Part shown: in pieces, positions 1 to 64,000 of the stretch
How the letters are laid out: each line of letters begins with the position of its first letter
Position numbering within the stretch: position 1 is the first letter of the stretch
Source: Dactylosporangium sp. AC04546
GTDB taxonomy: Bacteria; Actinomycetota; Actinomycetes; Mycobacteriales; Micromonosporaceae
NCBI RefSeq assembly: GCF_022095675.1
Contig: NZ_JAHYSG010000003.1
Location: 124,001 to 188,000, forward strand
DNA length: 64,000 nt
Direction of reading: 5' to 3'
Made by a program: the position numbers and the translations under genes
Notes under the pieces: generated by a model
What the model saw: only the letters and a program-made list of their open reading frames with translations
Told to the model about the DNA's origin: nothing
Databases searched by the model: none

Positions 1-918
1 GGACGCCTCGGTTTCCTGGACGGCGGTCTCGAACGCGCCGACCATGTTGATCGGCTGGGTGTCGCGGACCCGGACCAGGACCGCGTCGGGCAGGGTCCGG
101 TGGGCGAAGGTGTTCTGCTTGCCGGTCGGCACGCTGCGGGCGAACGCGGTGAGGAAGGCCTCGACGGCCGCACGGGTGGCGGCGGTGTCGCCGAGGGTCT
201 CGTGCAGCCGGTTCACGTCGACGGTGGCATACCGGTAGAGGGTGGAGGAGTTGAATTCGACGGTACCGATCATGCCGGCGCCCGTCTCGTCGGCGTCGTG
301 CTTGCGGTCGTCGACGGCGGTGAAGTAGTCGTACTCGTTGTCGACCGCGTGCACGCTGATGGCGTGCGCGACCTGGCAGGCGGCGTCGACGTTGATGTCG
401 GCCATGTCGGCGACCATCCGGCCGAACATGGCGATGTCAACGGAGTGTTCGGTGTTCGCGAGCGTCTTGAGCCGCCCCTTGTCGGGCGCGGTGCCGGCTC
501 GGGAGGCCTCGAGGGCCGCGGCGGCGATGTTGTCGAGCTGCCGGTGACTGAGGAACAGCAGATAGCTGGACTCGACATCCTTCGCCTCGCCCTTCTTCTT
601 CTCAGCCTTGGCGAGGCCGATCGCGGCGAACGCCTCGGCGGCCAGCGTGGATGCGGCCTCGTCGGTCAGTTGCGGGTCCAGCACCTTGATCCGGGCCGCG
701 AGCGACTCGCCGACACGCTTGGTGCGCTCACCGAGCTGCGAGCGGTCCAGCAGGTCCTTGAACGCGATCCGGATGGCGCGTTTCCACGCCTGGCTGGACA
801 CGCGGGCGCGACGGACGCCGCCGTAGGTGGCGGTCTTCGGGGAGCCGGTGTCGTCGCGGTTGAGGTTGCTCGGGGGCACGGTCTGCAGCGCGTACACGTC
901 GATGATGGTGCGGTTCAC
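1..918 (-). CDS. cas7e: Cas7e (Cse4/CasC), C-terminus outside window
   Basis: Backbone subunit of the type I-E Cascade complex; several copies line the crRNA. The first 306 residues are visible and the gene runs off the left edge. The N-terminus (NRTIIDVYALQTVPPSNLNRDD) and the early VRRARVSSQAWKRAIR segment are typical of Cse4/CasC. The GTG start overlaps the cse2 stop as GTGA, so the two are translationally coupled. The gene order cas3-cse1-cse2-cas7 is the standard I-E order, so cas5, cas6e, cas1 and cas2 are expected to the left, but that cannot be seen here. Confidence 0.95.
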   Translation of the reverse strand, partial: MNRTIIDVYALQTVPPSNLNRDDTGSPKTATYGGVRRARVSSQAWKRAIRIAFKDLLDRSQLGERTKRVGESLAARIKVLDPQLTDEAASTLAAEAFAAIGLAKAEKKKGEAKDVESSYLLFLSHRQLDNIAAAALEASRAGTAPDKGRLKTLANTEHSVDIAMFGRMVADMADINVDAACQVAHAISVHAVDNEYDYFTAVDDRKHDADETGAGMIGTVEFNSSTLYRYATVDVNRLHETLGDTAATRAAVEAFLTAFARSVPTGKQNTFAHRTLPDAVLVRVRDTQPINMVGAFETAVQETEAS

Positions 919-1631
919 TGGGCACGCTCCTCGGTCTCGTTGGCGGAGTCAGTGGGGTTGCCGGAGTCGTTGGTGTCGCCGGCCATCGGGCGGGTGCGGA
1001 AAAACTCGCGGCCCCACACGGCCTGGACGGTGGCCCGTCCGGAAGGTCGGCCGGGTGGCTGCCCGGCCGGCTGGCGCAGGGTGTAGAGGTCGTCGGCGAG
1101 CAGGCCGTAGTCGAGCGGGATCTGGTGTTCGCGCAGCATGGTGACGAGGCCGCGCAGGTGGTGGATGCTTTCGGCGTAGCTGGTGGCGGTGCCGAGCGCC
1201 GCGAACCGGCGCCGCACTCCTTCCGGGCTGACGCTCTTACGGACCAGGGCGGCGAGCGCGACACCGAGTCCACTGCCGCTGACGTGCATCCGCTCCCGGC
1301 GGGACTGCTGGTGCAGTGCGTACAGGGTGATCGCGTCGTGCACCGCGTACTCGGCGTCGTAGGCGTCGGTGTCGTTCCTCGGCCGGCCGCGCAGCAGCTC
1401 GTCGGGCACCGACAGGTACGTTCCCAGGGTGTAGTCGGATCCGGGGATGCGGCCGATGCCGCGGCGCAGGCGGGCGATCGCGCCGACCGCCTCGGGCACC
1501 GGCGGCTCATGCAGCACCTGTGCCTGCAGTTTGCCGACTATTGCGGCGACGTGGTCACCCAGGGCCCGGCGGGGCCGGGTCGGAGCTTTGCGTGCCGGCG
1601 CGTTCGGCCGGTCGGTCGCTGCCGTGGTCAC
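915..1631 (-). CDS. cse2: Cse2 (CasB/Cas11), small subunit of Cascade
   Basis: Small all-helical subunit of type I-E Cascade, present as a dimer that stabilises the R-loop. The protein is about 238 aa, mostly helical, with conserved-looking segments LRRGIGRIPGSDYTLGTYL, RERMHVSGSGLGVALA and LRGLVTMLREHQIPLDYGLLA. A longer open frame runs upstream into cse1, but the GTG at 1631 overlaps the cse1 stop as GTGA, matching the coupling seen at the next junction, so this start is preferred. The first 20 residues are a low-complexity Ala/Pro/Arg stretch and the last 30 a Thr/Asn/Glu-rich tail. It lies between cse1 and cas7e in an overlapping operon. Confidence 0.92.
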   Translation of the reverse strand: MTTAATDRPNAPARKAPTRPRRALGDHVAAIVGKLQAQVLHEPPVPEAVGAIARLRRGIGRIPGSDYTLGTYLSVPDELLRGRPRNDTDAYDAEYAVHDAITLYALHQQSRRERMHVSGSGLGVALAALVRKSVSPEGVRRRFAALGTATSYAESIHHLRGLVTMLREHQIPLDYGLLADDLYTLRQPAGQPPGRPSGRATVQAVWGREFFRTRPMAGDTNDSGNPTDSANETEERAQ

Positions 1632-3295
1632 TGCGGTACCTCCTCGTGCTGGTGCGTTCGGTCGACGGCCATCGGCAGCGCCTTGGCCAGGCTGCGCAGG
1701 AACCACACCTCGGCCTGGGAGGTGGAGTAGTGGACCTCGACACCGTTGCGGTCCTCGACGAGACGACCGACCCACGCGTCCGGTCCGGCCGCAGCGACCA
1801 GGTCGTCACCGATCCGCCGGACGGCCCTCCGGACCAGCCGCTGCCACGTGGTGCGCACGTCGGCCAGGTCGCTGGCCGGGCCGAGTCCGGCCAGCCAGTC
1901 GCGGAACAATCGGTCGAGAAGGCTGTACGCGTCCTCGGCAGCGCGGTCGGCCGCGCCGGTCTCCGTGCCGGAGCCGCCGGCGGCACGCACCAGATTGGCT
2001 GCGAGGGTCCGCAGCACCCTGACCGCGGCGTCGGCGTCGGCGGCGGCATCCAATGCGGCGGTACGCAATGGCGACTGCTCGTCGGCGAGGAGGACGTTCA
2101 TGGTCAGCGAGTCGCCGTAGACCTCGTCGACGACCGCGTTCTGGGTGCCGTAGGTGACGCTCACCGCTCGGTGCAGCACCCGACGGTCCGGCTCGACGAC
2201 GCCGGTGACGGTGAGACGGGCCAGCCACTGCTGTACGAGCGGGGACAGCCGCTGCTGAGGCTCGCTGCCGGGCGGCGGTGCCGGCGGCAGCAGGGTGTGC
2301 AGGCCCCGCCACAACGCCCGGGTGTGATCGTGCGGCCGGGGCAGGTAGACCGGGACGCGCTTCTGCTGCTTCTCGCGCGGTCCGCTGCGGCCCCAGACAC
2401 TCATCGGCTCCAGCCGGTGGCGATCCTGCCAGTCGATCGGGTCCCCGTTGGAGATCATGGCGCCGGTGATCCCGGCGCGGTCGCCGAACAGCCGGATCCG
2501 GCGTGACTGCCACGTGTACAGGCCGAGGACCCCGTACGGGCCTCGGGTCTTCTCCGACTCCTCGACAGCGGTCTGCGGTGGCCGCTCCCAGGCCGGCAGG
2601 TCGAGCTCGTCGGCGGCCCGCCAGTCCGGCGCGACGGGTATGAGATTGAGCAGCAGGGTTTCCCGCAGTGATGCGCCCTCCAGGTAGACCCCGCCGAGCG
2701 CACCCGCCGACGCGACGCCCAAGGGGTAGCCCCTGCCGCTCTTGACCCGGGGATCGCCGACAGCGCCGGTCTTGATGCCGGACGGGTCGAACGCCTGGCA
2801 GTGCACGAGCCACCGGGCCGCCTCGGCCGGTGAGATCGACTCGATGCCGGTCCCGGCCCGTGCGGTCAGGAACTGCATGCGATTGGGCACATCGGCGATC
2901 AGCCGCTCCAGACCGTACGTGTTGTCCTTCTCGGCGCGCAGGCCGGCGACCTGGTAGAATGGCTCGTCGGGGTGGAGCAGGTCGAAGCGGTGCCGGAACT
3001 CGCCGAGGTAGTCGGTGATGTCGGGCAGCGGTAGCCGGTCGTCGCGCCACAGCGCACGCCACGCGGCCTCGCCGACCGGGCCGTCGGTCGCGCGGTGCAG
3101 GATCGCGAGCGCCAGCCGCAGTAGCGCGAAGGTCTGCGACGGCAGCTCACAGGCGATCATGCGCAACTTCGGGGCCTCCTCGAACAGGCCGAGCAGCGAC
3201 ACGTCGCGGCGCTGTCCGGCGGCATCCAGCACCGGGACCCACGCCTCGTCCAGCAACAAGAACCCGGCGGGATGCGGTGAGCCGGTCACGGTCAC
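1628..3295 (-). CDS. cse1: Cse1 (CasA/Cas8e), large subunit of Cascade
   Basis: Large subunit of type I-E Cascade, which reads the PAM and recruits Cas3. At 555 aa the length is normal for Cse1. The N-terminal pattern FLLLDEAWVPVLDAAGQRRDVSL, followed by LLGLFEEAP and LPSQTFALLRLALAILHRA, is characteristic of the family. FYQVAGLRAEK and the later YTWQSRRIRLFGD also fit. The start is GTG at 3295, 21 nt downstream of the cas3 stop. The 3' end overlaps cse2 by GTGA. No frameshift is seen, so the complex appears intact as far as the window shows. Confidence 0.95.
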   Translation of the reverse strand: MTVTGSPHPAGFLLLDEAWVPVLDAAGQRRDVSLLGLFEEAPKLRMIACELPSQTFALLRLALAILHRATDGPVGEAAWRALWRDDRLPLPDITDYLGEFRHRFDLLHPDEPFYQVAGLRAEKDNTYGLERLIADVPNRMQFLTARAGTGIESISPAEAARWLVHCQAFDPSGIKTGAVGDPRVKSGRGYPLGVASAGALGGVYLEGASLRETLLLNLIPVAPDWRAADELDLPAWERPPQTAVEESEKTRGPYGVLGLYTWQSRRIRLFGDRAGITGAMISNGDPIDWQDRHRLEPMSVWGRSGPREKQQKRVPVYLPRPHDHTRALWRGLHTLLPPAPPPGSEPQQRLSPLVQQWLARLTVTGVVEPDRRVLHRAVSVTYGTQNAVVDEVYGDSLTMNVLLADEQSPLRTAALDAAADADAAVRVLRTLAANLVRAAGGSGTETGAADRAAEDAYSLLDRLFRDWLAGLGPASDLADVRTTWQRLVRRAVRRIGDDLVAAAGPDAWVGRLVEDRNGVEVHYSTSQAEVWFLRSLAKALPMAVDRTHQHEEVPQ

Positions 3296-3316
3296 ACCTC
3301 CTCTTGGTGGGTTGGG

Positions 3317-6163
3317 TCAGACGGCGCGTTCGACGCGCAGCCCTTCGTGCGGGTCGTAGTGCAATGCGAAGTCCGCCACGGTGGCGGTGCCGTCGGTGTC
3401 GACGTCGAGGACGAGCTCGCCGGCCAGCCACGCGCTGTCCTGCCAGGTGCTGAGGTCGATGCGTTGTTCGAGAGCGGCGATGACGTCGTCGATGACCTCC
3501 GGGGCGGTCATCGTGCGGGGCAGCGGCAGGGTGCAGCGGGCGATCTGCCGCGGCAGCGGCCACCGTGGGACGCTGTCGGTCGGCACCGCCACGCCGCCCC
3601 CGTCGATCCAGGGCGGCATCACCAGGCCGTCCGGGGTGCGGACCAGCAGCAGGACGTCGAGGGTTTCGCCGTCGGTGTCGCGGACGTGACCGCGGGCGGT
3701 GCGCTCATCGGGGTTGCCGACGCCACCGGTGAGCCAGTTGATCAGCGATGCGCCGGGCTCCCCCGGCTCGGCGAGCCGGAAGCCGTCCGCCTTCAGACTC
3801 TTGGCGGTCGTCTCCTCCTCCGCCCGTGCCTGGGCCTCGGCCATTGCCGGCTGCCAGGCGGGTGGACCGACCGGTGTGTCGCCGTAGGCGGCCTGGGTGA
3901 GGGGTGCGATGTCGGCTGGCAGCCGCAGCGCTTCGCCGTCCAGATGTGGCAGCAGTACGGCGGCCGCCCGCAGCAGCGCTGAGGTTTGATAGACACGGCG
4001 CGAGCCCGGGACGGGCTGTGGCGGTTCGGTGGTCCAGTCGGCGCCGGTGATCCAGCAGGTGGGTGCGGTGAGCCGGGCTGGACGTCCGGTGCGGGAGTGG
4101 CGGTGCAGCCGGCCGATGCGCTGAAGGATCAGGTCGACCGGGGCGAGGTCGGTGACGAGCAGGTCGAAGTCGATGTCGAGGGACTGCTCGGCGACCTGGC
4201 TGGCGACGACGACGTGCCGGTGCGGCCGGGCGGCGGTGCCGGGCGGCCCGAACGTCTCGCGCAGCCAGCGGTCTTTCGCGGCGCGGTCGACGGCCATGAA
4301 CCGGGAGTGCGCAACCGCCACCGGTGTGTCGGGTCCGAGGGCGGCACGCAGGTCGGCGGCGGTCTGCTGGACGCGGGCGACGGTGTTGCGTACGACCAGG
4401 GCGCAGCCGCCGTCGGCGAGTCGTTCGCGGAGCAGCTCGGCCAGGGCGGCTGGGTCGTCGTCGAGCCGGTGGAGCTGAACGGTGGCGCCGCGGCCGGAGT
4501 CGGCGCAGGTGGTCGCGGTGGCGCCGCGTTCGGCGGCGGAGACGGTGACCAGTGGGTAGCGCAGGTCGGTGCGCAGCGGCGCGTACGGGTCGATCTTTGG
4601 TTTGCCGCGGTCCCGCCATCCGGGTTTGGGGGGTGGTCCGAGCCTCCCGCGGTCGTAGGCCTCCATGAGTTCTGCCCGGCGCTGCGCGGGCAGGGTCGCG
4701 GACAGCACCACGACTGGGACGCCGTAGCCGCCGAGCCATTGCAGGGCGCGGTCGAGGAAGCGGCCCATGAAGACGTCGTAGGCGTGTGCCTCGTCGATGA
4801 TGACGACCTTGCCGGCCAGGCCGAGGTGGCGCAGCACGAGGTGTTTGCTGCGGAGCGCGGCGAAGAGCAGCTGATCGATGGTGCCGACGACGAAGCTGGA
4901 CAGCAGGGCGCGTTTGCCGCCGGCGAACCAGGCGTGGACACCGAGATCGGTGCCGCCGGCGTCCTGCGCGATGCTGCTGGGCAGGGGGCGGTGCCGCAGG
5001 CGGTCGTATTCGGTGTTGAGGGCGGCTTTGCCGTGAGCGAGTCGGACGTCGCGTTCGCCGCGGCCGGTGTCGGCGTCGGGCAGCCGCTGCAGCCAGGACA
5101 GCATGCGCCCGAACATGGCGTCGCTGGTGGCCCGGGTGGGCAGCGCCAGGTAGCAGCCGGACGCCGAGGTCCGCCGGGCGAGGATCTCGGCTGCGGCCAG
5201 GGCGGCTTCGGTCTTTCCCTCGCCCATCGCCGCTTCGACGATCATCATGCCGGGTGCCGGCATGGTTTCGGCGAGTTCGGCGACGGTGCGCTGGACCGGT
5301 CGGGGTGCCGCGCCGGGTGGCAGGTCGAACCGGGCGGCGAAGAGCTCGTCGACGCCGGGCGGTGTGGGTGCGGGCGTCCAGGGTGTGGGCAGGGCGAGGT
5401 GGTCCCAGCCGATACGCAGCCGGTCGTCGTCGGTGCTGGCCAGCAGGTACGGGAAAAGCTCCTCGTCGCTGGCGATCCAGTCGGCGGTGATGACGAGGCC
5501 GGTGAGGGCGGCCTGGACCGGCTGCGACAGTGGGGCCTGGTCCCAGTCGGTGAGGCGGTCGCCGGCGCCGGACCGCTCGGCCATCCAGGCCAGCAGTTCC
5601 CGCTGGACGTCTTGCCAGGCGGGGTCGCCGAGCAGGTACAGGCGGCTCTGCACGCCTTGAAGCAGCTCGTCGGTGGGCGGGATGCCGTGATGGCCGCCGA
5701 CGACGACGGCGTAGGGGTGAGGGTCGGCCCAGCCTTGGTCGTTGAGCCAGTCGGCGAGCACGACATGGCCGGCGGCGGCGTGCGGCGCGAATCGCCGGTC
5801 GGCCTCGATCAGCGGGGCCTGGAAGGTCAGGCCCCGGTCGCGCATCCGGCGCGCGTACGGCTGGCTCTGGATGGCGAAGGCGGGGGTGGCCTTGCCGATG
5901 TCGTGGACGCCGGCGAGGAAGACGGCGAGTGTGCGGCCGTCGCGGTCGCCGCCGGGCAGTTCGTTGGCGATGCGGCGGCGGACGGCGGGGCTGAGCCAGT
6001 GGTCCCAGAGACGGCCGGCGACGTCGGCGGAGTCGGCGAGGTGCCGCCACAGCGGCAGCCAGCCGACCGGGGCTGTGCCGGTGCGATCCGTCTTGCCCCA
6101 CGCCGAGCGGGCTGCGTCGCTCAGCGGCGGCCCGCCTGTGGTCCTGGTGCTCATGAGCGTCAC
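3317..6163 (-). CDS. cas3: Cas3 HD nuclease-helicase, type I-E
   Basis: Effector nuclease-helicase recruited by Cascade to unwind and degrade target DNA. An N-terminal HD domain shows the His-Asp pair in GVHDIGKATPAF near residue 85, a downstream HAAAGH and GGHHGIPP. The SF2 helicase follows: Walker A GEGKT near residue 311, DEAH near 454 (VIIDEAHAYD), motif III VLSATLP, and motif V/VI EQSLDIDFDLLVTD and QRIGRLHRH. All catalytic motifs look intact. The GTG at 6163 overlaps the stop of the upstream helicase gene as GTGA, like other junctions in this operon. An ATG at 6154 (945 aa) is the alternative start. Confidence 0.95.
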   Translation of the reverse strand: MTLMSTRTTGGPPLSDAARSAWGKTDRTGTAPVGWLPLWRHLADSADVAGRLWDHWLSPAVRRRIANELPGGDRDGRTLAVFLAGVHDIGKATPAFAIQSQPYARRMRDRGLTFQAPLIEADRRFAPHAAAGHVVLADWLNDQGWADPHPYAVVVGGHHGIPPTDELLQGVQSRLYLLGDPAWQDVQRELLAWMAERSGAGDRLTDWDQAPLSQPVQAALTGLVITADWIASDEELFPYLLASTDDDRLRIGWDHLALPTPWTPAPTPPGVDELFAARFDLPPGAAPRPVQRTVAELAETMPAPGMMIVEAAMGEGKTEAALAAAEILARRTSASGCYLALPTRATSDAMFGRMLSWLQRLPDADTGRGERDVRLAHGKAALNTEYDRLRHRPLPSSIAQDAGGTDLGVHAWFAGGKRALLSSFVVGTIDQLLFAALRSKHLVLRHLGLAGKVVIIDEAHAYDVFMGRFLDRALQWLGGYGVPVVVLSATLPAQRRAELMEAYDRGRLGPPPKPGWRDRGKPKIDPYAPLRTDLRYPLVTVSAAERGATATTCADSGRGATVQLHRLDDDPAALAELLRERLADGGCALVVRNTVARVQQTAADLRAALGPDTPVAVAHSRFMAVDRAAKDRWLRETFGPPGTAARPHRHVVVASQVAEQSLDIDFDLLVTDLAPVDLILQRIGRLHRHSRTGRPARLTAPTCWITGADWTTEPPQPVPGSRRVYQTSALLRAAAVLLPHLDGEALRLPADIAPLTQAAYGDTPVGPPAWQPAMAEAQARAEEETTAKSLKADGFRLAEPGEPGASLINWLTGGVGNPDERTARGHVRDTDGETLDVLLLVRTPDGLVMPPWIDGGGVAVPTDSVPRWPLPRQIARCTLPLPRTMTAPEVIDDVIAALEQRIDLSTWQDSAWLAGELVLDVDTDGTATVADFALHYDPHEGLRVERAV

Positions 6164-8319
6164 GACGCCGCCCTGGCCGGTGCGACCGGAGTCCCCGGTG
6201 CAGACCTGGTAGGTAGCAGGGTGCTGGGGGCGCCGCTGTGCGACAGGTACAGCACGTCGCGGGCCCGGGTCATCGCGACGAACAACAGGCACCGCTCCCG
6301 CTGCAGGTCCTGGCGATGGGCGTGCGGGTCGTCGGCGGCCGAGGTGACCGCGTTCGGAGCGGGCAGCACTCCGGCGTCAAGGCCGACGACGGCGAGGCAG
6401 CGGAACTCCAGGCCCTTCATGCCGTGCATGGTCGCGACGCGGACACCGATGACGCCGCGCTTGTCGTCGGCGACGTCGATGTTGGCGTCCTGCAGCGTGC
6501 GGCTGACGACGTCGACGACGCGGCCGGTGCGGGCGGCGACGCCGATGGCGTGTGGTTCGACGCCCTGGTCGAGCCAAGTGCCGACCTGCTCGATGAGCGC
6601 GTCGAGCTCCCCGTCGCGGTCCGTGTGGGTGGTGATGCGGGGGATGCCGCCGTGGGTGACGGCGCGGTATCCGCGCAGCGTGTCGTGTTCGTCGTCAAGG
6701 CCGACGGTGTCGTCGCCGCTGAGCACGCGCACCGACAGGTCGAGGATCTCGTGGGTGGTGCGGTAGTTGACGGTGAGGCGCCGGGTCCGGCCCCGGACCT
6801 GGATGCCGACCTGCGCGAGCGAGACCTGGTTGTCGTAGATGCGCTGGTAGGGGTCGGCGAGCAGGAACATGTCGTTGGGTCCGGGGGCGACGAGAGCACG
6901 TAGCAGCCGCCATTGCGCGGGGTGCAGGTCCTGGCCTTCGTCCACCACGAGGTGGCGGTACGGGGCGGGTCCGGTGCCGGCGATGGCGGCGGCCTCGTCG
7001 GCGAGCTGGGTGTGGATGCGCAGACCGCGGGCGGTCATCTGGTCGACGACGGCCTGGACCGCGGTCCACACCTGGTCGCGGTGCGCGGCCCGCAGCCCTT
7101 CGCCCCGGCCGGTGCGGGCGGCGTCGCGGTACGCGTCGACGGTGGCCAGCCCTTGGGCCAGGATCACCTGTTCCCACTCGCGGCGCAGGAACGCGCCGCT
7201 GTACTTTGTGATCTTTCCGGCGCGGTTCTGGTACGTCGGACCCGCAGCCGCGGCCGCGGCCCACAGCGGGTCCAGTACCTCGTCGCCGCCGATCGTGAAC
7301 TTCTTGCGCCGGCCACGGGTGACGATGTCGTACGCCAGCCGGTCGATGCTGATCACGTCGATGCGGGCGCGAACCGCCGGCGTGTCGCACAGGCGGTCCA
7401 GCTGACGGTCGAGTGCCTCGGCGAGCGCGCGAGTGAACGTGGTCAGGAGCACCTTGCCGCCGTCGTCCGGCAGCCGGCCGGCGAGGAACACGGCGCGGTG
7501 CAGGCCGGTGACGGTCTTGCCGGTACCAGCGCTGCCGGTCAGCAGGGCCGGGCCGCTGTAGACGTCGCGGTAGGCGACGTCACGCTGCGTCGGATGCAGG
7601 AACGTCCGCCACAGGTCGAACGGGTGCTCCAGGATGGCGGCGAGCTCGATCGGGCCGTTGACGAACGCGATCCGGTCCGGCGTCCGGCGGGCGGCCGCCG
7701 CGAGGTCGTGCGGGTCGACGTCGCCGGGCTCTTCGCCGAGCATGACCAGCCCGGATACCTCGCGCCAGATCTCGTCGGCGGGCAGGCCGGCGGCGAAGCC
7801 GGTCAGTGCCGTGCGCTGCGTCTCGGGCAGCAGTTTGCAGAGGCTGAGCAGCTGCGGTTCGCTGTTGACTCGGCGCAGCAGCGGGATGAGGTCGGGGTCC
7901 ACGCCCAGCCGGGTCAGTTCGGCGCCGGGCACGTGGTCGAGCACCCCGGCTGGTGCAGTGGCGGGCAGGTCGCTGGCGAACGCCTCGATGCCTTCCTGGT
8001 CACGGTCCTCGAGGATGCCGAGTGCGTGGTTGACCGTGAAGAGCCGGGTGGTGGCGTAGTGGTTGGCGTCGTCGTGCGGCAGGACGTCCTTGAGCAGGAA
8101 CCTGGCGCCGCCAAGCGCGACGACGATGCCGCGATAGAAGTTGTTGACGCGGAACGTCCGCACGTTCGGATCCCGGGCGCCGGTCAGTTTCTCCAGGTGC
8201 AGGCCGGCGTGCGTGTGCTCGGCGAACTTGCCGATCGCCGCGAACACGGCCCGCTGCACGGCCCGGGGCAGCGCCCCGTAACGCGGCAGAAAGTCTCGAT
8301 CGATGGCCAGCTCGGCCAT
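6160..8319 (-). CDS. UvrD/Rep-like SF1 helicase with RelE-like N-terminus
   Basis: Predicted superfamily 1A DNA helicase of 719 aa. The first 90 residues resemble a RelE/ParE fold: HLEKLTGARDPNVRTFRVN, YRGIVVALGG, then FLLKDVLPHDDANHYA. Such domains sit at the front of a known class of actinobacterial UvrD-like proteins. The helicase motifs follow: Walker A GSAGTGKTV near residue 262, Walker B VVDEGQD, VNYRTT, and the C-terminal ATMHGMKGLEFRCLAVVGLD and VAMTRARD. The ATG at 8319 has GGGGGAG just upstream. It is the first gene of the operon leading into cas3, joined by a GTGA overlap, and divergent from the kinase. Substrate and role in interference are unknown. Confidence 0.85.
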   Translation of the reverse strand: MAELAIDRDFLPRYGALPRAVQRAVFAAIGKFAEHTHAGLHLEKLTGARDPNVRTFRVNNFYRGIVVALGGARFLLKDVLPHDDANHYATTRLFTVNHALGILEDRDQEGIEAFASDLPATAPAGVLDHVPGAELTRLGVDPDLIPLLRRVNSEPQLLSLCKLLPETQRTALTGFAAGLPADEIWREVSGLVMLGEEPGDVDPHDLAAAARRTPDRIAFVNGPIELAAILEHPFDLWRTFLHPTQRDVAYRDVYSGPALLTGSAGTGKTVTGLHRAVFLAGRLPDDGGKVLLTTFTRALAEALDRQLDRLCDTPAVRARIDVISIDRLAYDIVTRGRRKKFTIGGDEVLDPLWAAAAAAGPTYQNRAGKITKYSGAFLRREWEQVILAQGLATVDAYRDAARTGRGEGLRAAHRDQVWTAVQAVVDQMTARGLRIHTQLADEAAAIAGTGPAPYRHLVVDEGQDLHPAQWRLLRALVAPGPNDMFLLADPYQRIYDNQVSLAQVGIQVRGRTRRLTVNYRTTHEILDLSVRVLSGDDTVGLDDEHDTLRGYRAVTHGGIPRITTHTDRDGELDALIEQVGTWLDQGVEPHAIGVAARTGRVVDVVSRTLQDANIDVADDKRGVIGVRVATMHGMKGLEFRCLAVVGLDAGVLPAPNAVTSAADDPHAHRQDLQRERCLLFVAMTRARDVLYLSHSGAPSTLLPTRSAPGTPVAPARAAS

Positions 8320-8371
8320 GCCGTCACTCCCCCATCCGTCCGGCCTCCGGTCACGTCGACCGTGCGACAAT

Positions 8372-8417
8372 ATTGTGAACATAGACCACACGCAAACTCA
8401 ATATGGATATCGTTCAC
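8372..8417. promoter_or_regulatory. Candidate shared operator/promoter, copy 1
   Basis: Divergent control region between the helicase-cas operon and the kinase. GTGAAC (8375-8380) and GTTCAC (8412-8417) form inverted half-sites separated by exactly 31 nt. The left half extends as ATTGTGAACATAGACCACA. The same half-sites at the same spacing occur at 10651-10693 before the methyltransferase. TTGTGA at 8374 could serve as a -35 element for the kinase, with CAATAT near 8399 as a -10. Which protein binds is unknown. Confidence 0.55.
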
Positions 8418-8487
8418 GAACCAATGTCCGATGGGCGATCCACCGAACAGCCGTTGCACTCCGGCTGGCGCTGCAGTTCCCGGTACA

Positions 8488-9723
8488 GTGACGGTCGTGA
8501 AGGTCGCCGACCGCCTCAAAGACCGCTACGAGGTGCGGCACCCGATCGCCCGCAGCGGCATGGGCGAGGTGTGGCTGGCCCGAGACACGCAGCTCGACCG
8601 GACCGTCATCGTCAAGACCATCAACCCCGGCCGCCTCACCGTGGACCTCGTGCGCCGGTTCCGACGGGAGGCGCGCCTCACGGCGCGGCTGGATCATCCG
8701 GGGGTGCCCGCCGTGTTCGACCTCGACAACCACGACGGCGAGCCGTACCTCGTCATGCAGCGGATCGAGGGCATCCCCCTGACGGATCTCATCGCCGAGC
8801 AGGACGAGCTCCCGATCGCCCGGGTGTGCTCGATCGGGGCGCAGATCAGTAGCGTCCTGCTCGCCGCCCACCGCATCGGCCTGGTCCACCGTGACCTCAA
8901 GCCGGGCAACGTGATGGTGGAACGCAACGGTGCGGTCAAGGTGCTCGACTTCGGCGTCGCCGTGATCGACGGCGACAAGCGGTACTCCAGGATCACCCGG
9001 ACCGGCGAAGGTCCCGGCACGGTCGGCTACATGGCACCGGAGCAGATCGACGGCGCGGCCACCGACCACCGCACCGACCTCTACGGCCTGGGCGGCGTGC
9101 TGTTCGACCTGCTGACCGGCCAGCCGCCGTTCGGCGACGCCACGACGATGACCACGGTACGCCGCCAGCTGGGCAGCCCACCGCCGCGCCCGTCACTGCT
9201 GCGGCCACAGATCCCCGAGGCGCTCGACGACCTGGTACACGCGCTGCTCGCGTTGCACCCCGATGACCGGCCGGCCGACGCAGCCGAGGTGTACGAGGTC
9301 CTGGCGGCGCTGGCCGACGACCCGCCACCGATCCCCGGGGTGATCAGCGACGAGCTCGACCCGGTCCGCGCGTACGCGGCCGTCGTCGGGCGGCAACCGG
9401 TCCGGCACGGCATCGCGCCGAACACCACCGCCGCGCCACCCGACCGGGCCGCAGAGGCGGACCACCAGTTCGCGCAAGGCAATGTCCGGGTCGCCGCCCG
9501 ACTGTGGCGGGAATTGGCCGGCGAGTACGCCAACGACCATCCACTGTCGATCGAGTACCGGCTCCGCGCCGCCCGCGCGCATGTCGCGGCGGGCGAACGC
9601 GACCGTGCACTGCGCCAGTTCGAGGCCGTGCTCGCGGATCTGGCGCGGGCCGACGGCGCCGAGCACCCCCAGGCACAGACCCTGCGGGCGGAGATCGAGC
9701 AGTTACGGTACGGCGCACCATGA
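8488..9723 (+). CDS. Ser/Thr protein kinase (Hanks type), cytoplasmic
   Basis: Eukaryotic-type protein kinase of about 411 aa. The glycine loop is degenerate (ARSGMGEVWLA). The catalytic lysine is in IVKTI (residue 43), the HRDLKPGNV loop starts near 134, DFG is near 154, and GTVGYMAPEQ marks the activation segment end. The C-terminal 120 residues are helical and repeat-like (ARLWRELAGEYA, LRAARAHVAAGERDRALRQFEAVLADL), resembling TPRs. No membrane segment is visible, unlike PknB-type receptors. The start is GTG at 8488 or 8497, with no clear ribosome site. It diverges from the helicase-cas operon and ends 3 nt from the convergent next gene. Its target is unknown. Confidence 0.88.
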   Translation: MTVVKVADRLKDRYEVRHPIARSGMGEVWLARDTQLDRTVIVKTINPGRLTVDLVRRFRREARLTARLDHPGVPAVFDLDNHDGEPYLVMQRIEGIPLTDLIAEQDELPIARVCSIGAQISSVLLAAHRIGLVHRDLKPGNVMVERNGAVKVLDFGVAVIDGDKRYSRITRTGEGPGTVGYMAPEQIDGAATDHRTDLYGLGGVLFDLLTGQPPFGDATTMTTVRRQLGSPPPRPSLLRPQIPEALDDLVHALLALHPDDRPADAAEVYEVLAALADDPPPIPGVISDELDPVRAYAAVVGRQPVRHGIAPNTTAAPPDRAAEADHQFAQGNVRVAARLWRELAGEYANDHPLSIEYRLRAARAHVAAGERDRALRQFEAVLADLARADGAEHPQAQTLRAEIEQLRYGAP

Positions 9724-9726
9724 CGC

Positions 9727-10407
9727 TCACCCCGCCGTTCGGTCGACGAGCACCGTCCGCCGGTCGCTGAACCGCCGTGGCAGCAGCGCCGCCTTCTGCT
9801 CCGGGAAGCCGTGGCCGGTACGGCGGAACACCAGGGCGCAGGTCTGCCCTCGGACCTCGGTGGTGAGCGCGCGCCGCGCCAACGGCGGGTACATCACGCT
9901 GTGCTTGAGCCAGGCGGCCTCTTCGCCGTGCGCGTCGAAGCCGCGGCCGCTCGCGGCGTGACCGAACGCGTCGTGGACGGCACGGAACATGTCGTTCTCG
10001 CCGTCGCTGAGGTACGGGTGCGGGTTGCCCGTCGCCGCGCTGGCGAACACCCGCAGCCGGTGGTGACGTACATCCTCGACCATCGCCGCGGCGTCCGGAT
10101 ACGGGTCGTCGTCGACGACGCGGACCGCGACGCCGAGTCCGCCGAACTCCACCCGGCCGATAAGGAACTGGTACTGCCGCATCGTGTGGGCGCAGAACTC
10201 GGCGTAGGCGTCGAAGGCGCGCTCGTCACGGCCCGGTGCGGCAAGGTATGCGTCGGCGATGGCGTTGCCGAGCGCCGGGTCGAGCCGCACCCGGGCATAA
10301 GCCACCGAGTCACGGACCCGCCCCGCATACCGGCGGACACCGTCACGCAGGTATGCGACAGGCTCGAAGCACGGTACCGGTGGAGCGGACAGTGCGGACG
10401 CGAACAA
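9727..10407 (-). CDS. Conserved protein with H-x4-H...E pattern, function unknown
   Basis: Protein of 226 aa. The conserved-looking core is FRAVHDAFGHAASGRGFD...GEEAAWLKHS...LARRALTTEVRGQ. H145 and H150 are spaced H-x4-H and E184 follows 34 residues later. In aromatic amino acid hydroxylases the iron ligands are HELLGH and a Glu in TVEFGL, about 40 residues on, so a metal site is a reasonable inference, though overall similarity is not established. The first usable start is a TTG at 10407, with GGAGGA about 12 nt upstream; an in-frame stop lies just before it. It sits downstream of the 58-aa gene, on the same strand, and is convergent with the kinase. Confidence 0.65.
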   Translation of the reverse strand: MFASALSAPPVPCFEPVAYLRDGVRRYAGRVRDSVAYARVRLDPALGNAIADAYLAAPGRDERAFDAYAEFCAHTMRQYQFLIGRVEFGGLGVAVRVVDDDPYPDAAAMVEDVRHHRLRVFASAATGNPHPYLSDGENDMFRAVHDAFGHAASGRGFDAHGEEAAWLKHSVMYPPLARRALTTEVRGQTCALVFRRTGHGFPEQKAALLPRRFSDRRTVLVDRTAG

Positions 10408-10426
10408 TCGTGTTCATGATCCTCCT

Positions 10427-10603
10427 TCAGCCGTGGTGGACGGTCGGACGGTCGACGTGCACGGCGTACCGCTCACGGAGCGGCAGGTCGGACTGTCGCT
10501 CTCTGCGCAGCAGTTCACCGAGCATCCGGATCTCAGACACCCGCCGGTCGTGGTGAACCTTGGCGAACTTGCCGATGCTGGTGCTGTGCCCCCGCCGAGC
10601 CAT
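10427..10603 (-). CDS. 58-aa basic hypothetical protein
   Basis: Small protein starting ATG at 10603 with AGGAGG about 7 nt upstream (GGAGGGGTC). The sequence is rich in Arg and His (MARRGHSTSIGKFAKVHH, then LGELLRRERQSDLPLRERYAVHV). No domain is recognised. It is the first gene on the minus strand next to the shared operator at 10648-10693 and is followed 19 nt later by the 226-aa protein, so the two probably form an operon divergent from the methyltransferase. It could be a small regulator or accessory protein of that unit, but nothing in the sequence decides this. Confidence 0.55.
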   Translation of the reverse strand: MARRGHSTSIGKFAKVHHDRRVSEIRMLGELLRRERQSDLPLRERYAVHVDRPTVHHG

Positions 10604-10647
10604 GACCCCTCCTTGGTTGTGACCACGACGAGCGTAGCGTGATCCAC

Positions 10648-10693
10648 ATTGTGAACACAAGCCACAAACATCTTTTGTAGTGGTAGTGTTCAC
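10648..10693. promoter_or_regulatory. Candidate shared operator/promoter, copy 2
   Basis: Divergent region before the methyltransferase gene. GTGAAC (10651-10656) and GTTCAC (10688-10693) are inverted and separated by 31 nt, exactly as in copy 1. The left arm reads ATTGTGAACACAAGCCACA. The right arm, read in reverse, is GTGAACACTACCACTA. The right half-site ends 3 nt before the GTG start codon, so a bound protein could block initiation. TTGTGA at 10650 may be a -35 element. Confidence 0.55.
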
Positions 10694-10695
10694 GC

Positions 10696-12696
10696 GTGAC
10701 GAGCGAGCCTAACCCGGTGATCGGCGATGCCACCCTGACGGCCAGTGGCATCGCCCGGCTGGCCAACGTCGGCCGGGCAGCGGTGAGCAACTGGCGGCGC
10801 CGCTACGCGGACTTCCCCGTGCCGGTCGGCGGGACCCCGGCCAGCCCCAGCTTCAACGCCCGCGACGTCGAAGAGTGGCTGCGCCGGCAGGGCAAGCTCC
10901 ACCAGGCCGCAACCGAGCAGTGGGCATGGCGCCACATCGAGAGCTACCAGCCAGCCGCCCAGATCGGCGACGCCCTTGGTATCGCCGGCGCCTACCTGCT
11001 CGGCCGGGCAGCACAGTCACCGACACGCGCCAGCCTGCTCACCCCCAAACAGCTCACCACGCAACTGCGAGCCATCGACCGCGAGCTCGCCGCCCTCGTC
11101 GGCCGCGTCCTGCCCGACCAATGGGGACCGCAACTGACCACGATCCTGCACACCGTCGACCAACTCGCCCAGGAACAGGACCCCGAGGCCGCATTCGAGT
11201 TCCTCCACAACCGCTACGTCACGTCCGCCCAGTCGATGTCCGGCCTCGCCGGCACCCCCGACCAGGTCGCCGACATCATGCTGGCCATCGCCGGACCCGG
11301 CACCCACACCCTCGACTTCACCTGCGGCACCGGATCGATCCTGCGCATGGCCGCCGACCGCGCGCTCGCAACCGGCGTCCCAACCCGCTGCTTTGCGCAG
11401 GAGATCAAACCCCAGTACGCGCTCATTGCGCTGCTCCGCCTCTGGTTCGTCCACCACCGCGGCCGCCGAGCCGGACAACCCGTCGAACGGCCCGAGCTGC
11501 GCATCGGCGACAGCATGCTCGCCGACGCCTTTCCCGACCTGCGCGCCGACGTCGTCGTCGCAAACTTCCCGTTCGGCCTGCACGACTGGGGGCACGACCA
11601 GCTCGCCTACGACCCGCGCTGGGCCTACGGCCTGCCCCCACGTACCGAACCGGAACTGGCATGGGTACAACACGCGCTCGCCCACCTCGCACCCGGCGGC
11701 ACCGCCGTCGTGCTCATGCCACCGGCCGCCGCGCTCCGCCCGGCAGGCCGACGCATCCGAGCCGAACTCGTCCGACGCGGAGCCCTGCGCGCCGTCATCG
11801 CACTCCGCGCCGGCCTCATGCCACCAGTCGGCATCGGCCTGCACATCTGGGTCCTCACCCAACCCGACGATCCACGACCGAACGCCGACCGGATCCTGTT
11901 CGTCAACGCCGCGGTCGCCGGCCCCCTCACCGAACTCATCAGCGCGGCATGGCACAGCTACCGCACAGGCCAGCACCAGGACAACCCTGGCGTCCACCGC
12001 ACCGTCGCGGCCGTCGAAATCCTCGACGAACAGGTCGACCTCACGCCGCAGCGCTACCTGCCGCCCCCGGACGGCGCCGCCTTGGACCCTGACCACACGA
12101 TGGCCGCCATCGGCGACCTCGACCGACTCCTCGCCGACCTCCGCCACGGACTGCCCGCCGTACAGCCGGCAACAGCCGCAGCACCGCTCCGAAGAGCCCC
12201 GCAGGCGGCTCTCGCCGACCTGATCCGCTCTGGCAGCGTTGCGGTCTTGCGCTCACCGAACCGCACTCGAACGACGACGTCCGAACCCGAATCCGTCAAC
12301 GACGCGACGCGCGTACGTCCCGGTGACATCCTCATCCCCGTCGTCGGCCGCGACTTCGTCGCCCGAGTCGCCACAACAGACGAAGAGCTGCAGCCCGACT
12401 TCCAGGCGCTCCGTGTCGACCCGGACCGGTTCGACCCCTGGTTCGTCGCGGGAGCCCTGTCTCGCAGGGACAACATCCGGGCCGCGAGCCGCACGTCCAC
12501 CGGCGGAACGCCCCGGATCGACCCTAAACGACTAACCATTCCAGTCCTGGCCATACACGAACAACAGCAGTACGGCCAAGCGTTCCGGCAACTCGCCGAC
12601 TTCCGCGCAGCCCTCGAACACGCCGGAGCCACTGGTGCCGCACTCTCCCACGCGATCAGCGAAGGCCTGACCTCGGGCACCCTCACACCCAGCTGA
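10696..12696 (+). CDS. N6-adenine DNA methyltransferase, HsdM-like, with N-terminal HTH
   Basis: Predicted DNA methyltransferase of 666 aa. An N-terminal helix-turn-helix (SGIARLANVGRAAVSNWRRR, residues 17-36) precedes a helical region. The catalytic domain holds SAM motif I DFTCGTGS (207-214) and catalytic motif IV NFPF (290-293), a variant of NPPF/Y. The C-terminal third (DILIPVVGRDFVARV, then DPWFVAGALSRRDNIRAASR...GTPRIDPKRLTIPVL) resembles an HsdS-like target recognition domain, so modification and specificity may be fused. No restriction subunit is adjacent. The start is GTG at 10696, right against the operator. The last 377 bp plus the CRISPR leader are duplicated at 42622-43166. Confidence 0.82.
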   Translation: MTSEPNPVIGDATLTASGIARLANVGRAAVSNWRRRYADFPVPVGGTPASPSFNARDVEEWLRRQGKLHQAATEQWAWRHIESYQPAAQIGDALGIAGAYLLGRAAQSPTRASLLTPKQLTTQLRAIDRELAALVGRVLPDQWGPQLTTILHTVDQLAQEQDPEAAFEFLHNRYVTSAQSMSGLAGTPDQVADIMLAIAGPGTHTLDFTCGTGSILRMAADRALATGVPTRCFAQEIKPQYALIALLRLWFVHHRGRRAGQPVERPELRIGDSMLADAFPDLRADVVVANFPFGLHDWGHDQLAYDPRWAYGLPPRTEPELAWVQHALAHLAPGGTAVVLMPPAAALRPAGRRIRAELVRRGALRAVIALRAGLMPPVGIGLHIWVLTQPDDPRPNADRILFVNAAVAGPLTELISAAWHSYRTGQHQDNPGVHRTVAAVEILDEQVDLTPQRYLPPPDGAALDPDHTMAAIGDLDRLLADLRHGLPAVQPATAAAPLRRAPQAALADLIRSGSVAVLRSPNRTRTTTSEPESVNDATRVRPGDILIPVVGRDFVARVATTDEELQPDFQALRVDPDRFDPWFVAGALSRRDNIRAASRTSTGGTPRIDPKRLTIPVLAIHEQQQYGQAFRQLADFRAALEHAGATGAALSHAISEGLTSGTLTPS

Positions 12697-12864
12697 CCCA
12701 GACGACCAACGCCCGAGCCGACCGCCGTGGCGGCCGGCCAACCCGTGGTTTCCGCGAGGCCCGAGTGCGACAATGCTTTCCGATTCATCGCACTGTTGGA
12801 TCGACGTCGTCAGCAAGTGAACAAAATCGACCATCTTGATCTTCAACGCGCCAGGTCAGGAAGT
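12697..12864 (+). promoter_or_regulatory. CRISPR leader of array 1
   Basis: The 168 nt between the methyltransferase stop and the first repeat contain no gene. The part next to the array (12770-12864) is the most A+T-rich stretch of the locus. The whole segment is repeated with about two mismatches near its end at 42999-43166 before array 3, which marks it as the leader and sets array transcription on the plus strand. It contains GTGAAC at 12817 followed by ACCA, a partial match to the half-site in the two divergent promoters. Confidence 0.75.
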
Positions 12865-15800
12865 GTCGTCCCCGCGCACGCGGGGGTGGTCCCTGCCTGT
12901 GAAAGGCGAAGTCGATGACCAGCTCGTCGTCCCCGCGCACGCGGGGGTGGTCCTCGAAGCTGCTTTTTCGACGGCATCCGCATAGCGTCGTCCCCGCGCA
13001 CGCGGGGGTGGTCCGCTGAGCGCTAAGGTGAGCGGCAAGAAGAACACGTCGTCCCCGCGCACGCGGGGGTGGTCCCGGGTCGATGGCGCACCGCCCGGAG
13101 TACGGCACGTCGTCCCCGCGCACGCGGGGGTGGTCCGCTCGCCCGTTTCCGGGTCGGTTGCGGGGTAGGGTCGTCCCCGCGCACGCGGGGGTGGTCCGTG
13201 GCGCACAACCCAACTAGCAGCACTGAGGGCGTCGTCCCCGCGCACGCGGGGGTGGTCCGGAGCTGCCCGTGTCGCTGCTCTGGCGGCTGTAGTCGTCCCC
13301 GCGCACGCGGGGGTGGTCCGAAGGCCGCGGCAGCCCTCACGGCCGGCACGGCGTCGTCCCCGCGCACGCGGGGGTGGTCCCGCCGTCCAGCCCCACCGCA
13401 GCGTCACGAGCATGTCGTCCCCGCGCACGCGGGGGTGGTCCCTTGATGAGCTGCCCGGCCGGGCTCGCGAGCTAGTCGTCCCCGCGCACGCGGGGGTGGT
13501 CCGCTCTTGCACAGCAAGGGAAAAGTCATCCCGCGGTCGTCCCCGCGCACGCGGGGGTGGTCCCCAGTCAGCGAAGACGCTGGGCCTCGCCATGGCGTCG
13601 TCCCCGCGCACGCGGGGGTGGTCCGGCCGACGCACCCGTGACAACCCCAAAGCAACGTCGTCCCCGCGCACGCGGGGGTGGTCCTCCGGGTCCCGCCACG
13701 AGACAAGGGCTGTCCGTGTCGTCCCCGCGCACGCGGGGGTGGTCCCACGTCGGCGAGGACGCCGGCCGTGATCGAGATGTCGTCCCCGCGCACGCGGGGG
13801 TGGTCCCGGGCCGCGCAACGCCGGCACGCCGTCAGGACGGTCGTCCCCGCGCACGCGGGGGTGGTCCGTAATCGGCGGTCCTCGTTGAGATCCATTCCGC
13901 GTCGTCCCCGCGCACGCGGGGGTGGTCCCCGCCGGCCGCGATGCCGTACAGCGTGTATGTGGTCGTCCCCGCGCACGCGGGGGTGGTCCCTCGACCTTCT
14001 CGTCGACGCCGTACTTTTCCCGGTCGTCCCCGCGCACGCGGGGGTGGTCCTCCGCCGAGGTGAGCGTCCGATACAGCGCCGACGTCGTCCCCGCGCACGC
14101 GGGGGTGGTCCGTTGGCGAGGGGATCGGGAATCGGCGCCCAGTGGTCGTCCCCGCGCACGCGGGGGTGGTCCGTTGGCGAGGGGATCGGGAATCGGCGCC
14201 CAGTGGTCGTCCCCGCGCACGCGGGGGTGGTCCGTTGGCGAGGGGATCGGGAATCGGCGCCCAGTGGTCGTCCCCGCGCACGCGGGGGTGGTCCGTTGGC
14301 GAGGGGATCGGGAATCGGCGCCCAGTGGTCGTCCCCGCGCACGCGGGGGTGGTCCGTTGGCGAGGGGATCGGGAATCGGCGCCCAGTGGTCGTCCCCGCG
14401 CACGCGGGGGTGGTCCCCCGCCACACCGGCGGTCAGCTCGTCGGGAGCGGTCGTCCCCGCGCACGCGGGGGTGGTCCGCCGCTGAACATCCGCTGCGGCT
14501 CCGGCAGGCTGTCGTCCCCGCGCACGCGGGGGTGGTCCAGCCCGCACCCCGCGGATACACCCGAGCGGCGTGTCGTCCCCGCGCACGCGGGGGAGGTCCT
14601 GGGCATGGGCCGTCGACGAACACGGCGGACTCGTCGTCCCCGCGCACGCGGGGGTGGTCCCAGTTCGAGCGCCAGCTACCCGTGACCTGCTTCGTCGTCC
14701 CCGCGCACGCGGGGGTGGTCCCGGCGGGGATGCCGGCCATCGTCACCCCGCCGTGTCGTCCCCGCGCACGCGGGGGTGGTCCGCAGCTTCCCTAGCTGTC
14801 CGATGAGATGAAACGGTTGTCCCCGCGCACGCGGGGGTGGTCCGGTCGTTGCGTCCTTCTCCTCGACCTCGGCCGCGTCATCCCCGCGCACGCGGGGGTG
14901 GTCCCGGGCCTCCGGCAGCGGCACCCTCGACATCGACGTCGTCCCCGCGCACGCGGGGGTGGTCCCACCCGCACGTACTCGGGGCCGTTCGCCGTCACGT
15001 CGTCCCCGCGCACGCGGGGGTGTTCCCGGCAGCGGCCCGTCGTGCACGATCAGGTGGTCGTCGTCCCCGCGCACGCGGGGGTGGTCCCTCGCCGCGCTTC
15101 CGCTCGGTCATGCGGGTCGCGTCGTCCCCGCGCACGCGGGGGTGGTCCCTTCCACGGGCCCTCGTCGATGCGGTACCAACGCGTCGTCCCCGCGCACGCG
15201 GGGGTGGTCCGGTGCGCCCGGCGAGGCTCGGCGCCTGACGCAGGTCGTCCCCGCGCACGCGGGGGTGGTCTGGTGCCCTGCCGGCCATCCGGCCGACCTG
15301 GTCGTCGTCCCCGCGCACGCGGGGGTGGTCCGCCGATGAGCATGCGCCGGGCCGACGCCTCGTCGTCCCCGCGCACGCGGGGGTGGTCCGTTGTCGTAGG
15401 TGCAGGTCACACCCGAGTTCGTGTCGTCCCCGCGCACGCGGGGTGGTCCGCTCGGCGGCGGACGGCGGCTTGGGCTTGTCCGGTCGTCCCCGCGGACGCG
15501 GGGGTGGTCCGCAAACTGTTCTAGGTACGCCAGTAGCGAGCATGTCGTCCCCGCGCACGCGGGGGTGGTCCGGCGGGTGGCGACCCCCAGGACTGGCGGG
15601 GACTGTCGTCCCCGCGCATGCGGGGGTGGTCCGAAATCGCTGAGCAAATGCTGTTGTCGGAGAACGTCGTCCCCGCGCACGCGGGGGTGGTCCGGACTAC
15701 CACGGCCTGACGGCGGAGATCGCGAAGTCGTCCCCGCGCGCGCGGGGGTGGTCCCCGGTCGCCGAGCGACGGACGCGTCGAACCCGATGTCGTCCCCGCG

Positions 15801-17609
15801 CACGCGGGGGTGGTCCGGACACCCGGCCCAAGCGCAAGCTCGACCTGGGGTCGTCCCCGCGCACGCGGGGGTGGTCCTCGGCGACCGGGTCCGGCTGTCC
15901 GGTATGGCCGCGTCGTCCCCGCGCACGCGGGGGTGGCCCCAGCAACGCGTCGACCAGCTCGTTGCCGGTGGCGTCGTCCCCGCGCACACGGGGGTGGTCC
16001 GTCGTTGCAGTAGGGCTCGACGTAGACCCCGCTGTCGTCCCCGCGCACGCGGGGGTGGTCCCCGGCGGTATTGGTGTTCGCATTCTCGACGCGTGTCGTC
16101 CCCGCGCACGCGGGGGTGGTCCGTCGTCCACGCCGATCGGGCGTTCCCCGACTTCGTCGTCCCCGCGCACGCGGGGGTGGTCCCAGGTCGGGAACCCTGA
16201 TCCGGGATCCGGATGCGTCGTCCCCCGCGCACGCGGGGGTGGTCCGAGTTCTACGTCGGCGCTCGAGGCCCGGGGCCGGTCGTCCCGCGCACGCGGGGGT
16301 GGTCCCAGGAGGGTACCTGGATGGCAGAGAGGGCAGTCGTCGTCCCCGCGCACGCGGGGGTGGTCCGGGGTGGGCGCTCGGGCAGGTGTACGGGCTGCTG
16401 TCGTCCCCGCGCACGCGGGGTGGTCCGAACAGGTACGGCGTCGCCGCCTCGGGGATGACGTCGTCCCCGCGCACGCGGGGGTGGTCCCAGCCCGGCCACG
16501 GTGGGGGCGTCGCGCAGGACCTCGTCCCCGCGCACGCGGGGGTGGTCCGCCGTCCCTAATCGCGAACTGGCGGGCGGACCGGTCGTCCCGCGCACGCGGA
16601 CTTGCCGGCGCTGTTGCTCTCCCACGCGTCGTCCCCGCGCACGCGGGGGTGGTCCAGGAGGGCCTGAGCAAGAGCTGGGAGCGCATCACGTCGTCCCCGC
16701 ACACGCGGGGTGGTCCCGTGGCCTCCGATCGGTGTCTCGGTCTGGAACGGTCGTCCCCGCGCACGCGGGGGTGGTCCGGCCCCGGTGATGCAGACGCCGT
16801 CGACCTCCAGGTCGTCCCGCGCACGCGGGTGGTCCGCGGCGAACCGCGCCGAGCTGCACACCGACGAGGTCGTGCCCGCGCACGCGGAGGTGGTCCCGAG
16901 AGATTGCCGTCCGACCCGATGGCCCCGACGAGATCACTCCGGCCGTCCTAGCCGCCTGGGTCGAACTCGGCCGCGCCGTCGTCCCCGCGCACGCGGGGGT
17001 GGTCCCGGGCCGATGCCGACCACCGCGGCGCAGGCCGCGTCGCCCCCGCGCACGCGGGGATGGTCCGCCGATGTCGTCGGTGACGATCAGCTCGTAGATG
17101 TCGTCCCCGCGCACGCGGGGGTGCTCCCTGGCCGCGCCGCAGTTGCAGGATGCCCTTCACGTCGTCCCCGCGCACGCGGGGATGTTCCTGGCCTACGGGC
17201 GCTCTGACGGGGTACCCACCGGTCGTCCCCACGCACGCGGGGGTGGTCCCGGCCGCCCGGACCAGCGCCACATCAGCCGCGCGTCGTCTCCGCGCACGCC
17301 GGGGTGGTCCGTTGCCTGCCCCGGCCGGGGCGGCGTGCAGCCCGTCGTCCCCGCGCACGCGGGGGTGGTCCGGCGCAGGCGGAGCTGGCCAAGGCTGGTC
17401 TGTCGGTCGTCCCCGCGCACGCCGGGGATGGTCCCGTGCCGATCGTCATCGTCGCCGGCAGCTCCCCGCGCACGTGGTTGGTGGTCCGACCGTCAACACC
17501 GGCGACACCCTGAACCTGAAGTCGTCCCCGCGCACGCCGGGGTGGTCCGAATCAGGACAATGGCTGTCGGCCGTGGAACGCGTCGTCCCCGCGCACAGAG
17601 GGCCATTTT
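12865..17609 (+). CRISPR. CRISPR array 1, type I-E, about 77 repeats
   Basis: 28-bp repeats beginning GTCGTCCCCGCG and ending CGCGGGGGTGGTCC, with 33-bp spacers (61-bp period). The repeat forms a 7-bp stem (CCCCGCG/CGCGGGG) with a CA loop, typical of I-E. The first repeats are identical. Substitutions and length changes accumulate from about 15.4 kb, and the last copies are fragments, so the leader end is on the left. A single spacer (starting GTTGGCGAGG) occurs five times in a row at 14112-14388. One interval near 16899-16977 is about 80 nt, probably from a lost repeat. The adjacent cas genes match the repeat type. Confidence 0.98.
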
Positions 17610-18140
17610 CGCCCCCGGCCGTTTCCCAGATCAGGCTGCCCCAGCTTCAACCAGGCCACTGGCGATGGCATCGCGGAGAGGTCCTTCACCTCCCTCGACT
17701 ACGTGCGCCTCGTGGAGCACCGTCCTGACCGTTGACCTACCGCGTCCGTTGCCGACAGCGTGCCTCCAGAGAGATGCCTGAACCGTCGAGTCCTGACAGC
17801 TCACACGGCCGCTGCGGCGGCGCACCGTCCACCACAGCCGCTTGCGCCTCCTTCACCTACGCCACCCTCCCGACTAACCCGATAGCCCGCTCACCACGAC
17901 GACAGCGCCGAAGCCGGACAGTGAAACGCGCATTGATAGACGCATAGAGATCTAGGTACGTAGACGAACAACTGACCATGTGCACAATCTGAACTACGTG
18001 CAGACGCTCGTTTGCGCATGCACTCCACGTATTCGTGTTCACTCACCACTTGAACCCACCCTCGCCGATCTTCGGGCTGACCTGCGCACACAGCAGCGGC
18101 GATGACCCAACTAGGCACCATCTAGCTGCTCGTATACGCG
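17610..18140 (+). repeat. Conserved post-array tail, copy 1
   Basis: Noncoding 0.5 kb beyond the last degenerate repeat. It is nearly the same as 45311-45814 and, with an internal deletion, 36629-36925. Shared landmarks are GAGAGGTCCTTCAC, CCGCGTCCGTTGCCGACA, CACTCCACGTATTCGTGTTC and GGCACCATCTAGCTGCTCG. Open frames here have no coding signature and are not preserved among copies. It leads into the tRNA-like sequence in all three copies. Confidence 0.8.
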
Positions 18141-18233
18141 GTTGATTAGGCATCTCAGCATTGGTAGAGTCTGCGCATGGACACGCGTTTTGCGCGCGTA
18201 TCCCACAAATGGGGGTTCAAGTCCCTTCGACAC
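18141..18233 (+). other. tRNA-like sequence, copy 1 (candidate attachment site)
   Basis: Contains a D-arm-like CTCAGCATTGGTAGAG and a T-arm-like GGGGGTTCAAGTCCC, with a strong hairpin between (ACACGCG-TTTTG-CGCGCGT, one mismatch here). The 5' and 3' acceptor strands do not pair, and the segment between D-arm and hairpin is too long, so it is not a working tRNA. Two further copies lie at 36926 and 45815. Copies 1 and 2 continue with GTTAAC and a serine recombinase, while copy 3 diverges straight after TTCGACAC. Confidence 0.55.
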
Positions 18234-18317
18234 GTTAACCCCTGCGCGCGGACATCTCTGCGCAGGAGGTTCAATTCGGAAATTCTGCCTGAATCGTGCA
18301 GGCACAATCGCTGCACA

Positions 18318-19664
18318 TCACCATGAGCTGTGCTCACGGAGATAGCGGGCGATCATCCAGACCGGTTGACCTTCCAGAGCTACATTCTCCTCGTGTAGCA
18401 GCGCGCGAAGGACCACGATCATCCGATCCTCACGGACGTAGAGGTTTCGTATCCGGTCGGGCCCTCGTGGCCGCGCGCTGGAATGACCATGCTGACAGCG
18501 GTACGCCGGCCGACCGTGCGACCAGCAGGACTCCAGCCGCCGGCGGCACAGCCCGCAGCGCAGCAGGCCGACCAGCTGATAGCTCCGGAAGCCGCCACAC
18601 GCCGGGCCCGGAAGGGCGGTGATCTCCTGCGCCGCGATGAGGTCCGCCTCGAACACCAACGGCGGATGGGCGAGCTGCTTGGAGATCACCCACTCGCTCG
18701 TCGTGGCCCACCGCTGCGTCTTGAACGGCCCAGGAAGATGCGCAGGGGTGTGATGGGCAGGCTGCCGGTTCCAAACCTGCCGCCCGGTGTACTTCACATT
18801 CGCCAGGATCCCCTGCACCGTCGTCAAACCCCACCTGCAGTTGCTCCGATGGCGGTTCCGGCCGCGATCGGCCTGCGACGGGCTCGGCACCCCGTCCGCG
18901 TTCAGCATCGCGGCGATCCGCGACACGCTCCGGCCGCGCAACCGCTCCGCGAAGATCCGTCGCACCGTCGGCGCGGTCACCGGATCCTCGTCATACCGCT
19001 GCAGCCGCCGGCCCCACTTCGCATGCATCGGGTTCGGATGCGGACCAGCATCCACGAGCCGGTACCCATACAACGGCCGGCCGCCCAGGAACCGGCCCTC
19101 ATCCCGGATCTGCGCCCGCATCGCCGCGAGGGCCCGCGAACGCGCCCGCAACACCTCCCGCTTCGACTGCGCCCCGAGCAGCATCAGCAACGCCTGGTGT
19201 GACGGCTCAGCGGGATCGACCGGGCCGTGCGCCTCCGGCAGCCACAGCTGCACCCCATGCTGCTGCAAGAACGGCAGCAATGACAGCACCTGATCGCCGT
19301 AGAACGCCCGCTCGTACTCCCCCACCACCACCGCATTGAAGGCGCGGTCCGGGTCGGCGATTGCCGTGAGCAGCAACGCCGCCTGCGGCCGGTCCCGCCA
19401 CGGCAGCCGCCGACTGCGGTCGGCGTCGAAGTAGTCGGCGACGATCCGGCCGTGACCGTCGACAAGGTCATCCGCGACATCCCGTTGCCACCGCCGCGAC
19501 GAATCCTGCTCCTGGAAATCGGCCGTGGACACCCGACCGTAGAACGCGAACCGCAACAGCCCGAGCTCATCAGGTCGGCGCCGACGCGGCCGCCTCACCG
19601 GCCGCGACTGACTCACCCAATGGGTCAACAGGTCGGACTCGCTGCGCACTGCAAGGTCGGCCAT
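18318..19664 (-). CDS. Large serine recombinase, unit A
   Basis: Site-specific recombinase of 448 aa. The N-terminal resolvase domain carries FYGRVSTADFQEQ with catalytic Ser46 and the downstream VVVGEYERAFYGDQ. It is followed by a 'recombinase' domain (GRFLGGRPLYGYRLVD, PVTAPTVRRIFAERLRGRSVSRIA) and a zinc ribbon (LLRCGLCRRR...YRCQHG). The length and order fit large serine integrases. The ATG at 19664 has GGAGCGG upstream. The stop lies about 85 nt from tRNA-like copy 1. A clear but diverged homologue occupies the same position next to copy 2 (37060-38451), which suggests both enzymes use this site. Confidence 0.9.
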   Translation of the reverse strand: MADLAVRSESDLLTHWVSQSRPVRRPRRRRPDELGLLRFAFYGRVSTADFQEQDSSRRWQRDVADDLVDGHGRIVADYFDADRSRRLPWRDRPQAALLLTAIADPDRAFNAVVVGEYERAFYGDQVLSLLPFLQQHGVQLWLPEAHGPVDPAEPSHQALLMLLGAQSKREVLRARSRALAAMRAQIRDEGRFLGGRPLYGYRLVDAGPHPNPMHAKWGRRLQRYDEDPVTAPTVRRIFAERLRGRSVSRIAAMLNADGVPSPSQADRGRNRHRSNCRWGLTTVQGILANVKYTGRQVWNRQPAHHTPAHLPGPFKTQRWATTSEWVISKQLAHPPLVFEADLIAAQEITALPGPACGGFRSYQLVGLLRCGLCRRRLESCWSHGRPAYRCQHGHSSARPRGPDRIRNLYVREDRMIVVLRALLHEENVALEGQPVWMIARYLREHSSW

Positions 19665-20178
19665 CGGCCGCTCCGATCGACGGGCAGAGATGCTGTATCG
19701 CCGATTCAGACCCGACCGGCGCACGCCATGACGCACAGACAGTCCGAGCGCCCAGCCCGTCACCCGTTGGGCTGACCTACAGGTGGTGCAATGCAGACTT
19801 GAGCACCACCGAAACATGCTGCCGGACGGCCGTCCCAAGCCGAAGACGTGCCGCAACTCGAAGCGCGCGGATCGCGGCGATGAGCGGACGTCAAGATCGC
19901 CACTTAACGTTGCGGCGGCGGCCTCGGGCGTTCGAAAAGCTACGCGAAGCTCTACAGGCTGGTCTCGGCGGGACCTCCACGGTCGCGGGCGGCGTCTCGG
20001 CGCACCAGCGGTTCGCCGCCGGCGGGGCAACCGCGGTGCCGTGCTGATCCGGCCGCACCGCGAGGGAGCGCGGCCGCCCCGACGACGGCCGCCGACAGGG
20101 CGACGATCCACGGCCATCAACGCCGGGGGCTCGGCGCGGACTCCCGTCCGCCGGTGCGGTTCGCCGTGGGCACGGTTG
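19665..20178. other. Intergenic, 0.5 kb, nothing recognised
   Basis: Open frames in this stretch are Arg/Ala/Gly-rich and look like shadow translations of high-G+C DNA. No RNA fold, repeat or start with a good ribosome site was found. Confidence 0.5.
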
Positions 20179-20436
20179 TCAGCGGCCGAAAGGCCATAGC
20201 GAAGACGTGCGACGGCGACCGGCGAGGACCTGTCGCACCATGGCCTTGGTGATGTCGTGCCGGCGCTTACCGTAATAGATCTCGGCGTACACCTCCTCGG
20301 GCGTGAATCGCGGGTGGTCCTTCGCGACCTCGAGGATGTACTGGACCTTGGCGTCGTCGAGCTCGGGATCCGCCGGCGGGGTTCGCCGTCGGACGGGCCG
20401 TTGGATGCGTCGGCCGGATCTATCGAAATACGCCAC
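20179..20436 (-). CDS. 85-aa hypothetical protein
   Basis: Small charged protein with a GTG start at 20436 and an excellent ribosome site GGAGGTG ending 5 nt before it. The sequence begins VAYFDRSGRRIQRPVRRR, followed by a folded-looking helical part (ELDDAKVQYILEVAKDHP, then TPEEVYAEIYYGKRRHDITKAMVRQVLAG). The helical pattern resembles a small HTH or HEPN-like helical bundle, but no family is recognised. It is transcribed on the same strand as the recombinase, about 0.5 kb upstream of it, and is divergent from the response-regulator-like gene. Confidence 0.6.
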   Translation of the reverse strand: MAYFDRSGRRIQRPVRRRTPPADPELDDAKVQYILEVAKDHPRFTPEEVYAEIYYGKRRHDITKAMVRQVLAGRRRTSSLWPFGR

Positions 20437-20609
20437 GTGAGCACCTCCAGGCGCATCGGCTGATTCGACGGTATTGATACGGAGCGTTGCAGGTCCATGA
20501 CTGATAGCGCGCAACCATGACCGTCCAATGGCAGATTCCCGCCGGGCCATAAGCTGTCGGCTGCTATCGCTGCTGGTAGCGCGTCGGTCACGGGGAGGTG
20601 CGGGGTCGA

Positions 20610-21221
20610 GTGACCGTTCACGTTGCGGTCGTTGATCCCCTGCCGGTATTCCGGCGCGGTGTCGCGACCGCAGTGTCGGCGTTGGGCCATCTCGTGGAGG
20701 AACCGCAGGACATCGAGGCATGGGCGCGAGCGCGGCCGGGCGGCATGGTACTGCTGACGCTGGACTCTGCTGCGGACGTGGACAGGGTGGCGGCTCTGTG
20801 CCGCATGCGGCCTCGTCCGCTTGTCGTCGCGTTGCCCTCGAGCGACGTGTCCTCGCTGGGCGTGCGCGCGCTGCAGGCCGGCGCCAGGTCGGTGGTGGCC
20901 CGCGCGGCGACGGTGCCGGCGTTGCAGCGGGCAGTGTCCGCGACGCTCGACGGCGAGGCAGTGATGCCGGTCGGGGTTGCCGACCTTCTGTTGACCGGCC
21001 GGCCTGCAAGACTTCCGCGCCGGCCGGCCCCCACGGCGCAACAGGTCGCCTGGCTGCTGGAACTGTCCCGCGGACGTACTGTGGCGAGCCTGGCCGCGGA
21101 GGCAGGCTATTCGGAGCGAGCGATGTACCGGCTGCTCCAAGCGCTGTATCAGCAGATCGGCGTGAGCACTCGGCTGGAAGCGATCATGCTAGGGCGCGAG
21201 GCGGGTTGGTTCGATGGTTAG
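20610..21221 (+). CDS. LuxR/NarL-type response-regulator-like protein
   Basis: Protein of 203 aa with a receiver-like N-terminal half (VTVHVAVVDPLPVFRRGVATAVSALGH, then GARSVVARAATVPALQRAVSATL) and a C-terminal LuxR-type HTH (RTVASLAAEAGYSERAMYRLLQALYQQIGVSTRLEAI). The usual phospho-acceptor Asp is not obvious: VLLTLDSAADVDRV holds the nearest candidate, and the acidic pocket is reduced to one Asp near the start, so it may be an atypical, phosphorylation-independent regulator. The GTG at 20610 has GGGGAGG about 11 nt upstream; GTG at 20598 is possible. Its 3' end overlaps the convergent STAND gene by 38 nt, so it could influence that operon. Confidence 0.7.
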   Translation: MTVHVAVVDPLPVFRRGVATAVSALGHLVEEPQDIEAWARARPGGMVLLTLDSAADVDRVAALCRMRPRPLVVALPSSDVSSLGVRALQAGARSVVARAATVPALQRAVSATLDGEAVMPVGVADLLLTGRPARLPRRPAPTAQQVAWLLELSRGRTVASLAAEAGYSERAMYRLLQALYQQIGVSTRLEAIMLGREAGWFDG

Positions 21222-24200
21222 CCGACCGGCCCGGCCGGAGGCGTGCCAGTTCTGCCAACACGGGCTCGAGTCGCGCGTCGCCGCCCGCGATCGTCTCCAC
21301 CATGAACCTCACCCGGTCGTCGAGCCCGCGCGTCTGCTCGGCCGTCGCCGGCCGGGCACGGCGGAATGCATCCAGGGCCCAGGCAGGTTCGGCGCCGCCG
21401 GTGAGGACGGAGTAGCACCGGGCAATCCCGGTGAAGTCCCAGGCCACGAGATCATCATCGTCCGCGCTGGTGCGTTTGGTCGTCTCCTCGGCGAGTTGCC
21501 GGAACAAGTCCCGCGCGGTGGCTGGACGGCCGTAGCAGTGCGCGATGATCGCCCGCAGGGCGAGTTCCACGGTCTCCCGACCGGCCATCCGGTATCGGGC
21601 CGCCTCTTCGATCGCTTTTCGGGCCGCTTCAAGATCGTTCAGGTGGACGTGGGTAAGCGCGAGGATGGTGAGGGATCGCCGCAGGTTGATCGGATCTCGT
21701 TTGTCGCGAGCGACGTCAACGGCCCGCTGCGCCGCCGAGTGCGCCTCGCGGTACAGGTCCCGATACAGATACAGGTCAGCGGTCGACGTGAGCAGCTCCG
21801 CTCGCGCCGGGAGATCAGGGAAGGATGCGATCAGTTCGGCACAGCTGGCCACCATCGTCAGCGCATCCGGGATCTGGCCCAGCTCGGCATACCAGCGCAT
21901 CAGCCGCAGCGCGGCGTCCGAGGCCAGGTCGGGGTTGGTCTCGCGCACCGCTTCGAACGCCGCCAAAGCATCCACGACCGCGCGCCCGTAGTTGCCGTGC
22001 CGCTGCCGGCAATCGGCCAGACCGATGAGCGCGGCCGCGCGGTCGGCACCGTCATAGCCCTCCCCGTCGTCCTCGTCGGCCAGGCAGAGCGCCAACTGGT
22101 ACTGCTGCTCGGCAGCGACAAGATAGTCGTGCTCCCAGAACATGTAGCCCATGCCGATATAGATTCTGCGCAACGCCTCGCGCTCCTGATCTTCCTTGGC
22201 GATGGTGAGGGCTGCGGCATAGGCCTCCGATGCTGCCGGGAAGTTGCCGCTGTACGAGTAGATGTCGCCCAGGGCGGCCAGGTTCATCATCTCGCCCTCC
22301 CGGTCGTCGCCGAGCCGGCCGCGCACGGCCTCCCGCTGGCTGCGTAAGTCGGCGCCGCTACCCCAGCGCCGGACCAGATCGTCCATCGACTCGATCAGGC
22401 TATGCGCCTGCTCGTACATCTCCGCCCTGAGCCAGACATCGATGCGCGCAAAGTGCAGGTTCAGATCGGCGATGCCACGGACGCTGTCGTCGTCAGGCTG
22501 CATGGCCTGCAGGACCCTGGCCGCCCGAAGCAGCAACCGACGGCGAGTCGGCGGCTTCATATCGTCAGTGTCCGGCGAGTCTGCAACAAGGCGCTCGAGG
22601 ACCGGCTCGACCTCCGTCGGGCGCAGATACCGCCGGCCGTCACGGGACTCCAGGACGAGCCGGGCCGCGACGAGGGCACGCAGTGCGGGCTCAATCTGCG
22701 CCGCGGGCACGTACGGACGGACGACGTCGGCGATGGCGTCCGCGCGGACCGGGATGCCGAGCGCCGCCAGGCCCTCCGCAACTCGCTGCTGTTCGGCGGG
22801 TAGGTGTTCAACGAACCAATGCAGCAGGCGCCGGTGCACGTCGATTGCCGACAGGGCGGACAGCCAGGGTCCGGCCTCGCGAACGTGCAGCCCGGGCGGG
22901 TCGCTGCTGAGGGCGGCATGTAGGAGTTCGGCCAGCCTGGGGTTGCCGGACAGGCCGCCGTGGATCCGCCGCAGTTCGTCCGTCGAGAGGGCGGCGAGGC
23001 CGTATCGGTTACCCGGATCAAGTTCGGCGAACTGCTCACGCAGCGACGGCGGTTCAAGGCCCTCAAGGCTGATCCGGCATGCAGTACCCGTCCACGCCAG
23101 GCCCGTGGTCGCCTGCGGTACATGCTGTGTCACAAACACGACTTTGACCGGAGGCCGCATCCGGCTCTGGAGGGCCTCAAGAGCCAGGTCGAACTCCGAG
23201 TCGCGCATGGTGCGATCGTCCTTCAGGAGATGCTCTGCCGAGTCCAGTACGATCACCGGTCGGGCCCGGCCCATAAGATCAAGGCCGTCCAGGGCGATCT
23301 CCAGGCGTGCGCGCGCAGACGGGCCGGCGATACGACCGGATCCGGGTGGCTCGATGTCCTCGATCAGCGCCGTCACGCCGATCTCGTCGTACGGTGCGGC
23401 GTCATGCCAGCGCACCGTCGAGTCGGCATCCTCCGGGTCCGGCGGGCCCAGGTCGACGAGCACTTCGCGCACCAGCGCGGTCTTGCCCATCCCGGGCGGC
23501 CCGCTCACCACGATGACGGACGTGACCTGATCTTCCAGTGCTGCGCGGAGCCGGCTCCGTTGGTCGATGCGGTTGACGAAGACAGGTTTGCCCTCCACCG
23601 TGCGGCTGTCTCTCCGCGGGAGCGATACGGCCGCCGCCTCGCGGACCGCGCCCGCGTCGAATTGCATGGACGAGCCCGACTGTGGGCCCGTCTGCCCGAG
23701 CAGGACCCGCGCGAGCCGGCCCGCCAGCCGCGAGCACCATCGGCGAGCGTTGGGCGGACCCGAGGTGTACGCGCTGTGCAGCATCGCCTGCGCCAGGAGG
23801 GACACCTTCAGCTGCCGGTGCCATTGCCCGGGATCCCAGGCCTCGTCCTCCACGAACTGCAGCGTCGGTTCGCGAAGCGCGTCGATGATCTTACGCACGC
23901 TGCCCGGCATAGCGTCGTCGAGGCTGGCGTCGCGGTAGTCGCGTTCCAGGTATGCCAAGAAGGCCGCCTGGCTGTGCGGAGAACCCGCGCCGATCTCGCG
24001 CCAGCAGAGTGAGACGAGCAACGCGGCCAGGTCGCGGCTCAGCGGCGCCTTGCCGTTATACGTGGCCAGGTCGACAAGCCGGAACCTCGCCGGAACGACG
24101 GTGCCGTTGCGCACGGGCACAAGAATGTTGTCGCCATGCAAGTCGCCGTGCGTCCGACCCACCAGGTAGTGAATCTTCGTGGACATCGCCGGCGAATTCG

Positions 24201-24834
24201 CTGCTGCCAGCCACCATGGATTGGGCAGCGGTGCGCCCTCGGCCGGGAAATCCAGGAATGGGGTCGAGAGCAAACCACGCCGGTCCGCCCAGTCGCGCAG
24301 CCATCCGTCTTCCGTAAAGCTTTCGCCCAGTTCACACAGTAAAAGCTCGGCCATGGTCGAGTGCGCGCTGTCGCGATCGGGGCCAGCCCATTCGGCAAGC
24401 ACGGTGCTCCAGATCGCCTTGCATGCCGCCGGAAGTTGATCGGGATCAACGGTGCCGAGTGGGTCACCCTCGGCAATGAACTGGCCGATCACGAGGCCGT
24501 CGTTCGGGCATGGAATGGCCGGAAACGCGATCTTGGTGAGGTGCTGACTGAACCTTTCCGGTGATTCCTGCACGGCGGCGTCATGCCGTCGGCTTTCCCG
24601 CTGGTGGTTCATCGGCACCGGAGGGCAGTACTTGATCACGCACCAACGCGGGTCGGGACTTCCGCTGACCTTCGCCAGTTGAGCCGTCGCCAGTCGCGCC
24701 CCGGTGAAGCCGCGACGGATCAGGTCAATGCTGTTGTCGCGGATTTCGGTGCCGTGGTCGAGCAGCGACTCGATGACTGTCGAGGCGATGGCCGCGTCCT
24801 CGAACGCGCGGGTCAGCTCCTCGAGGGCGGTCAT
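21184..24834 (-). CDS. APH-like kinase / STAND NTPase / TPR fusion, 1216 aa
   Basis: Three-part protein. Residues 1-380 look like an aminoglycoside-phosphotransferase-type kinase: candidate ATP lysine in CVIKY (68), catalytic loop THGDLHGDNILV (228-239), and a metal Asp in FRLVDLATYNG (255). Residues 420-900 form a STAND-type NTPase with P-loop SGPPGMGKTALV (444-455), Walker B-like PVIVLDSAEHLL and a winged-helix region. The C-terminal 300 residues are TPR-like (YSYSGNFPAASEAYAAAL, AEQQYQLALCLADED). STAND proteins act as sensors that oligomerise on a trigger. The ATG at 24834 overlaps the stop of the membrane-protein gene as ATGA. The pairing suggests sensor plus pore effector. Confidence 0.8.
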   Translation of the reverse strand: MTALEELTRAFEDAAIASTVIESLLDHGTEIRDNSIDLIRRGFTGARLATAQLAKVSGSPDPRWCVIKYCPPVPMNHQRESRRHDAAVQESPERFSQHLTKIAFPAIPCPNDGLVIGQFIAEGDPLGTVDPDQLPAACKAIWSTVLAEWAGPDRDSAHSTMAELLLCELGESFTEDGWLRDWADRRGLLSTPFLDFPAEGAPLPNPWWLAAANSPAMSTKIHYLVGRTHGDLHGDNILVPVRNGTVVPARFRLVDLATYNGKAPLSRDLAALLVSLCWREIGAGSPHSQAAFLAYLERDYRDASLDDAMPGSVRKIIDALREPTLQFVEDEAWDPGQWHRQLKVSLLAQAMLHSAYTSGPPNARRWCSRLAGRLARVLLGQTGPQSGSSMQFDAGAVREAAAVSLPRRDSRTVEGKPVFVNRIDQRSRLRAALEDQVTSVIVVSGPPGMGKTALVREVLVDLGPPDPEDADSTVRWHDAAPYDEIGVTALIEDIEPPGSGRIAGPSARARLEIALDGLDLMGRARPVIVLDSAEHLLKDDRTMRDSEFDLALEALQSRMRPPVKVVFVTQHVPQATTGLAWTGTACRISLEGLEPPSLREQFAELDPGNRYGLAALSTDELRRIHGGLSGNPRLAELLHAALSSDPPGLHVREAGPWLSALSAIDVHRRLLHWFVEHLPAEQQRVAEGLAALGIPVRADAIADVVRPYVPAAQIEPALRALVAARLVLESRDGRRYLRPTEVEPVLERLVADSPDTDDMKPPTRRRLLLRAARVLQAMQPDDDSVRGIADLNLHFARIDVWLRAEMYEQAHSLIESMDDLVRRWGSGADLRSQREAVRGRLGDDREGEMMNLAALGDIYSYSGNFPAASEAYAAALTIAKEDQEREALRRIYIGMGYMFWEHDYLVAAEQQYQLALCLADEDDGEGYDGADRAAALIGLADCRQRHGNYGRAVVDALAAFEAVRETNPDLASDAALRLMRWYAELGQIPDALTMVASCAELIASFPDLPARAELLTSTADLYLYRDLYREAHSAAQRAVDVARDKRDPINLRRSLTILALTHVHLNDLEAARKAIEEAARYRMAGRETVELALRAIIAHCYGRPATARDLFRQLAEETTKRTSADDDDLVAWDFTGIARCYSVLTGGAEPAWALDAFRRARPATAEQTRGLDDRVRFMVETIAGGDARLEPVLAELARLRPGRSANHRTNPPRALA

Positions 24835-25727
24835 GACCGTGGGAACCGCGCTTCCAACTCGCGCATCTTGACCTCGAAATCGAACCTGTCCTGGTCGTGA
24901 TAGTGCCGGAAGTACGAGGTCGGCAGGCGCGGCTGGAGCCGCCGCATGTTGTACAGCGTGTCCTGCACCTGACGGGCGAAGAGGGTCAGGGCGGCCGGAC
25001 CGGCCAGCACCGGCGACGATGGGTCATCGATGACGGCGCGCACTATGCGGAGAACCCGCAGCCGCTCGTGGGTGCTCGCTATCTGATGGCGGTAGATATC
25101 CAGGCACAGCAGCAGCAGACCGAGCGAGGGTAGGAACCAACCCGTCACCAGCCGGTTCAAGGTCCCGTCGGTGCCGAGGGTGACCAGAACGCCCGCCGCG
25201 GACCACAACACGAGTAGGCCGAGCATCATCTGGGCGAATCGGAGCCGGATTCGTGAGCCCCAGGCCAGGTTCTGCTCCAGGCAGAACAGCACGTCATACG
25301 GCTCGGCGGCCTTGGCCACAAGGTAATAGCCCTGCAGCCGGCGCTCGTCGCCGCGGAACCGCCGGCTGAGCCGGCTCACCTCGTCGTCACTGATCCGGTC
25401 GCCGACCGTGACCTGATTCCACGGCAGACCGAGCAGGTCGGCGTCGAACATCTCCTGCAGCGTCGCCGCGAGGCGTAGGTACCGCTCGGCCCACGGCGCC
25501 ATCACGATCTTGTAGAAGGCGGCCCAGAGCGTGCCGCCGAGCGCGACCGCCGCGCCGTACTTCGAGCCAGTCTCGGTGAGCAGGCCCACCACCGCGAGCG
25601 CAACGGACACACCGAGGCTCAGCGCCTGCGCCCGCTGATTGTAGCGATGCGTCACGGCGACCGCCTTGAGCAGGCGCAGCGCTGCGACCCCGTCCTGCCG
25701 ATCGGTCATGGAGCGGATGGTGGTCAA
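24831..25727 (-). CDS. S-4TM-like four-helix membrane protein, putative pore-forming effector
   Basis: Protein of about 298 aa with two pairs of membrane helices. The first pair is ALSLGVSVALAVVGLLTE plus AAVALGGTLWAAFYKIV. The second is MMLGLLVLWSAAGVLVTL plus LVTGWFLPSLGLLLLCLDIY. Between them lies a soluble block with LPWNQVTVGDRISDDEVSRL, RLQGYYLVAKAA and CLEQNLAWGSRIRLRFAQ. This layout and the EQNLAW-R-R-A pattern match the S-4TM family of predicted pore-forming effectors found in bacterial conflict systems. TTG at 25727 has GGGAGG a few nt upstream; ATG at 25709 is the alternative start. It is coupled by ATGA to the STAND gene downstream. Confidence 0.72.
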   Translation of the reverse strand: MTTIRSMTDRQDGVAALRLLKAVAVTHRYNQRAQALSLGVSVALAVVGLLTETGSKYGAAVALGGTLWAAFYKIVMAPWAERYLRLAATLQEMFDADLLGLPWNQVTVGDRISDDEVSRLSRRFRGDERRLQGYYLVAKAAEPYDVLFCLEQNLAWGSRIRLRFAQMMLGLLVLWSAAGVLVTLGTDGTLNRLVTGWFLPSLGLLLLCLDIYRHQIASTHERLRVLRIVRAVIDDPSSPVLAGPAALTLFARQVQDTLYNMRRLQPRLPTSYFRHYHDQDRFDFEVKMRELEARFPRS

Positions 25728-26741
25728 TGGCCCTCCCGCGTGCAGATAGACGCAGTCGAGTGTCACACGCTCCGTGTGCCTGGCGATACAGTTAGTTTGC
25801 TCATGCGTCACCGTCGAGTGGTGCTCCGGGCGGCTCATGGGCGACTGGATCGTCGTCCCGCAACGGCATGACGTGCCGGCCGAGACTCTTCTTGATGTCC
25901 ATGAGGGTCGAGCGAGCTGCGGCCGGGTACACGCCGTCGGGCCGGAGCAACTCGGCGCAGACCCTTTCAGCGATCTGCGCTGTTTGCTCGTATGTCTTTG
26001 CGTGGACGGGCCGTCCAAGGCCCAGAACTGCACGGCTTTGCGTGCCTCAGCGCTGACAGCAGCGGAATCCGGTTACCGAGGACGGCCATGGCGTGCGCTT
26101 GGCCCCGGCGAACGCTGGGATGACTGTCCCGCCGGTCCAGCGAACTCAGAGTGCTTCGCCGTCGATGCCGCACTCCGTCTCCCCGGCCGTCGTATGCCCA
26201 GCGGGTCAGGTAGCCGATCCAGATCACCGCGTGAGCCAGATGCGCCATGTCAACTTCGCCGTACTTGCCCGATGCGCATTTTGAGGGTTTCGGCACCCAG
26301 CTGGCATGCGATTCGATCGCCTTGCCGCGCAGCTGATACTGCCGCGCGATAACGCAGGCGTCCGTGGTGTGGAGGTCCGGCTAATTCGCCGGCATCGCCT
26401 CGGCCCCGGTCACGCCCGCCGCCGCGCACCTCAACCTCGCGCCGGGCGAACCGGTATGGGCCGCGGTCAAGGCCACTCAAACCCACGCCTACCCAGCCTA
26501 AACAACCCGCAGCCGCCGGCGTCAGTCCGGATGGCCCCTCCGCGGACGACGCGGACTACGGCGAAGACGCAACGTTCGACCGGCTCCAGGAGCCGAGATC
26601 AGCGGACAGCCAAGCCCACTGGTAACCCAGCGTAGTCACAATGTCGACTCGCTCGGCACTCCCAATCGCCGTTCAGAAGTCTCTGGCACCTGCCCAACGC
26701 CATCATGCTCTTGAACCAACCAGTCGACCGAACACAATCGG
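25728..26741. other. Intergenic, 1 kb, possible gene debris
   Basis: No intact gene was found. A short minus-strand frame near 26170-26290 reads HLAHAVIWIGYLTRWAYDG, which looks protein-like, but it has no start with a ribosome site and is interrupted on both sides. Control sequences for the flanking divergent genes must lie here, though no clear -10/-35 pair was identified. Confidence 0.4.
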
Positions 26742-29700
26742 GTGACGGTCAGCGACCAACCGAGATTCACAGAGGGTAACGTCGGTCCGGCTTCCATCGA
26801 GTCCACGTCAACGTCTGACTGCGAGGCAAAGATCAACGTCATCGTCCCAGAGTTATGGGCCGGGCCGGTCACATCGTCCGGCGGCGAAATCCGTCAGCTC
26901 ATCGAGCCGGAGGCCATCGCGCCTATCGACGCGACCGCTGAAGGCGGGTTGGTTGCGCGCACCGCGCGGCACACGTGGCCGGTCATGGACCAGCCACCGG
27001 ACGACGCAACCCATCCGCAAGCACTGGCCCTCATTCGCTCCCCGCAAACCGTTGACGCCGCTACGGCGCAATGGGCGGGACAAACTTGGGCAGTGGCCGA
27101 TCCCGCTGAAGTTTCCGAAGGGATCGCGGATGGCTTCCGGTTCGTTGAGGGCACCACCGACGGCACGCGGGCGGGACTTCGTCGGCCCCAGATCGGGGCC
27201 GTACATGCCGTTCTCGGGTACTGGGCGAGCGCGCCGCAGCAGCCCGCGACCGTGGTGATGCCGACCGGCACCGGGAAAACCGACACGATGATCGCGCTGC
27301 TTGCCACCGGGCAGGTACAACGCCTTCTCGTCGTCGTGCCGAGCGACGCCCTCCGCACGCAACTGACCCGGAAGTTCCAGACCTGGGGCGTGTTGGCCGC
27401 CGTCGGCGCCCTGCCGGACACGGTGCCTTTCCCCGTTGTCGGAACGATCCGGCACGGCTTCACATCAACGGACGAGGCAGTGCAGTTCGCCGAGCGGTGC
27501 AACGTCATCATCACAACGGTCGCGGCGCTGTCCCGGTCGGACGATGCGATCCAGCGAGCGCTCGTCGACGAGTGCAGCCACCTGTTCGTCGACGAGGCCC
27601 ACCACATCGCGGCGGCCTCGTGGGACCGGATCCGGCAGTACTTCGACGATCGGTACGTGGTGCAGTTCACAGCGACGCCGTTCCGCGCCGACGGGCGTCA
27701 CCTCGGCGGTCGGATGGTCTTCACGTTCCCGCTGCGCGAGGCCCAACGGCTTGGCTACTTCTCCCGGATCGACTACCTGCCGGTCACCGACTTCACCGAT
27801 CCAGACCGAGCGATCGCCCGAGCGGCGATCGAACGCCTGCGGGCGGACATCGCAGCTGGCCACGACCATCTCATGATGGCCAGGGTCAACACGATCAAGC
27901 GGGCCGAACAGGTCCTCGCGATCTACCAGGACCTGGCTGACGACTTCGCGCCGGTCATGGTGCACAGCGGCGTGCGAACGACACTGCGACGAGCCAGCCT
28001 GCAAGCCATCGAGCAACGGACGAGCCGAATCGTCGTCTGCGTGGACATGCTCGGCGAGGGCTACGACCTGCCCGCGCTGAAGGTCGCCGCCATCCACGAC
28101 GCACACAAGTCCCTGCCGATCACGCTGCAGTTCCTCGGCCGGTTCACCCGCGCCGCGTCCGAGCGGCTCGGCGACGCGTGCGTCGTGGTAAACCGACCGG
28201 ATCCGGAGTACGACGAGACGTTGCGCGACCTGTACGCCGACGACGCCGACTGGAACCAGGTCATCCGGGAACTGGCCCAGAGCGCGACCGGCGCCGAACA
28301 ACGCATCAGCGACTTCGAAGCAGGCTTCCAACTCCTGCCCGACGAAGTCCCGATCCGCGCCTTGGCACCGAAGATGAGCACGGTCGTGTACCGCACCCAG
28401 TGCGCCGACTGGTCACCACTCGGCGTCCACGAAATCTTCCCGGAACAAGCACTGCTCACCCCAACCGTCGCCGTCAACAGGCAGCACAACGTGGCGTGGT
28501 TTGTCACCGAAGAGCGCACCCCGGTCCAGTGGGGCAACCTGCACACGGTCGACGAGATCGCCTACAACCTGTACGCACTCTACTGGGACGCTGGCCGCGG
28601 CCTGCTCTACATCAACAGCTCCAATACCGACAGCGTGCACCGGCCCCTGGCCGAGGCAGTCGCGGGCGACACGGCGACCATCATCAGCGGCGAGCAGGTC
28701 TACCGGGTCATGGCCGGCATCCACCGACCCGTGCCCACCAACATCGGCCTGCTCGACGTCCGCAGCCGAGCCCGCCGGTTCTCAATGCACGTCGGCGCCG
28801 ACGTCGCCGAGGGCTTCCCCACCGCCGAGGCACAGACCAAAGCCAAGACCAACATCTTCGCCTACGGATACGAAGACGGCTCGCGCGTCGGATTCGGCGG
28901 CTCACTCAAAGGACGCGTCTGGAGCAACCGTGCCGCGCGCTCACTCAGCGAGTGGCGAGACTGGTGCGACGCCGTCGGCGAGAAGCTTACCGACGACGCC
29001 ATCGCCGTCGACGACGTCATGCGCGGCTTCATCCGACCCGTGATCATCAACGAACGGCCACCGCTCACGCTCATCGGCGTCGACTGGCCCCACGCGATCT
29101 ACGTCAACACCAGCGACGAGACGCTCCTCCGTTTCGGCGGGCAGACGGCGCGACTGTTCGACACTGAGCTACGAGCCGCATCGCACGAACCGCACGGGCC
29201 GATCGAGTTCGAGGTCGTGGCACCCGCCTGGACCGCCCTATACACCGCGACCTTCACCGACAAAGGCATCGTCTACAAGCCCGCGCAGCAGCAGGTGTAC
29301 GTGCAGGCGCCACGCTCCGAGTTCCCCTTGACCGAGCTGCTGGAGCGCGAGGGACTCACGATGTACTTCGAGGACGACACGACGGTCGAACAAGGCGGCG
29401 TCCTCCTCCGGCCCGACCGGACCATCGAGCCATTCCCCAAGAACAAACTGACGACCGTCGCCTGGACAGGCATCGACATCAAGAAGGAATCGCAAGGCCG
29501 CGACCGGGATCCCACCTCAATCCAGCACCACGTCATCCAACGCATCATCGCCGAACGCGACTGGGACATCGTCATCGACGACGACGGCTCCGGCGAAGCC
29601 GCCGACATCGTCGCCATCGCAACCGACCCGCTCGGCATGATCATCAAGCTGGTGCACTGCAAGTACTCATCAGAGCCCACGCCCGGCGCCCGCGTCGCAG

Positions 29701-30020
29701 ACCTCTACGAACTCTGCGGGCAAGCCCACAAGTCCAACGTCTGGAAAAACGCCCCTCGCCTGCTCGACCACCTCATCAGGCGGGAGCGCGATCGCAGAGC
29801 CAACCACGGCCACACCGGCATCGAAGTCGGCGACGACGCCACTCTCCGCAGTCTCCAGCATCGGGCCCGGGTGACCAGGGCTCGGCTCGAGGTAACCATC
29901 GTCCAACCGGGGCTGTCCGCTGCCCGCGCGAGCGCAGCTCAACTGCAACTACTGGCCTGCGCCGAGACGTACCTCTACGAGACCGCCAACGCACCACTCG
30001 AGGTGCTCTGCAGCAGTTAG
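26742..30020 (+). CDS. DEAD/DEAH helicase with C-terminal restriction-type nuclease domain
   Basis: Protein of 1092 aa. The N-terminal 140 residues have no recognised domain. An SF2 helicase follows: RRPQIGAV (Q-like), Walker A MPTGTGKTD (173-181), DEAH in LFVDEAHHIA near 283, FTATPFR, then CVDMLGEGYDLPALKVAAI and QFLGRFTRA. The last 150 residues hold a PD-(D/E)xK-like signature: DIVIDDDGSGEAADIVAI, then IIKLVHCKYS, with Asp and the HCK lysine spaced as in Mrr-type nucleases. A helicase-nuclease of this kind is expected to cut foreign DNA, as type I/III-like restriction or defence factors do. The start is GTG at 26742. It stands alone, divergent from the S-4TM operon. Confidence 0.78.
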   Translation: MTVSDQPRFTEGNVGPASIESTSTSDCEAKINVIVPELWAGPVTSSGGEIRQLIEPEAIAPIDATAEGGLVARTARHTWPVMDQPPDDATHPQALALIRSPQTVDAATAQWAGQTWAVADPAEVSEGIADGFRFVEGTTDGTRAGLRRPQIGAVHAVLGYWASAPQQPATVVMPTGTGKTDTMIALLATGQVQRLLVVVPSDALRTQLTRKFQTWGVLAAVGALPDTVPFPVVGTIRHGFTSTDEAVQFAERCNVIITTVAALSRSDDAIQRALVDECSHLFVDEAHHIAAASWDRIRQYFDDRYVVQFTATPFRADGRHLGGRMVFTFPLREAQRLGYFSRIDYLPVTDFTDPDRAIARAAIERLRADIAAGHDHLMMARVNTIKRAEQVLAIYQDLADDFAPVMVHSGVRTTLRRASLQAIEQRTSRIVVCVDMLGEGYDLPALKVAAIHDAHKSLPITLQFLGRFTRAASERLGDACVVVNRPDPEYDETLRDLYADDADWNQVIRELAQSATGAEQRISDFEAGFQLLPDEVPIRALAPKMSTVVYRTQCADWSPLGVHEIFPEQALLTPTVAVNRQHNVAWFVTEERTPVQWGNLHTVDEIAYNLYALYWDAGRGLLYINSSNTDSVHRPLAEAVAGDTATIISGEQVYRVMAGIHRPVPTNIGLLDVRSRARRFSMHVGADVAEGFPTAEAQTKAKTNIFAYGYEDGSRVGFGGSLKGRVWSNRAARSLSEWRDWCDAVGEKLTDDAIAVDDVMRGFIRPVIINERPPLTLIGVDWPHAIYVNTSDETLLRFGGQTARLFDTELRAASHEPHGPIEFEVVAPAWTALYTATFTDKGIVYKPAQQQVYVQAPRSEFPLTELLEREGLTMYFEDDTTVEQGGVLLRPDRTIEPFPKNKLTTVAWTGIDIKKESQGRDRDPTSIQHHVIQRIIAERDWDIVIDDDGSGEAADIVAIATDPLGMIIKLVHCKYSSEPTPGARVADLYELCGQAHKSNVWKNAPRLLDHLIRRERDRRANHGHTGIEVGDDATLRSLQHRARVTRARLEVTIVQPGLSAARASAAQLQLLACAETYLYETANAPLEVLCSS

Positions 30021-30381
30021 CGACTCGACGTCAGCGCCCTGGACATCTGGCCGCGCAATGCTGGAATGCCGCAGGCAAGCGTCAACTCAGCCGTCCACAG
30101 GCACTCCTCGGTACTCCAAGCGGTCTGCCCAGAGCGGCCGACTATCACGAGCCAGAGCCAGCTGAAGCGGTCTGTCCGTCAGATGTTCTTGGGGATGGTC
30201 GCTGAGATAGCGACTGTTAGCGGGCGGTGACCTCCACGTCCGAGGCGATCACATCCTGACCGCGCGGCCACAAAGCGGCGCGGCTTCAAGCAGGGCCGCC
30301 TGGTGGTCGAGCCCCTCTGGCGGACGCTCAGCCAGCGCGGGAGACTGAGCGCCGCGACAGTGGGAGCGAGGAAGAGCGGAC
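30021..30381. other. Intergenic, 0.36 kb, nothing recognised
   Basis: No credible gene or RNA. A possible ribosome site (GGAAGAG) at its right end serves the 102-aa gene. Confidence 0.5.
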
Positions 30382-30690
30382 ATGGTTGAGTACTTCGAGG
30401 ACACCGACATGATGGAGGACGACGAGGGGTGGTGCCACCTGGTCGACGCCGTGTTCGTCGATCCGGAGGACTGGGTTGAAGACGCAAGGATTGCGTTCGA
30501 GGACGACGACGCCATGTCCTTAGTTTGCGAAGGGCTTTCTGCTGCCGCCGACGAGCGCGGTCAGCTCCGCTACTTCCGGCAGGACGTGTGGTACGAGCAC
30601 CACCTGTCCGGGGTCATGCGCACCGAAGAGGACCCTCAGAGCTGGTCGTTGAAGTCCGACCGGTTACCTCGACAGTGGTTTCCGGATTGA
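30382..30690 (+). CDS. Strongly acidic 102-aa hypothetical protein
   Basis: Small soluble protein, very rich in Asp and Glu (EYFEDTDMMEDDEGW, FVDPEDWVEDARIAFEDDD). It has several Trp and Tyr residues and an aromatic C-terminus. The ATG at 30382 has GGAAGAG about 8 nt upstream. No family is recognised. The acidity and size resemble DNA-mimic proteins that block nucleases, but many unrelated small proteins are acidic, so this is only a possibility. It follows the helicase-nuclease on the same strand after a 0.36-kb gap. Confidence 0.6.
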   Translation: MVEYFEDTDMMEDDEGWCHLVDAVFVDPEDWVEDARIAFEDDDAMSLVCEGLSAAADERGQLRYFRQDVWYEHHLSGVMRTEEDPQSWSLKSDRLPRQWFPD

Positions 30691-30828
30691 TGGATCGGCT
30701 GTTCTTCACCGGCTGGTTAGCACGGAGCGGCAACGATAGCAAACGGACGGAGAACTGGCGGCTCACCATCCCGCCTGGTTGAAGCTCCGCGGCCGCCGGT
30801 CCCGCGGCCCCCTTAAGAACGCCGGTCA

Positions 30829-30987
30829 GTGTTTACTGACCGGCGCGACGACTCCCTCCACGGCTGGCAATGCACCGAGGGGCACGTGTGGCAGGCCACC
30901 CTGCCGAGCCGTCGCGCCGGTGTCGACCTCGGTTGCCCGGTCTGCCAGGTCGCCGCGACGTTTCCGAGGCGGAGGCTTGCCGCATAA
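30829..30987 (+). CDS. 52-aa zinc-ribbon/treble-clef-like protein
   Basis: Short frame starting GTG at 30829, with a stop just upstream at 30814. The core reads HGWQCTEGHVWQATLPSRR...GCPVCQ, that is C-x3-H plus C-P-x-C around a W-x-A. This is the pattern of small treble-clef zinc domains seen alone or at the ends of nuclease-like proteins in actinobacteria. No ribosome site is obvious, so it might be the surviving end of a longer gene whose start was lost. It is convergent with the tyrosine recombinase. Confidence 0.45.
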   Translation: MFTDRRDDSLHGWQCTEGHVWQATLPSRRAGVDLGCPVCQVAATFPRRRLAA

Positions 30988-31017
30988 GGCGATCCTGGCC
31001 CGTTGCTACCGGCGAAT

Positions 31018-31947
31018 CTAATCGTAGTCAAGGACCCGGTCGACCAGAGCCTGCACCTCGGCCGCGCTGGCACGGAAGTACCTCGCGGTCGTGTCGAGCG
31101 ACACGTGACCCATGAGCGCCTGGATCTGCGCCGGGTCGGCGCCGCCTTCGCGCAGTCGGGTGGCGTAGGTGTGCCGGAGTGCGTGCGGCCGGAGCCCGTC
31201 TATGCCGGCCTCGCGACCGGCGGCGAGCACGGTCTTGGTGATGCCCTCGACGGTCAGCGCGCCGCGCTGGCCGAGCCACAGGTGGCCGGGGTCGGCCAGT
31301 GCCGCCGCGGTGAGCCGCTCGGCGCGTACGCCCAGCCACACGCCGAGCCGCTCCCGGGCCGGCGCAGGGATCGGCACGGTGCGGACCTGGCTGCCCTTGC
31401 CCAACAGGCGGGCGCTGCCGGTGCGGGCGGTGACCGCCACGTCGGTGATCGCGAGTCCGGCGCACTCCTCGACCCGGGCGCCGGTGCCGAGCAGCAGCGC
31501 GATGATCGCCGCGTCGCGGGGGCCGCGACGGTCCGCCGCTCGGCGCAACGCGTTTTCTCGTTGGACGGTCAGCGCTTCCGGGGCGCCGGGTCGCGGGACG
31601 CGGGCGCGAGTGACCCGGATGCCGATCCGGCCCGGGCCCTCGGCGTAGAGCACGGTGACCGCGGCCAGCATTTGGTTGACCGTCGACGGTGCCGCGCCGT
31701 CGGCGAGTAGGCGTCGTCGGTAGGCGGTCACTGCGCCCTCGGCGCCGACGGTGTCGGTCCAGGCGTCGGGGTGCGCGCCGGCGTGGGCGGCGAGCCAGTC
31801 GAGGTAGGCGCTGGCCTGCCGGCGGTAGGCCCGAGCGGTGTACTCGGCGAGGGAGGACCGGCCCAAGAAGGCGTCGAGGGCGGCCCGTGCCTTGGTGGCC
31901 GGGTTGTCCGAGGTTGGGCGGAGTTGGATGATGCGGGCGGTGGTCAC
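31018..31947 (-). CDS. Tyrosine recombinase (XerC/D-like integrase)
   Basis: Site-specific recombinase of 309 aa. An N-terminal SAM-like core-binding domain (TKARAALDAFLGRSSLAEYTARAYRRQASAYLDWLA) precedes the catalytic domain. The R-H-R-H-Y set is complete: R158 in GTGARVEE, H255 and R258 in HALRHTYATRL, H281 in LMGHVS, and Y290 in TTARYF. The length is that of Xer-type enzymes without the arm-binding domain of large phage integrases. The start is GTG at 31947. Palindromic candidate sites lie immediately upstream (31974-32073). It could belong to an element distinct from the serine-recombinase unit that surrounds it. Confidence 0.9.
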   Translation of the reverse strand: MTTARIIQLRPTSDNPATKARAALDAFLGRSSLAEYTARAYRRQASAYLDWLAAHAGAHPDAWTDTVGAEGAVTAYRRRLLADGAAPSTVNQMLAAVTVLYAEGPGRIGIRVTRARVPRPGAPEALTVQRENALRRAADRRGPRDAAIIALLLGTGARVEECAGLAITDVAVTARTGSARLLGKGSQVRTVPIPAPARERLGVWLGVRAERLTAAALADPGHLWLGQRGALTVEGITKTVLAAGREAGIDGLRPHALRHTYATRLREGGADPAQIQALMGHVSLDTTARYFRASAAEVQALVDRVLDYD

Positions 31948-31973
31948 CGAGGGGGCGCTCCTTGCTGGCCTTA

Positions 31974-32073
31974 TTATCCGCCGAGTCGGCGCAGTTTGTT
32001 GGCTGGCCGCTCGGCGTCGTTATCAGTCCAGTAGTCTATCCGACTGGGCGGATAATGAAGGTTATCCGCCGAG
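31974..32073. repeat. Inverted/direct repeats upstream of tyrosine recombinase (candidate recombination site)
   Basis: TTATCCGCCGAG occurs at 31974-31985 and again at 32062-32073. Between them TATCCG-ACTGGG-CGGATA (32037-32054) is a perfect inverted repeat with a 6-nt centre, the layout of Xer-type core sites. CTCGGCG at 32010 pairs with CGCCGAG at 32067. The group could be a recombination site, or an operator for the recombinase gene. Confidence 0.5.
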
Positions 32074-32257
32074 CCGCGTAGCGGTTGCAATGTGCCACTA
32101 TGCGCAACCGGCCGCCGCTGTCCGCTCTCCATGAATCTGAGTCGCGTCTCATCAACGTGAACCACTGCAGATCGGAGGCCCTGCTGGTGGCTCAGGTCGT
32201 TGGGAACGGACGGCGAGCACGTTGACGACTGTATCAGTTCTTACTAGAATACTTGAT

Positions 32258-32587
32258 ATGGCTAAGTATGTTGATATTGCGAACGACCTGCGTGACCAAA
32301 TCCGGGCCGGGGGGTATCCGGTCGGCACCGCTCTGCCCGGGCTGACCGACCTGAAGGAGCGTTACGGCGTCTCACTCAACACCGTCCGCGGCGCACAGGA
32401 CCTGCTCCGTAGGGAGGGATTGCTACGTATCGCCCAAGGCGAAGGCGCCTTCGTGATCAAGGCGCCGGAGTGGCGCGTCGCCGACATCCTGGCCAGCCTG
32501 CACACTGCCCGCACGTCGCTCGACGCCGCCATCAACGCCTTGGAACGCCACCCGGACATTGCTGCAGATTCCACGGCTCCACTGTAG
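32258..32587 (+). CDS. Short GntR-family regulator
   Basis: Protein of 109 aa with a GntR winged helix: YVDIANDLRDQIRAGGYPVGTALPG, then LKERYGVSLNTVRGAQDLLRREGLLRIAQGEGAFV. Only about 40 residues follow, so there is no effector-binding domain. Such minimal GntR proteins often control mobile elements in actinomycetes. The ATG at 32258 lies within an A+T-rich stretch (TTACTAGAATACTTGATATG) that probably holds the promoter and a self-operator; the transcript may be nearly leaderless. Confidence 0.85.
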   Translation: MAKYVDIANDLRDQIRAGGYPVGTALPGLTDLKERYGVSLNTVRGAQDLLRREGLLRIAQGEGAFVIKAPEWRVADILASLHTARTSLDAAINALERHPDIAADSTAPL

Positions 32588-32825
32588 GAAATGGGTCCGA
32601 CAGGAGTTGTCGTACACATAGAGTTCTCGACACGTTTCTCGGACGCGTTGAGTGCCCGGATTAGGGGGTCGGCCGGCTGTCGGCGGAGGTGTTCGACAGA
32701 TGATCGATTCTCGACACGGGGTACGCCGTGACCGGGCAAACGACCGCCTCCGCCGGTCGGCGTCTCGGCTACGCGCTCGCGTTGTAGGTGGCGTACGACA
32801 GGACCAGGCGGGCGCGTGCCGTCCT

Positions 32826-32921
32826 CTAGCACCCAGATTTCAGGTCCGCCAGGGCCACGTCGGCGACCGGGCTCGGCTCACGCTCGGGCGGCACACGCTT
32901 GGACCGCTTGGTCTGGCTCAT
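32826..32921 (-). CDS. 31-aa peptide, function unknown
   Basis: A short frame with ATG at 32921 and a strong ribosome site (GAGGAG) 8 nt upstream. It begins MSQTKRSKRVPPEREP and ends VADVALADLKSGC. A basic leader-like half followed by a hydrophobic/acidic half ending in Cys is compatible with a modified peptide, but no modifying enzyme is adjacent. It may equally be a chance frame. Confidence 0.35.
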   Translation of the reverse strand: MSQTKRSKRVPPEREPSPVADVALADLKSGC

Positions 32922-33081
32922 CCGGTGTCTCCTCGCGTCCGACCGCGCGAGGAGGAGCCTCACCAGCGGCTTACTGAGAGGTTCTCCGTTTGACCGAGGC
33001 TGACCATGAGTCCGGGTAAGCCGCTTGTGTCGATCGCTGGGCCCACCGCCACCAAGAGGGCCGATTATGCGACAGTGATGC

Positions 33082-33774
33082 ATGCCTGCGACCGGCCCCG
33101 CCGACATCGTCCGTCACCAGATCCACACCGTGCTCGACACGCCCCGAATCGCCGATCTGGTCGCGGCCTACTTCCACCCGGACGGCCCGTTCGCCGGCGC
33201 CACCTTCGACACTCTCGGCGACAACCCGCCGAACGAGGTCACCCGGGACGACCTGCTGGCCGCCACCCTGCTCGACATCTCCTGGCGTCCGCTCGCCGTC
33301 CGCCGGCTGGAGGCCGAACGCGACCACGTCGGCGTCATGCTCGCCCGCATTCCCCTCAACCGGGACCTGTGGGAGGCCACGCCCTCGGAGCTGCAGGCCG
33401 CAGAGGACCCCTACCGGTGGCTCGACGGCCTGCCCTACGTCGGCGCGACCATCGCCAGCAAACTCCTCGCCCGCAAGCGGCCCCGCCTCGTACCGATCTA
33501 CGACACCGTGGTGCAGGACCTCCTCACCACCCCAGAGGACCAGTTCTGGACCACCCTCGCCGACGCGCTCACCGACCCCGGCATGCGCGACGATATCGAA
33601 CGACTCCGCCCCACCACCGCACCAACCGTCAGCGTCCTGCGCCTGCTCGACGTAGCGATCTGGATGCGCGGTAGCCGCTCCAGCACCGCTCGGGCGGCTC
33701 GGGCCGCCACCGGCATCGACGCGGTCGCCGCGCAGGCCAGGTACGCGCCCGGACGGCTGACCGAGTCGGAATAG
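33082..33774 (+). CDS. DUF6308-like protein
   Basis: Protein of 230 aa resembling an actinobacterial family of unknown function. Characteristic parts are FAGATFDTLGDNPPNEVTRDDLLAATLLDI, LWRPL-like SWRPLAVRRLEAER, and GLPYVGATIASKLLARKRPRLVPIYDTVVQDLL. The middle segment (LPYVGATIASKLLARKRP) looks like a helix-hairpin-helix DNA-binding turn. The ATG is at 33082. Members are often found on mobile islands. No enzymatic motif is seen and the role is unknown. Confidence 0.68.
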   Translation: MPATGPADIVRHQIHTVLDTPRIADLVAAYFHPDGPFAGATFDTLGDNPPNEVTRDDLLAATLLDISWRPLAVRRLEAERDHVGVMLARIPLNRDLWEATPSELQAAEDPYRWLDGLPYVGATIASKLLARKRPRLVPIYDTVVQDLLTTPEDQFWTTLADALTDPGMRDDIERLRPTTAPTVSVLRLLDVAIWMRGSRSSTARAARAATGIDAVAAQARYAPGRLTESE

Positions 33775-33900
33775 GACGGCACTGGCGAGCGGGTGCGGGT
33801 GCATAGTCACTGACCCCAATGCCGTCGAGGAGGCGTGATGGGATCGGATCACCGTGACCGCCCACATCCAGGCCAAGCCAAGTGCCGTGGCCGACCCCGT

Positions 33901-34386
33901 TCACACGACGCTGGCGCGCTCATTCCACAGGTCACGCGCCCAGGTCTGCGACTCTTCCCGGCGGCTGCGTTTCTTCGCGTTCCATCCGGTCACGATCGGC
34001 GCAATCCCCACTTCCGTGCGGTGCCACTCGATCAGCCGCGACTCCAGGATCAGCGCCTCGGCATGGTCCGTGGTGGGCAGCCATCGCACGACCGCTCCGG
34101 ATTGCTTGAGCAAATGGATGACCGAGACCTCCCACCCCTCCTCAGGGTCGTACCCATCGATCCAACCCGCGTAATTGCTGAGCCTGCGGTGCAGCGACGC
34201 CGCCGACCCGATGTACAGCACCGCCTCCGGTGCTTCGCCGCTGGCCTGGGCCGTCCAGACGTAGGTCCCAGGGACGGCCGGGGCTGGCCCGGACTGCCAG
34301 GCCGGCGGCTGGGCGCAGAAGTGTTTCGCCAGTGCCGGTGCTAGTTCCTCGACGGTCAGCACCTCGATCGTCACGTGTGTCGTCAT
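33901..34386 (-). CDS. GIY-YIG nuclease family protein
   Basis: Protein of 161 aa with a GIY-YIG core: GTYVWTA (residues 40-46), AVLYIGSAASLHRRLSNY with the YIG at 58-60 and the downstream catalytic-type Arg, and a Glu in EALILESRLIEWHR. The lysine-rich end (NAKKRSRREESQTWARDLW) may bind nucleic acid. GIY-YIG domains cut DNA in repair, homing or restriction. The ATG at 34386 is preferred over upstream starts because the fold begins soon after it. It lies just before the IS remnant that precedes array 2. Confidence 0.75.
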   Translation of the reverse strand: MTTHVTIEVLTVEELAPALAKHFCAQPPAWQSGPAPAVPGTYVWTAQASGEAPEAVLYIGSAASLHRRLSNYAGWIDGYDPEEGWEVSVIHLLKQSGAVVRWLPTTDHAEALILESRLIEWHRTEVGIAPIVTGWNAKKRSRREESQTWARDLWNERASVV

Positions 34387-34589
34387 GCCGGGCGAGCATA
34401 GTCGTAACGTATCGAATAATGTCAGTCGATACATGGACTGTGCATGCTCTCGCCGGTCGCCCAGAGACGCCGACCTGACTTCGGGCATGCGGGGGACCGC
34501 GCCTGGCCATGCGGTCACCCGGAGAAGAAAGCCGCGACCCCGACGTGGAAAGGACGTTCAGCTACCCCGGTTGGCCACTAGGCCGCGTT

Positions 34590-34690
34590 TCATAACGCGC
34601 GGAGCCATTGGTTGATGGCGGCGATGGTGACGGTGGCCTCGAAGCGGACGGCGAGCTTGATGCCCCTATGGATGTCAAGCGGTTGAGGGC
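34590..34690 (-). pseudogene. IS5-type transposase, C-terminal remnant
   Basis: The minus strand reads DIHRGIKLAVRFEATVTIAAINQWLRAL and then a stop, the usual ending of an actinobacterial IS5-family transposase. Nothing upstream continues it; the CRISPR array begins about 40 nt away. The insertion probably removed the leader of array 2. Confidence 0.7.
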
Positions 34691-34731
34691 TGGGTTCGGG
34701 TGATCAGTTGGTAGAGCTCCAGAACGCTCTC

Positions 34732-36628
34732 GTCGTCCCCGCGCACGCGGGGGTGGTCCCGCGCCCACCACCAGGGCGGTCGCCTCGTCGGTGTCGTCCC
34801 CGCGCACGCGGGGGTGGTCCCCTGGAGCACTACGCGCCGCCGCAGAGCCCGCAGTCGTCCCCGCGCACTCGGGGGTGGTCCGAGCCACCGAGCGCGCTCG
34901 GTGAAACCGTGACCGTCGTCCCCGCGCACGCGGGGGTGGTCCCGTGTGGCGCTACGAGGCGCGCTACCGCCTGGTGTCGTCCCCGCGCACGCGGGGGGGT
35001 CCGCCGCCAGCTATTACGTCGAGCCGACAGCGCTGGTCGTCCCCGCGCACGCGGGGGTGGTCCCATGCGGCCGCCGGGCCGCTGGAACGCCACCAGGTCG
35101 TCCCCGCGCACGCGGGGGTGGTCCGTTCATCTGCCAGGACGAGGCCCGACGTGGCAGGTCGTCCCCGCGCACACGGGGGTGGTCCGCTCTACGCGCGGTG
35201 CGTGCTGCTCGCCGCGGCGTCGTCCCCGCGCACACGGGGGTCGTCCGGCCGCGACATACCTGCCCACCCTGTCGACTGGGTCGTCCCCGCGCACGCGGGG
35301 GTTCGACATGTCGTCCCCGCGCACGCGGGGGGTGGTCCGGAGCTGGGCAAGGCCTGGTCGGGGTTGCAGCTGTCGTCCCCGCACACGCGGGGGTGGTCCC
35401 AGCAGCGTGAGGAACTGGTCGCCGTCCTCGATGTCGTCCCCGCGCACGCGGGGGTGGTCCCCCGCCGTTCTGCTGTGTGTGTGGTGGCCGGATCGTCGTC
35501 CCCGCGCACGCGGGGGTGGTCCCCGCAAGTGAGCGGGGTCCCGAACACCATCAGCGTCGTCCCCGCGCACGCGGGGGTGGTCCGCAGACCTACACCTCCG
35601 CGGCGCTGTCGGCGGCGTCGTCCCCGCGCACGCGGGGGTGGTCCGAAGTGAGACGGGCCGAGACGGCACTCCCCGCCGTCGTCCCCGCGCACGCGGGGGT
35701 GGTCCGATGTACCGCACGCGCTTCGTGCCGTAGATGACGTCGTCCCCGCGCACGCGGGGGTGGTCCGATGTACCGCACGCGCTTCGTGCCGTAGATGACG
35801 TCGTCCCCGCGCACGCGGGGGTGGTCCGATGTACCGCACGCGCTTCGTGCCGTAGATGACGTCGTCCCCGCGCACGCGGGGGTGGTCCCCAGGTAGCACG
35901 GAGTGTCCACCGTGGTACTCCGTCGTCACCGCGCACGCGGGGGTGGTCCCGACGCCGCCGAGGGGTCGGCGCATACGTACTCGTCGTCCCCGCGCACGCG
36001 GGGGTGGTCCGTACCTCCGGAACCTCATGGACAACGTCGGCATGTCGTCCCGCGCACGCGGGGGTGGTCCGCCGGGCCGGCGGGCTGCTCGAACGTGAAC
36101 TGCGTCGTCCCCGCGCACGCGGGGGTGGTCCGGACGTCCAGGGCGCCGACTCCAACAACAACGTGTCGTCCCCGCGCACGCGGGGGTGGTCCCGACGTGG
36201 GCGAGATCAGCTTTGCCGACGCGCAGTCGTCCCCGCGCACGCGGGGGTGGTCCCGCTACCTGGCGCGACCGCGGACATGATCACCGTCGTGCCCGCGCAC
36301 GCGGGGGTCGTCCCCGAAGCCCACCTGCCCGCCGTCGTGTTGGCCTCGTCCCAGGGCACACGGGGCTGGTCTGCGGCGACCGGGACCGCCGAGCTGTCGT
36401 ACGCGGTCGTCCCCGCGCACTCGGGGTGGTCCGTACTCCGCGACGGAGCCGGTGAGCATGACGTCGTCGTCCCCGCGCACGCGGGGGCCGGTGAAGAATG
36501 GTGACCATTCCCCTGCCCTCGCGTCGTCCCCGCGCACGCGCGGGTGGTCCCAACTGGCCGAAGCCGGGGCCGTCATGACCCGGGTCGTCCCCGCGCCGTC
36601 GGCCTCACGTCGTCCCCGAGCGCAGAGG
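34732..36628 (+). CRISPR. CRISPR array 2, type I-E repeat, about 31 repeats, no leader
   Basis: Same 28-bp repeat and orientation as array 1. There is no leader; it starts abruptly beside a transposase remnant. One spacer (starting GATGTACCGC) occurs three times in a row at 35704-35858. Two repeats at 35281 and 35310 are separated by only 8 nt, a clear internal deletion. Repeats degrade strongly from about 36.28 kb. The last complete spacer (CCAACTGGCCGAAGCC...) is also the last complete spacer of array 3. crRNA expression would need an outside promoter. Confidence 0.97.
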
Positions 36629-36925
36629 GCCATCTCGCCCTCCTCGTCGGTTCCCGGGCCAGGCTGCCCCCAGGTTCAACCAGGCCACTGGCGATGGCAC
36701 AGCGGAGAGGTCCTTCACCTCCCTCGACTACGTGCGCCTCGTGGCGCACCGTCCTAACCATTGATCTACCCCGTCCGTTGCCGACAACGTGCCTTTGCGC
36801 ATGCACTCCACGTATTCGTGTTCACTCGCCACTTGAACCCACCCTCGCCGATCGGCAGGCTGACCTGCGCACACAGCAGCGGCGACGACCCCAACTGGGC
36901 ACCATCTAGCTGCTCGTATACGCTG
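36629..36925 (+). repeat. Conserved post-array tail, copy 2 (internally deleted)
   Basis: Matches the tails at 17610 and 45311 from GAGGGCCAT through CCGTTGCCGACAACG, then jumps to GCGCATGCACTCCACG, lacking about 220 nt present in the other copies. It leads into tRNA-like copy 2. Confidence 0.8.
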
Positions 36926-37021
36926 GTTGATTAGGCATCTCAGCATTGGTAGAGTCTGCGCATGGACACGCGTTTTGCGCGTGTATCCCACAAATGGGGG
37001 TTCAAGTCCCCCCTTCGACAC
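36926..37021 (+). other. tRNA-like sequence, copy 2 (candidate attachment site)
   Basis: As copy 1 but with an intact hairpin (ACACGCG/CGCGTGT) and full T-arm (GGGGGTTCAAGTCCCCC). It is followed by GTTAAC and the second serine recombinase, as in copy 1. Acceptor strands do not pair, so a functional tRNA is unlikely. Confidence 0.55.
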
Positions 37022-37059
37022 GTTAACTCCCTGCCCGGCGACAAATTGGGCGCAACGGA

Positions 37060-38451
37060 TCAGACCGGAGCCGCCGGATCGAGCGAGCATCTGGTCTCGC
37101 CGCAGGTCACGACGAGCCGTTGCTGGCGAAGATGGTCGGCAAGCTGCTGGGGCGTCAGTGCAGCCCTGGCAGCCGTGCCGCCGTCGGCGAGCAGTATCCG
37201 GATCAGCTCGACCAACTGGTCCTCGCGCACGTAGAGATTGCGTCGGCGGCCACTCGGTCTCGGCTTCACACTCGTATGGCCATGCTGGCAGCGGTAGGCA
37301 GGCCTACCATGCGACCAGCACGACTCGAGCCGTCGCCGACACAGCCGGCACCGCAGCAGACCCACAAACTGGTAGTGGCGACCGGCCCGAGGCGCTGGCA
37401 GCGCCTGTACCGCCTGTACGGCGATGAAGTCCTGTTCAGAGACCAGCGGCGGATGCGCGATCTGCCTGGACACCACCCACTGCTCAGTAGCCGCCCACCG
37501 CTGGGTTTTGAACGGTCCAGGCAGGTGCGGCGGCGTGTGATGGGCGGGCTGGCGGTTCCAGACCTGCCGGCCGGTGTACTTCGCGTTCATCAGGATCGCT
37601 CGCACGGTCGTCAACCCCCAAGCGGTCCCGGCCCGGTGCGGGTTGCGTGCCGCGTCGGCCCGCGAGGGGCACGGCACACCGTTGCTGTTGAGCTCGGCGG
37701 CGATGCTCGACACGCTGCGGCCGGTGAGCCGCTGTGCGAAGATCCACCGCACCGTCGGCGCGGTCACTGGATCTGGGTCGTAGCGCTGCAACCGCCTCCC
37801 CCACTTTGCATGCATCGGGTTCGGGTGCGGCCCGGCGTCGACCAGCCGGTACCCGTACAACGGCCGGCCACCGAGGAACCGACCCTCGTCGCGAGCCTGA
37901 CCCCGCATCGCCTGCAACGCCCGCCACCGCGCCCGCAACACCTCCCGCTTCGACTGCGCACCCAGCAGCATCACCAACGCCCGATGCGACGCATCACCAA
38001 GATCCAACGGGCCATGCGCCTCCGGCAGCCACAACTGCACCCCGCAGGCCTCGAACTGCGGCAGCAACGACAGCAGCTGCGTACCGCAGAACGCCCGCTC
38101 GTACTCCCCCACCACCACCGCGTCGAAGCCCCGGTCTGGGTCAGCGAAGCGGTCCACCAACACCGCCGCCTGTGGCCGACCCGGCCACGACAACCGCCGA
38201 CTCCGCGACGTATCGAAGTACTCCACCACGATCCGACCGTGCCCCGCGATCAACTCCTCGGCCGCGTCGCGCTGCCACCGCCGCGACGACTCCCGCTCCT
38301 GGAAATCCACCGTCGACACCCGTCCATAGAACGCGAACCGCAGGCCACCCACGCCATCCGCAGGCCGCCGACGCAAGCGGCCCGCAGGACGCGCCTGGGT
38401 CACCCACCGCGTCAGCAGATCATCGCCGCCTACATCGGAATCGACCGACAC
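37060..38451 (-). CDS. Large serine recombinase, unit B
   Basis: Homologue of the unit A enzyme, about 463 aa. The resolvase domain has FYGRVSTVDFQERESSRRWQ with the catalytic Ser, then VVVGEYERAFCGTQ. GRFLGGRPLYGYRLVDAGPHP is identical to the unit A protein, and the zinc ribbon (LLRCRLCRRR...YRCQHG) is kept. Differences are spread along the protein, so this is not a recent duplicate. The GTG at 38451 (VSVDSDVGG) follows GTGAG and aligns with the unit A start; ATG codons at 38532 and 38526 are alternatives. The stop lies 38 nt from tRNA-like copy 2. Confidence 0.9.
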   Translation of the reverse strand: MSVDSDVGGDDLLTRWVTQARPAGRLRRRPADGVGGLRFAFYGRVSTVDFQERESSRRWQRDAAEELIAGHGRIVVEYFDTSRSRRLSWPGRPQAAVLVDRFADPDRGFDAVVVGEYERAFCGTQLLSLLPQFEACGVQLWLPEAHGPLDLGDASHRALVMLLGAQSKREVLRARWRALQAMRGQARDEGRFLGGRPLYGYRLVDAGPHPNPMHAKWGRRLQRYDPDPVTAPTVRWIFAQRLTGRSVSSIAAELNSNGVPCPSRADAARNPHRAGTAWGLTTVRAILMNAKYTGRQVWNRQPAHHTPPHLPGPFKTQRWAATEQWVVSRQIAHPPLVSEQDFIAVQAVQALPAPRAGRHYQFVGLLRCRLCRRRLESCWSHGRPAYRCQHGHTSVKPRPSGRRRNLYVREDQLVELIRILLADGGTAARAALTPQQLADHLRQQRLVVTCGETRCSLDPAAPV

Positions 38452-38593
38452 CTCACGCTCCCGAACCACGCCAGCACTACCGAGTAGCACCGCGGCACCC
38501 ACCGCGCGTGCCGCCTCGCATGGCATGAGCATGCCGACGCCGCCTTTGCCCGGGCAGGGGCGAAAGTCCCCGTCCGGCCAGGACCACGCAGAT

Positions 38594-38940
38594 TCAGCAG
38601 CTCGCCGAACGTGGGGTCCGCCCTGATCGGGCAGCCGTCAACGACCGGATGCCCGAGCGATCGTGGCCCGCGCCGCTCCCCCTACCGACCGCAGCGAGGA
38701 CCCGGGCCGCGACCGCTATGTCCGTCAGCCGGGACTCATCGCGACCCATTCCCCGATCGCGGTGTAGGAGCGGTAGCCAGCCACCACCGCGCACCCTGCG
38801 GCGGTGACCACGACGACCAGCTGATGGCGGATGCCCCGGCGGGCGCGCGGATCGGGCACCCCCGCAGCCATCTGCTGCGTGGAGAGTCCGACCGGTGCGG
38901 CCGACAGCGAGGCGATCAGCGATGATGGCGATGCGGGCAT
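38594..38940 (-). pseudogene. ISAs1-type transposase, N-terminal remnant
   Basis: The frame from ATG 38940 reads SLIASLSAAPVGLS, then DPRARRGIRHQLVVVVTAAGCAVVAGYRSYTAIGEWVA. This is the transposase-associated N-terminal domain of ISAs1-family elements. It ends after about 70 residues and the catalytic domain is missing. Confidence 0.7.
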
Positions 38941-39237
38941 GACTCACTTCGGAAGCGATCAACAAGGCATAGAGAACCTCGATGATCTTCTGAACCGGTC
39001 ATGCCGCCCTGCTACCTCCAGCAAGGGCGCGTCTACACCAACCACCTCAAGCCGGACACCCCATCAAGACTTTGCCGGAGCCCTGGCTCCGACGCCTGGG
39101 ACGCCACCGACTTGACCGCGACCCCACGGACGAGGAACCGGGCGCCTGAAACGTCGGCAGGTCGAACGGCGCGGCAGCATGACGTTGCGGTTGATGGCCG
39201 CCCGGCATCCCGGGTCGTGCGCCCACGAACGCAGCTG

Positions 39238-40083
39238 TTACCTCCGGCAGAAGTCCTCAATCGGTATGGCAGCGTTGATGATCAGGGCGAAGATGCGCCG
39301 ATACTCGGCAACCTCCACCGGCTCATCCAGGTAAACGGCGCCGATGTGCGACTCGAGGTAGACGACGTCTGGGTCGTCGGGATCCTCGAATTCCAGGATG
39401 CGGAATGCGCCGGCCATGGCGGCGTGTGCGCCGGCCGCGAAGGTCAGCACCTTGATCTGCACATGGTTATGCCGTGCGAGCTGTCGTAGGTGTTGGATCT
39501 GCGCCGCCAGCACCGCCTCACCGCCGACTGGACGGCGCAACGCGCCCTCTCCGAGGATGGTGACGACCTGCGGCGGCGACACTCGCGTGAACAGCGCTTT
39601 TTGCCGCTGCATCCGCAGCTTCACTTGCCGCCCTACGGCTTCAATATCAGCCGGCTGTTCGGCGCGGAACACCGCGTGGGCGTACTGCTCGGTTTGCAGC
39701 TCGCCCGGCACGATCTCGCCGTCATAGATGAAGATGCTGCTGGCGCTCGCCTCAAGCCCTACGTATAGCTTGAACCAGTCCGGCACCACTGGGCTGGCAT
39801 CCCACCACTCGGCTCGTGAGGTGCCCAGCGCCAGTTCCGCAAGAGCGTCGGCGATGGCGCTGTCGACGCCGTACAGCCAGCACAATGCCCGCACGTTGGC
39901 TGGTGACACGGGCACCTTGCCGGTTTCGAAGCGGTGCAGCGTCGGCTCGGAAAAACCGAGCTTCGCCTCAGCAACCTCACGTCTAGTTTTGCCGGTTGCC
40001 ATTCGCAACCGGAGCAGCCGACGGCCGAGCGCTCGACGAGCCACCCGCTGCCCCGAAACTGGCACTGCTCTACCCCAATCCAT
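39238..40083 (-). CDS. XRE-family HTH regulator with DUF5753-like C-terminus
   Basis: Protein of 281 aa with an N-terminal HTH (LGRRLLRLRMATGKTRREVAEAKLGFSEPTLHRFETGKVPVSPANVRAL). A C-terminal sensor-like domain is typical of actinobacterial DUF5753 proteins (YVGLEASASSIFIYDGEIVPGELQTEQYAHAVFRA, RQKALFTRVSPPQVVTILGEGALRRPVG, LEFEDPDDPDVVYLES). These usually pair with a small DUF397 protein, which was not found here. The start is ATG at 40083. It is probably a stray regulator left in unit B; its target is unknown. Confidence 0.88.
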   Translation of the reverse strand: MDWGRAVPVSGQRVARRALGRRLLRLRMATGKTRREVAEAKLGFSEPTLHRFETGKVPVSPANVRALCWLYGVDSAIADALAELALGTSRAEWWDASPVVPDWFKLYVGLEASASSIFIYDGEIVPGELQTEQYAHAVFRAEQPADIEAVGRQVKLRMQRQKALFTRVSPPQVVTILGEGALRRPVGGEAVLAAQIQHLRQLARHNHVQIKVLTFAAGAHAAMAGAFRILEFEDPDDPDVVYLESHIGAVYLDEPVEVAEYRRIFALIINAAIPIEDFCRR

Positions 40084-41273
40084 CCCCAGGCTAATTCATG
40101 CGATATCGGACGCATCTGCCCATAACTTGACAGAGATGCAACTACACGTTCGGTCCCCTCAAGCACGTCCGTGATCGCGCGCCCCAGGCATCTCGAGCAC
40201 AGATACGTGACGGCGCCCGCCCATTGACCGCGCCTGCATGAACATCTTCTGCTCATCGTCTCAATGTCGACCGGCATGCCGTGACGCAGGCCCGACGCTG
40301 CCCACCGGGCAGATGGGCGATGGGTTGAGGACTGCACTGGCGCATGCGTCGCTGCAGAAACGTCTCGACGCTGGTGAAGCATGACTAGCCCGCCATGGCC
40401 GGTGCCAGTATCGGCCAGACGTCGAGCGGCCGACGCGGACACGACAGCGTGTCGACGGGCACGGGGTAAGGGAGTCATGCCCTACTTTACGCGAGGGGTG
40501 AAAGTTTTCATGGTGAGATCTTGCTTGCATAGCCACATGGCTCTCAGCTAGTGTACACCGGTCTCTCTTTCACCACGAAAGAAAGTAGGTCAACCCAGGC
40601 ATGCGGGCAAGTGTGGGACCCGGATCTTTCTTTCATAGTGAAAGAGAGGGCAGCGAAGCATCCGACAGACCGGCATCTCTCCCACCGATCGTGGGAGGCT
40701 CACTCAGCACACGACAGGTGCGGTCCCTTACGACGTGCCGGCAGCCTCCGTCAACGCTCAAGAAGATCAAATCCGCGCACGATCTCCCAGTAGATGCGGC
40801 CACCGATCCAGCGGCAGGTGACGTACTAGAGCTAACGTCAGCAACTGCCCACAACCGATCACCACCGCAGTTCCGCAGGATCAGCCCTCGTCAATCATCC
40901 GCCTACCGGTGCGGCACCCACAGACCCCATCGAGTTCCTCGCCCCGGCACAGCGGCAACAAACAGTGATGCAACGACGAGGTCGCATGCACCCTCCCCAG
41001 GCAGGTGCTCCGGGAGAACCGTGCCGGCGAAAGCGTACGGGCCATCAGTCGTCCTTTGCCGAGGCATTTCGACTGGTCGTTGACACTGCGCGACCGGCCA
41101 CGAGGCCGTTTTCAGCGCCGCAACACCGATGCCTTGATCAGCTACGACAACTCGTTGAAGGGGTGCGAACCGGCCAGCCTCTGAAAGCACAAAAGCGACC
41201 CGGGACGGCCATCCACTGTGGGTCGCTTAGTGCGCGAATTGACACGCCCGGTCCAACGGAAGTGACACACGCT
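40084..41273. other. Intergenic, 1.2 kb, no confident gene
   Basis: Contains the paired palindromes described separately. A minus-strand frame at about 40130-40260 reads CSCRRGQWAGAVTYLCSRC, a possible zinc-finger remnant, but it lacks a convincing start and runs into other frames. Confidence 0.4.
40563..40648. repeat. Pair of inverted 23-bp near-palindromes
   Basis: CTCTCTTTCACCACGAAAG (40563-40581, continuing AAAG) and CTTTCTTTCATAGTGAAAG (40626-40644, continuing AGAG) are reverse complements over 23 bp with two mismatches in the centre. Each is itself nearly palindromic (CTTTC...GAAAG). This could be a double operator or the ends of a small mobile sequence. Confidence 0.6.
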
Positions 41274-41489
41274 ATGACAACCTTACATTCAAAACGCAAC
41301 CGGCGCCACGACGACGGCAATGGGGGCGGACCCCCGCCGCTCCCGTTACACTGGCTGGTCATCGCCGCGATCGCCGCAGTGATCGGCAGCATCACGCATC
41401 ACGAAACCGGCTCACTCGGCGCAGCGATCGCAGCCGGGCTTGGCGCAGCAAGCGTGCTGTACGGGCTGATGCGGCGCCGTCGACGCTGA
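41274..41489 (+). CDS. Small membrane protein, 71 aa
   Basis: Begins MTTLHSKRNRRHDDGNGGG, followed by two hydrophobic helices (LHWLVIAAIAAVIGSI and GAAIAAGLGAASVLYGLM) and a basic RRRRR end. That gives a two-helix hairpin with the charged termini inside by the positive-inside rule. The ATG at 41274 has GGAAGTG about 10 nt upstream. A good terminator hairpin follows directly, which supports a real transcript. Function unknown. Confidence 0.6.
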   Translation: MTTLHSKRNRRHDDGNGGGPPPLPLHWLVIAAIAAVIGSITHHETGSLGAAIAAGLGAASVLYGLMRRRRR

Positions 41490-41498
41490 TTGGGTCCG

Positions 41499-41539
41499 AA
41501 TCGAGGGCCGCTGGGCATAACTCTTGGCGGCCCTCGATT
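41499..41539 (+). terminator. Hairpin terminator after the 71-aa gene
   Basis: AATCGAGGGCCGC (41499-41511) pairs perfectly with GCGGCCCTCGATT (41527-41539) across a 15-nt loop, 10 nt after the stop codon. There is no long T run, as is common in actinomycetes. Confidence 0.6.
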
Positions 41540-41942
41540 GGGGTCGTTTGGACGCCAAGATCACCAAGCGCCGAGATCCGCGGCCGTCGAAGCTGGCACC
41601 CCGCGCTTGGCGCGTCACCCGCCCTGTGGGGTGTCAATACTCAGCCAAGCCCACGACCTGGGCATTGTCCGAAGCTGGTCTGGCGGTGGCGTTCCGAAGA
41701 TGAACGCGTTCAAGTTTTAAGACGCGGATCCTGAACGTGTTCAGGCCGATCATGGAGGTCGCTCGAGACGGAAGCCGGAGTGCCAGGCCACGGGCACGGC
41801 CGAGTTTTTCGGCACCGTGCGGGTGTCGAGAACTTATCCGCCCAGCTCGCGGTCACTCCGATCACCACATCGGATCTTGCTACGGTCGGCATCCGCAGCA
41901 TGCATCGGATCGCTATCAGTCACTGGGCGATGATGCCGTCCT

Positions 41943-42621
41943 GTGTTGCTGCGACGGGCGTACCTCGGCGTGACCAACGCGCTCGCGATGCTCCGACTGC
42001 TCTCAATGAGCGATCGGGACAAGGACGCAGAGATCCTCGCCCTCCGACACCAGATCGCGGTCCTTGAACGGCAACTGCACGGTGACCGAGCCCTCGCAGC
42101 CGACTTCTTCGAGACCGTCACCCTGACCGGGGCCAGACTGTACGTCCTGGCCGTCATCGAGCATGCCAGCCGCCGCACGCGCATCCTCGGTGCCACCGCT
42201 CACCCGACCGCCGCCTGGGTCGCCCAGGCCGCCGCAATCTCGTCATGGATCTCGAAGACACAGGCTGCCGGGTCAAGTACCTCATCCGCGACCATGACGG
42301 CAAGTACCCGGCCATGTTCGACACCATCCTCGCTGATGCCGGAATTGCGACCGTGCTCAGCGGTATCCAGGTACCCCGTATGAACTCCGTGATCGAATGC
42401 TGGATCCAAACTTGCCGCCACGAGCTGCTCGACCGGACGTTGATCTGGAACCAGGCACACCTCCTGCACGCCCTACGCGAGTATGAACAGCACTACAACG
42501 CCCACCGACCCCATCGAGGCATCTGGAACGCCAGGCCGCTGCACCCGCTCCCCGAACCGATCGCCGACCCAGCGACGATCCTCCAGCTTCACATCCACCG
42601 ACGCGACCGCCTCGGCGGCCT
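41943..42621 (+). pseudogene. Integrase-core transposase remnant (IS3/IS481-like)
   Basis: Frame one reads [27 protein letters not shown], then skips to [42 protein letters not shown] shifted frame continues with [29 protein letters not shown] and YEQHYNAHRPHRG, the end of a DDE integrase core. The expected HTH middle part is missing, and a frameshift near 42240 breaks the rest. The 3' end is joined directly to the duplicated methyltransferase end. Confidence 0.8.
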
Positions 42622-42998
42622 CCGGTGACATCCTCATCCCCGTCATCGGCCGCGACTTCGTCGCCCGAGTCGCCACAACAGACGAAGAGCTGCAGCCCGA
42701 CCTCCAGGCGCTCCGCGTCGACCCGGACCGGTTCGACCCCTGGTTCGTCGCGGGAGCCCTGTCCCGCAGGGACAACATCCGCACCGCGAGCCGCACATCC
42801 ACCGGCGGAACGCCCCGGATCGACCCCAAACGACTAACCATTCCAGTCCTGGCCATACACGAACAACAGCAGTACGGCCGAGCGTTCCGCCAACTCGCCG
42901 ACTTCCGCGCAGCCCTCGAACACGCCGGAGCCACTGGTGCCGCACTCTCCCACGCGATCAGCGAAGGCCTGACCTCCGGCACCCTCACACCCAGCTGA
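42622..42998 (+). pseudogene. Duplicated 3' end of the DNA methyltransferase gene
   Basis: From CCGGTGACATCCTCATCCCC onward this equals 12320-12696 with few substitutions and the same stop. It encodes only the last 125 residues (DILIPVIGRDFVARV...). It has no start of its own and lies in frame after transposase debris. It was carried along with the CRISPR leader. Confidence 0.92.
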
Positions 42999-43166
42999 CC
43001 CAGACGACCAACGCCCGAGCCGACCGCCGTGGCGGCCGGCCAACCCGTGGTTTCCGCGAGGCCCGAGTGCGACAATGCTTTCCGATTCATCGCACTGTTG
43101 GATCGACGTCGTCAGCAAGTGAACAAAATCGACAATCTTGAACTTCAACGCGCCAGGTCAGGAAGT
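42999..43166 (+). promoter_or_regulatory. CRISPR leader of array 3 (duplicate of leader 1)
   Basis: Same 168 nt as 12697-12864 at a constant offset of 30302. Only two changes were seen near the array (GACAATCTTGAACTT for GACCATCTTGATCTT). Array 3 may therefore still be transcribed and acquire spacers. Confidence 0.85.
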
Positions 43167-45310
43167 GTCGTCCCCGCGGACGCGGGGGTGGTCCTCGGCG
43201 GACCGCTGGATGTGTACGCCGAAGGTGGTCGTCCCCGCGCACGCGGGGGTGGTCCGCTCACCCGCCAGCTGGCCCGGATCCTCATGGTGTCGTCCCCGCG
43301 CACGCGGGGGTGGTCCGCCGATTCCCCGGAATGCGGTCAGGCAATGACCGTCGTCCCCGCGCACGCGGGGGTGGTCCTTCGCACTGCCGTTCGCTGGTCG
43401 CGCTTAGAGCGTCGTCCCCGCGCACGCGGGGGTGGTCCTTCGCACTGCCGTTCGCTGGTCGCGCTTAGAGCGTCGTCCCCGCGCACGCGGGGGTGGTCCT
43501 TCGCACTGCCGTTCGCTGGTCGCGCTTAGAGCGTCGTCCCCGCGCACGCGGGGGTGGTCCTTCGCACTGCCGTTCGCTGGTCGCGCTTAGAGCGTCGTCC
43601 CCGCGCACGCGGGGGTGGTCCTTCGCACTGCCGTTCGCTGGTCGCGCTTAGAGCGTCGTCCCCGCGCACGCGGGGGTGGTCCCGCAGCGTTCGAAATTCT
43701 GAAGAGTGACAAGTTGTCGTCCCCGCGCACGCGGGGGTGGTCCGGATCTGCCGGGGGAACGTCACCTGCAGCGTGGGTCGTCCCCGCGCACGCGGGGGTG
43801 GTCCCCGCGTCGGCGTCCTCCAGGCCGGCACGAACTTGTCGTCCCCGCGCACGCGGGGGTGGTCCGCAGCAGGCCGCTGAACTCCAGCGGATCCAGGAGC
43901 CGTCCCCGCGCACGCGGGGGTGGTCCCACGACGCGGGCGTGGTGGAGGCGTACCACGCTGTCGTCCCCGCGCACGCAGGGGTGGTCCGTCGGGGTCGGTG
44001 CGGATCCCGCCGAGGCGGGGCGTCGTCCCCGCGCACGCGGGGTGGTCCGGTCAACGAGCTGTCCGGCGCCACCAAGGAGGCGTCGTCCCCGCGCACGCGG
44101 GGGTGGTCCGCCAGGCAGGATGTCGACGTACACGCCGCCGCCGTCGTCCCCGCGCACGCGGGGGTGGTCCGGGCGTGTACGTCGCGGACAAAACACCCGG
44201 AGTGTCGTCCCCGCGCACGCGGGGGTGGTCCCTACGGCGTACCGGTGGCCGCCGGACGGCCGCTGTCGTCCCCGCGCACGCGGGGTGGTCCCAAGGCTCT
44301 GCCCGGCGGTACCGACACGAACAAGTCGTCCCCGCACACGCGGGGGTGGTCCGGCGACTGCCGGCCTCGCGGCCGTGGCCGTGTTGTCGTCCCCCGCGCA
44401 CGCGGGGGTGGCCCTGCACCGGTCCCCGGTGCGAATGGTGCGGACACGTCGTCCCCGCGCACGCGGGGGTGGTCTCTGCAGCGCCTGCCCGGCAGCTACC
44501 GCCGCGGCGTCGTCCCCGCGCACGCGGGGGTGGTCCGAGGAGGCCGATCCGCTCGAGGCAGTTCCGGGAGTCGTCCCCGCGCACGCGGGGGTGGTCCTCT
44601 CGCAGCGTTGGCGATGAGGTAGGACGCGATGTTGTCCCCGCGTACACGGGGGTGGTCCATTGTCCCGGTCGACCTCGATCAGGGCCATGAGGTCGTCCAC
44701 GCACGCGGGGGTGGTCCGTGGCGGTGCTGCATCGTGACAACGCGACCGCCGTCGTCCCCCGCACGCGGGGGTGGTCCGCCGGTGGCGAGGAGCACGTCGA
44801 CGAGCCCCTCGTCGTCCCCGCGCACCCGGGGGTGGTCCGACGATGAAGTCGCTGGAGCCGTCGAAGCGGCGGTCGTCCCCGCGCACGCGGGGTGGTCCCC
44901 CTGGCCGTCGGGACGATTTCGGCATACCGGCAGTTGTCCCCGATCACGCGGGGGTGGTCCGATCTCGGGCTCCTCGCGGCCCTGGTAGAAGCCGTCGTCC
45001 CCGCGCACGCGGGGGTGGTCCCGTCTTCTTGCCGGTGAACGTCTGGTCGTCGGCGTCGTCCCCGCGCACGCGGGGGTGGTCCTCGCTCCGCGGCGGGAAC
45101 TCCGCCAAATCGATGTCGTCCCCGCGCACGCGGGGGTGGTCCCAACTGGCCGAAGCCGGGGCCGTCATCATCCGGGTCGTCCCCGCGCACATGGGGGCCC
45201 GCACGCCGAAATCTGGGCGCAGCCCGGCGCGGCGTCGTCCTGACGGGGGGTCCAGACTGCGGCCGCGACGCCGCCGTCGGCCTCACGTCGTCCCCGCGCA
45301 CAGAGGGCCA
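43167..45310 (+). CRISPR. CRISPR array 3, type I-E, about 34 repeats with leader
   Basis: Same repeat and 61-bp period. The first repeat has one change (GCGGACGCG). One spacer (starting TTCGCACTGC) is present five times in a row at 43378-43654. Repeats decay after about 44.6 kb. The last full spacer (CCAACTGGCCGAAGCC...) matches array 2 except at three nearby positions. The final fragments merge into the same tail as arrays 1 and 2. Confidence 0.98.
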
Positions 45311-45814
45311 TTTCGCCCTCCTCGTCGGTTCCCGGGCCAGGCTGCCCCCCAGGTTCAACCAGGCTACTGGCGACGGCACGACGGAGAGGTCCTTCACTCC
45401 CTCGATTACGCGCGCCTCGTGGCGCACCGTCCTGACCATTGACCTACCGCGTCCGTTGCCGACGGCGGGCCTTCAGAGAGATGCCCGAACCGTCGAGTCC
45501 AGACGGCTCACACGGCCGCTGCGGCGGCGAACTGTTCACCACAGCCGCTTGCGCCTCCTTCACCTACGCCACCATCCCGACTAACCCGATAGCCCGCTCA
45601 CCACGACGACAGCACCGGAGATCTAGGTACGTAGTCGAATGACTGAACATTTGCGCAATCTGAACTACGTGAAGACGCTCGCTTGCGCATGCACTCCACG
45701 TATTCGTGTTCACTCGCCACTTGAACCCACCCTCGCCAATCTGCAGGCTGACCTGCGCGCACACAGCAGCGGCGACGACTCAACTGGGCACCATCTAGCT
45801 GCTCGTATACGATG
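45311..45814 (+). repeat. Conserved post-array tail, copy 3
   Basis: Full-length copy of the tail found after array 1, including the stretch lost from copy 2. No coding content. Confidence 0.8.
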
Positions 45815-45910
45815 GTTGATTAGGCATCTCAGCATTGGTAGAGTCTGCGCATGGACACGCGTTTTGCGCGTGTATCCCACAAATGGGGGTTCAAGTCCCC
45901 CCTTCGACAC
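45815..45910 (+). other. tRNA-like sequence, copy 3 (candidate outer attachment site)
   Basis: Identical in its D-arm-like, hairpin and T-arm parts to copy 2. After TTCGACAC it continues CAGTTTGATACG, unlike copies 1 and 2, and no recombinase follows. It therefore marks the right boundary of the repeated units. Confidence 0.55.
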
Positions 45911-46724
45911 CAGTTTGATACGAAATGTCCGGTCCTGGAGTGTCTGAGCAACCGCTTGAACACTCAGTTGCAGCAGCTGTGACTGTCGACGGTGTTCAAG
46001 CGATGTATTGACACTGCTGGCGGGATCAATGGGCCAGGTCTGATCAGGGCGATATGGCCAACATGTCACCAAGATCTTCGAACGATCGGGTCGGTCTCCG
46101 CATGCGGCTCAGGCAGCTTCCCCGAGCCCGGCACTCGGCAGTTCCTCGCCTGGTGCCCGGCACCTGATCAGTCCTCGACAGAGTGAAGCCGCAGCAATAG
46201 CGAGCCCATACCGGGACGACCGCATGCGATGGACGCTATGACCCGCTTCCGTCCTCCAGGTGCGCCTCACCGACCCTCAACAACTCCGGCGGCCACCGAT
46301 GACGCCTCATTGCGTGAATGCCAGACGACGCTCAACGTGCAGTTCGACCTGTCGATCGGCAACATCACCATCGTCGTGACCGTGCCCCGGATGGCGGGCC
46401 ATGTCCCACCCACCGCCCGTGGATAGGACTACCCCAGCGCAACCGCTGCCGACTACCGTCGGTGGTTGGATCCCGCTGGCCCTAAACACTTGCACTGTCA
46501 GCACCGCAACGCTGTACCGGCGACGGGTGATCACCGCGCGGCCGGACCGGTCATGACCGGTCACGATCCTGCGGAACGGTTGCGTCGGGCTCATGGGAGC
46601 GTCCTGCCCCTCTCGGCTGTTGTCGACGATGCGAGGTCAGCCTGGCGCCCTGCACTTGACTCGGAGTGGACCGTCCGGGGACCGTGATCCACTGTCCGTA
46701 CAGTCCGTCCTGGGGGAGGGTTGG
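45911..46724. other. Intergenic, 0.8 kb, nothing firm
   Basis: Boundary between the mobile region and ordinary chromosome. A 65-aa plus-strand frame at 46229-46426 (containing VQFDLSIGNITIVVTVP) has no clear ribosome site and is not counted as a gene. GGGGGAGGG at 46711 serves the next gene. Confidence 0.5.
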
Positions 46725-49700
46725 ATGGCTGAGTCCCGCTCGCGTCCCAGCGCCGGGGCCGATCCGGACGGGGGCGCCGCCGCACCGGCTTTCCAGGTTC
46801 TCGGTCCCGTGCGGGTGTGGCGCGGCGGCGTCGAGGTCGACACCGGGCCGCCGCAGCAGGCGTACCTGCTGGCGCTGCTGCTGACGCGCGCGGGCCAGCC
46901 GGTCGGCGCGGCGGAGCTCATCGACCTCGTGTGGGACGACGACATGCCCACCTCGGCCTTGAACATCGTGCAGAAGTACGTCGGGGCGCTGCGACGGCTG
47001 CTCGAGCCGGACCTCTCCGCCCGCAACCCCGGCTCGTACCTGCACCGGCGCGGCGGCCGCTACCAGTTCGACGTCAGCCGGGTGGCGCTCGACCTGGCCG
47101 AGTTCCGCCGGCTCCGCGACGAGGCCCGCGCCGCCGTGGACGCCGGCCGGCCTGAGGACGCGGTGGATGCCTACGAGCAGGCGTTGTCGCGGTGGCGCGG
47201 GCCCGCCGGCGACGGCCTGCCCCTCAGCGCGGCCGCCGCCCCGGTGTTCGCCTCGGTCAACCAGGAGCTCCTCGACGCCTGCGTCGAGGCCGCGCACGTC
47301 GCGGTGCGGGGCGGTCAGGCCAAGCGCATCCTGCAGCCGGTGCGGCTGGCCGCCTGGATCGCCCCGTTCGACGAGACGATCCAGGCGACGCTCATGACCA
47401 CGCTGGCGTCGTCGGGGCAGCGCTCGGAGGCGTTGTCCGTGTTCGAGACGGTCCGCACGCGCCTCGCCGACGAGCTGGGCGTCGATCCCGGTCCAGCGCT
47501 CCGCGAGGCGCACCGGCAGGTCCTCGGACAGGTCGAGCCGGTGCCCGAGCCGCCCGCCGCCGGCCCGCGGGAGCAGCGCGACGGCCGACTGGATCGCCTC
47601 GTGGGCCGGCGCGAGGAGCTGGCGATCCTCCGGCAGGCCGTTGGCTCGACCGTCCTCACCAGGGCGCAGGTCGCCCTTGTCGAGGGTCCGCCGGGCGTGG
47701 GCAAAACCCGGCTGCTGGCCGAGATCACCGGCGAGGCCGCCGCGAACGGCGCGCTCACCTGCTGGGGCCGCTGCCAGGACGGTGAAGGGGCGCCGTCGAT
47801 GTGGCCGTGGGTCCGGATCGTCGAGGGTTTGCTCTCGATCGTGCCGGAGGGCGAGCAGCCCCGCTGGACGGCCGGGCTCCGCGGCCTGCTGGAGGGCCCC
47901 GAACGCGGAGTCGACGTCCCGGCCCGGCCGGATTCCCGGGCGCAGTTCCGGCTGTACCGCCAGATCGTCGCCCTGTGCGCCGCGGCCGCCGCCCGCCGGC
48001 CCGTGATCCTGGTCGTGGACGACCTTCACTGGGCGGATCAGGCGTCGCTCCGGCTGTTCGCGCACCTGGCCGAGTCGCTTCCGGCCCGGAGCATGCTGAT
48101 CGGCACGCTGCGCGACCATGCCCCGGTGCCCGGCGAGCACCTGCGACGCATGCTGGCGGTGGTCGCGCGGCTCGAGCACCATCGGCGCATCGTGCTCGGC
48201 CCCCTGGAACCGGCCGAGGTCGCCGAACTCGTCCGCCAAGAGACCGGCCGGGCGCCCAGCCCCGCCGTCGCCCGCAGCATCCAGGCCCGCACCGAGGGCA
48301 ACCCGCTGTTCGTGCGCGAGCTCGCGCGGTTTTTGGCCGAGGAGGATCACCTGTCCGACCCGGTCGCCGCGCAGGCCGCCGTGCCGTCGACGGTGCGGGA
48401 CATCGTCCGGGACCGGATGAGCGGGCTGGACGACCGGGACCGCCGCCTCATCGAGATCGCCGCGCTGATCGGCCGCGACCTCGACGTCCGGCTGCTGGCG
48501 AGCGCTTCCGGGCTCGATGTACCGCAAACCCTGGCCCGCCTGGAGGCGCTCGAGGCCATCGGCCTGGTCGAGTCGGCCGCCGGCTCGCTGAGCGACTGGC
48601 GGTTCGCCCACGACCTCGTCCGCGAGTCGGTGGCCCGTTCGACGCCGCGATCGGCTGCCGGCCACTTCCATCTGCAGATCGCGGCCGCGCTCGCGCAGGC
48701 CCAGGAGCCGACCGAACGCCACGGTGAGGCGCTCGCCCACCACCTGTGCGCCGCGGGGCCGCTCGCCGAGCCGAAGCAGACCGCGCAGGCGCTCATCGTG
48801 GCGGGGCGCATCGCGGCGACCCGGTCCGCCTATGCGGCGGCAGAGAAGGACCTCGGCACGGCGAGCCGGATCGCGCGCAATGCCGGGCTCCTCGACCTCG
48901 AGCTGACCGCGCTGACCGAGCTGACCGCCATCGCGGGCATCCACGCCGGCTTCGTCGGCGCCACCATGGACCACCTGCACCGGGCCGAGGAGGTGGCCCG
49001 CTCGCTCGGCCACGACCGGGACGCGACCGGCTTCGTCCTCACCCAGTTCCTGGCCTACGCCCAGGGCATCCAGCTCGAGGCGGCCGGACGCCTCGCGCGC
49101 CGGCTGCTGGAGCGCGGGCGGCACTCCTCGGACCCCGTGGTCCAGGCCTCCGGCCATCACGCGTGGGGCGTCCACCAGTGGAGCGCGGGCAACATCGAGG
49201 CGGCCTACCGCAGCCTGAGCCGTTCCGACGTGCTCATCCGGGCCCAGCGCGACGCCGAGCCGCTGCGCCACCGGCTGCAGATGATGACGCCGGTCATGCT
49301 GGCGCTGAACACCGCCCTGCACGGCGACCTGGCCGCCGCGCGGGAGCGCTTTGACGCGGTGGAGCGCGACGCCGGCGGGGACCCGTACGCGCTGAGCATC
49401 TGGGGCTCGTTCGTCGTCACCGCGGCCGCCGTAGCCGGCGACGCCGCCTGGGCGCGGCGGGCCGCCGAGACGGCCGTCGACGCCGATCCGGACTTCTCCT
49501 TCACCTTCTCGGGCAGCTACCCGCGGCTGGCCCGGCACTGGGCGGCGGCCATGGCCGGCGGTGATCCGGCGACGGCGGCCGCCGAGATGGCGCGGATCAT
49601 CGAGACCACGCTGGTCGACCCACCCCGATCGAACCTGGCCACCTGGCAGGCGCTGCTGGCCGAGGTCCGGCTCCGCGACGACGACCCGATCGGCGCCATG

Positions 49701-49916
49701 AGCGCGCTGGACCAGGCCGAGGCGTTCATGGACCGGTACGGCGAACGGTACGCCGAGGGGCTGGTGCTGCTCATCCGCGCCAAGGCGTGGCAAGCCGGCG
49801 GCGACGGCCGGTCCGCCGTCGAGACGGCCCGGCGGGCGCTCACCATGTCGCGGGAGCGCGGGGCCCTGCTGTTCGCCGCGCGCGCCGGCGACCTGCTGGC
49901 CGAGCTTCCCGGCTAG
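46725..49916 (+). CDS. SARP/AfsR-type regulator, BTAD-AAA-TPR, paralogue 1
   Basis: Transcriptional regulator of 1063 aa. The N-terminal OmpR-like winged helix (FQVLGPVRVWRGGVEV...QAYLLALLLTRAGQPV...LIDLVW) is followed by a BTAD domain (YEQALSRWRGPAGDGLPL, ADELGVDPGPALREAHRQVL). An ATPase has P-loop EGPPGVGKTRLL and Walker B PVILVVDDLHWAD. A long TPR-like C-terminus has no LuxR HTH. The family usually activates secondary-metabolite or local operons by binding direct repeats. The ATG at 46725 has GGGGGAGGG upstream. The second SARP, 0.66 kb downstream, shares this layout, so the pair arose by duplication. Confidence 0.93.
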   Translation: MAESRSRPSAGADPDGGAAAPAFQVLGPVRVWRGGVEVDTGPPQQAYLLALLLTRAGQPVGAAELIDLVWDDDMPTSALNIVQKYVGALRRLLEPDLSARNPGSYLHRRGGRYQFDVSRVALDLAEFRRLRDEARAAVDAGRPEDAVDAYEQALSRWRGPAGDGLPLSAAAAPVFASVNQELLDACVEAAHVAVRGGQAKRILQPVRLAAWIAPFDETIQATLMTTLASSGQRSEALSVFETVRTRLADELGVDPGPALREAHRQVLGQVEPVPEPPAAGPREQRDGRLDRLVGRREELAILRQAVGSTVLTRAQVALVEGPPGVGKTRLLAEITGEAAANGALTCWGRCQDGEGAPSMWPWVRIVEGLLSIVPEGEQPRWTAGLRGLLEGPERGVDVPARPDSRAQFRLYRQIVALCAAAAARRPVILVVDDLHWADQASLRLFAHLAESLPARSMLIGTLRDHAPVPGEHLRRMLAVVARLEHHRRIVLGPLEPAEVAELVRQETGRAPSPAVARSIQARTEGNPLFVRELARFLAEEDHLSDPVAAQAAVPSTVRDIVRDRMSGLDDRDRRLIEIAALIGRDLDVRLLASASGLDVPQTLARLEALEAIGLVESAAGSLSDWRFAHDLVRESVARSTPRSAAGHFHLQIAAALAQAQEPTERHGEALAHHLCAAGPLAEPKQTAQALIVAGRIAATRSAYAAAEKDLGTASRIARNAGLLDLELTALTELTAIAGIHAGFVGATMDHLHRAEEVARSLGHDRDATGFVLTQFLAYAQGIQLEAAGRLARRLLERGRHSSDPVVQASGHHAWGVHQWSAGNIEAAYRSLSRSDVLIRAQRDAEPLRHRLQMMTPVMLALNTALHGDLAAARERFDAVERDAGGDPYALSIWGSFVVTAAAVAGDAAWARRAAETAVDADPDFSFTFSGSYPRLARHWAAAMAGGDPATAAAEMARIIETTLVDPPRSNLATWQALLAEVRLRDDDPIGAMSALDQAEAFMDRYGERYAEGLVLLIRAKAWQAGGDGRSAVETARRALTMSRERGALLFAARAGDLLAELPG

Positions 49917-50019
49917 CCGGGAAGCTCGGCCGTCACCGCGTTCAGTCGGCGTCCAGTCGCCATTCAGTGCCGCTGCCTAGCCTCGATCGCATCGCACCGC
50001 GAACCGAGGAGAGCCCGCG

Positions 50020-50550
50020 ATGCCTACGCGCGTCAATCGGCAGACCGTCGACCTCGCACCGTATCCGGACCTGGTGGTCGTGTACCTCGGCATGCGCGTC
50101 AACCGGCTCTACGGCCTGCGCACCCTGGCGGGCTACGGCCCGCAGATCGGCCGGTCCGCAGACGACAAACCCGAGGGCCTGCTTGCGCACGAGTCGCTGC
50201 TGTGGTCGCTGTCCCCCATGCACGTCGGCATCCGCCAGTACTGGCGCGACCTGCCGTCGCTGCTGTCCTGGGCCCGGTCCGAGCCGCACAGGCTCTGGTG
50301 GCGGGACTTCCTGCGCGACAGCGGCGGCACCGGCTTCTGGCACGAGACGTACCTGCTGCGCGGCGGCATGGAGGCGGTGTACGACGACATCCCGAAGCAG
50401 CGGGGCTTCGCCTCCTTCGCCCCCGTGCAGCCAGCGCGCGGGCACATGTTCGGCTCGGCCGCGCGGGTCGGACGTCCCGAGGACACCGTCGCGCCGGTCG
50501 TCACCGAGGAGGAGCTCTACGCGCCGGACGCCCAGCCGGAAACCCGCTGA
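50020..50550 (+). CDS. DUF4188 (monooxygenase-like) protein
   Basis: Protein of 176 aa matching the DUF4188 layout: YPDLVVVYLGMRVNRLYGLRTL, HESLLWSLSPMHVGIRQYWRD, LLSWARSEPHRLWWRDFLRDSGGTGFWHETYLLRGGMEAVYDDIP. These proteins are annotated as monooxygenase-like from their ferredoxin-type fold and are linked to heme or small-molecule oxidation without firm biochemistry. The ATG at 50020 has GAGGAGAG just upstream. It lies between the two SARP genes, 26 nt before the second, so it probably belongs to that transcript. Confidence 0.82.
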   Translation: MPTRVNRQTVDLAPYPDLVVVYLGMRVNRLYGLRTLAGYGPQIGRSADDKPEGLLAHESLLWSLSPMHVGIRQYWRDLPSLLSWARSEPHRLWWRDFLRDSGGTGFWHETYLLRGGMEAVYDDIPKQRGFASFAPVQPARGHMFGSAARVGRPEDTVAPVVTEEELYAPDAQPETR

Positions 50551-50576
50551 CGGCCCCCGCGGAAGCCAGACGCACC

Positions 50577-53500
50577 GTGGCCACCCCTTCGCCGTACCTG
50601 CAGATCCTGGGTCCGCTGCGGATCTGGCGCGACGGCGCCGAGCTGGACGCCGGGCCGCGGCAGCAGGCGTACCTCCTGGCGCTGCTGCTGGCCCGGGCCG
50701 GCCGGCCGACCAGAACGAGCGAGCTGATCGACCTGATCTGGGGCGACGACGTCCCCTCCAGCGCGCTGAACGTGCTGCACAAGTACGTCGGCGCTCTGCG
50801 GCGGCTGCTCGAGCCGCTGCTGCCCATCCGCGAGACCGGCTCGTTCCTTCACCGCCGCGGCAACGCCTACCTGCTCGCCGCCGGCCCGGCGACGCTGGAC
50901 CTCGTCGCCTTCCGCGAACTCGTCGACGCCGCCCGCAGCGCGCTGACCCGGCACGACCACCATGCGGCCCTCGACCACTACGTCAGCGCGCTCGGGCTCT
51001 GGCACGGCCCCGCGGGCGACGGCATCGCCGACGGGACCATCGCCACGACGGTGTTCGCCGCCTTGGACAACGAGTTCTACGCGGTCTGCACGGCGGCGGC
51101 GGAGCTCGCCGTGTCGGTGGGCAAGCCCGAGCGCGTGCTGGCGCCCCTGCAGCTGGCCGTGTCGATGGCGCCGTTCAACGAACCCGTGCTGGCCGCCCTC
51201 GTCGTCGTGCTCGGCGCCGCCGGCCGCCAGGCGGAGGCGCTGTCGGTGTTTCGCCAGGTCCGCGACCGGCTCGCCGACGAGCTCGGCGTCGACCCGGGTC
51301 CGGCGCTGGAGGACGCCCAGCGGCGGATCCTCACCCAGCCTTCGGCGGCGCCACCGGGGCGGGCGGCGGACCAGGAGGCCGCGTGGACCGTCGCGGCCAC
51401 CTTCATCGGCCGGGCCGAGGAGCTCGCCACGCTGCGGCGCATCGTGGAGCGCGCGGTCGCCGGCCACACCGCGATCGGCGTCGTCGAAGGCGAGCCGGGC
51501 GCCGGCAAGACCCGCCTGCTGGAGGAGGCCGCCGCCGTGGCCGGCCGGCTGGGTGCGCTCGCCGTCTGGGGCTCCTGCCTGGAGGGCGACGGAACGCCGG
51601 CGATGTGGCCGTGGGAGCAGGCCCTGGGCACGGTCGTCCAGAGCCTGCCCCCGGCGGTGAGCAAGCAGTGGCTCACCGGCGAGCTGGGCGTGCTGGCCGG
51701 GCGGGACGACGCCACCCGGCAACTGCCCGACGGCAACGCCCAGTTCCGGCTGTTCGAGCAGGTCGTCGCCCTGGTCGGGCAGGCCTCGGCGCGGCGGCCG
51801 ACGCTGCTGATCCTCGACGACCTCCAGTGGGCCGACGCCGCCTCCCTGCAGCTGCTGCACCATCTGGCGGGGCGGCTGCCCCACGGCACCGCGATCATCG
51901 GCGCGTTGCGCGATCGCGCCCCCACCGTCAGCCCGGACCTCTCCCGGGTCCTGGCCGCCGCCAGCCGGCGGCCCGGTCACCGGCGGTTCCGGCTCGGCCC
52001 GCTGGGCCTGGCCGACGTGGCCGAGCTCGTCCGCCAGGAGGCCGGCCGGGAGGCCGGCGACGCCGTCGCCCGCGCGATCCACACCCGGACCTCCGGCAAC
52101 CCGTTCTTCGTCCGCGAGCTGTCGCGGCTGCTCAGCGAGGTCGGCGCGATCGACGGCGACACCTCCGCCGCGGCCGGGGTGCCGTCGACCGTCCATGACG
52201 TCGTCCGCGACCGCATGGCCGGGCTCGACGACCCCGCCCGGGACCTGCTGCGGGTGGCCGCGCTCATCGGCCGCGACGTCGACCTCCGGCTGCTGTCCCG
52301 CGCCACCGGCGTCGCCGTCGCCGACTGCCTCCGCCGCCTCGAGCCGCTGCACACGCTCGGGCTGCTCGAGACCGGGCCGCAGGACCCGTCAACGCTCCGC
52401 TTCGCGCACGACCTGGTGCGCGAGTCGGTCTCCGAGACCGCGACGCAGCAGCAGGTCACCCAGCTGCATCTGCGCGTCGCGGACGCGCTCGAGCACATCC
52501 ATGCCGGCGACGAGGACGTCGCCGAGCGCCTCGCCTACCACCTGTGGGCCGCCGGCCCCCTGGCGGAGCCGGTGCGCGTCGCGGAGGCGCTGATCCGCGC
52601 CGGGCGTCGCGCGGCCGCCAAGCTCGCGTTCGAGTCCGCCAACCGGCAGCTGCGCTCCGCCGTCCAGACCACCCGGGCGTCGGGGCTGATGGAGCCGGAG
52701 CTCGCCGCCCTCACGCTGCTCGCCATCGTCGTGCGGCGGCAGTCCGGGTACGACGCCTCGACCTTCGATCTGCTGGAGCGGGCCGAGTACCTGGCCCGGG
52801 CCCTCGGCCGCGAGACGGAGGCCGCCGACTTCCTGTTCATCCGCCTCATGGGCGCCTACACCTCCCTCGAGCACGACCGCGCGCAGCTGGCCCGGCGCAT
52901 GCACGAGCTCGGTCAGGCGTCCGGCGATCCGGCCGTCCGGCGCTACGGCCGCCAGGCCTGGGGCCTGCACCAGTGGGACATCGGCAACATCGGCGAGGCA
53001 TACCGGTCCTTCACCGAGGTGGACGCCGCCGCGGCCGACGGCACCGTCGCCCCGGACGAGGAGACCCCGCTGCGGCGCGACGGCAGCATTCCCGGGGAGG
53101 GGCCCGGCTGGCGGGCGGTCATGACCGCGCTGCACGGCGATGTCGGCGCGGCGCAGGCGTTCGTCGACACCTGGGACAAACCGGGAGATCCGTACGCGGC
53201 CTCGGTCTGGGTCTACTACACCACCATGATCGCGTCCATGGCCGGCGACGCCGAGGTGGCGCTGCGGGCCGGTGAGCGATGGGCCGACGCCGGTCTCGCC
53301 CGCCTCCGCGCCCAGATCGACCACTACATCCGGCAGAGCTGGTGCTGGGCCCGGGCCCTCACCGGCGAGGACCCGGCCGGCGCGGCCGCCGAGGCCGAGG
53401 AGCTCCTGGTCGCCAACCTGCTCCAGCCGCCGCAGTGGGGCGTCGCCTACCACTACGCCCTGATCGCCGAGATGTGGCTGGCGGCCGGGTCACCCGACCG

Positions 53501-53732
53501 GGCCGACGCCGCGCTCGAGCGGGCCGACCAGGCGATGTGGGACCACGGCCAGCGGTACGCCGAGGGTCTGCTCCTGCTGCTGAAGGCGCGCCTGCTGCAG
53601 GCCCGCGGCGCCCCCGTCGCCGCGGTCCGGGCCGCCGCGGAACGGGCCTCCGCGCGCTCGGCCGCCTGCGAGGCGCACCTGTTCGCCCGCCGCACCGAAC
53701 AGTTCCTCGCCGAGCTTGGGGGTACGACATGA
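50577..53732 (+). CDS. SARP/AfsR-type regulator, BTAD-AAA-TPR, paralogue 2
   Basis: Regulator of 1051 aa, collinear with paralogue 1. The winged helix reads LQILGPLRIWRDGAEL...QAYLLALLLARAGRPT...LIDLIWGDDVPSSALNVLHKYVGALRRLLE. BTAD is followed by P-loop EGEPGAGKTRLL, Walker B LLILDDLQWADAASLQLL and a TPR-like end. GTG at 50577 is the only start close to the winged helix and follows the DUF4188 stop by 26 nt. The stop overlaps the aminotransferase start as ATGA, so regulator and enzyme are translationally coupled. Confidence 0.92.
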   Translation: MATPSPYLQILGPLRIWRDGAELDAGPRQQAYLLALLLARAGRPTRTSELIDLIWGDDVPSSALNVLHKYVGALRRLLEPLLPIRETGSFLHRRGNAYLLAAGPATLDLVAFRELVDAARSALTRHDHHAALDHYVSALGLWHGPAGDGIADGTIATTVFAALDNEFYAVCTAAAELAVSVGKPERVLAPLQLAVSMAPFNEPVLAALVVVLGAAGRQAEALSVFRQVRDRLADELGVDPGPALEDAQRRILTQPSAAPPGRAADQEAAWTVAATFIGRAEELATLRRIVERAVAGHTAIGVVEGEPGAGKTRLLEEAAAVAGRLGALAVWGSCLEGDGTPAMWPWEQALGTVVQSLPPAVSKQWLTGELGVLAGRDDATRQLPDGNAQFRLFEQVVALVGQASARRPTLLILDDLQWADAASLQLLHHLAGRLPHGTAIIGALRDRAPTVSPDLSRVLAAASRRPGHRRFRLGPLGLADVAELVRQEAGREAGDAVARAIHTRTSGNPFFVRELSRLLSEVGAIDGDTSAAAGVPSTVHDVVRDRMAGLDDPARDLLRVAALIGRDVDLRLLSRATGVAVADCLRRLEPLHTLGLLETGPQDPSTLRFAHDLVRESVSETATQQQVTQLHLRVADALEHIHAGDEDVAERLAYHLWAAGPLAEPVRVAEALIRAGRRAAAKLAFESANRQLRSAVQTTRASGLMEPELAALTLLAIVVRRQSGYDASTFDLLERAEYLARALGRETEAADFLFIRLMGAYTSLEHDRAQLARRMHELGQASGDPAVRRYGRQAWGLHQWDIGNIGEAYRSFTEVDAAAADGTVAPDEETPLRRDGSIPGEGPGWRAVMTALHGDVGAAQAFVDTWDKPGDPYAASVWVYYTTMIASMAGDAEVALRAGERWADAGLARLRAQIDHYIRQSWCWARALTGEDPAGAAAEAEELLVANLLQPPQWGVAYHYALIAEMWLAAGSPDRADAALERADQAMWDHGQRYAEGLLLLLKARLLQARGAPVAAVRAAAERASARSAACEAHLFARRTEQFLAELGGTT

Positions 53733-54934
53733 CCGCGGCGGCCGAGGAAGCGAGCGGGCTGACGGCCCTGGCCCGTGGGCTCTCGGCGCCGAAGGGCTTC
53801 GTCGAGGCCAGTCTGGCCGCGGCGGCCCCCGGCGCGATCCGCCTGCTCGGCGGCATCCCCGCGCCCGAGGCCCTGCCCGTCGACGCGATCGGCGCGGCAT
53901 CGGCGCGGCTGTGGCAGGACGTCGGCGGCGCGCTCGCGGGGCTGCAGTACTCGGCGGCGCCCGGCTCGGCCGCGCTGCGCGACTGGATCGCGAGTCGGGA
54001 GGGCGTCGACCCTCGCCGGATCGTGGTGACCAACGGCGGCATGCACGGCCTCGCGCTGGCGGTGCTGACCGTCGTCGAGCGCGATGCCACCGTCGCCGTC
54101 GACGATCCGGTGTTCCCGGGCTTCCTGTGGGCCCTGGAGGTGGCGACGACGCGGCTCCTGCCCGTGCCTGTCGCGGCCGACGGCTTCGACGTGGAACACC
54201 TCGCCCGGCGCCTCGCCGCCGGCGCCCGGATCGCCGCCGCCTACACCGTGCCGGACTTTCACAACCCCGCCCAGGTCAGCCTCTCCGCGGCGAAGCGGCA
54301 GGCGCTGATCGCGCTCGCCGAGCGGCACGGCTTCTACGTGATCGTCGACAACCCGTACCGGGCCCTGCGCTTCGCCGGCCGGGACCAGGGCGCCGCGGTC
54401 TTCAACGACTCCGACCGGGCGATCCACGTCAACACCTTCACCAAGACCCTCGGCCCCGGCTGGCGCGTGGGGTGGCTGGTGCTGCCCGAGCACCTCGTGG
54501 ACCCGGTCGTCCGGCTGCGCAACCGTCTCGACGTCCACACGTCCTCGGTGACCCAGGCGATCCTCGAGCGGCTGCTCACCGACGACGCCGGATCGTTCGA
54601 CCGGATCGTGCGTGGCGCCGTCGCCCTGTACCGGGAGCGCGCCGGCGTGCTGGTCGACGCCCTCCGGGAACACCTGCCGGGCGCCCTGGACGTCGTGCCG
54701 CCCGAGGGCGGGCTGTTCCTGTGGCCGCGGCTCACCGACGACGCCGTGGACCCGGCGGCGCTGTTCCGGCGGGCGGCCGCCCACGGCGTGGTCTACCAGC
54801 CGGGCGAAGTCTTCGCGGCTGGACCCGAGCGGCGCCGCTCGGCCCGGCACCTCCGTTTTGCCTACAGCGACCGCACCCCGCACGAGCTGCGGGAGGCCGT
54901 CCGCCGTCTGGCCCTGGCCTTCGAGGACGTATGA
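53729..54934 (+). CDS. PLP-dependent class I/II aminotransferase
   Basis: Fold-type I aminotransferase of 401 aa, closest in layout to the MocR/2-aminoadipate group without the GntR domain. It has SGGIPAPEALP-like LLGGIPAPEALPVDAI, YSAAPGSAALRDWIASREGV, and TNGGMHGLALAVL (cofactor site). PDFHNPAQVSLSAAKRQALIALAERHGFYVIVDNPY carries the Asp for the pyridine nitrogen, and NTFTKTLGPGWRVGWLV the Schiff-base lysine in TKT. It transfers an amino group from an unknown amino acid. It is ATGA-coupled on both sides, to the SARP and the transporter, so it is probably the enzyme of this small operon. Confidence 0.88.
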   Translation: MTAAAEEASGLTALARGLSAPKGFVEASLAAAAPGAIRLLGGIPAPEALPVDAIGAASARLWQDVGGALAGLQYSAAPGSAALRDWIASREGVDPRRIVVTNGGMHGLALAVLTVVERDATVAVDDPVFPGFLWALEVATTRLLPVPVAADGFDVEHLARRLAAGARIAAAYTVPDFHNPAQVSLSAAKRQALIALAERHGFYVIVDNPYRALRFAGRDQGAAVFNDSDRAIHVNTFTKTLGPGWRVGWLVLPEHLVDPVVRLRNRLDVHTSSVTQAILERLLTDDAGSFDRIVRGAVALYRERAGVLVDALREHLPGALDVVPPEGGLFLWPRLTDDAVDPAALFRRAAAHGVVYQPGEVFAAGPERRRSARHLRFAYSDRTPHELREAVRRLALAFEDV

Positions 54935-56286
54935 GCAACGATCGGCTCCCCTTCCGCGCGCTCCTGCCGTTTGCCGCCGGCTCGGTCGGCATGGGCATCT
55001 GGGTCACCGTGCCGGGCATCTTCCTGCTGTACTTCCTGACCGACGTCCTCGGCGTGCCGCCGCACGTGGCCGGCATCGCACTGCTGGTGCCGAATGTGGC
55101 CGACATCGTGCTGCACCCGTCGGTGGGCCGGCTCTCGGATGCGAGCATGGCCGGCCGCGGCCACCGCCGGCGGCTGATGTCGGCCGGCTGCGCCGTGGTG
55201 CTCGCCTTCGTGGCCATGTTCGCCGTGCCGTCAGGCCTGACCGGGCCGGCGGCCGCGATCTGGGTCGCGGCGGCGCTGGTCGCCGGTAACCTGCTCTACT
55301 CGTGCTACCAGGTCTCGTACCTCGCGACGCCGGCCGACCTGGGCATCGGCTACCACGAGCGGACCCGCCTCATGGGGTACCGCAACGTCGTGATCACCGT
55401 GAGCGTCCTGCTCGCCGGCGTGGCCGCGCCGCTGGTCGCCGGCGACGACCCGGGCGTCGGCGACTACACCCGGATGGCCGGGCTGCTCGGCGCGGCCATG
55501 TTCGCGGCGCTGCTGGTCGGCATCACCGGCGTCGGCCGCCTCAACCGGGTCGCGCCAGGCCGCCCGGCCGCGCCCGGGCACCGCACCCGGCTGCTGGTGG
55601 CGCTGCGCGACCGGCAGTTCCGCATGCTGACCGCGTCCTACCTGACCGTCGCGATCACGATGAACCTGGTGCTGGCCGCCATGCCGTACTTCGCCGAGTA
55701 CGAGCTGGGCCGCGCCTCGTTCACGACCGTGCTCATCGCGGCGTTCATGGCGCCGGCGGTACTGGCCACACCCGCGTGGGTCCTGGTCGCCCGGCGGTTC
55801 GGCAAGCAGCGCAGCCTGCTCGCCGCCCAGGCCACGTTCGTGGCCGGCTCGCTGGTGCTGGCCCTGGGTGCCGCGGCCGGCCTGGCGGTGCTGATCGCGG
55901 CCGTGGCGGTGCTCGGCGTCGCGTTCGCCGCGATGCAGCTCATGCCGCTGTCGATGGTGCCCGACGTCATCGCCGCGGGCGGCCCCGACCGTACCGCCGG
56001 CGCGGGCGTCTACACCGGCGTGTGGACCGCCGCCGAGGCGACCGGCGGCGCGCTGGGGCCGTACGTGTTCTCGGCCTGCCTGGCGGCGGGCGGCTTCGTG
56101 GCCAGCACCGCCGGCGAGCACGCCACGCAGCCGCCCGGCGCGGTGGCGGCCGTCCGCTACGGCTTCACGCTGGTGCCGGCCCTGCTCATGACGGTCGCGA
56201 TCGTGCTGCAGCGCCGGTACACCTTGGACGAACACGCCCACGCCGCCGCGCCGCACGCGGTCGTCCGGGAAGACGCACTGCAGTAG
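54931..56286 (+). CDS. MFS transporter, GPH/MelB-like
   Basis: Integral membrane protein of 451 aa with about 12 hydrophobic segments, starting ALLPFAAGSVGMGIWVTVPGIFLLYFLTDVLGV. The first cytoplasmic loop reads NVADIVLHPSVGRLSDAS...GHRRRLM, matching the Asp/Arg motif of sodium or proton:sugar symporters of the GPH group. YLATPADLGIGYHERTRLMGYRN and SMVPDVIAAGG follow the same family. The ATG overlaps the aminotransferase stop. By context it may export or import the product or substrate of that enzyme. Confidence 0.88.
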   Translation: MSNDRLPFRALLPFAAGSVGMGIWVTVPGIFLLYFLTDVLGVPPHVAGIALLVPNVADIVLHPSVGRLSDASMAGRGHRRRLMSAGCAVVLAFVAMFAVPSGLTGPAAAIWVAAALVAGNLLYSCYQVSYLATPADLGIGYHERTRLMGYRNVVITVSVLLAGVAAPLVAGDDPGVGDYTRMAGLLGAAMFAALLVGITGVGRLNRVAPGRPAAPGHRTRLLVALRDRQFRMLTASYLTVAITMNLVLAAMPYFAEYELGRASFTTVLIAAFMAPAVLATPAWVLVARRFGKQRSLLAAQATFVAGSLVLALGAAAGLAVLIAAVAVLGVAFAAMQLMPLSMVPDVIAAGGPDRTAGAGVYTGVWTAAEATGGALGPYVFSACLAAGGFVASTAGEHATQPPGAVAAVRYGFTLVPALLMTVAIVLQRRYTLDEHAHAAAPHAVVREDALQ

Positions 56287-56536
56287 CGCCGGATTCGTCG
56301 CGAAATCGCGGCGAAACCTTCGAGGATTCGCATCCGGAGCATAGGCATTCGGATATTCTGTAAGCCGATCACCACGGGCGGCCGCCACCAGGAATCGTTC
56401 GATTCAAAATCTTGCCTGCACGATGACCGCGTGCTCGTGATTCCGCTAGCTCGGCGTTTGATGGACATCGATCAGCCCAGCCACTTGGCGCCCCGCCACC
56501 GTCGAGCGACCTCGCCCGCCTATCGAGAAGGAATTC

Positions 56537-56845
56537 GTGCACGACGCATCAGCTCAACCGAGCGCCCGCACGCGCGGGCTGCGGCGCTTGCGGCTGCTGG
56601 CCGGCGCACTGGCGCTGCCGACTGCCACGCTAGCCGTGAACCCGGCGGCCCATGCCGAGGCGGACCGGACGATCACGTCGAACCAGACCGGCACCCATAG
56701 CGGGCGAACGGTCGTCCACCTGGGTTCCAACGACGCCTCGGACGGCGATGCCCAGTTGCGCTGGGGGGTCACTGGTCGTCAGCCGAACAACACACGCTCT
56801 CACTGGCACACCGGAGCCGGCCCTGCCAAGCACCGCATCGAGTAG
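56537..56845 (+). pseudogene. Truncated secreted protein, GH11 xylanase-like start
   Basis: GTG at 56537 with AGAAGGAA upstream. A signal peptide (LRRLRLLAGALALPTATLAVNPAAHA) is followed by DRTITSNQTGTHSG, which resembles the mature N-terminus of family 11 xylanases (TNQTGT-x-G). The sequence then loses all similarity (GRTVVHLGSNDASDGDAQLRW) and stops. It appears to be the front end of a xylanase gene cut off by a rearrangement. A new small secreted protein cannot be excluded. Confidence 0.5.
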
Positions 56846-56886
56846 GTAGGGGGCGCCGCGATCGCCCGCGCAAACCCTTGAAGAAA

Positions 56887-56970
56887 CGGCGCCTCGTCGA
56901 TAGGTTAACCGCATGCATCCCTGTTTATGCACGGGTGCTATGGATGGGGGTTCAATTCCCCCTGCGCCCA
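56887..56970 (+). other. tRNA-like sequence (degenerate)
   Basis: GGGGGTTCAATTCCCCC forms a perfect T-arm and is followed by TGCGCCCA, which can pair with part of CGGCGCC at 56887. A TGCAT/ATGCA stem lies where the anticodon arm would be. There is no proper D-arm. It may be a tRNA remnant or an old attachment site beside the truncated xylanase-like gene. Confidence 0.35.
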
Positions 56971-56999
56971 ACACCCCTTCACGAGGTGAGGCCGACCTA

Positions 57000-57130
57000 A
57001 GAGCGTGTTTGAGAAGTGGGTCTGTTTGTCGTCGGGCGTAACCGCTGGCGTCGATGCCGCCAAGGTAGCCGGACGTCCCGGCTGCGGTGTTGCTCATCGG
57101 GCCTGACCGACGTGCAGGTCCCGACCGCGT
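57000..57130 (+). pseudogene. IS5-like element remnant, left end
   Basis: GAGCGTGTTTGAGAAGTGGG resembles IS5-type ends. The following 100 nt (GCGTCGATGCCGCCAAGGTAGCCGGA... CTGACCGACG) parallel the start of the IS5 copy at 57870-57945 but carry no intact frame. Confidence 0.4.
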
Positions 57131-57179
57131 GACCGACCTCATCGGCCGGTTATCGCATCCAACGCCGTATCTTGCCTCG

Positions 57180-57845
57180 GTGACCTACTTCGCGGACCTG
57201 ACGCCCTACGCGTACTCGCACTTCGACTACGACACTGTCAACCACGAATGGGGCACGCTGGACTACCGACCGCGGTACGAGCGGCTCAACGTTGGCTGGC
57301 TGGACGCCTCGCAGCCGTTCGACACGGGCCCGGTCTCGGACGGGTTCGCCAGCGCGTTGCTCGACGTCATCGGCAACCCATCCGTCAACGAGACGCGAGG
57401 CCTCCACAGCTGTGAGTTCTGCCCGCAGGACGCGAATCCCATCGCCGATCCGCGGCCAGACGGGCGGCCCTGGCTTGCGTTCCGCGAGATCAGGGTGCCG
57501 GCCCGGCCGGGCGTGATGTTCGCGGCGCCAGCGCTGATCTGGCATTACGTCTCCGCTCACGCCTACCGGCCGCCCGCGGAGTTCGTCGAAGCGGTACGGC
57601 GTTACGACGCCGGCTGGGCCACCGAGCCAAGCCCCTGGATCCCGCCCGACGCAGAGCGCGAAGTCTGGAACCGGTCCCCCATCAACGTCATGATTCCATG
57701 TGGGAGCTGCGGTCAGTCGTTCGAGTTGCACTTCACCCCGGTCGGGCCTGAACACAGCGCACCTTCGCTGGCCAACCAGCAGCTCAGACAGCAGTGTCCC
57801 GACCACGACGGCAAGGAGTGGGAATTCTGGGACAAGATCCGATGA
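57180..57845 (+). CDS. Conserved actinobacterial protein, function unknown
   Basis: Protein of 221 aa beginning VTYFADLTPYAYSHF, which resembles a family of small actinobacterial proteins with this N-terminal motif. LNVGWLDASQPFDTGPVSDGFASALLDVI and LHSCEFCPQ follow. A second cysteine pair occurs near the C-terminus (CGSCGQSFELHF), so a zinc ribbon is possible. The GTG at 57180 is chosen because similarity begins there; an upstream GTG at 57129 is in frame. It sits between two IS5-like copies. Nothing indicates a reaction. Confidence 0.65.
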   Translation: MTYFADLTPYAYSHFDYDTVNHEWGTLDYRPRYERLNVGWLDASQPFDTGPVSDGFASALLDVIGNPSVNETRGLHSCEFCPQDANPIADPRPDGRPWLAFREIRVPARPGVMFAAPALIWHYVSAHAYRPPAEFVEAVRRYDAGWATEPSPWIPPDAEREVWNRSPINVMIPCGSCGQSFELHFTPVGPEHSAPSLANQQLRQQCPDHDGKEWEFWDKIR

Positions 57846-57900
57846 GGGTACGTCGGCGCGCCTACCTGGCCACCGATGTCGATGCCGCCAGCGTGGCCGG

Positions 57901-58686
57901 ATGCTCCGGCCGTGGCGGTACCCCTCAGACCTGACCGACGAGCAGTGGGCGCTGGTCGGGCCGCTGCTCCCAGCGCCCAAACGCGTTGGTAGGCCGGAAA
58001 AGCATCCACGCAGATCCATTGTGGACGCGGTTCTGTTCGTGGCCCGCACCGGCTGCGCCTGGCGGTACCTGCCCGGCGACTTCCCGCCATGGCAGACGGT
58101 CTACTGGTACTTCAAACAGTGGGAAGAGTCCAAGGTCACCGAGGCGATGCTCACCACGCTGCGGGAGCGAGCGCGGATACAGCAGGGCCACAACCCGCAG
58201 CCCAGCGCGGGCATCATCGACTCCCAAAGCGTCAAGGGCGCCGACACCGTCGGGCGCGGCAGCCGAGGCTACGACGCGGGCAAGAAGATCAACGGCCGGA
58301 AACGGTTCATCGTCACCGACACCCTCGGCCTGCTCACCAACGTGGTCGTCCTCGCCGCCAGCGTCCAGGACCACGACGGCGCCAGGACCACCCTGCTGTC
58401 CATGTACCTGGCCGCGCCGATCCGGTTCGTCTTCGCCGACAGCGGCTTCACCGGCAAGCTCGTCGACTGGACCACCAGCATCCTGCGCACCACGCTGCAC
58501 ATCGTGCGCAAACCCGAAGGCCAACAAGGCTTCGCAGTCATCCCGCGCCGCTGGTGCGTCAAGCGGACCCTGGCCTGGCTCACCGCCCACCGCCGCCTCG
58601 CCCGCGACACGGCGAGCGACCGCGTCGAAATGCTCGGAGTCACGGACGGGCACGGCGAGCGCTGTCGACCACGCGCGCCTCGTTGA
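57901..58686 (+). mobile_element. IS5-family transposase with altered C-terminus
   Basis: DDE transposase of 261 aa: YPSDLTDEQWALVGPLLPAP, RTGCAWRYLPGDFPPWQTVYWYFKQW, SAGIIDSQSVKGADTVG (first Asp), FVFADSGFTGKLVDW (second Asp) and a third acidic position expected after KRTLAWLTAHRRLARD. The final segment (TASDRVEMLGVTDGHGERC...) does not match the family, so the element is cut at its 3' end, about where it meets the gene fragment at 58640. Probably inactive. Confidence 0.82.
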
Positions 58687-58852
58687 CGCCGGGGTCGGGC
58701 GAGGCCGGCGTCAGCTCGACGACGGCGCGGGCGTATGGCACCCAGTCGGGGAAGCCGTGCGGGTCGACCGCGATCCCGGCGCGGTAGCGGTTCCGCAGCA
58801 TCGGCGAGGCTGGATGGATCACCTGGAACGCGTAGCGACCGCCGGCGATCAT
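58640..58852 (-). pseudogene. Gene front end disrupted by the IS5 element
   Basis: ATG at 58852 with GGGAGGG about 10 nt upstream encodes IAGGRYAFQVIHPASPMLRN and VDPHGFPDWVPYARAVVEL, a well-formed protein start. After VNEARVVDS the frame enters the transposase end and stops. The rest of the gene is not present in the window. Family unknown. Confidence 0.5.
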
Positions 58853-58985
58853 GCGCTGCACCCTCCCCCGTCCCTGGAGCCCCACGCCGTGACTTCCCGG
58901 TTCGAGTCCATCGACGTTAAGCTACCGCCCGTTGGCCCACGCCGGTTACCCGAGCCGGCCGCTACCGACCACCGAGAGGCGCCGC

Positions 58986-59444
58986 ATGCGACGCATTGCC
59001 GCTTTGGCCGTCACGCTGCTGCTCACGCTGAGCGGGTGCGGCACGCTCGGGAGCGGGGGCGGCACCGAGCCACCGGCCGACCAGCGGGTCTCCCACGAGG
59101 TCTCCTATGACCTCTTTCACTCCGGCGGGCCGGGCTTCAAGCTGCTGGTGAGCTACACCGACGCGTCCGGCCGGAACGCGACGGCCGAGACGCCCACCGG
59201 GACATGGTCGCAATCGGTGACGTTGCAATACCCGGACGTGACCACGGTGACGTTCGGCGGCCAGGCGGCGCCCGACAGCGGCAACCAGCCTCCGCTGGGC
59301 AGCCAGATCCCGTCGACGACGTGCATCCTGTGGGTCGACGGCTCGATCGTCGCGCAGCACCAGTCGCTCCAGCCCACCTGCCAGGCCAAGCTGACCGCCT
59401 CGGTGGCGCCGCCGAAGTCACGCTCGGCGTCGCCGTCGAGGTAG
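58986..59444 (+). CDS. Lipoprotein, function unknown
   Basis: Protein of 152 aa with a lipoprotein signal (MRRIAALAVTLLLTLSGC, lipobox LSGC with Cys18), so anchored on the outer face of the membrane. The mature part is a beta-rich domain (EVSYDLFHSGGPGFKLLVSYTDASG, SQSVTLQYPDVTTVTFGGQ), similar in style to MmpS-like or immunoglobulin-like domains, with a Cys pair (TTCILWVDG and LQPTCQA) that could form a disulfide. The ATG at 58986 has GAGAGG upstream. It diverges from the disrupted gene. Confidence 0.75.
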   Translation: MRRIAALAVTLLLTLSGCGTLGSGGGTEPPADQRVSHEVSYDLFHSGGPGFKLLVSYTDASGRNATAETPTGTWSQSVTLQYPDVTTVTFGGQAAPDSGNQPPLGSQIPSTTCILWVDGSIVAQHQSLQPTCQAKLTASVAPPKSRSASPSR

Positions 59445-59932
59445 CGCTCAGCCGCCGACCTCGACGCGCGTCACCACGGCGGCCGCGCCTCGTGCGGGCC
59501 CGACGGACAGCAAACCTGGGTGTTCAGACTGCTGGTCGAGCCGAACACCCGCTCGTGTACCGACATCGACTGGTCGACGTTACTGCCCGGCGACCGGTTG
59601 ACGGGTTGGCTATCGCCAGATCCTCAGCGCAGGATGATGACCATCGACCCACTGAGCGGGGCAGACGGACTGAGCTTCTTCACGTAGGCCGCGATCCGCT
59701 TCTCGGCTGTCCGTCTACCGATAACCGACCGTAGCCGACGGTGCCGAGCTTCGACCCCGACGGTGGCCATGGAAGAGGCTCAGCATCCGCGGCCTCCGCA
59801 GCCCCGCCGAGTCGAGCGGAGCGGTCAGCCGACCAATGGATGCTCACTCGGGGCCTATGAACGAGGTTCACGTCCGGTTGCTGACACGTGGTCTAAGGGA
59901 CGTCTCGTAACCCTGAGCTCTGTCCACTGAGG
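59445..59932. other. Intergenic, 0.5 kb, nothing recognised
   Basis: Short frames on both strands lack ribosome sites and family features. Confidence 0.5.
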
Positions 59933-60556
59933 ATGATCGCCGATGATGTCCGGGTGCAGGTGATCTCCGCAGCCCGTCCTGAGTGGATCTTTCCGTTCAC
60001 CGGACTACAGCCTGCCCAGTTCCGCAGGCTGGTCCGATTGGTGGCCGAGCGTGGTGGGGACTCGATCGCCGACGGGCGGCCGGGCCGGCAGCGGGCGCTC
60101 AACCTCGCCGACCGGGTGCTGCTGGTGGCCGTGTACTGGCGCACCAACCTGACCATGCGGCAGATCGGTCCGCTGTTCGGGGTGTCTCACTCCGCCGCAC
60201 ACCGGGTCATCGACACCCTCCGGCCGCTCCTCGCACTGGCCCCGGTACGGCGGCGGCCGGACGACCAGATCGCCACCGTCGACGGCACACTGATCCCGAC
60301 CCGGGACCACCACCTGGCCACGCGCAGCAAGAACTACTGCTGTTGCCCCGGCACCCGCGGCTCAGCGATGCTGCGCACCGGCGGCGACGTCGTCGCGCCG
60401 TCCTCGGCGGCCGCATCCGCCAGCCCGCAAGCCAGCGCGGCCGGTTCGACCCAACGCGCCGTCGGCGCCGTCGGCCTCGCCATCGGCGACAGGCTCGCCC
60501 GTCCCTCCCGAGACGGTCATCGTTTCGTAAGATCCCGCCGGCCGGTCCGGTCGTAA
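59933..60556 (+). pseudogene. IS5-type transposase fragment
   Basis: Reads SAARPEWIFPFTGLQPAQFRRLVRLVAERGG, then LADRVLLVAVYWRTNLTMRQIGPLFGVSHSAAHRVID and TVDGTLIPTRDHHLATRSKNY. That is the HTH part and first catalytic Asp region of a DDE transposase. After NYCCCPGTRG the sequence no longer matches and the second half of the catalytic domain is absent. Confidence 0.75.
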
Positions 60557-60565
60557 GGTCAGGGC

Positions 60566-61141
60566 GTGCTGCGCTACCGTCTTGCCCTACCTTGGGTCAC
60601 CGCTCTCGCTGTGCTGGCCGGATGTGCCGACGACACCACGTCGCCCGTCGTCGCGGACGCCCCGCCGGCATCCGCCGTGGGCGCTGCCACCCCGGGCGTG
60701 ACCGCGGCACCGCCGTCCGGCTCCCCCACCGCCGAAAACGTTCCGCCCACGCTGGCCTTCAAGGCCAAGACCCTGAACGGTACCGAGTTCGACGGCGCGA
60801 CCCTGGCCGGCAAACCGGCCGTGCTGTGGTTCTGGGCGCCATGGTGCCCGACCTGCGCTGGCCAGGCCAAGGGTGTCAAGGCCACCGCCGAACAGCTGGC
60901 CGGGAAGGTCAACGTCATTGGTGTCGGCGGCCTCGACGACGAGGCAGCGATGCAGCGGTTCGTCACCGAGTGGAAGCTCGACGGTATGCCACACCTGTCC
61001 GATCAGGCGGGCACTGTGTGGAAGCGGTTCGGCGTCACCGCGCAGAGCACGTTCGTGCTGCTGGACAGCACCGGCGTCGTGGTACACAAGGGTGTCTTCA
61101 GCGGCGAGGACCTGCTCGGCCGCGCGGGCAAGCTGACCTGA
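60566..61141 (+). CDS. TlpA/ResA-like thioredoxin lipoprotein
   Basis: Protein of 191 aa. The signal peptide ends in VLAGC (lipobox), followed by a Pro/Ala/Thr-rich linker and a thioredoxin domain (LNGTEFDGATLAGKPAVLWFWAPWCPTCAGQAKGV) with redox motif WCPTC. It then shows GMPHLSDQAGTVWKRFGVTAQSTFVLLD with the cis-Pro region altered (Gln-Ser). It would act outside the membrane, receiving electrons from CcdA. The GTG at 60566 follows AAGGTCAGG. The CcdA gene starts 11 nt after its stop, and the pairing is standard. Confidence 0.9.
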   Translation: MLRYRLALPWVTALAVLAGCADDTTSPVVADAPPASAVGAATPGVTAAPPSGSPTAENVPPTLAFKAKTLNGTEFDGATLAGKPAVLWFWAPWCPTCAGQAKGVKATAEQLAGKVNVIGVGGLDDEAAMQRFVTEWKLDGMPHLSDQAGTVWKRFGVTAQSTFVLLDSTGVVVHKGVFSGEDLLGRAGKLT

Positions 61142-61152
61142 GGTGGCCTGAG

Positions 61153-62022
61153 GTGTCTGATCTCGGGCTCGCCCTGGCCGCCGGGCTCGTCGCCGCCGTC
61201 AACCCCTGCGGGTTCGCGCTGCTGCCGGTGTACCTGACGCTGCTCGTCCTGGGCGAGGACAGCCCGTCCCGGCCGGTGGCGGTGCGCCGCGCCGTCGCCG
61301 CCACCGCAGCGATGACGCTCGGGTTCGTCGCGGTGTTCGGTACGTTCGGTCTGGTTGTCGCGCCGGTCGCCGGAACGCTGCACCGGTTCCTGCCGTGGTT
61401 CACGGTTGTGTTCGGCCTGCTGCTGGTGGTGCTCGGCGGGTGGCTGGCCGCCGGACGGCACCTGCCGTCGTTCGGGTTGCGTCCGGTCCGCGGCCCGGCG
61501 CTCCGGCGCTCGGCCGGGTCGATGGTGCTGTTCGGCGCGGCGTACGCGCTGGCATCGCTGTCATGCACCGTCGCGCCGTTCCTGGCGATCGTCGCGTCGA
61601 GCTTCCGCGCCGGATCGGTGCTCTCCGGCGTCGGGCTGTTCGTCGCGTACGCCATTGGCATGGGCCTGCTCGTCGGCGTAGCAGCGCTGGCCGTCGCGCT
61701 GGCCCGCCCGGCCGCCGTGACCCGGCTGCGCCGGTTCAGCGGCGCGCTGTCCCGGGTCGCCGGCGCGGTACTGCTCGTCGCCGGTGGATACGTGGCCTAC
61801 TACGGCTGGTACGAACTGCGCGGCGACGTCGACGACCCGGTCATCGAGATGGCGCAGACCGTGCAGCGGCGGCTGGCGGACGCGGTCGACGGGCTAGGTG
61901 CCGCACCATTCGCGGCGCTGTTCGGTTTGCTGCTGGCCGGTGCGGTGTGGACGAGTGTGGCCCGCGCGCGGCGCACGCCCCACAGGTCTGGGGCCGCTCC
62001 CCGACCGACCGACGACCGGTGA
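61153..62022 (+). CDS. ccdA: CcdA-type cytochrome c biogenesis/thiol transporter
   Basis: Membrane protein of 289 aa with six or more helices. The two membrane cysteines that carry electrons are present in AAVNPCGFALLPVYLTLL and ALASLSCTVAPFLAIV. It passes reducing power from cytoplasmic thioredoxin to exported thiol proteins such as the TlpA-like partner upstream. The GTG at 61153 has GAGG next to it, 11 nt after the partner stop. A longer frame upstream is a shadow. A seventh helix near the C-terminus (AALFGLLLAGAVWTSVARA) is extra. Confidence 0.9.
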   Translation: MSDLGLALAAGLVAAVNPCGFALLPVYLTLLVLGEDSPSRPVAVRRAVAATAAMTLGFVAVFGTFGLVVAPVAGTLHRFLPWFTVVFGLLLVVLGGWLAAGRHLPSFGLRPVRGPALRRSAGSMVLFGAAYALASLSCTVAPFLAIVASSFRAGSVLSGVGLFVAYAIGMGLLVGVAALAVALARPAAVTRLRRFSGALSRVAGAVLLVAGGYVAYYGWYELRGDVDDPVIEMAQTVQRRLADAVDGLGAAPFAALFGLLLAGAVWTSVARARRTPHRSGAAPRPTDDR

Positions 62023-62205
62023 ACCGAACGGTACCGACCGCCCGGTGCGCTACAGCAGGGCGGCGACGCAGGCACAGGGCACAGAACTATGTAGCGCCGA
62101 TCTGAGCAGGCACGTGCAGCTCCCACCAACGCCGCCCGGGCACTGCGGAGATCCGTAGGCGCCTTCCATCGCGCGGCCGGCACTCCGGGGTGAAACTCCT
62201 CGCGC

Positions 62206-62874
62206 TCAGCGCAGTCCGATGTCGCTCAGCCAACGTTCGACCTGAGGCTGGGCGTCAGGTGCTTGCTCGCCTCGTACCGCCAGGCCATTGCCGATCGTCG
62301 AATCGGGGCACAGCTCGGTGTAGTCCTCGATCGTTCTGCCCAGACCGCTGACGGCGTACGTGACGAACGGGTGGATGGTCTTTCCGGTCAGATCGGCACT
62401 TCCGGCGAAGGTACGCATGATCATGGGCGGGCGGACGTTCCAGATGCCGCTGCCGAGGAGCACGACGTCGTAGCCGGTCATGTCGGGTACGGTCCCGGTT
62501 ATCGCCGGGCGGGCGTCGGCGTTCTGTTCGGCGACGTTGCGGTCGACCGTCGCGCGGTAGCTGTGTGGGTACGGGTCCGCGGCCTGGATGCGGTGGACGT
62601 CGACCCGGGCCAGTGAGGCGATCATGTCGGCGACGACCTGGGTGTTGCCGACCTCGATGTCGCGGGTACCGCCGTACCAGTAGTTCTCGCCGGCTCGCGA
62701 GAAGTAGGCCAGCAGCACCCGCGGCGGCGACGAGCCGGGCGCCGGGGCGCCGGCGGCGGTGGTCTGCGTGCCCGGCGGTGCCGAGGTGGGGCTGCCGCAG
62801 GCCGCTGTCGCCGCGTTGAGCAGGACACCTCCGCCGAGCAGCAGGGAACTGTGCAGCACAGCACGACGATTCAT
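62206..62874 (-). CDS. Exported flavodoxin-like protein
   Basis: Protein of 222 aa. The N-terminus (MNRRAVLHSSLLLGGGVLLNAATAAC) reads as a twin-arginine or lipoprotein signal with Cys26 as a possible lipid site. The flavodoxin domain has RVLLAYFSRAGENYWYGG and GNTQVVADMIASL for FMN phosphate, then DVVLLGSGIWNVRPPMIMRTF. It probably binds FMN outside the cytoplasm or is a flavodoxin-type reductase. It lies 25 nt downstream of the aldo/keto reductase on the same strand, a pairing that often reflects a shared redox operon. Confidence 0.83.
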   Translation of the reverse strand: MNRRAVLHSSLLLGGGVLLNAATAACGSPTSAPPGTQTTAAGAPAPGSSPPRVLLAYFSRAGENYWYGGTRDIEVGNTQVVADMIASLARVDVHRIQAADPYPHSYRATVDRNVAEQNADARPAITGTVPDMTGYDVVLLGSGIWNVRPPMIMRTFAGSADLTGKTIHPFVTYAVSGLGRTIEDYTELCPDSTIGNGLAVRGEQAPDAQPQVERWLSDIGLR

Positions 62875-62899
62875 GACGAGAGCCTCAGCAGTCGTCTGC

Positions 62900-63784
62900 T
62901 CACTGCTCGGGGATCGGCCGGCCGAAGCTGGCCAGGGTGATGTCAGCGGGTTCCGGGCCGCCGCGCTTGCCGGTGTCCAGGTCGTCGATCGCGGCCAGTT
63001 GCTCATCGGTGAGGTCGAAGTCGAAGACGTCGAAGTTCTCCGCGATACGCTGCGGGCGCACGGACTTCGGGATGGCCGAGCGGCCCTGCTGCAGGTGCCA
63101 GCGCAGCATCACCTGTGCCGGTGTCTTGCTGTGCGCCTTGCCGATCTCGCCGATCACCGGGTCCTCGATGGTGCTGCGGTGGCCGGTGTCGCGGTAGAAG
63201 GTGATGCCGCCGATGGGCGCCCATGCCTGGGTGAGGATGCCGTGCTCGGCGCCGAAGGCCAGCACCTCTCGTTGGGTGAAGTACGGGTGCACCTCGATCT
63301 GGTTGACCGCGGGCACGACCGTCGCGTGGTCGAGCAGTGCCGTGAGGTGCTCGACCATGAAGTTGCTGACCCCGACGGCACGGACCTTCCCGTCGGCGTA
63401 CAGCGTCTCCAGCGCCCGGTACGCCTGCAGGGTCTTGCCGAACTCCGACGGCAGTGCCTGGTGCAGGATGAGCAGGTCGATCTGGTCGACGCCGAGTTTG
63501 CGGGCGCTCTTGTCGAAGCCGTGCAGCGTCTGCTCGTACCCGTAGTCGCTGATCCAGATCTTCGTCTCCAGGAAGACCTCGTCCCGGTCGATGCCGGACG
63601 CAGCCACGGCCTCGCCGACCTGCCGTTCGTTGCCGTATGCGGCGGCGGTGTCGATGTGCCGGTAGCCGGTCGACAGCGCCGCCTCGACCGCCGCGCGGGT
63701 CTCGTCCGGCGGCGTCTGGAAGACACCGAACCCGAGGGCGGGCATCTCGACGCCGTTGTTCAACGTCAGCTTGGGCACAGACAT
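62900..63784 (-). CDS. Aldo/keto reductase
   Basis: NADPH-dependent carbonyl reductase of 294 aa. The catalytic tetrad is visible: Asp and Tyr in GYRHIDTAAAYGNERQVG, Lys in FLETKIWIS, His in IDLLILHQAL. The cofactor region reads AIPKSVRPQRIAENFDVFDFDL. The ATG at 63784 has GAGAGGAA upstream; the longer open frame has no ribosome site. It is the first gene of a two-gene operon with the flavodoxin-like protein. The family is broad (2,5-diketo-gluconate and similar substrates), so the substrate is unknown. Confidence 0.92.
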   Translation of the reverse strand: MSVPKLTLNNGVEMPALGFGVFQTPPDETRAAVEAALSTGYRHIDTAAAYGNERQVGEAVAASGIDRDEVFLETKIWISDYGYEQTLHGFDKSARKLGVDQIDLLILHQALPSEFGKTLQAYRALETLYADGKVRAVGVSNFMVEHLTALLDHATVVPAVNQIEVHPYFTQREVLAFGAEHGILTQAWAPIGGITFYRDTGHRSTIEDPVIGEIGKAHSKTPAQVMLRWHLQQGRSAIPKSVRPQRIAENFDVFDFDLTDEQLAAIDDLDTGKRGGPEPADITLASFGRPIPEQ

Positions 63785-64000
63785 GTGGAGTTCCTCTCCG
63801 GAGTCGGTCGACGCCTCGACCTCAACGGTAGGCACGCCGAGGGCGACCGAGGGAGGTTCTGTCGTTACCTCCCTCGGCGGTCGGGCAAGAAAGTCGCAGG
63901 ATGTCGTAGGCCCATGCGGCGAGTTGGTGGGAGTCGTGGTCTGCGCGGTCCGCGGCTGCTCGGGGACGAATCCGTCGCGTAGGCCGGTTGACATCCCGAT
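63785..64000. other. Right edge, upstream of the reductase operon
   Basis: No gene is supported in the 216 nt visible. It should contain the promoter of the reductase operon. A divergent gene may start beyond the window. Confidence 0.4.

What the first reader, a model, noticed from the sequence alone, without database searches (positions are those of the whole stretch)
21184..25727. S-4TM-like pore protein coupled to an APH-kinase/STAND/TPR fusion
The sequence shows two minus-strand genes overlapping by ATGA. The first has four membrane helices in two pairs with an S-4TM-like soluble block. The second fuses a phosphotransferase-type kinase (HGDLHGDN and LVD motifs intact), a STAND-type P-loop NTPase (GPPGMGKT) and TPRs. 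S-4TM proteins are predicted pore-forming effectors in conflict systems, and STAND-TPR proteins are typical sensors. The kinase adds a third activity that could modify the effector or a target. The operon sits in a mobile defence island. I know of no characterised system with exactly this pairing.
Basis: partly seen in the sequence, partly recalled or inferred. Interest (0 to 1): 0.85.

Follow-up and report, generated by a model that had tools for sequence, protein, structure and literature searches.

The report
Kinase-gated membrane-pore immune operon
A soil actinobacterium carries a conserved gene set that pairs a predicted membrane-pore protein with a sensor protein that is also a kinase, and comparison with relatives suggests an infection-triggered self-killing device in which a kinase, not the usual signal-making enzyme, controls the pore; no function has been tested.

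Summary
24831-25727(-) is an S_4TM protein (Pfam E=1e-61). 21184-24834(-) is kinase + P-loop NTPase + TPR with catalytic and Walker motifs intact. The ATGA overlap is kept in 8 of 8 related loci (7 distinct).

The S_4TM tree splits deeply. On one side 14 of 19 rows have a CD-NTase (CBASS). On the other, 34 of 51 rows have a related APH-like kinase nearby and 17, one Actinoplanes clade, have neither; one CD-NTase row sits at its base. No S_4TM locus had both. The host genome has no SMODS match. The same kinase-NTPase-TPR + HTH core occurs elsewhere beside other small membrane proteins, including TM-Sa_NUDIX.

Best reading: a modular STAND-type conflict system. The sensor activates the kinase, which opens a swappable membrane effector, probably through a phosphorylated small signal. 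Parts and linkage are well supported; kinase substrate, trigger and antiphage role are inferred.

The parts
24831..25727 (-). S_4TM (SMODS-associating 4TM) membrane effector gene, 298 aa, TTG start (a start six codons later is possible); hydrophobic segments at residues 35-53, 59-77, 167-185, 193-211
   Evidence: Pfam PF18159 E=1e-61; PADLOC '4TM' effector models; hydropathy on 34 aligned sequences
21184..24834 (-). Kinase - P-loop NTPase (STAND-like) - TPR fusion, 1216 aa; overlaps the S_4TM stop by ATGA
   Evidence: ATGA overlap in 8 of 8 related loci, 7 distinct
23680..24834 (-). APH/TCAD9-like kinase domain, residues 1 to about 385 of the fusion
   Evidence: K68 in 34 of 35 rows and H229, D231, N236, D255 in 35 of 35 rows of S_4TM-linked kinases (two genomes counted twice); hhalign to APH 75.8%
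24127..24150 (-). HGDLHGDN catalytic loop (residues 229-236)
   Evidence: sequence; invariant residues
22855..23589 (-). P-loop NTPase domain, about residues 416-660 (AAA_16/AAA_22; STAND-like)
   Evidence: AAA_16 E=8.3e-7, AAA_22 E=2.3e-5, both just under their cut-offs; D531 (Walker B) invariant
23479..23502 (-). Walker A GPPGMGKT (residues 445-452)
   Evidence: G445, P446, G448, G450, K451 invariant in 14
21235..22302 (-). C-terminal TPR array, about residues 845-1200, presumed sensor
   Evidence: TPR_12 E=2.7e-12; profile match to solved TPR proteins, best E=6.5e-15, a designed TPR
20598..21221 (+). c17: pseudo-receiver + HTH regulator gene (LuxR/NarL-like by eye), convergent, overlapping the 3' end of the fusion gene by 38 bp
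   Evidence: in 7 of 7 window-type cassettes with enough 3' sequence and in 14 of 14 P-loop kinase fusions of 1161-1284 aa without S_4TM (model built partly from these); Pfam only weak HTH
20179..20436 (-). c24: small basic HTH-like protein, about 85 aa (GTG start most likely; other in-frame starts exist)
   Evidence: HTH_32 E=5.6e-5, under its cut-off; in 7 of 7 window-type cassettes (model built from 6 of them); start candidates

Best explanation
This is a mobile conflict (probably antiphage, abortive-infection) cassette. Shown by sequence: an S_4TM membrane protein, a kinase-NTPase-TPR fusion whose gene overlaps it, and two small DNA-binding-type genes that travel with them. Inferred: the TPR array recognises an invader-derived trigger; the STAND-like NTPase assembles or switches on ATP binding; the fused kinase is thereby activated. 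The active kinase makes a phosphorylated ligand, or less likely phosphorylates the effector itself. The signal opens the S_4TM pore, the membrane depolarises, and the hypha dies or stops growing before phage release. The convergent pseudo-receiver/HTH gene (c17) sets expression of the cassette. The kinase would stand where a CD-NTase stands in CBASS, with interchangeable membrane effectors.
For: Domain content and intact motifs. S_4TM directly upstream in 6 of 6 full-length homologous loci, plus L146. ATGA overlap in 8 of 8 loci, 7 distinct. Kinase catalytic residues kept across S_4TM-linked lineages. In 300 family genomes 23 of 57 S_4TM places have the kinase within 1.5 kb, 27 within 8 kb (3 small fragments of 60 listed places left out). 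S_4TM tree: 19 rows (14 CD-NTase, 5 no partner found) against 51 rows at 96/94 support (34 kinase-linked, 17 neither); one CD-NTase row, L051, joins the base of the latter. No S_4TM locus had both CD-NTase model hit and kinase. No SMODS match in the host genome. Effector swapping: 13 of 14 fusions with c17 but no S_4TM have another small membrane protein beside them; two larger fusions with c17 have TM-Sa_NUDIX, E=4.8e-36 in the one scanned. A separate large P-loop NTPase gene follows S_4TM and kinase in L134 and L138 (AAA_16 E=3e-4 in the one scanned; no Pfam TPR match). Death-like domain bDLD3 (E=1.3e-22) on the Frankia kinase, VMAP-M0 and NB-ARC on the L139 kinase. Island context.
Against: No function was measured. 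The window kinase is not among 46 Pfam APH matches in its genome and its TCAD9 score is below the cut-off. 17 of 51 kinase-side S_4TM rows have no kinase nearby, so the pore can exist without it. The Micromonospora pair and part of the Actinoplanes clade lie in recurring neighbourhoods without obvious defence genes, which fits a housekeeping role as well. No phage record matches S_4TM. P-loop kinase proteins without c17 exist (L130, L139, L141, L151, L186), and for most short kinases no membrane partner was found, though only S_4TM and TMCC were looked for there. Nothing distinguishes a diffusible signal from direct phosphorylation. The A2 kinase model was built from S_4TM-linked kinases, which favours linked hits. 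The window's assembly is rated 11.54% contaminated.
Confidence: 0.45

Rival explanations
1. Direct control: the kinase phosphorylates the S_4TM protein (or binds it), and the STAND-TPR part only places or switches the kinase; no diffusible signal exists.
For: Strict adjacency and gene overlap in the window type; separate neighbouring genes in the linked loci, as for interacting partners.
Against: The same kinase-NTPase core is beside several membrane families that look unrelated by eye, which would each need a phospho-site; S_4TM and Sa_NUDIX are by Pfam name SMODS-associated, that is, from nucleotide-signal systems.
Confidence: 0.25
2. Toxin-antitoxin type: S_4TM is toxic by default and the kinase fusion keeps it shut (by phosphorylation or binding) until a trigger relieves it.
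For: Small upstream gene overlapping a larger partner; HTH-type genes at the cassette end.
Against: 17 of 51 kinase-side S_4TM rows have no kinase nearby and would be unprotected unless a distant gene serves; the P-loop + TPR architecture is that of an activator rather than a simple antitoxin.
Confidence: 0.15
3. Not defence but a developmental or stress regulator of membrane state in filamentous actinobacteria.
For: Recurring gene neighbourhoods for the Micromonospora pair and for 10 of the 17 kinase-less Actinoplanes S_4TM loci; S_4TM in 53 of 300 family genomes.
Against: The window type lies beside a CRISPR-Cas locus and recombinases, its flanks differ between genomes, and a more distant pair is on a Streptomyces plasmid.
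Confidence: 0.12
4. An ordinary CBASS effector next to an unrelated STAND gene.
For: S_4TM is a SMODS-associated effector family by name and matches PADLOC '4TM' effector models.
Against: No SMODS match in the genome; no CD-NTase model hit in any kinase-linked S_4TM locus; conserved pairing with the kinase.
Confidence: 0.03

Closest known systems
CBASS with 4TM (S_4TM) or TM-NUDIX effectors
   Same: Same effector families by Pfam name (PF18159; PF18167), membrane effector beside a larger enzyme gene
   Different: No CD-NTase model hit in the locus and no SMODS match in the genome; kinase-NTPase-TPR instead; effector on the other side of a deep split in the S_4TM tree
STAND NTPase defence proteins (Avs/AVAST, bacterial NACHT, AP-ATPase systems)
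   Same: P-loop NTPase followed by repeats as presumed sensor
   Different: The membrane effector is a separate gene and the fused N-terminal domain is a kinase; Avs4 matches are marginal (E=0.21 and 0.082)
MoxR-vWA ternary conflict systems with APH-like kinase effectors and TCAD9 (Kaur et al. 2020, PMC7159879; passages read)
   Same: TCAD9/APH-like kinase; relatives carry bDLD3 and VMAP-M0, domains of such systems
   Different: No vWA or MoxR among the window genes scanned; the kinase is fused to STAND-TPR and paired with a membrane protein. The passages read report a few examples of active APH kinases; S-4TM and 4TM do not occur in the text searched
bDLD3-linked apoptosis-like networks (Kaur et al. 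2021, PMC8195603; passages read)
   Same: The Frankia relative has kinase-bDLD3 next to a TPR-CHAT gene
   Different: The window protein has STAND-TPR in place of a death-like adaptor; no such pairing in the passages read, and 4TM has no occurrence (S-4TM itself was not searched there)

Membership tests
S_4TM (PF18159) | Full-length profile match above the curated cut-off | tested here: met
   209 bits against 26.9, profile 3-291 of 291
S_4TM (PF18159) | Forms a membrane pore | not testable with these tools
   four hydrophobic segments only
CBASS | CD-NTase (SMODS) gene in the locus | tested here: not met
   no SMODS match at E<=1e-3 in the genome; no CD-NTase model hit in the 20 kb around the operon
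CBASS | Effector of a CBASS family | tested here: met
   SMODS-associating 4TM by Pfam; PADLOC '4TM' effectors (that these are CBASS models is recalled)
STAND NTPase | Walker A and B P-loop NTPase followed by repeat sensor | tested here: met
   AAA_16/AAA_22 plus TPR, invariant motifs
STAND NTPase | Match to a curated STAND family above cut-off (NACHT, NB-ARC, nSTAND) | tested here: not met
   nSTAND1, NACHT and NB-ARC only sub-threshold
APH-like kinase | Catalytic HxDxxxxN, metal-binding Asp, N-lobe Lys | tested here: met
   K68 34 of 35 rows; H229, D231, N236, D255 35 of 35 rows
APH-like kinase | Pfam APH PF01636 match or demonstrated fold | tested here: inconclusive
   not among 46 APH matches of the genome; hhalign 75.8%, E=2.3e-5, over the catalytic core only, control 0.14%; structure prediction off
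TCAD9 (PF19974) | Score above 40 bits | tested here: not met
   17.3 bits in the query; E<=1e-3 in 11 of 14 aligned members, best 5.1e-10
MoxR-vWA ternary system | Adjacent MoxR and vWA genes | tested here: inconclusive
   none among the window ORFs scanned, but not every window ORF was scanned
Antiphage defence system | Protection against phage | not testable with these tools
   needs an assay

The most novel reading that the evidence does not exclude
A new class of signal-gated immunity: an APH-fold kinase, switched by a fused STAND-TPR sensor, makes a phosphorylated small-molecule second messenger that opens interchangeable membrane effectors (S_4TM, TM-Sa_NUDIX and others), doing the work of the CD-NTase in CBASS. 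S_4TM would have changed its partner from a nucleotide cyclase to a kinase near the base of one clade.
Probability: 0.3. Interest if true: 0.92.

Novelty: new variant of a known kind. Interest (0 to 1): 0.75.

Why it matters
S_4TM proteins are known as predicted effectors of cyclic-nucleotide immunity. Here a well-supported part of the S_4TM tree is largely tied to a kinase, with no cyclase found beside it. Together with the exchange of S_4TM for other membrane proteins around the same kinase-NTPase-TPR core, this makes a testable claim: a kinase can serve as the signal-making step of bacterial immunity. It also links S_4TM to bacterial death-like domains and apoptosis-type networks of multicellular actinobacteria. 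Which molecule the kinase modifies would show how different membrane effectors read one signal.

Tried and rejected
Ordinary CBASS: rejected because the genome has no SMODS match and kinase-linked S_4TM loci have no CD-NTase model hit. TCAD9 as a survey probe: too noisy, 249 of 394 genomes matched at E<=1e-3 but only 2 above the cut-off; replaced by my own kinase alignment A2. Solved-structure search gave nothing usable for S_4TM (best E=0.064, a mechanosensitive channel) and only weak kinase-like hits (RNase L E=0.058; a MAP-kinase-kinase-like protein E=0.41). Phage origin of S_4TM: no match in the phage collection. Plasmids: 4 records carry a distant S_4TM, one beside a related kinase-TPR gene. 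Literature: searches for S-4TM, 4TM with CBASS, TCAD9, and APH kinase with STAND (listings seen) showed no description of this pairing; papers not under open licences, such as Burroughs et al. 2015 (recalled), are not held, so this does not show that it is unpublished.
Full report
1. Observation. The 298-aa product of 24831-25727(-) matches Pfam S_4TM over its whole length (E=1e-61) and nine PADLOC effector models described as '4TM'. Mean hydropathy over 34 aligned relatives gives four membrane segments in two pairs with a soluble stretch of about 90 residues between them. The 1216-aa product of 21184-24834(-) has TPRs (TPR_12 E=2.7e-12) and an AAA_16-type P-loop domain (E=8.3e-7, slightly under the curated cut-off). 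The N-terminal part matches TCAD9 weakly in the query (E=0.0028) and better in relatives (11 of 14 at E<=1e-3, best 5.1e-10). In the query and 13 homologues (33-69% identical to it) K68, H229, D231, N236, D255, G445, P446, G448, G450, K451 and D531 are invariant.

2. The kinase. The window kinase is not among the 46 Pfam APH matches in its own genome. A profile-profile comparison of 16 kinases of this kind (A2) with 12 APH domains from that genome (A5) aligns the catalytic loop and metal-binding Asp only, at 75.8% probability, E=2.3e-5; the control against S_4TM gives 0.14%. The best solved-structure match by profile is RNase L in its kinase-like part, E=0.058, not significant. The kinase call is well supported at the active site and unproven as a fold.

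3. The pair. One pattern-limited scan of 84,980 species genomes gave 7 loci, 6 with the full-length fusion. All 6 have an S_4TM gene 65-75% identical to the window's directly upstream (Streptomyces three times, Actinoplanes, Actinophytocola, Actinomadura). The ATGA junction is kept in 8 of 8 loci, 7 distinct. The protein database search (8000 candidates scored) gave 68 proteins including the query, 57 covering 90% or more of it. Of 61 relatives with a listed contig length, 29 share it with one of the 65 best S_4TM hits: an indirect hint, partial by construction.

4. Two missed genes. In 7 of 7 cassettes of the window type with enough 3' sequence (window, L014, L016-L019, L146) there is c17, a roughly 200-aa gene convergent with and touching or overlapping the end of the fusion, and c24, a roughly 90-aa same-strand gene further on (the search models were built partly from these loci, the first clustering is). 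The Actinoplanes contig (L015/L145) ends too early to tell. c17 looks like a degenerate receiver plus LuxR/NarL-type HTH: the usual phospho-acceptor Asp is not conserved (by eye, alignment; Pfam gives only weak HTH matches). c24 matches HTH_32 below its cut-off (E=5.6e-5). Beyond the cassette the neighbouring genes differ between genomes.

5. S_4TM and kinase in other arrangements. In 300 genomes of the window's family 53 have S_4TM; in 394 genomes of the class, 13. I fetched flanks for 56 of the places and for the 12 outside the window's genome. A kinase profile finds relatives next to many: head-to-head with a kinase ORF of 752-917 aa in 18 distinct Micromonospora loci; same-strand and adjacent in L134 and L138, where a P-loop NTPase gene of about 1550 aa follows after one opposite-strand gene (AAA_16 E=3e-4 for L134; Pfam shows no TPR in it); and about 1.8 kb from kinase ORFs of 1459-1540 aa with a P-loop in L130, L139 and L141, of which only L139 was scanned (NB-ARC, TPR, VMAP-M0 E=2e-7). 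In Frankia (L053) the kinase ends in a bacterial Death-like domain (bDLD3, E=1.3e-22) and lies beside a TPR-CHAT gene. In 35 rows (two genomes counted twice) H229, D231, N236 and D255 are present in 35 and K68 in 34. With model A2, 23 of 57 S_4TM places have a kinase within 1.5 kb and 27 within 8 kb. Of 70 kinase places, 23 of the 27 scoring at least 340 bits, and 0 of the 43 lower ones, are within 1.5 kb of S_4TM (3 small fragments left out on each side). A2 was built from linked kinases, so the score contrast is partly built in; adjacency by chance is negligible all the same (my estimate: about 0.01 expected).

6. The S_4TM tree (71 rows; pieces under 700 bases and two duplicate loci dropped) splits deeply. 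One side holds 14 rows with a CD-NTase model hit within 4 kb (some hits weak) and 5 with no partner found. The other has 51 rows at 96/94 support: 34 kinase-linked (33 within 2.5 kb, one at 5.6 kb) and 17 with neither, all one Actinoplanes clade. L051, with a CD-NTase, joins the base of this side (52 rows, 100/100). The tool warns of long branches, so I rely on the split, not on details. No S_4TM locus has both a CD-NTase model hit and the kinase, and the window's genome has no SMODS match. CD-NTase and kinase thus look like alternative partners.

7. Effector swapping. The P-loop kinase fusion with c17 occurs without S_4TM in 14 loci with ORFs of 1161-1284 aa (L213 and L214 look near-identical). 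In 13 of 14 a different small membrane protein lies beside the kinase end: a 2-TM protein with a helical tail, same strand (L193, L197, L206); and, on the opposite strand, a 3-TM protein of about 170-190 aa (L198, L213, L214, L216, L218), a 3-TM protein of about 357 aa (L195, L211), and a 2-TM protein of about 270-297 aa (L220-L222). In L217 transposon-type genes (by eye) lie there. TM counts are by hydropathy, and for L195, L198 and L218 by eye; that the families are unrelated is also by eye. Two larger fusions with c17 (L187, L188) have a TM-Sa_NUDIX protein directly upstream (E=4.8e-36 for L187; L188's looks near-identical), which also matches PADLOC '2TM' effectors. Cases that do not fit: P-loop kinase proteins without c17 (L130, L139, L141, L151, L186), and many short kinases with neither c17, S_4TM nor the 2-TM family; other partners were not sought there.

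8. Setting. The operon lies beside a type I-E-like CRISPR-Cas locus: Cse1, Cas3 and an array with 70 copies of a 36-nt unit in 12700-18300. Around it are an N6 methylase, two serine recombinases, a ResIII helicase and a tyrosine integrase. A more distant S_4TM/kinase-TPR pair is on a Streptomyces plasmid.

9. Mechanism. Shown: parts, linkage, conservation, partner exchange. From family knowledge (recalled): STAND proteins sense with their repeats and switch by ATP; S_4TM is a predicted pore (the name 'putative pore-forming effector' appears). Inferred: sensor, then kinase, then pore. I favour a phosphorylated small signal over direct phosphorylation, because one core serves several different membrane proteins and two of these families are SMODS-associated, that is, from systems with diffusible nucleotides. 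This step is the weakest.

10. Literature. Kaur et al. 2020 (PMC7159879) and 2021 (PMC8195603), passages read, describe APH-like kinases and bDLD3 in conflict systems of multicellular bacteria; S-4TM and 4TM have no occurrence in the first text, 4TM none in the second. The note that TCAD9 is associated with vWA-MoxR-VMAP comes from one passage, a figure legend of PMC10910872. The searches listed in Tried and rejected showed no description of this pairing.

Noticed in passing
12864-17219 (window): Large type I-E-like CRISPR array beside Cse1 (1628-3295 -) and Cas3 (3317-6292 -). Five identical repeat-spacer units follow each other at 14084-14388, a repeated spacer duplication.
   Followed up: partly
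34830-36757 and 43158-45439 (window): More CRISPR-repeat-like stretches, seen only as recurring VRGDD / PPRARG / TTPACAGTT strings in the frames.
   Followed up: no
8569-8967 (window, + strand): Weak Pfam APH matches (43.2 bits together) in a long + strand frame in the cas gene region (contig 3 positions 132569-132967).
   Followed up: no
26742-30020 (window): 1092-aa ResIII/DEAD helicase gene (E=2.6e-23) divergent from the operon, a possible separate defence gene.
   Followed up: no
33082-33774 (window): DUF6308 protein (E=5.2e-45) near the integrase in the island.
   Followed up: no
L196:2710-8495: A locus with a CD-NTase-like gene, a NUDIX-TM gene and then the APH-like kinase on one strand: kinase and cyclase together, without S_4TM.
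   Followed up: partly
L187:8220-9089 and L188:8149-9018: TM + SMODS-associated NUDIX protein directly upstream of a P-loop kinase fusion with c17.
   Followed up: partly
L053:3583-9397: Frankia kinase with a C-terminal bacterial Death-like domain bDLD3, divergent from S_4TM and convergent with a TPR-CHAT gene.
   Followed up: partly
L124-L126, L128, L129, L131, L133, L135-L137: Ten S_4TM genes of one Actinoplanes clade in a recurring neighbourhood (by eye FtsX-like permease, TetR, acyl-CoA dehydrogenases) with no kinase or CD-NTase nearby: a possibly domesticated S_4TM.
   Followed up: partly
L110:11660-12157 and 18 further loci (L020 and L122 are one contig): A secreted I36 peptidase-inhibitor-like gene recurs next to the head-to-head S_4TM/kinase pair of Micromonospora.
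   Followed up: no
protein P0133: A 452-aa S_4TM relative (70% identical over 83% of the query) listed with HAD-type hydrolase domains as well, a possible S_4TM-HAD fusion.
   Followed up: no
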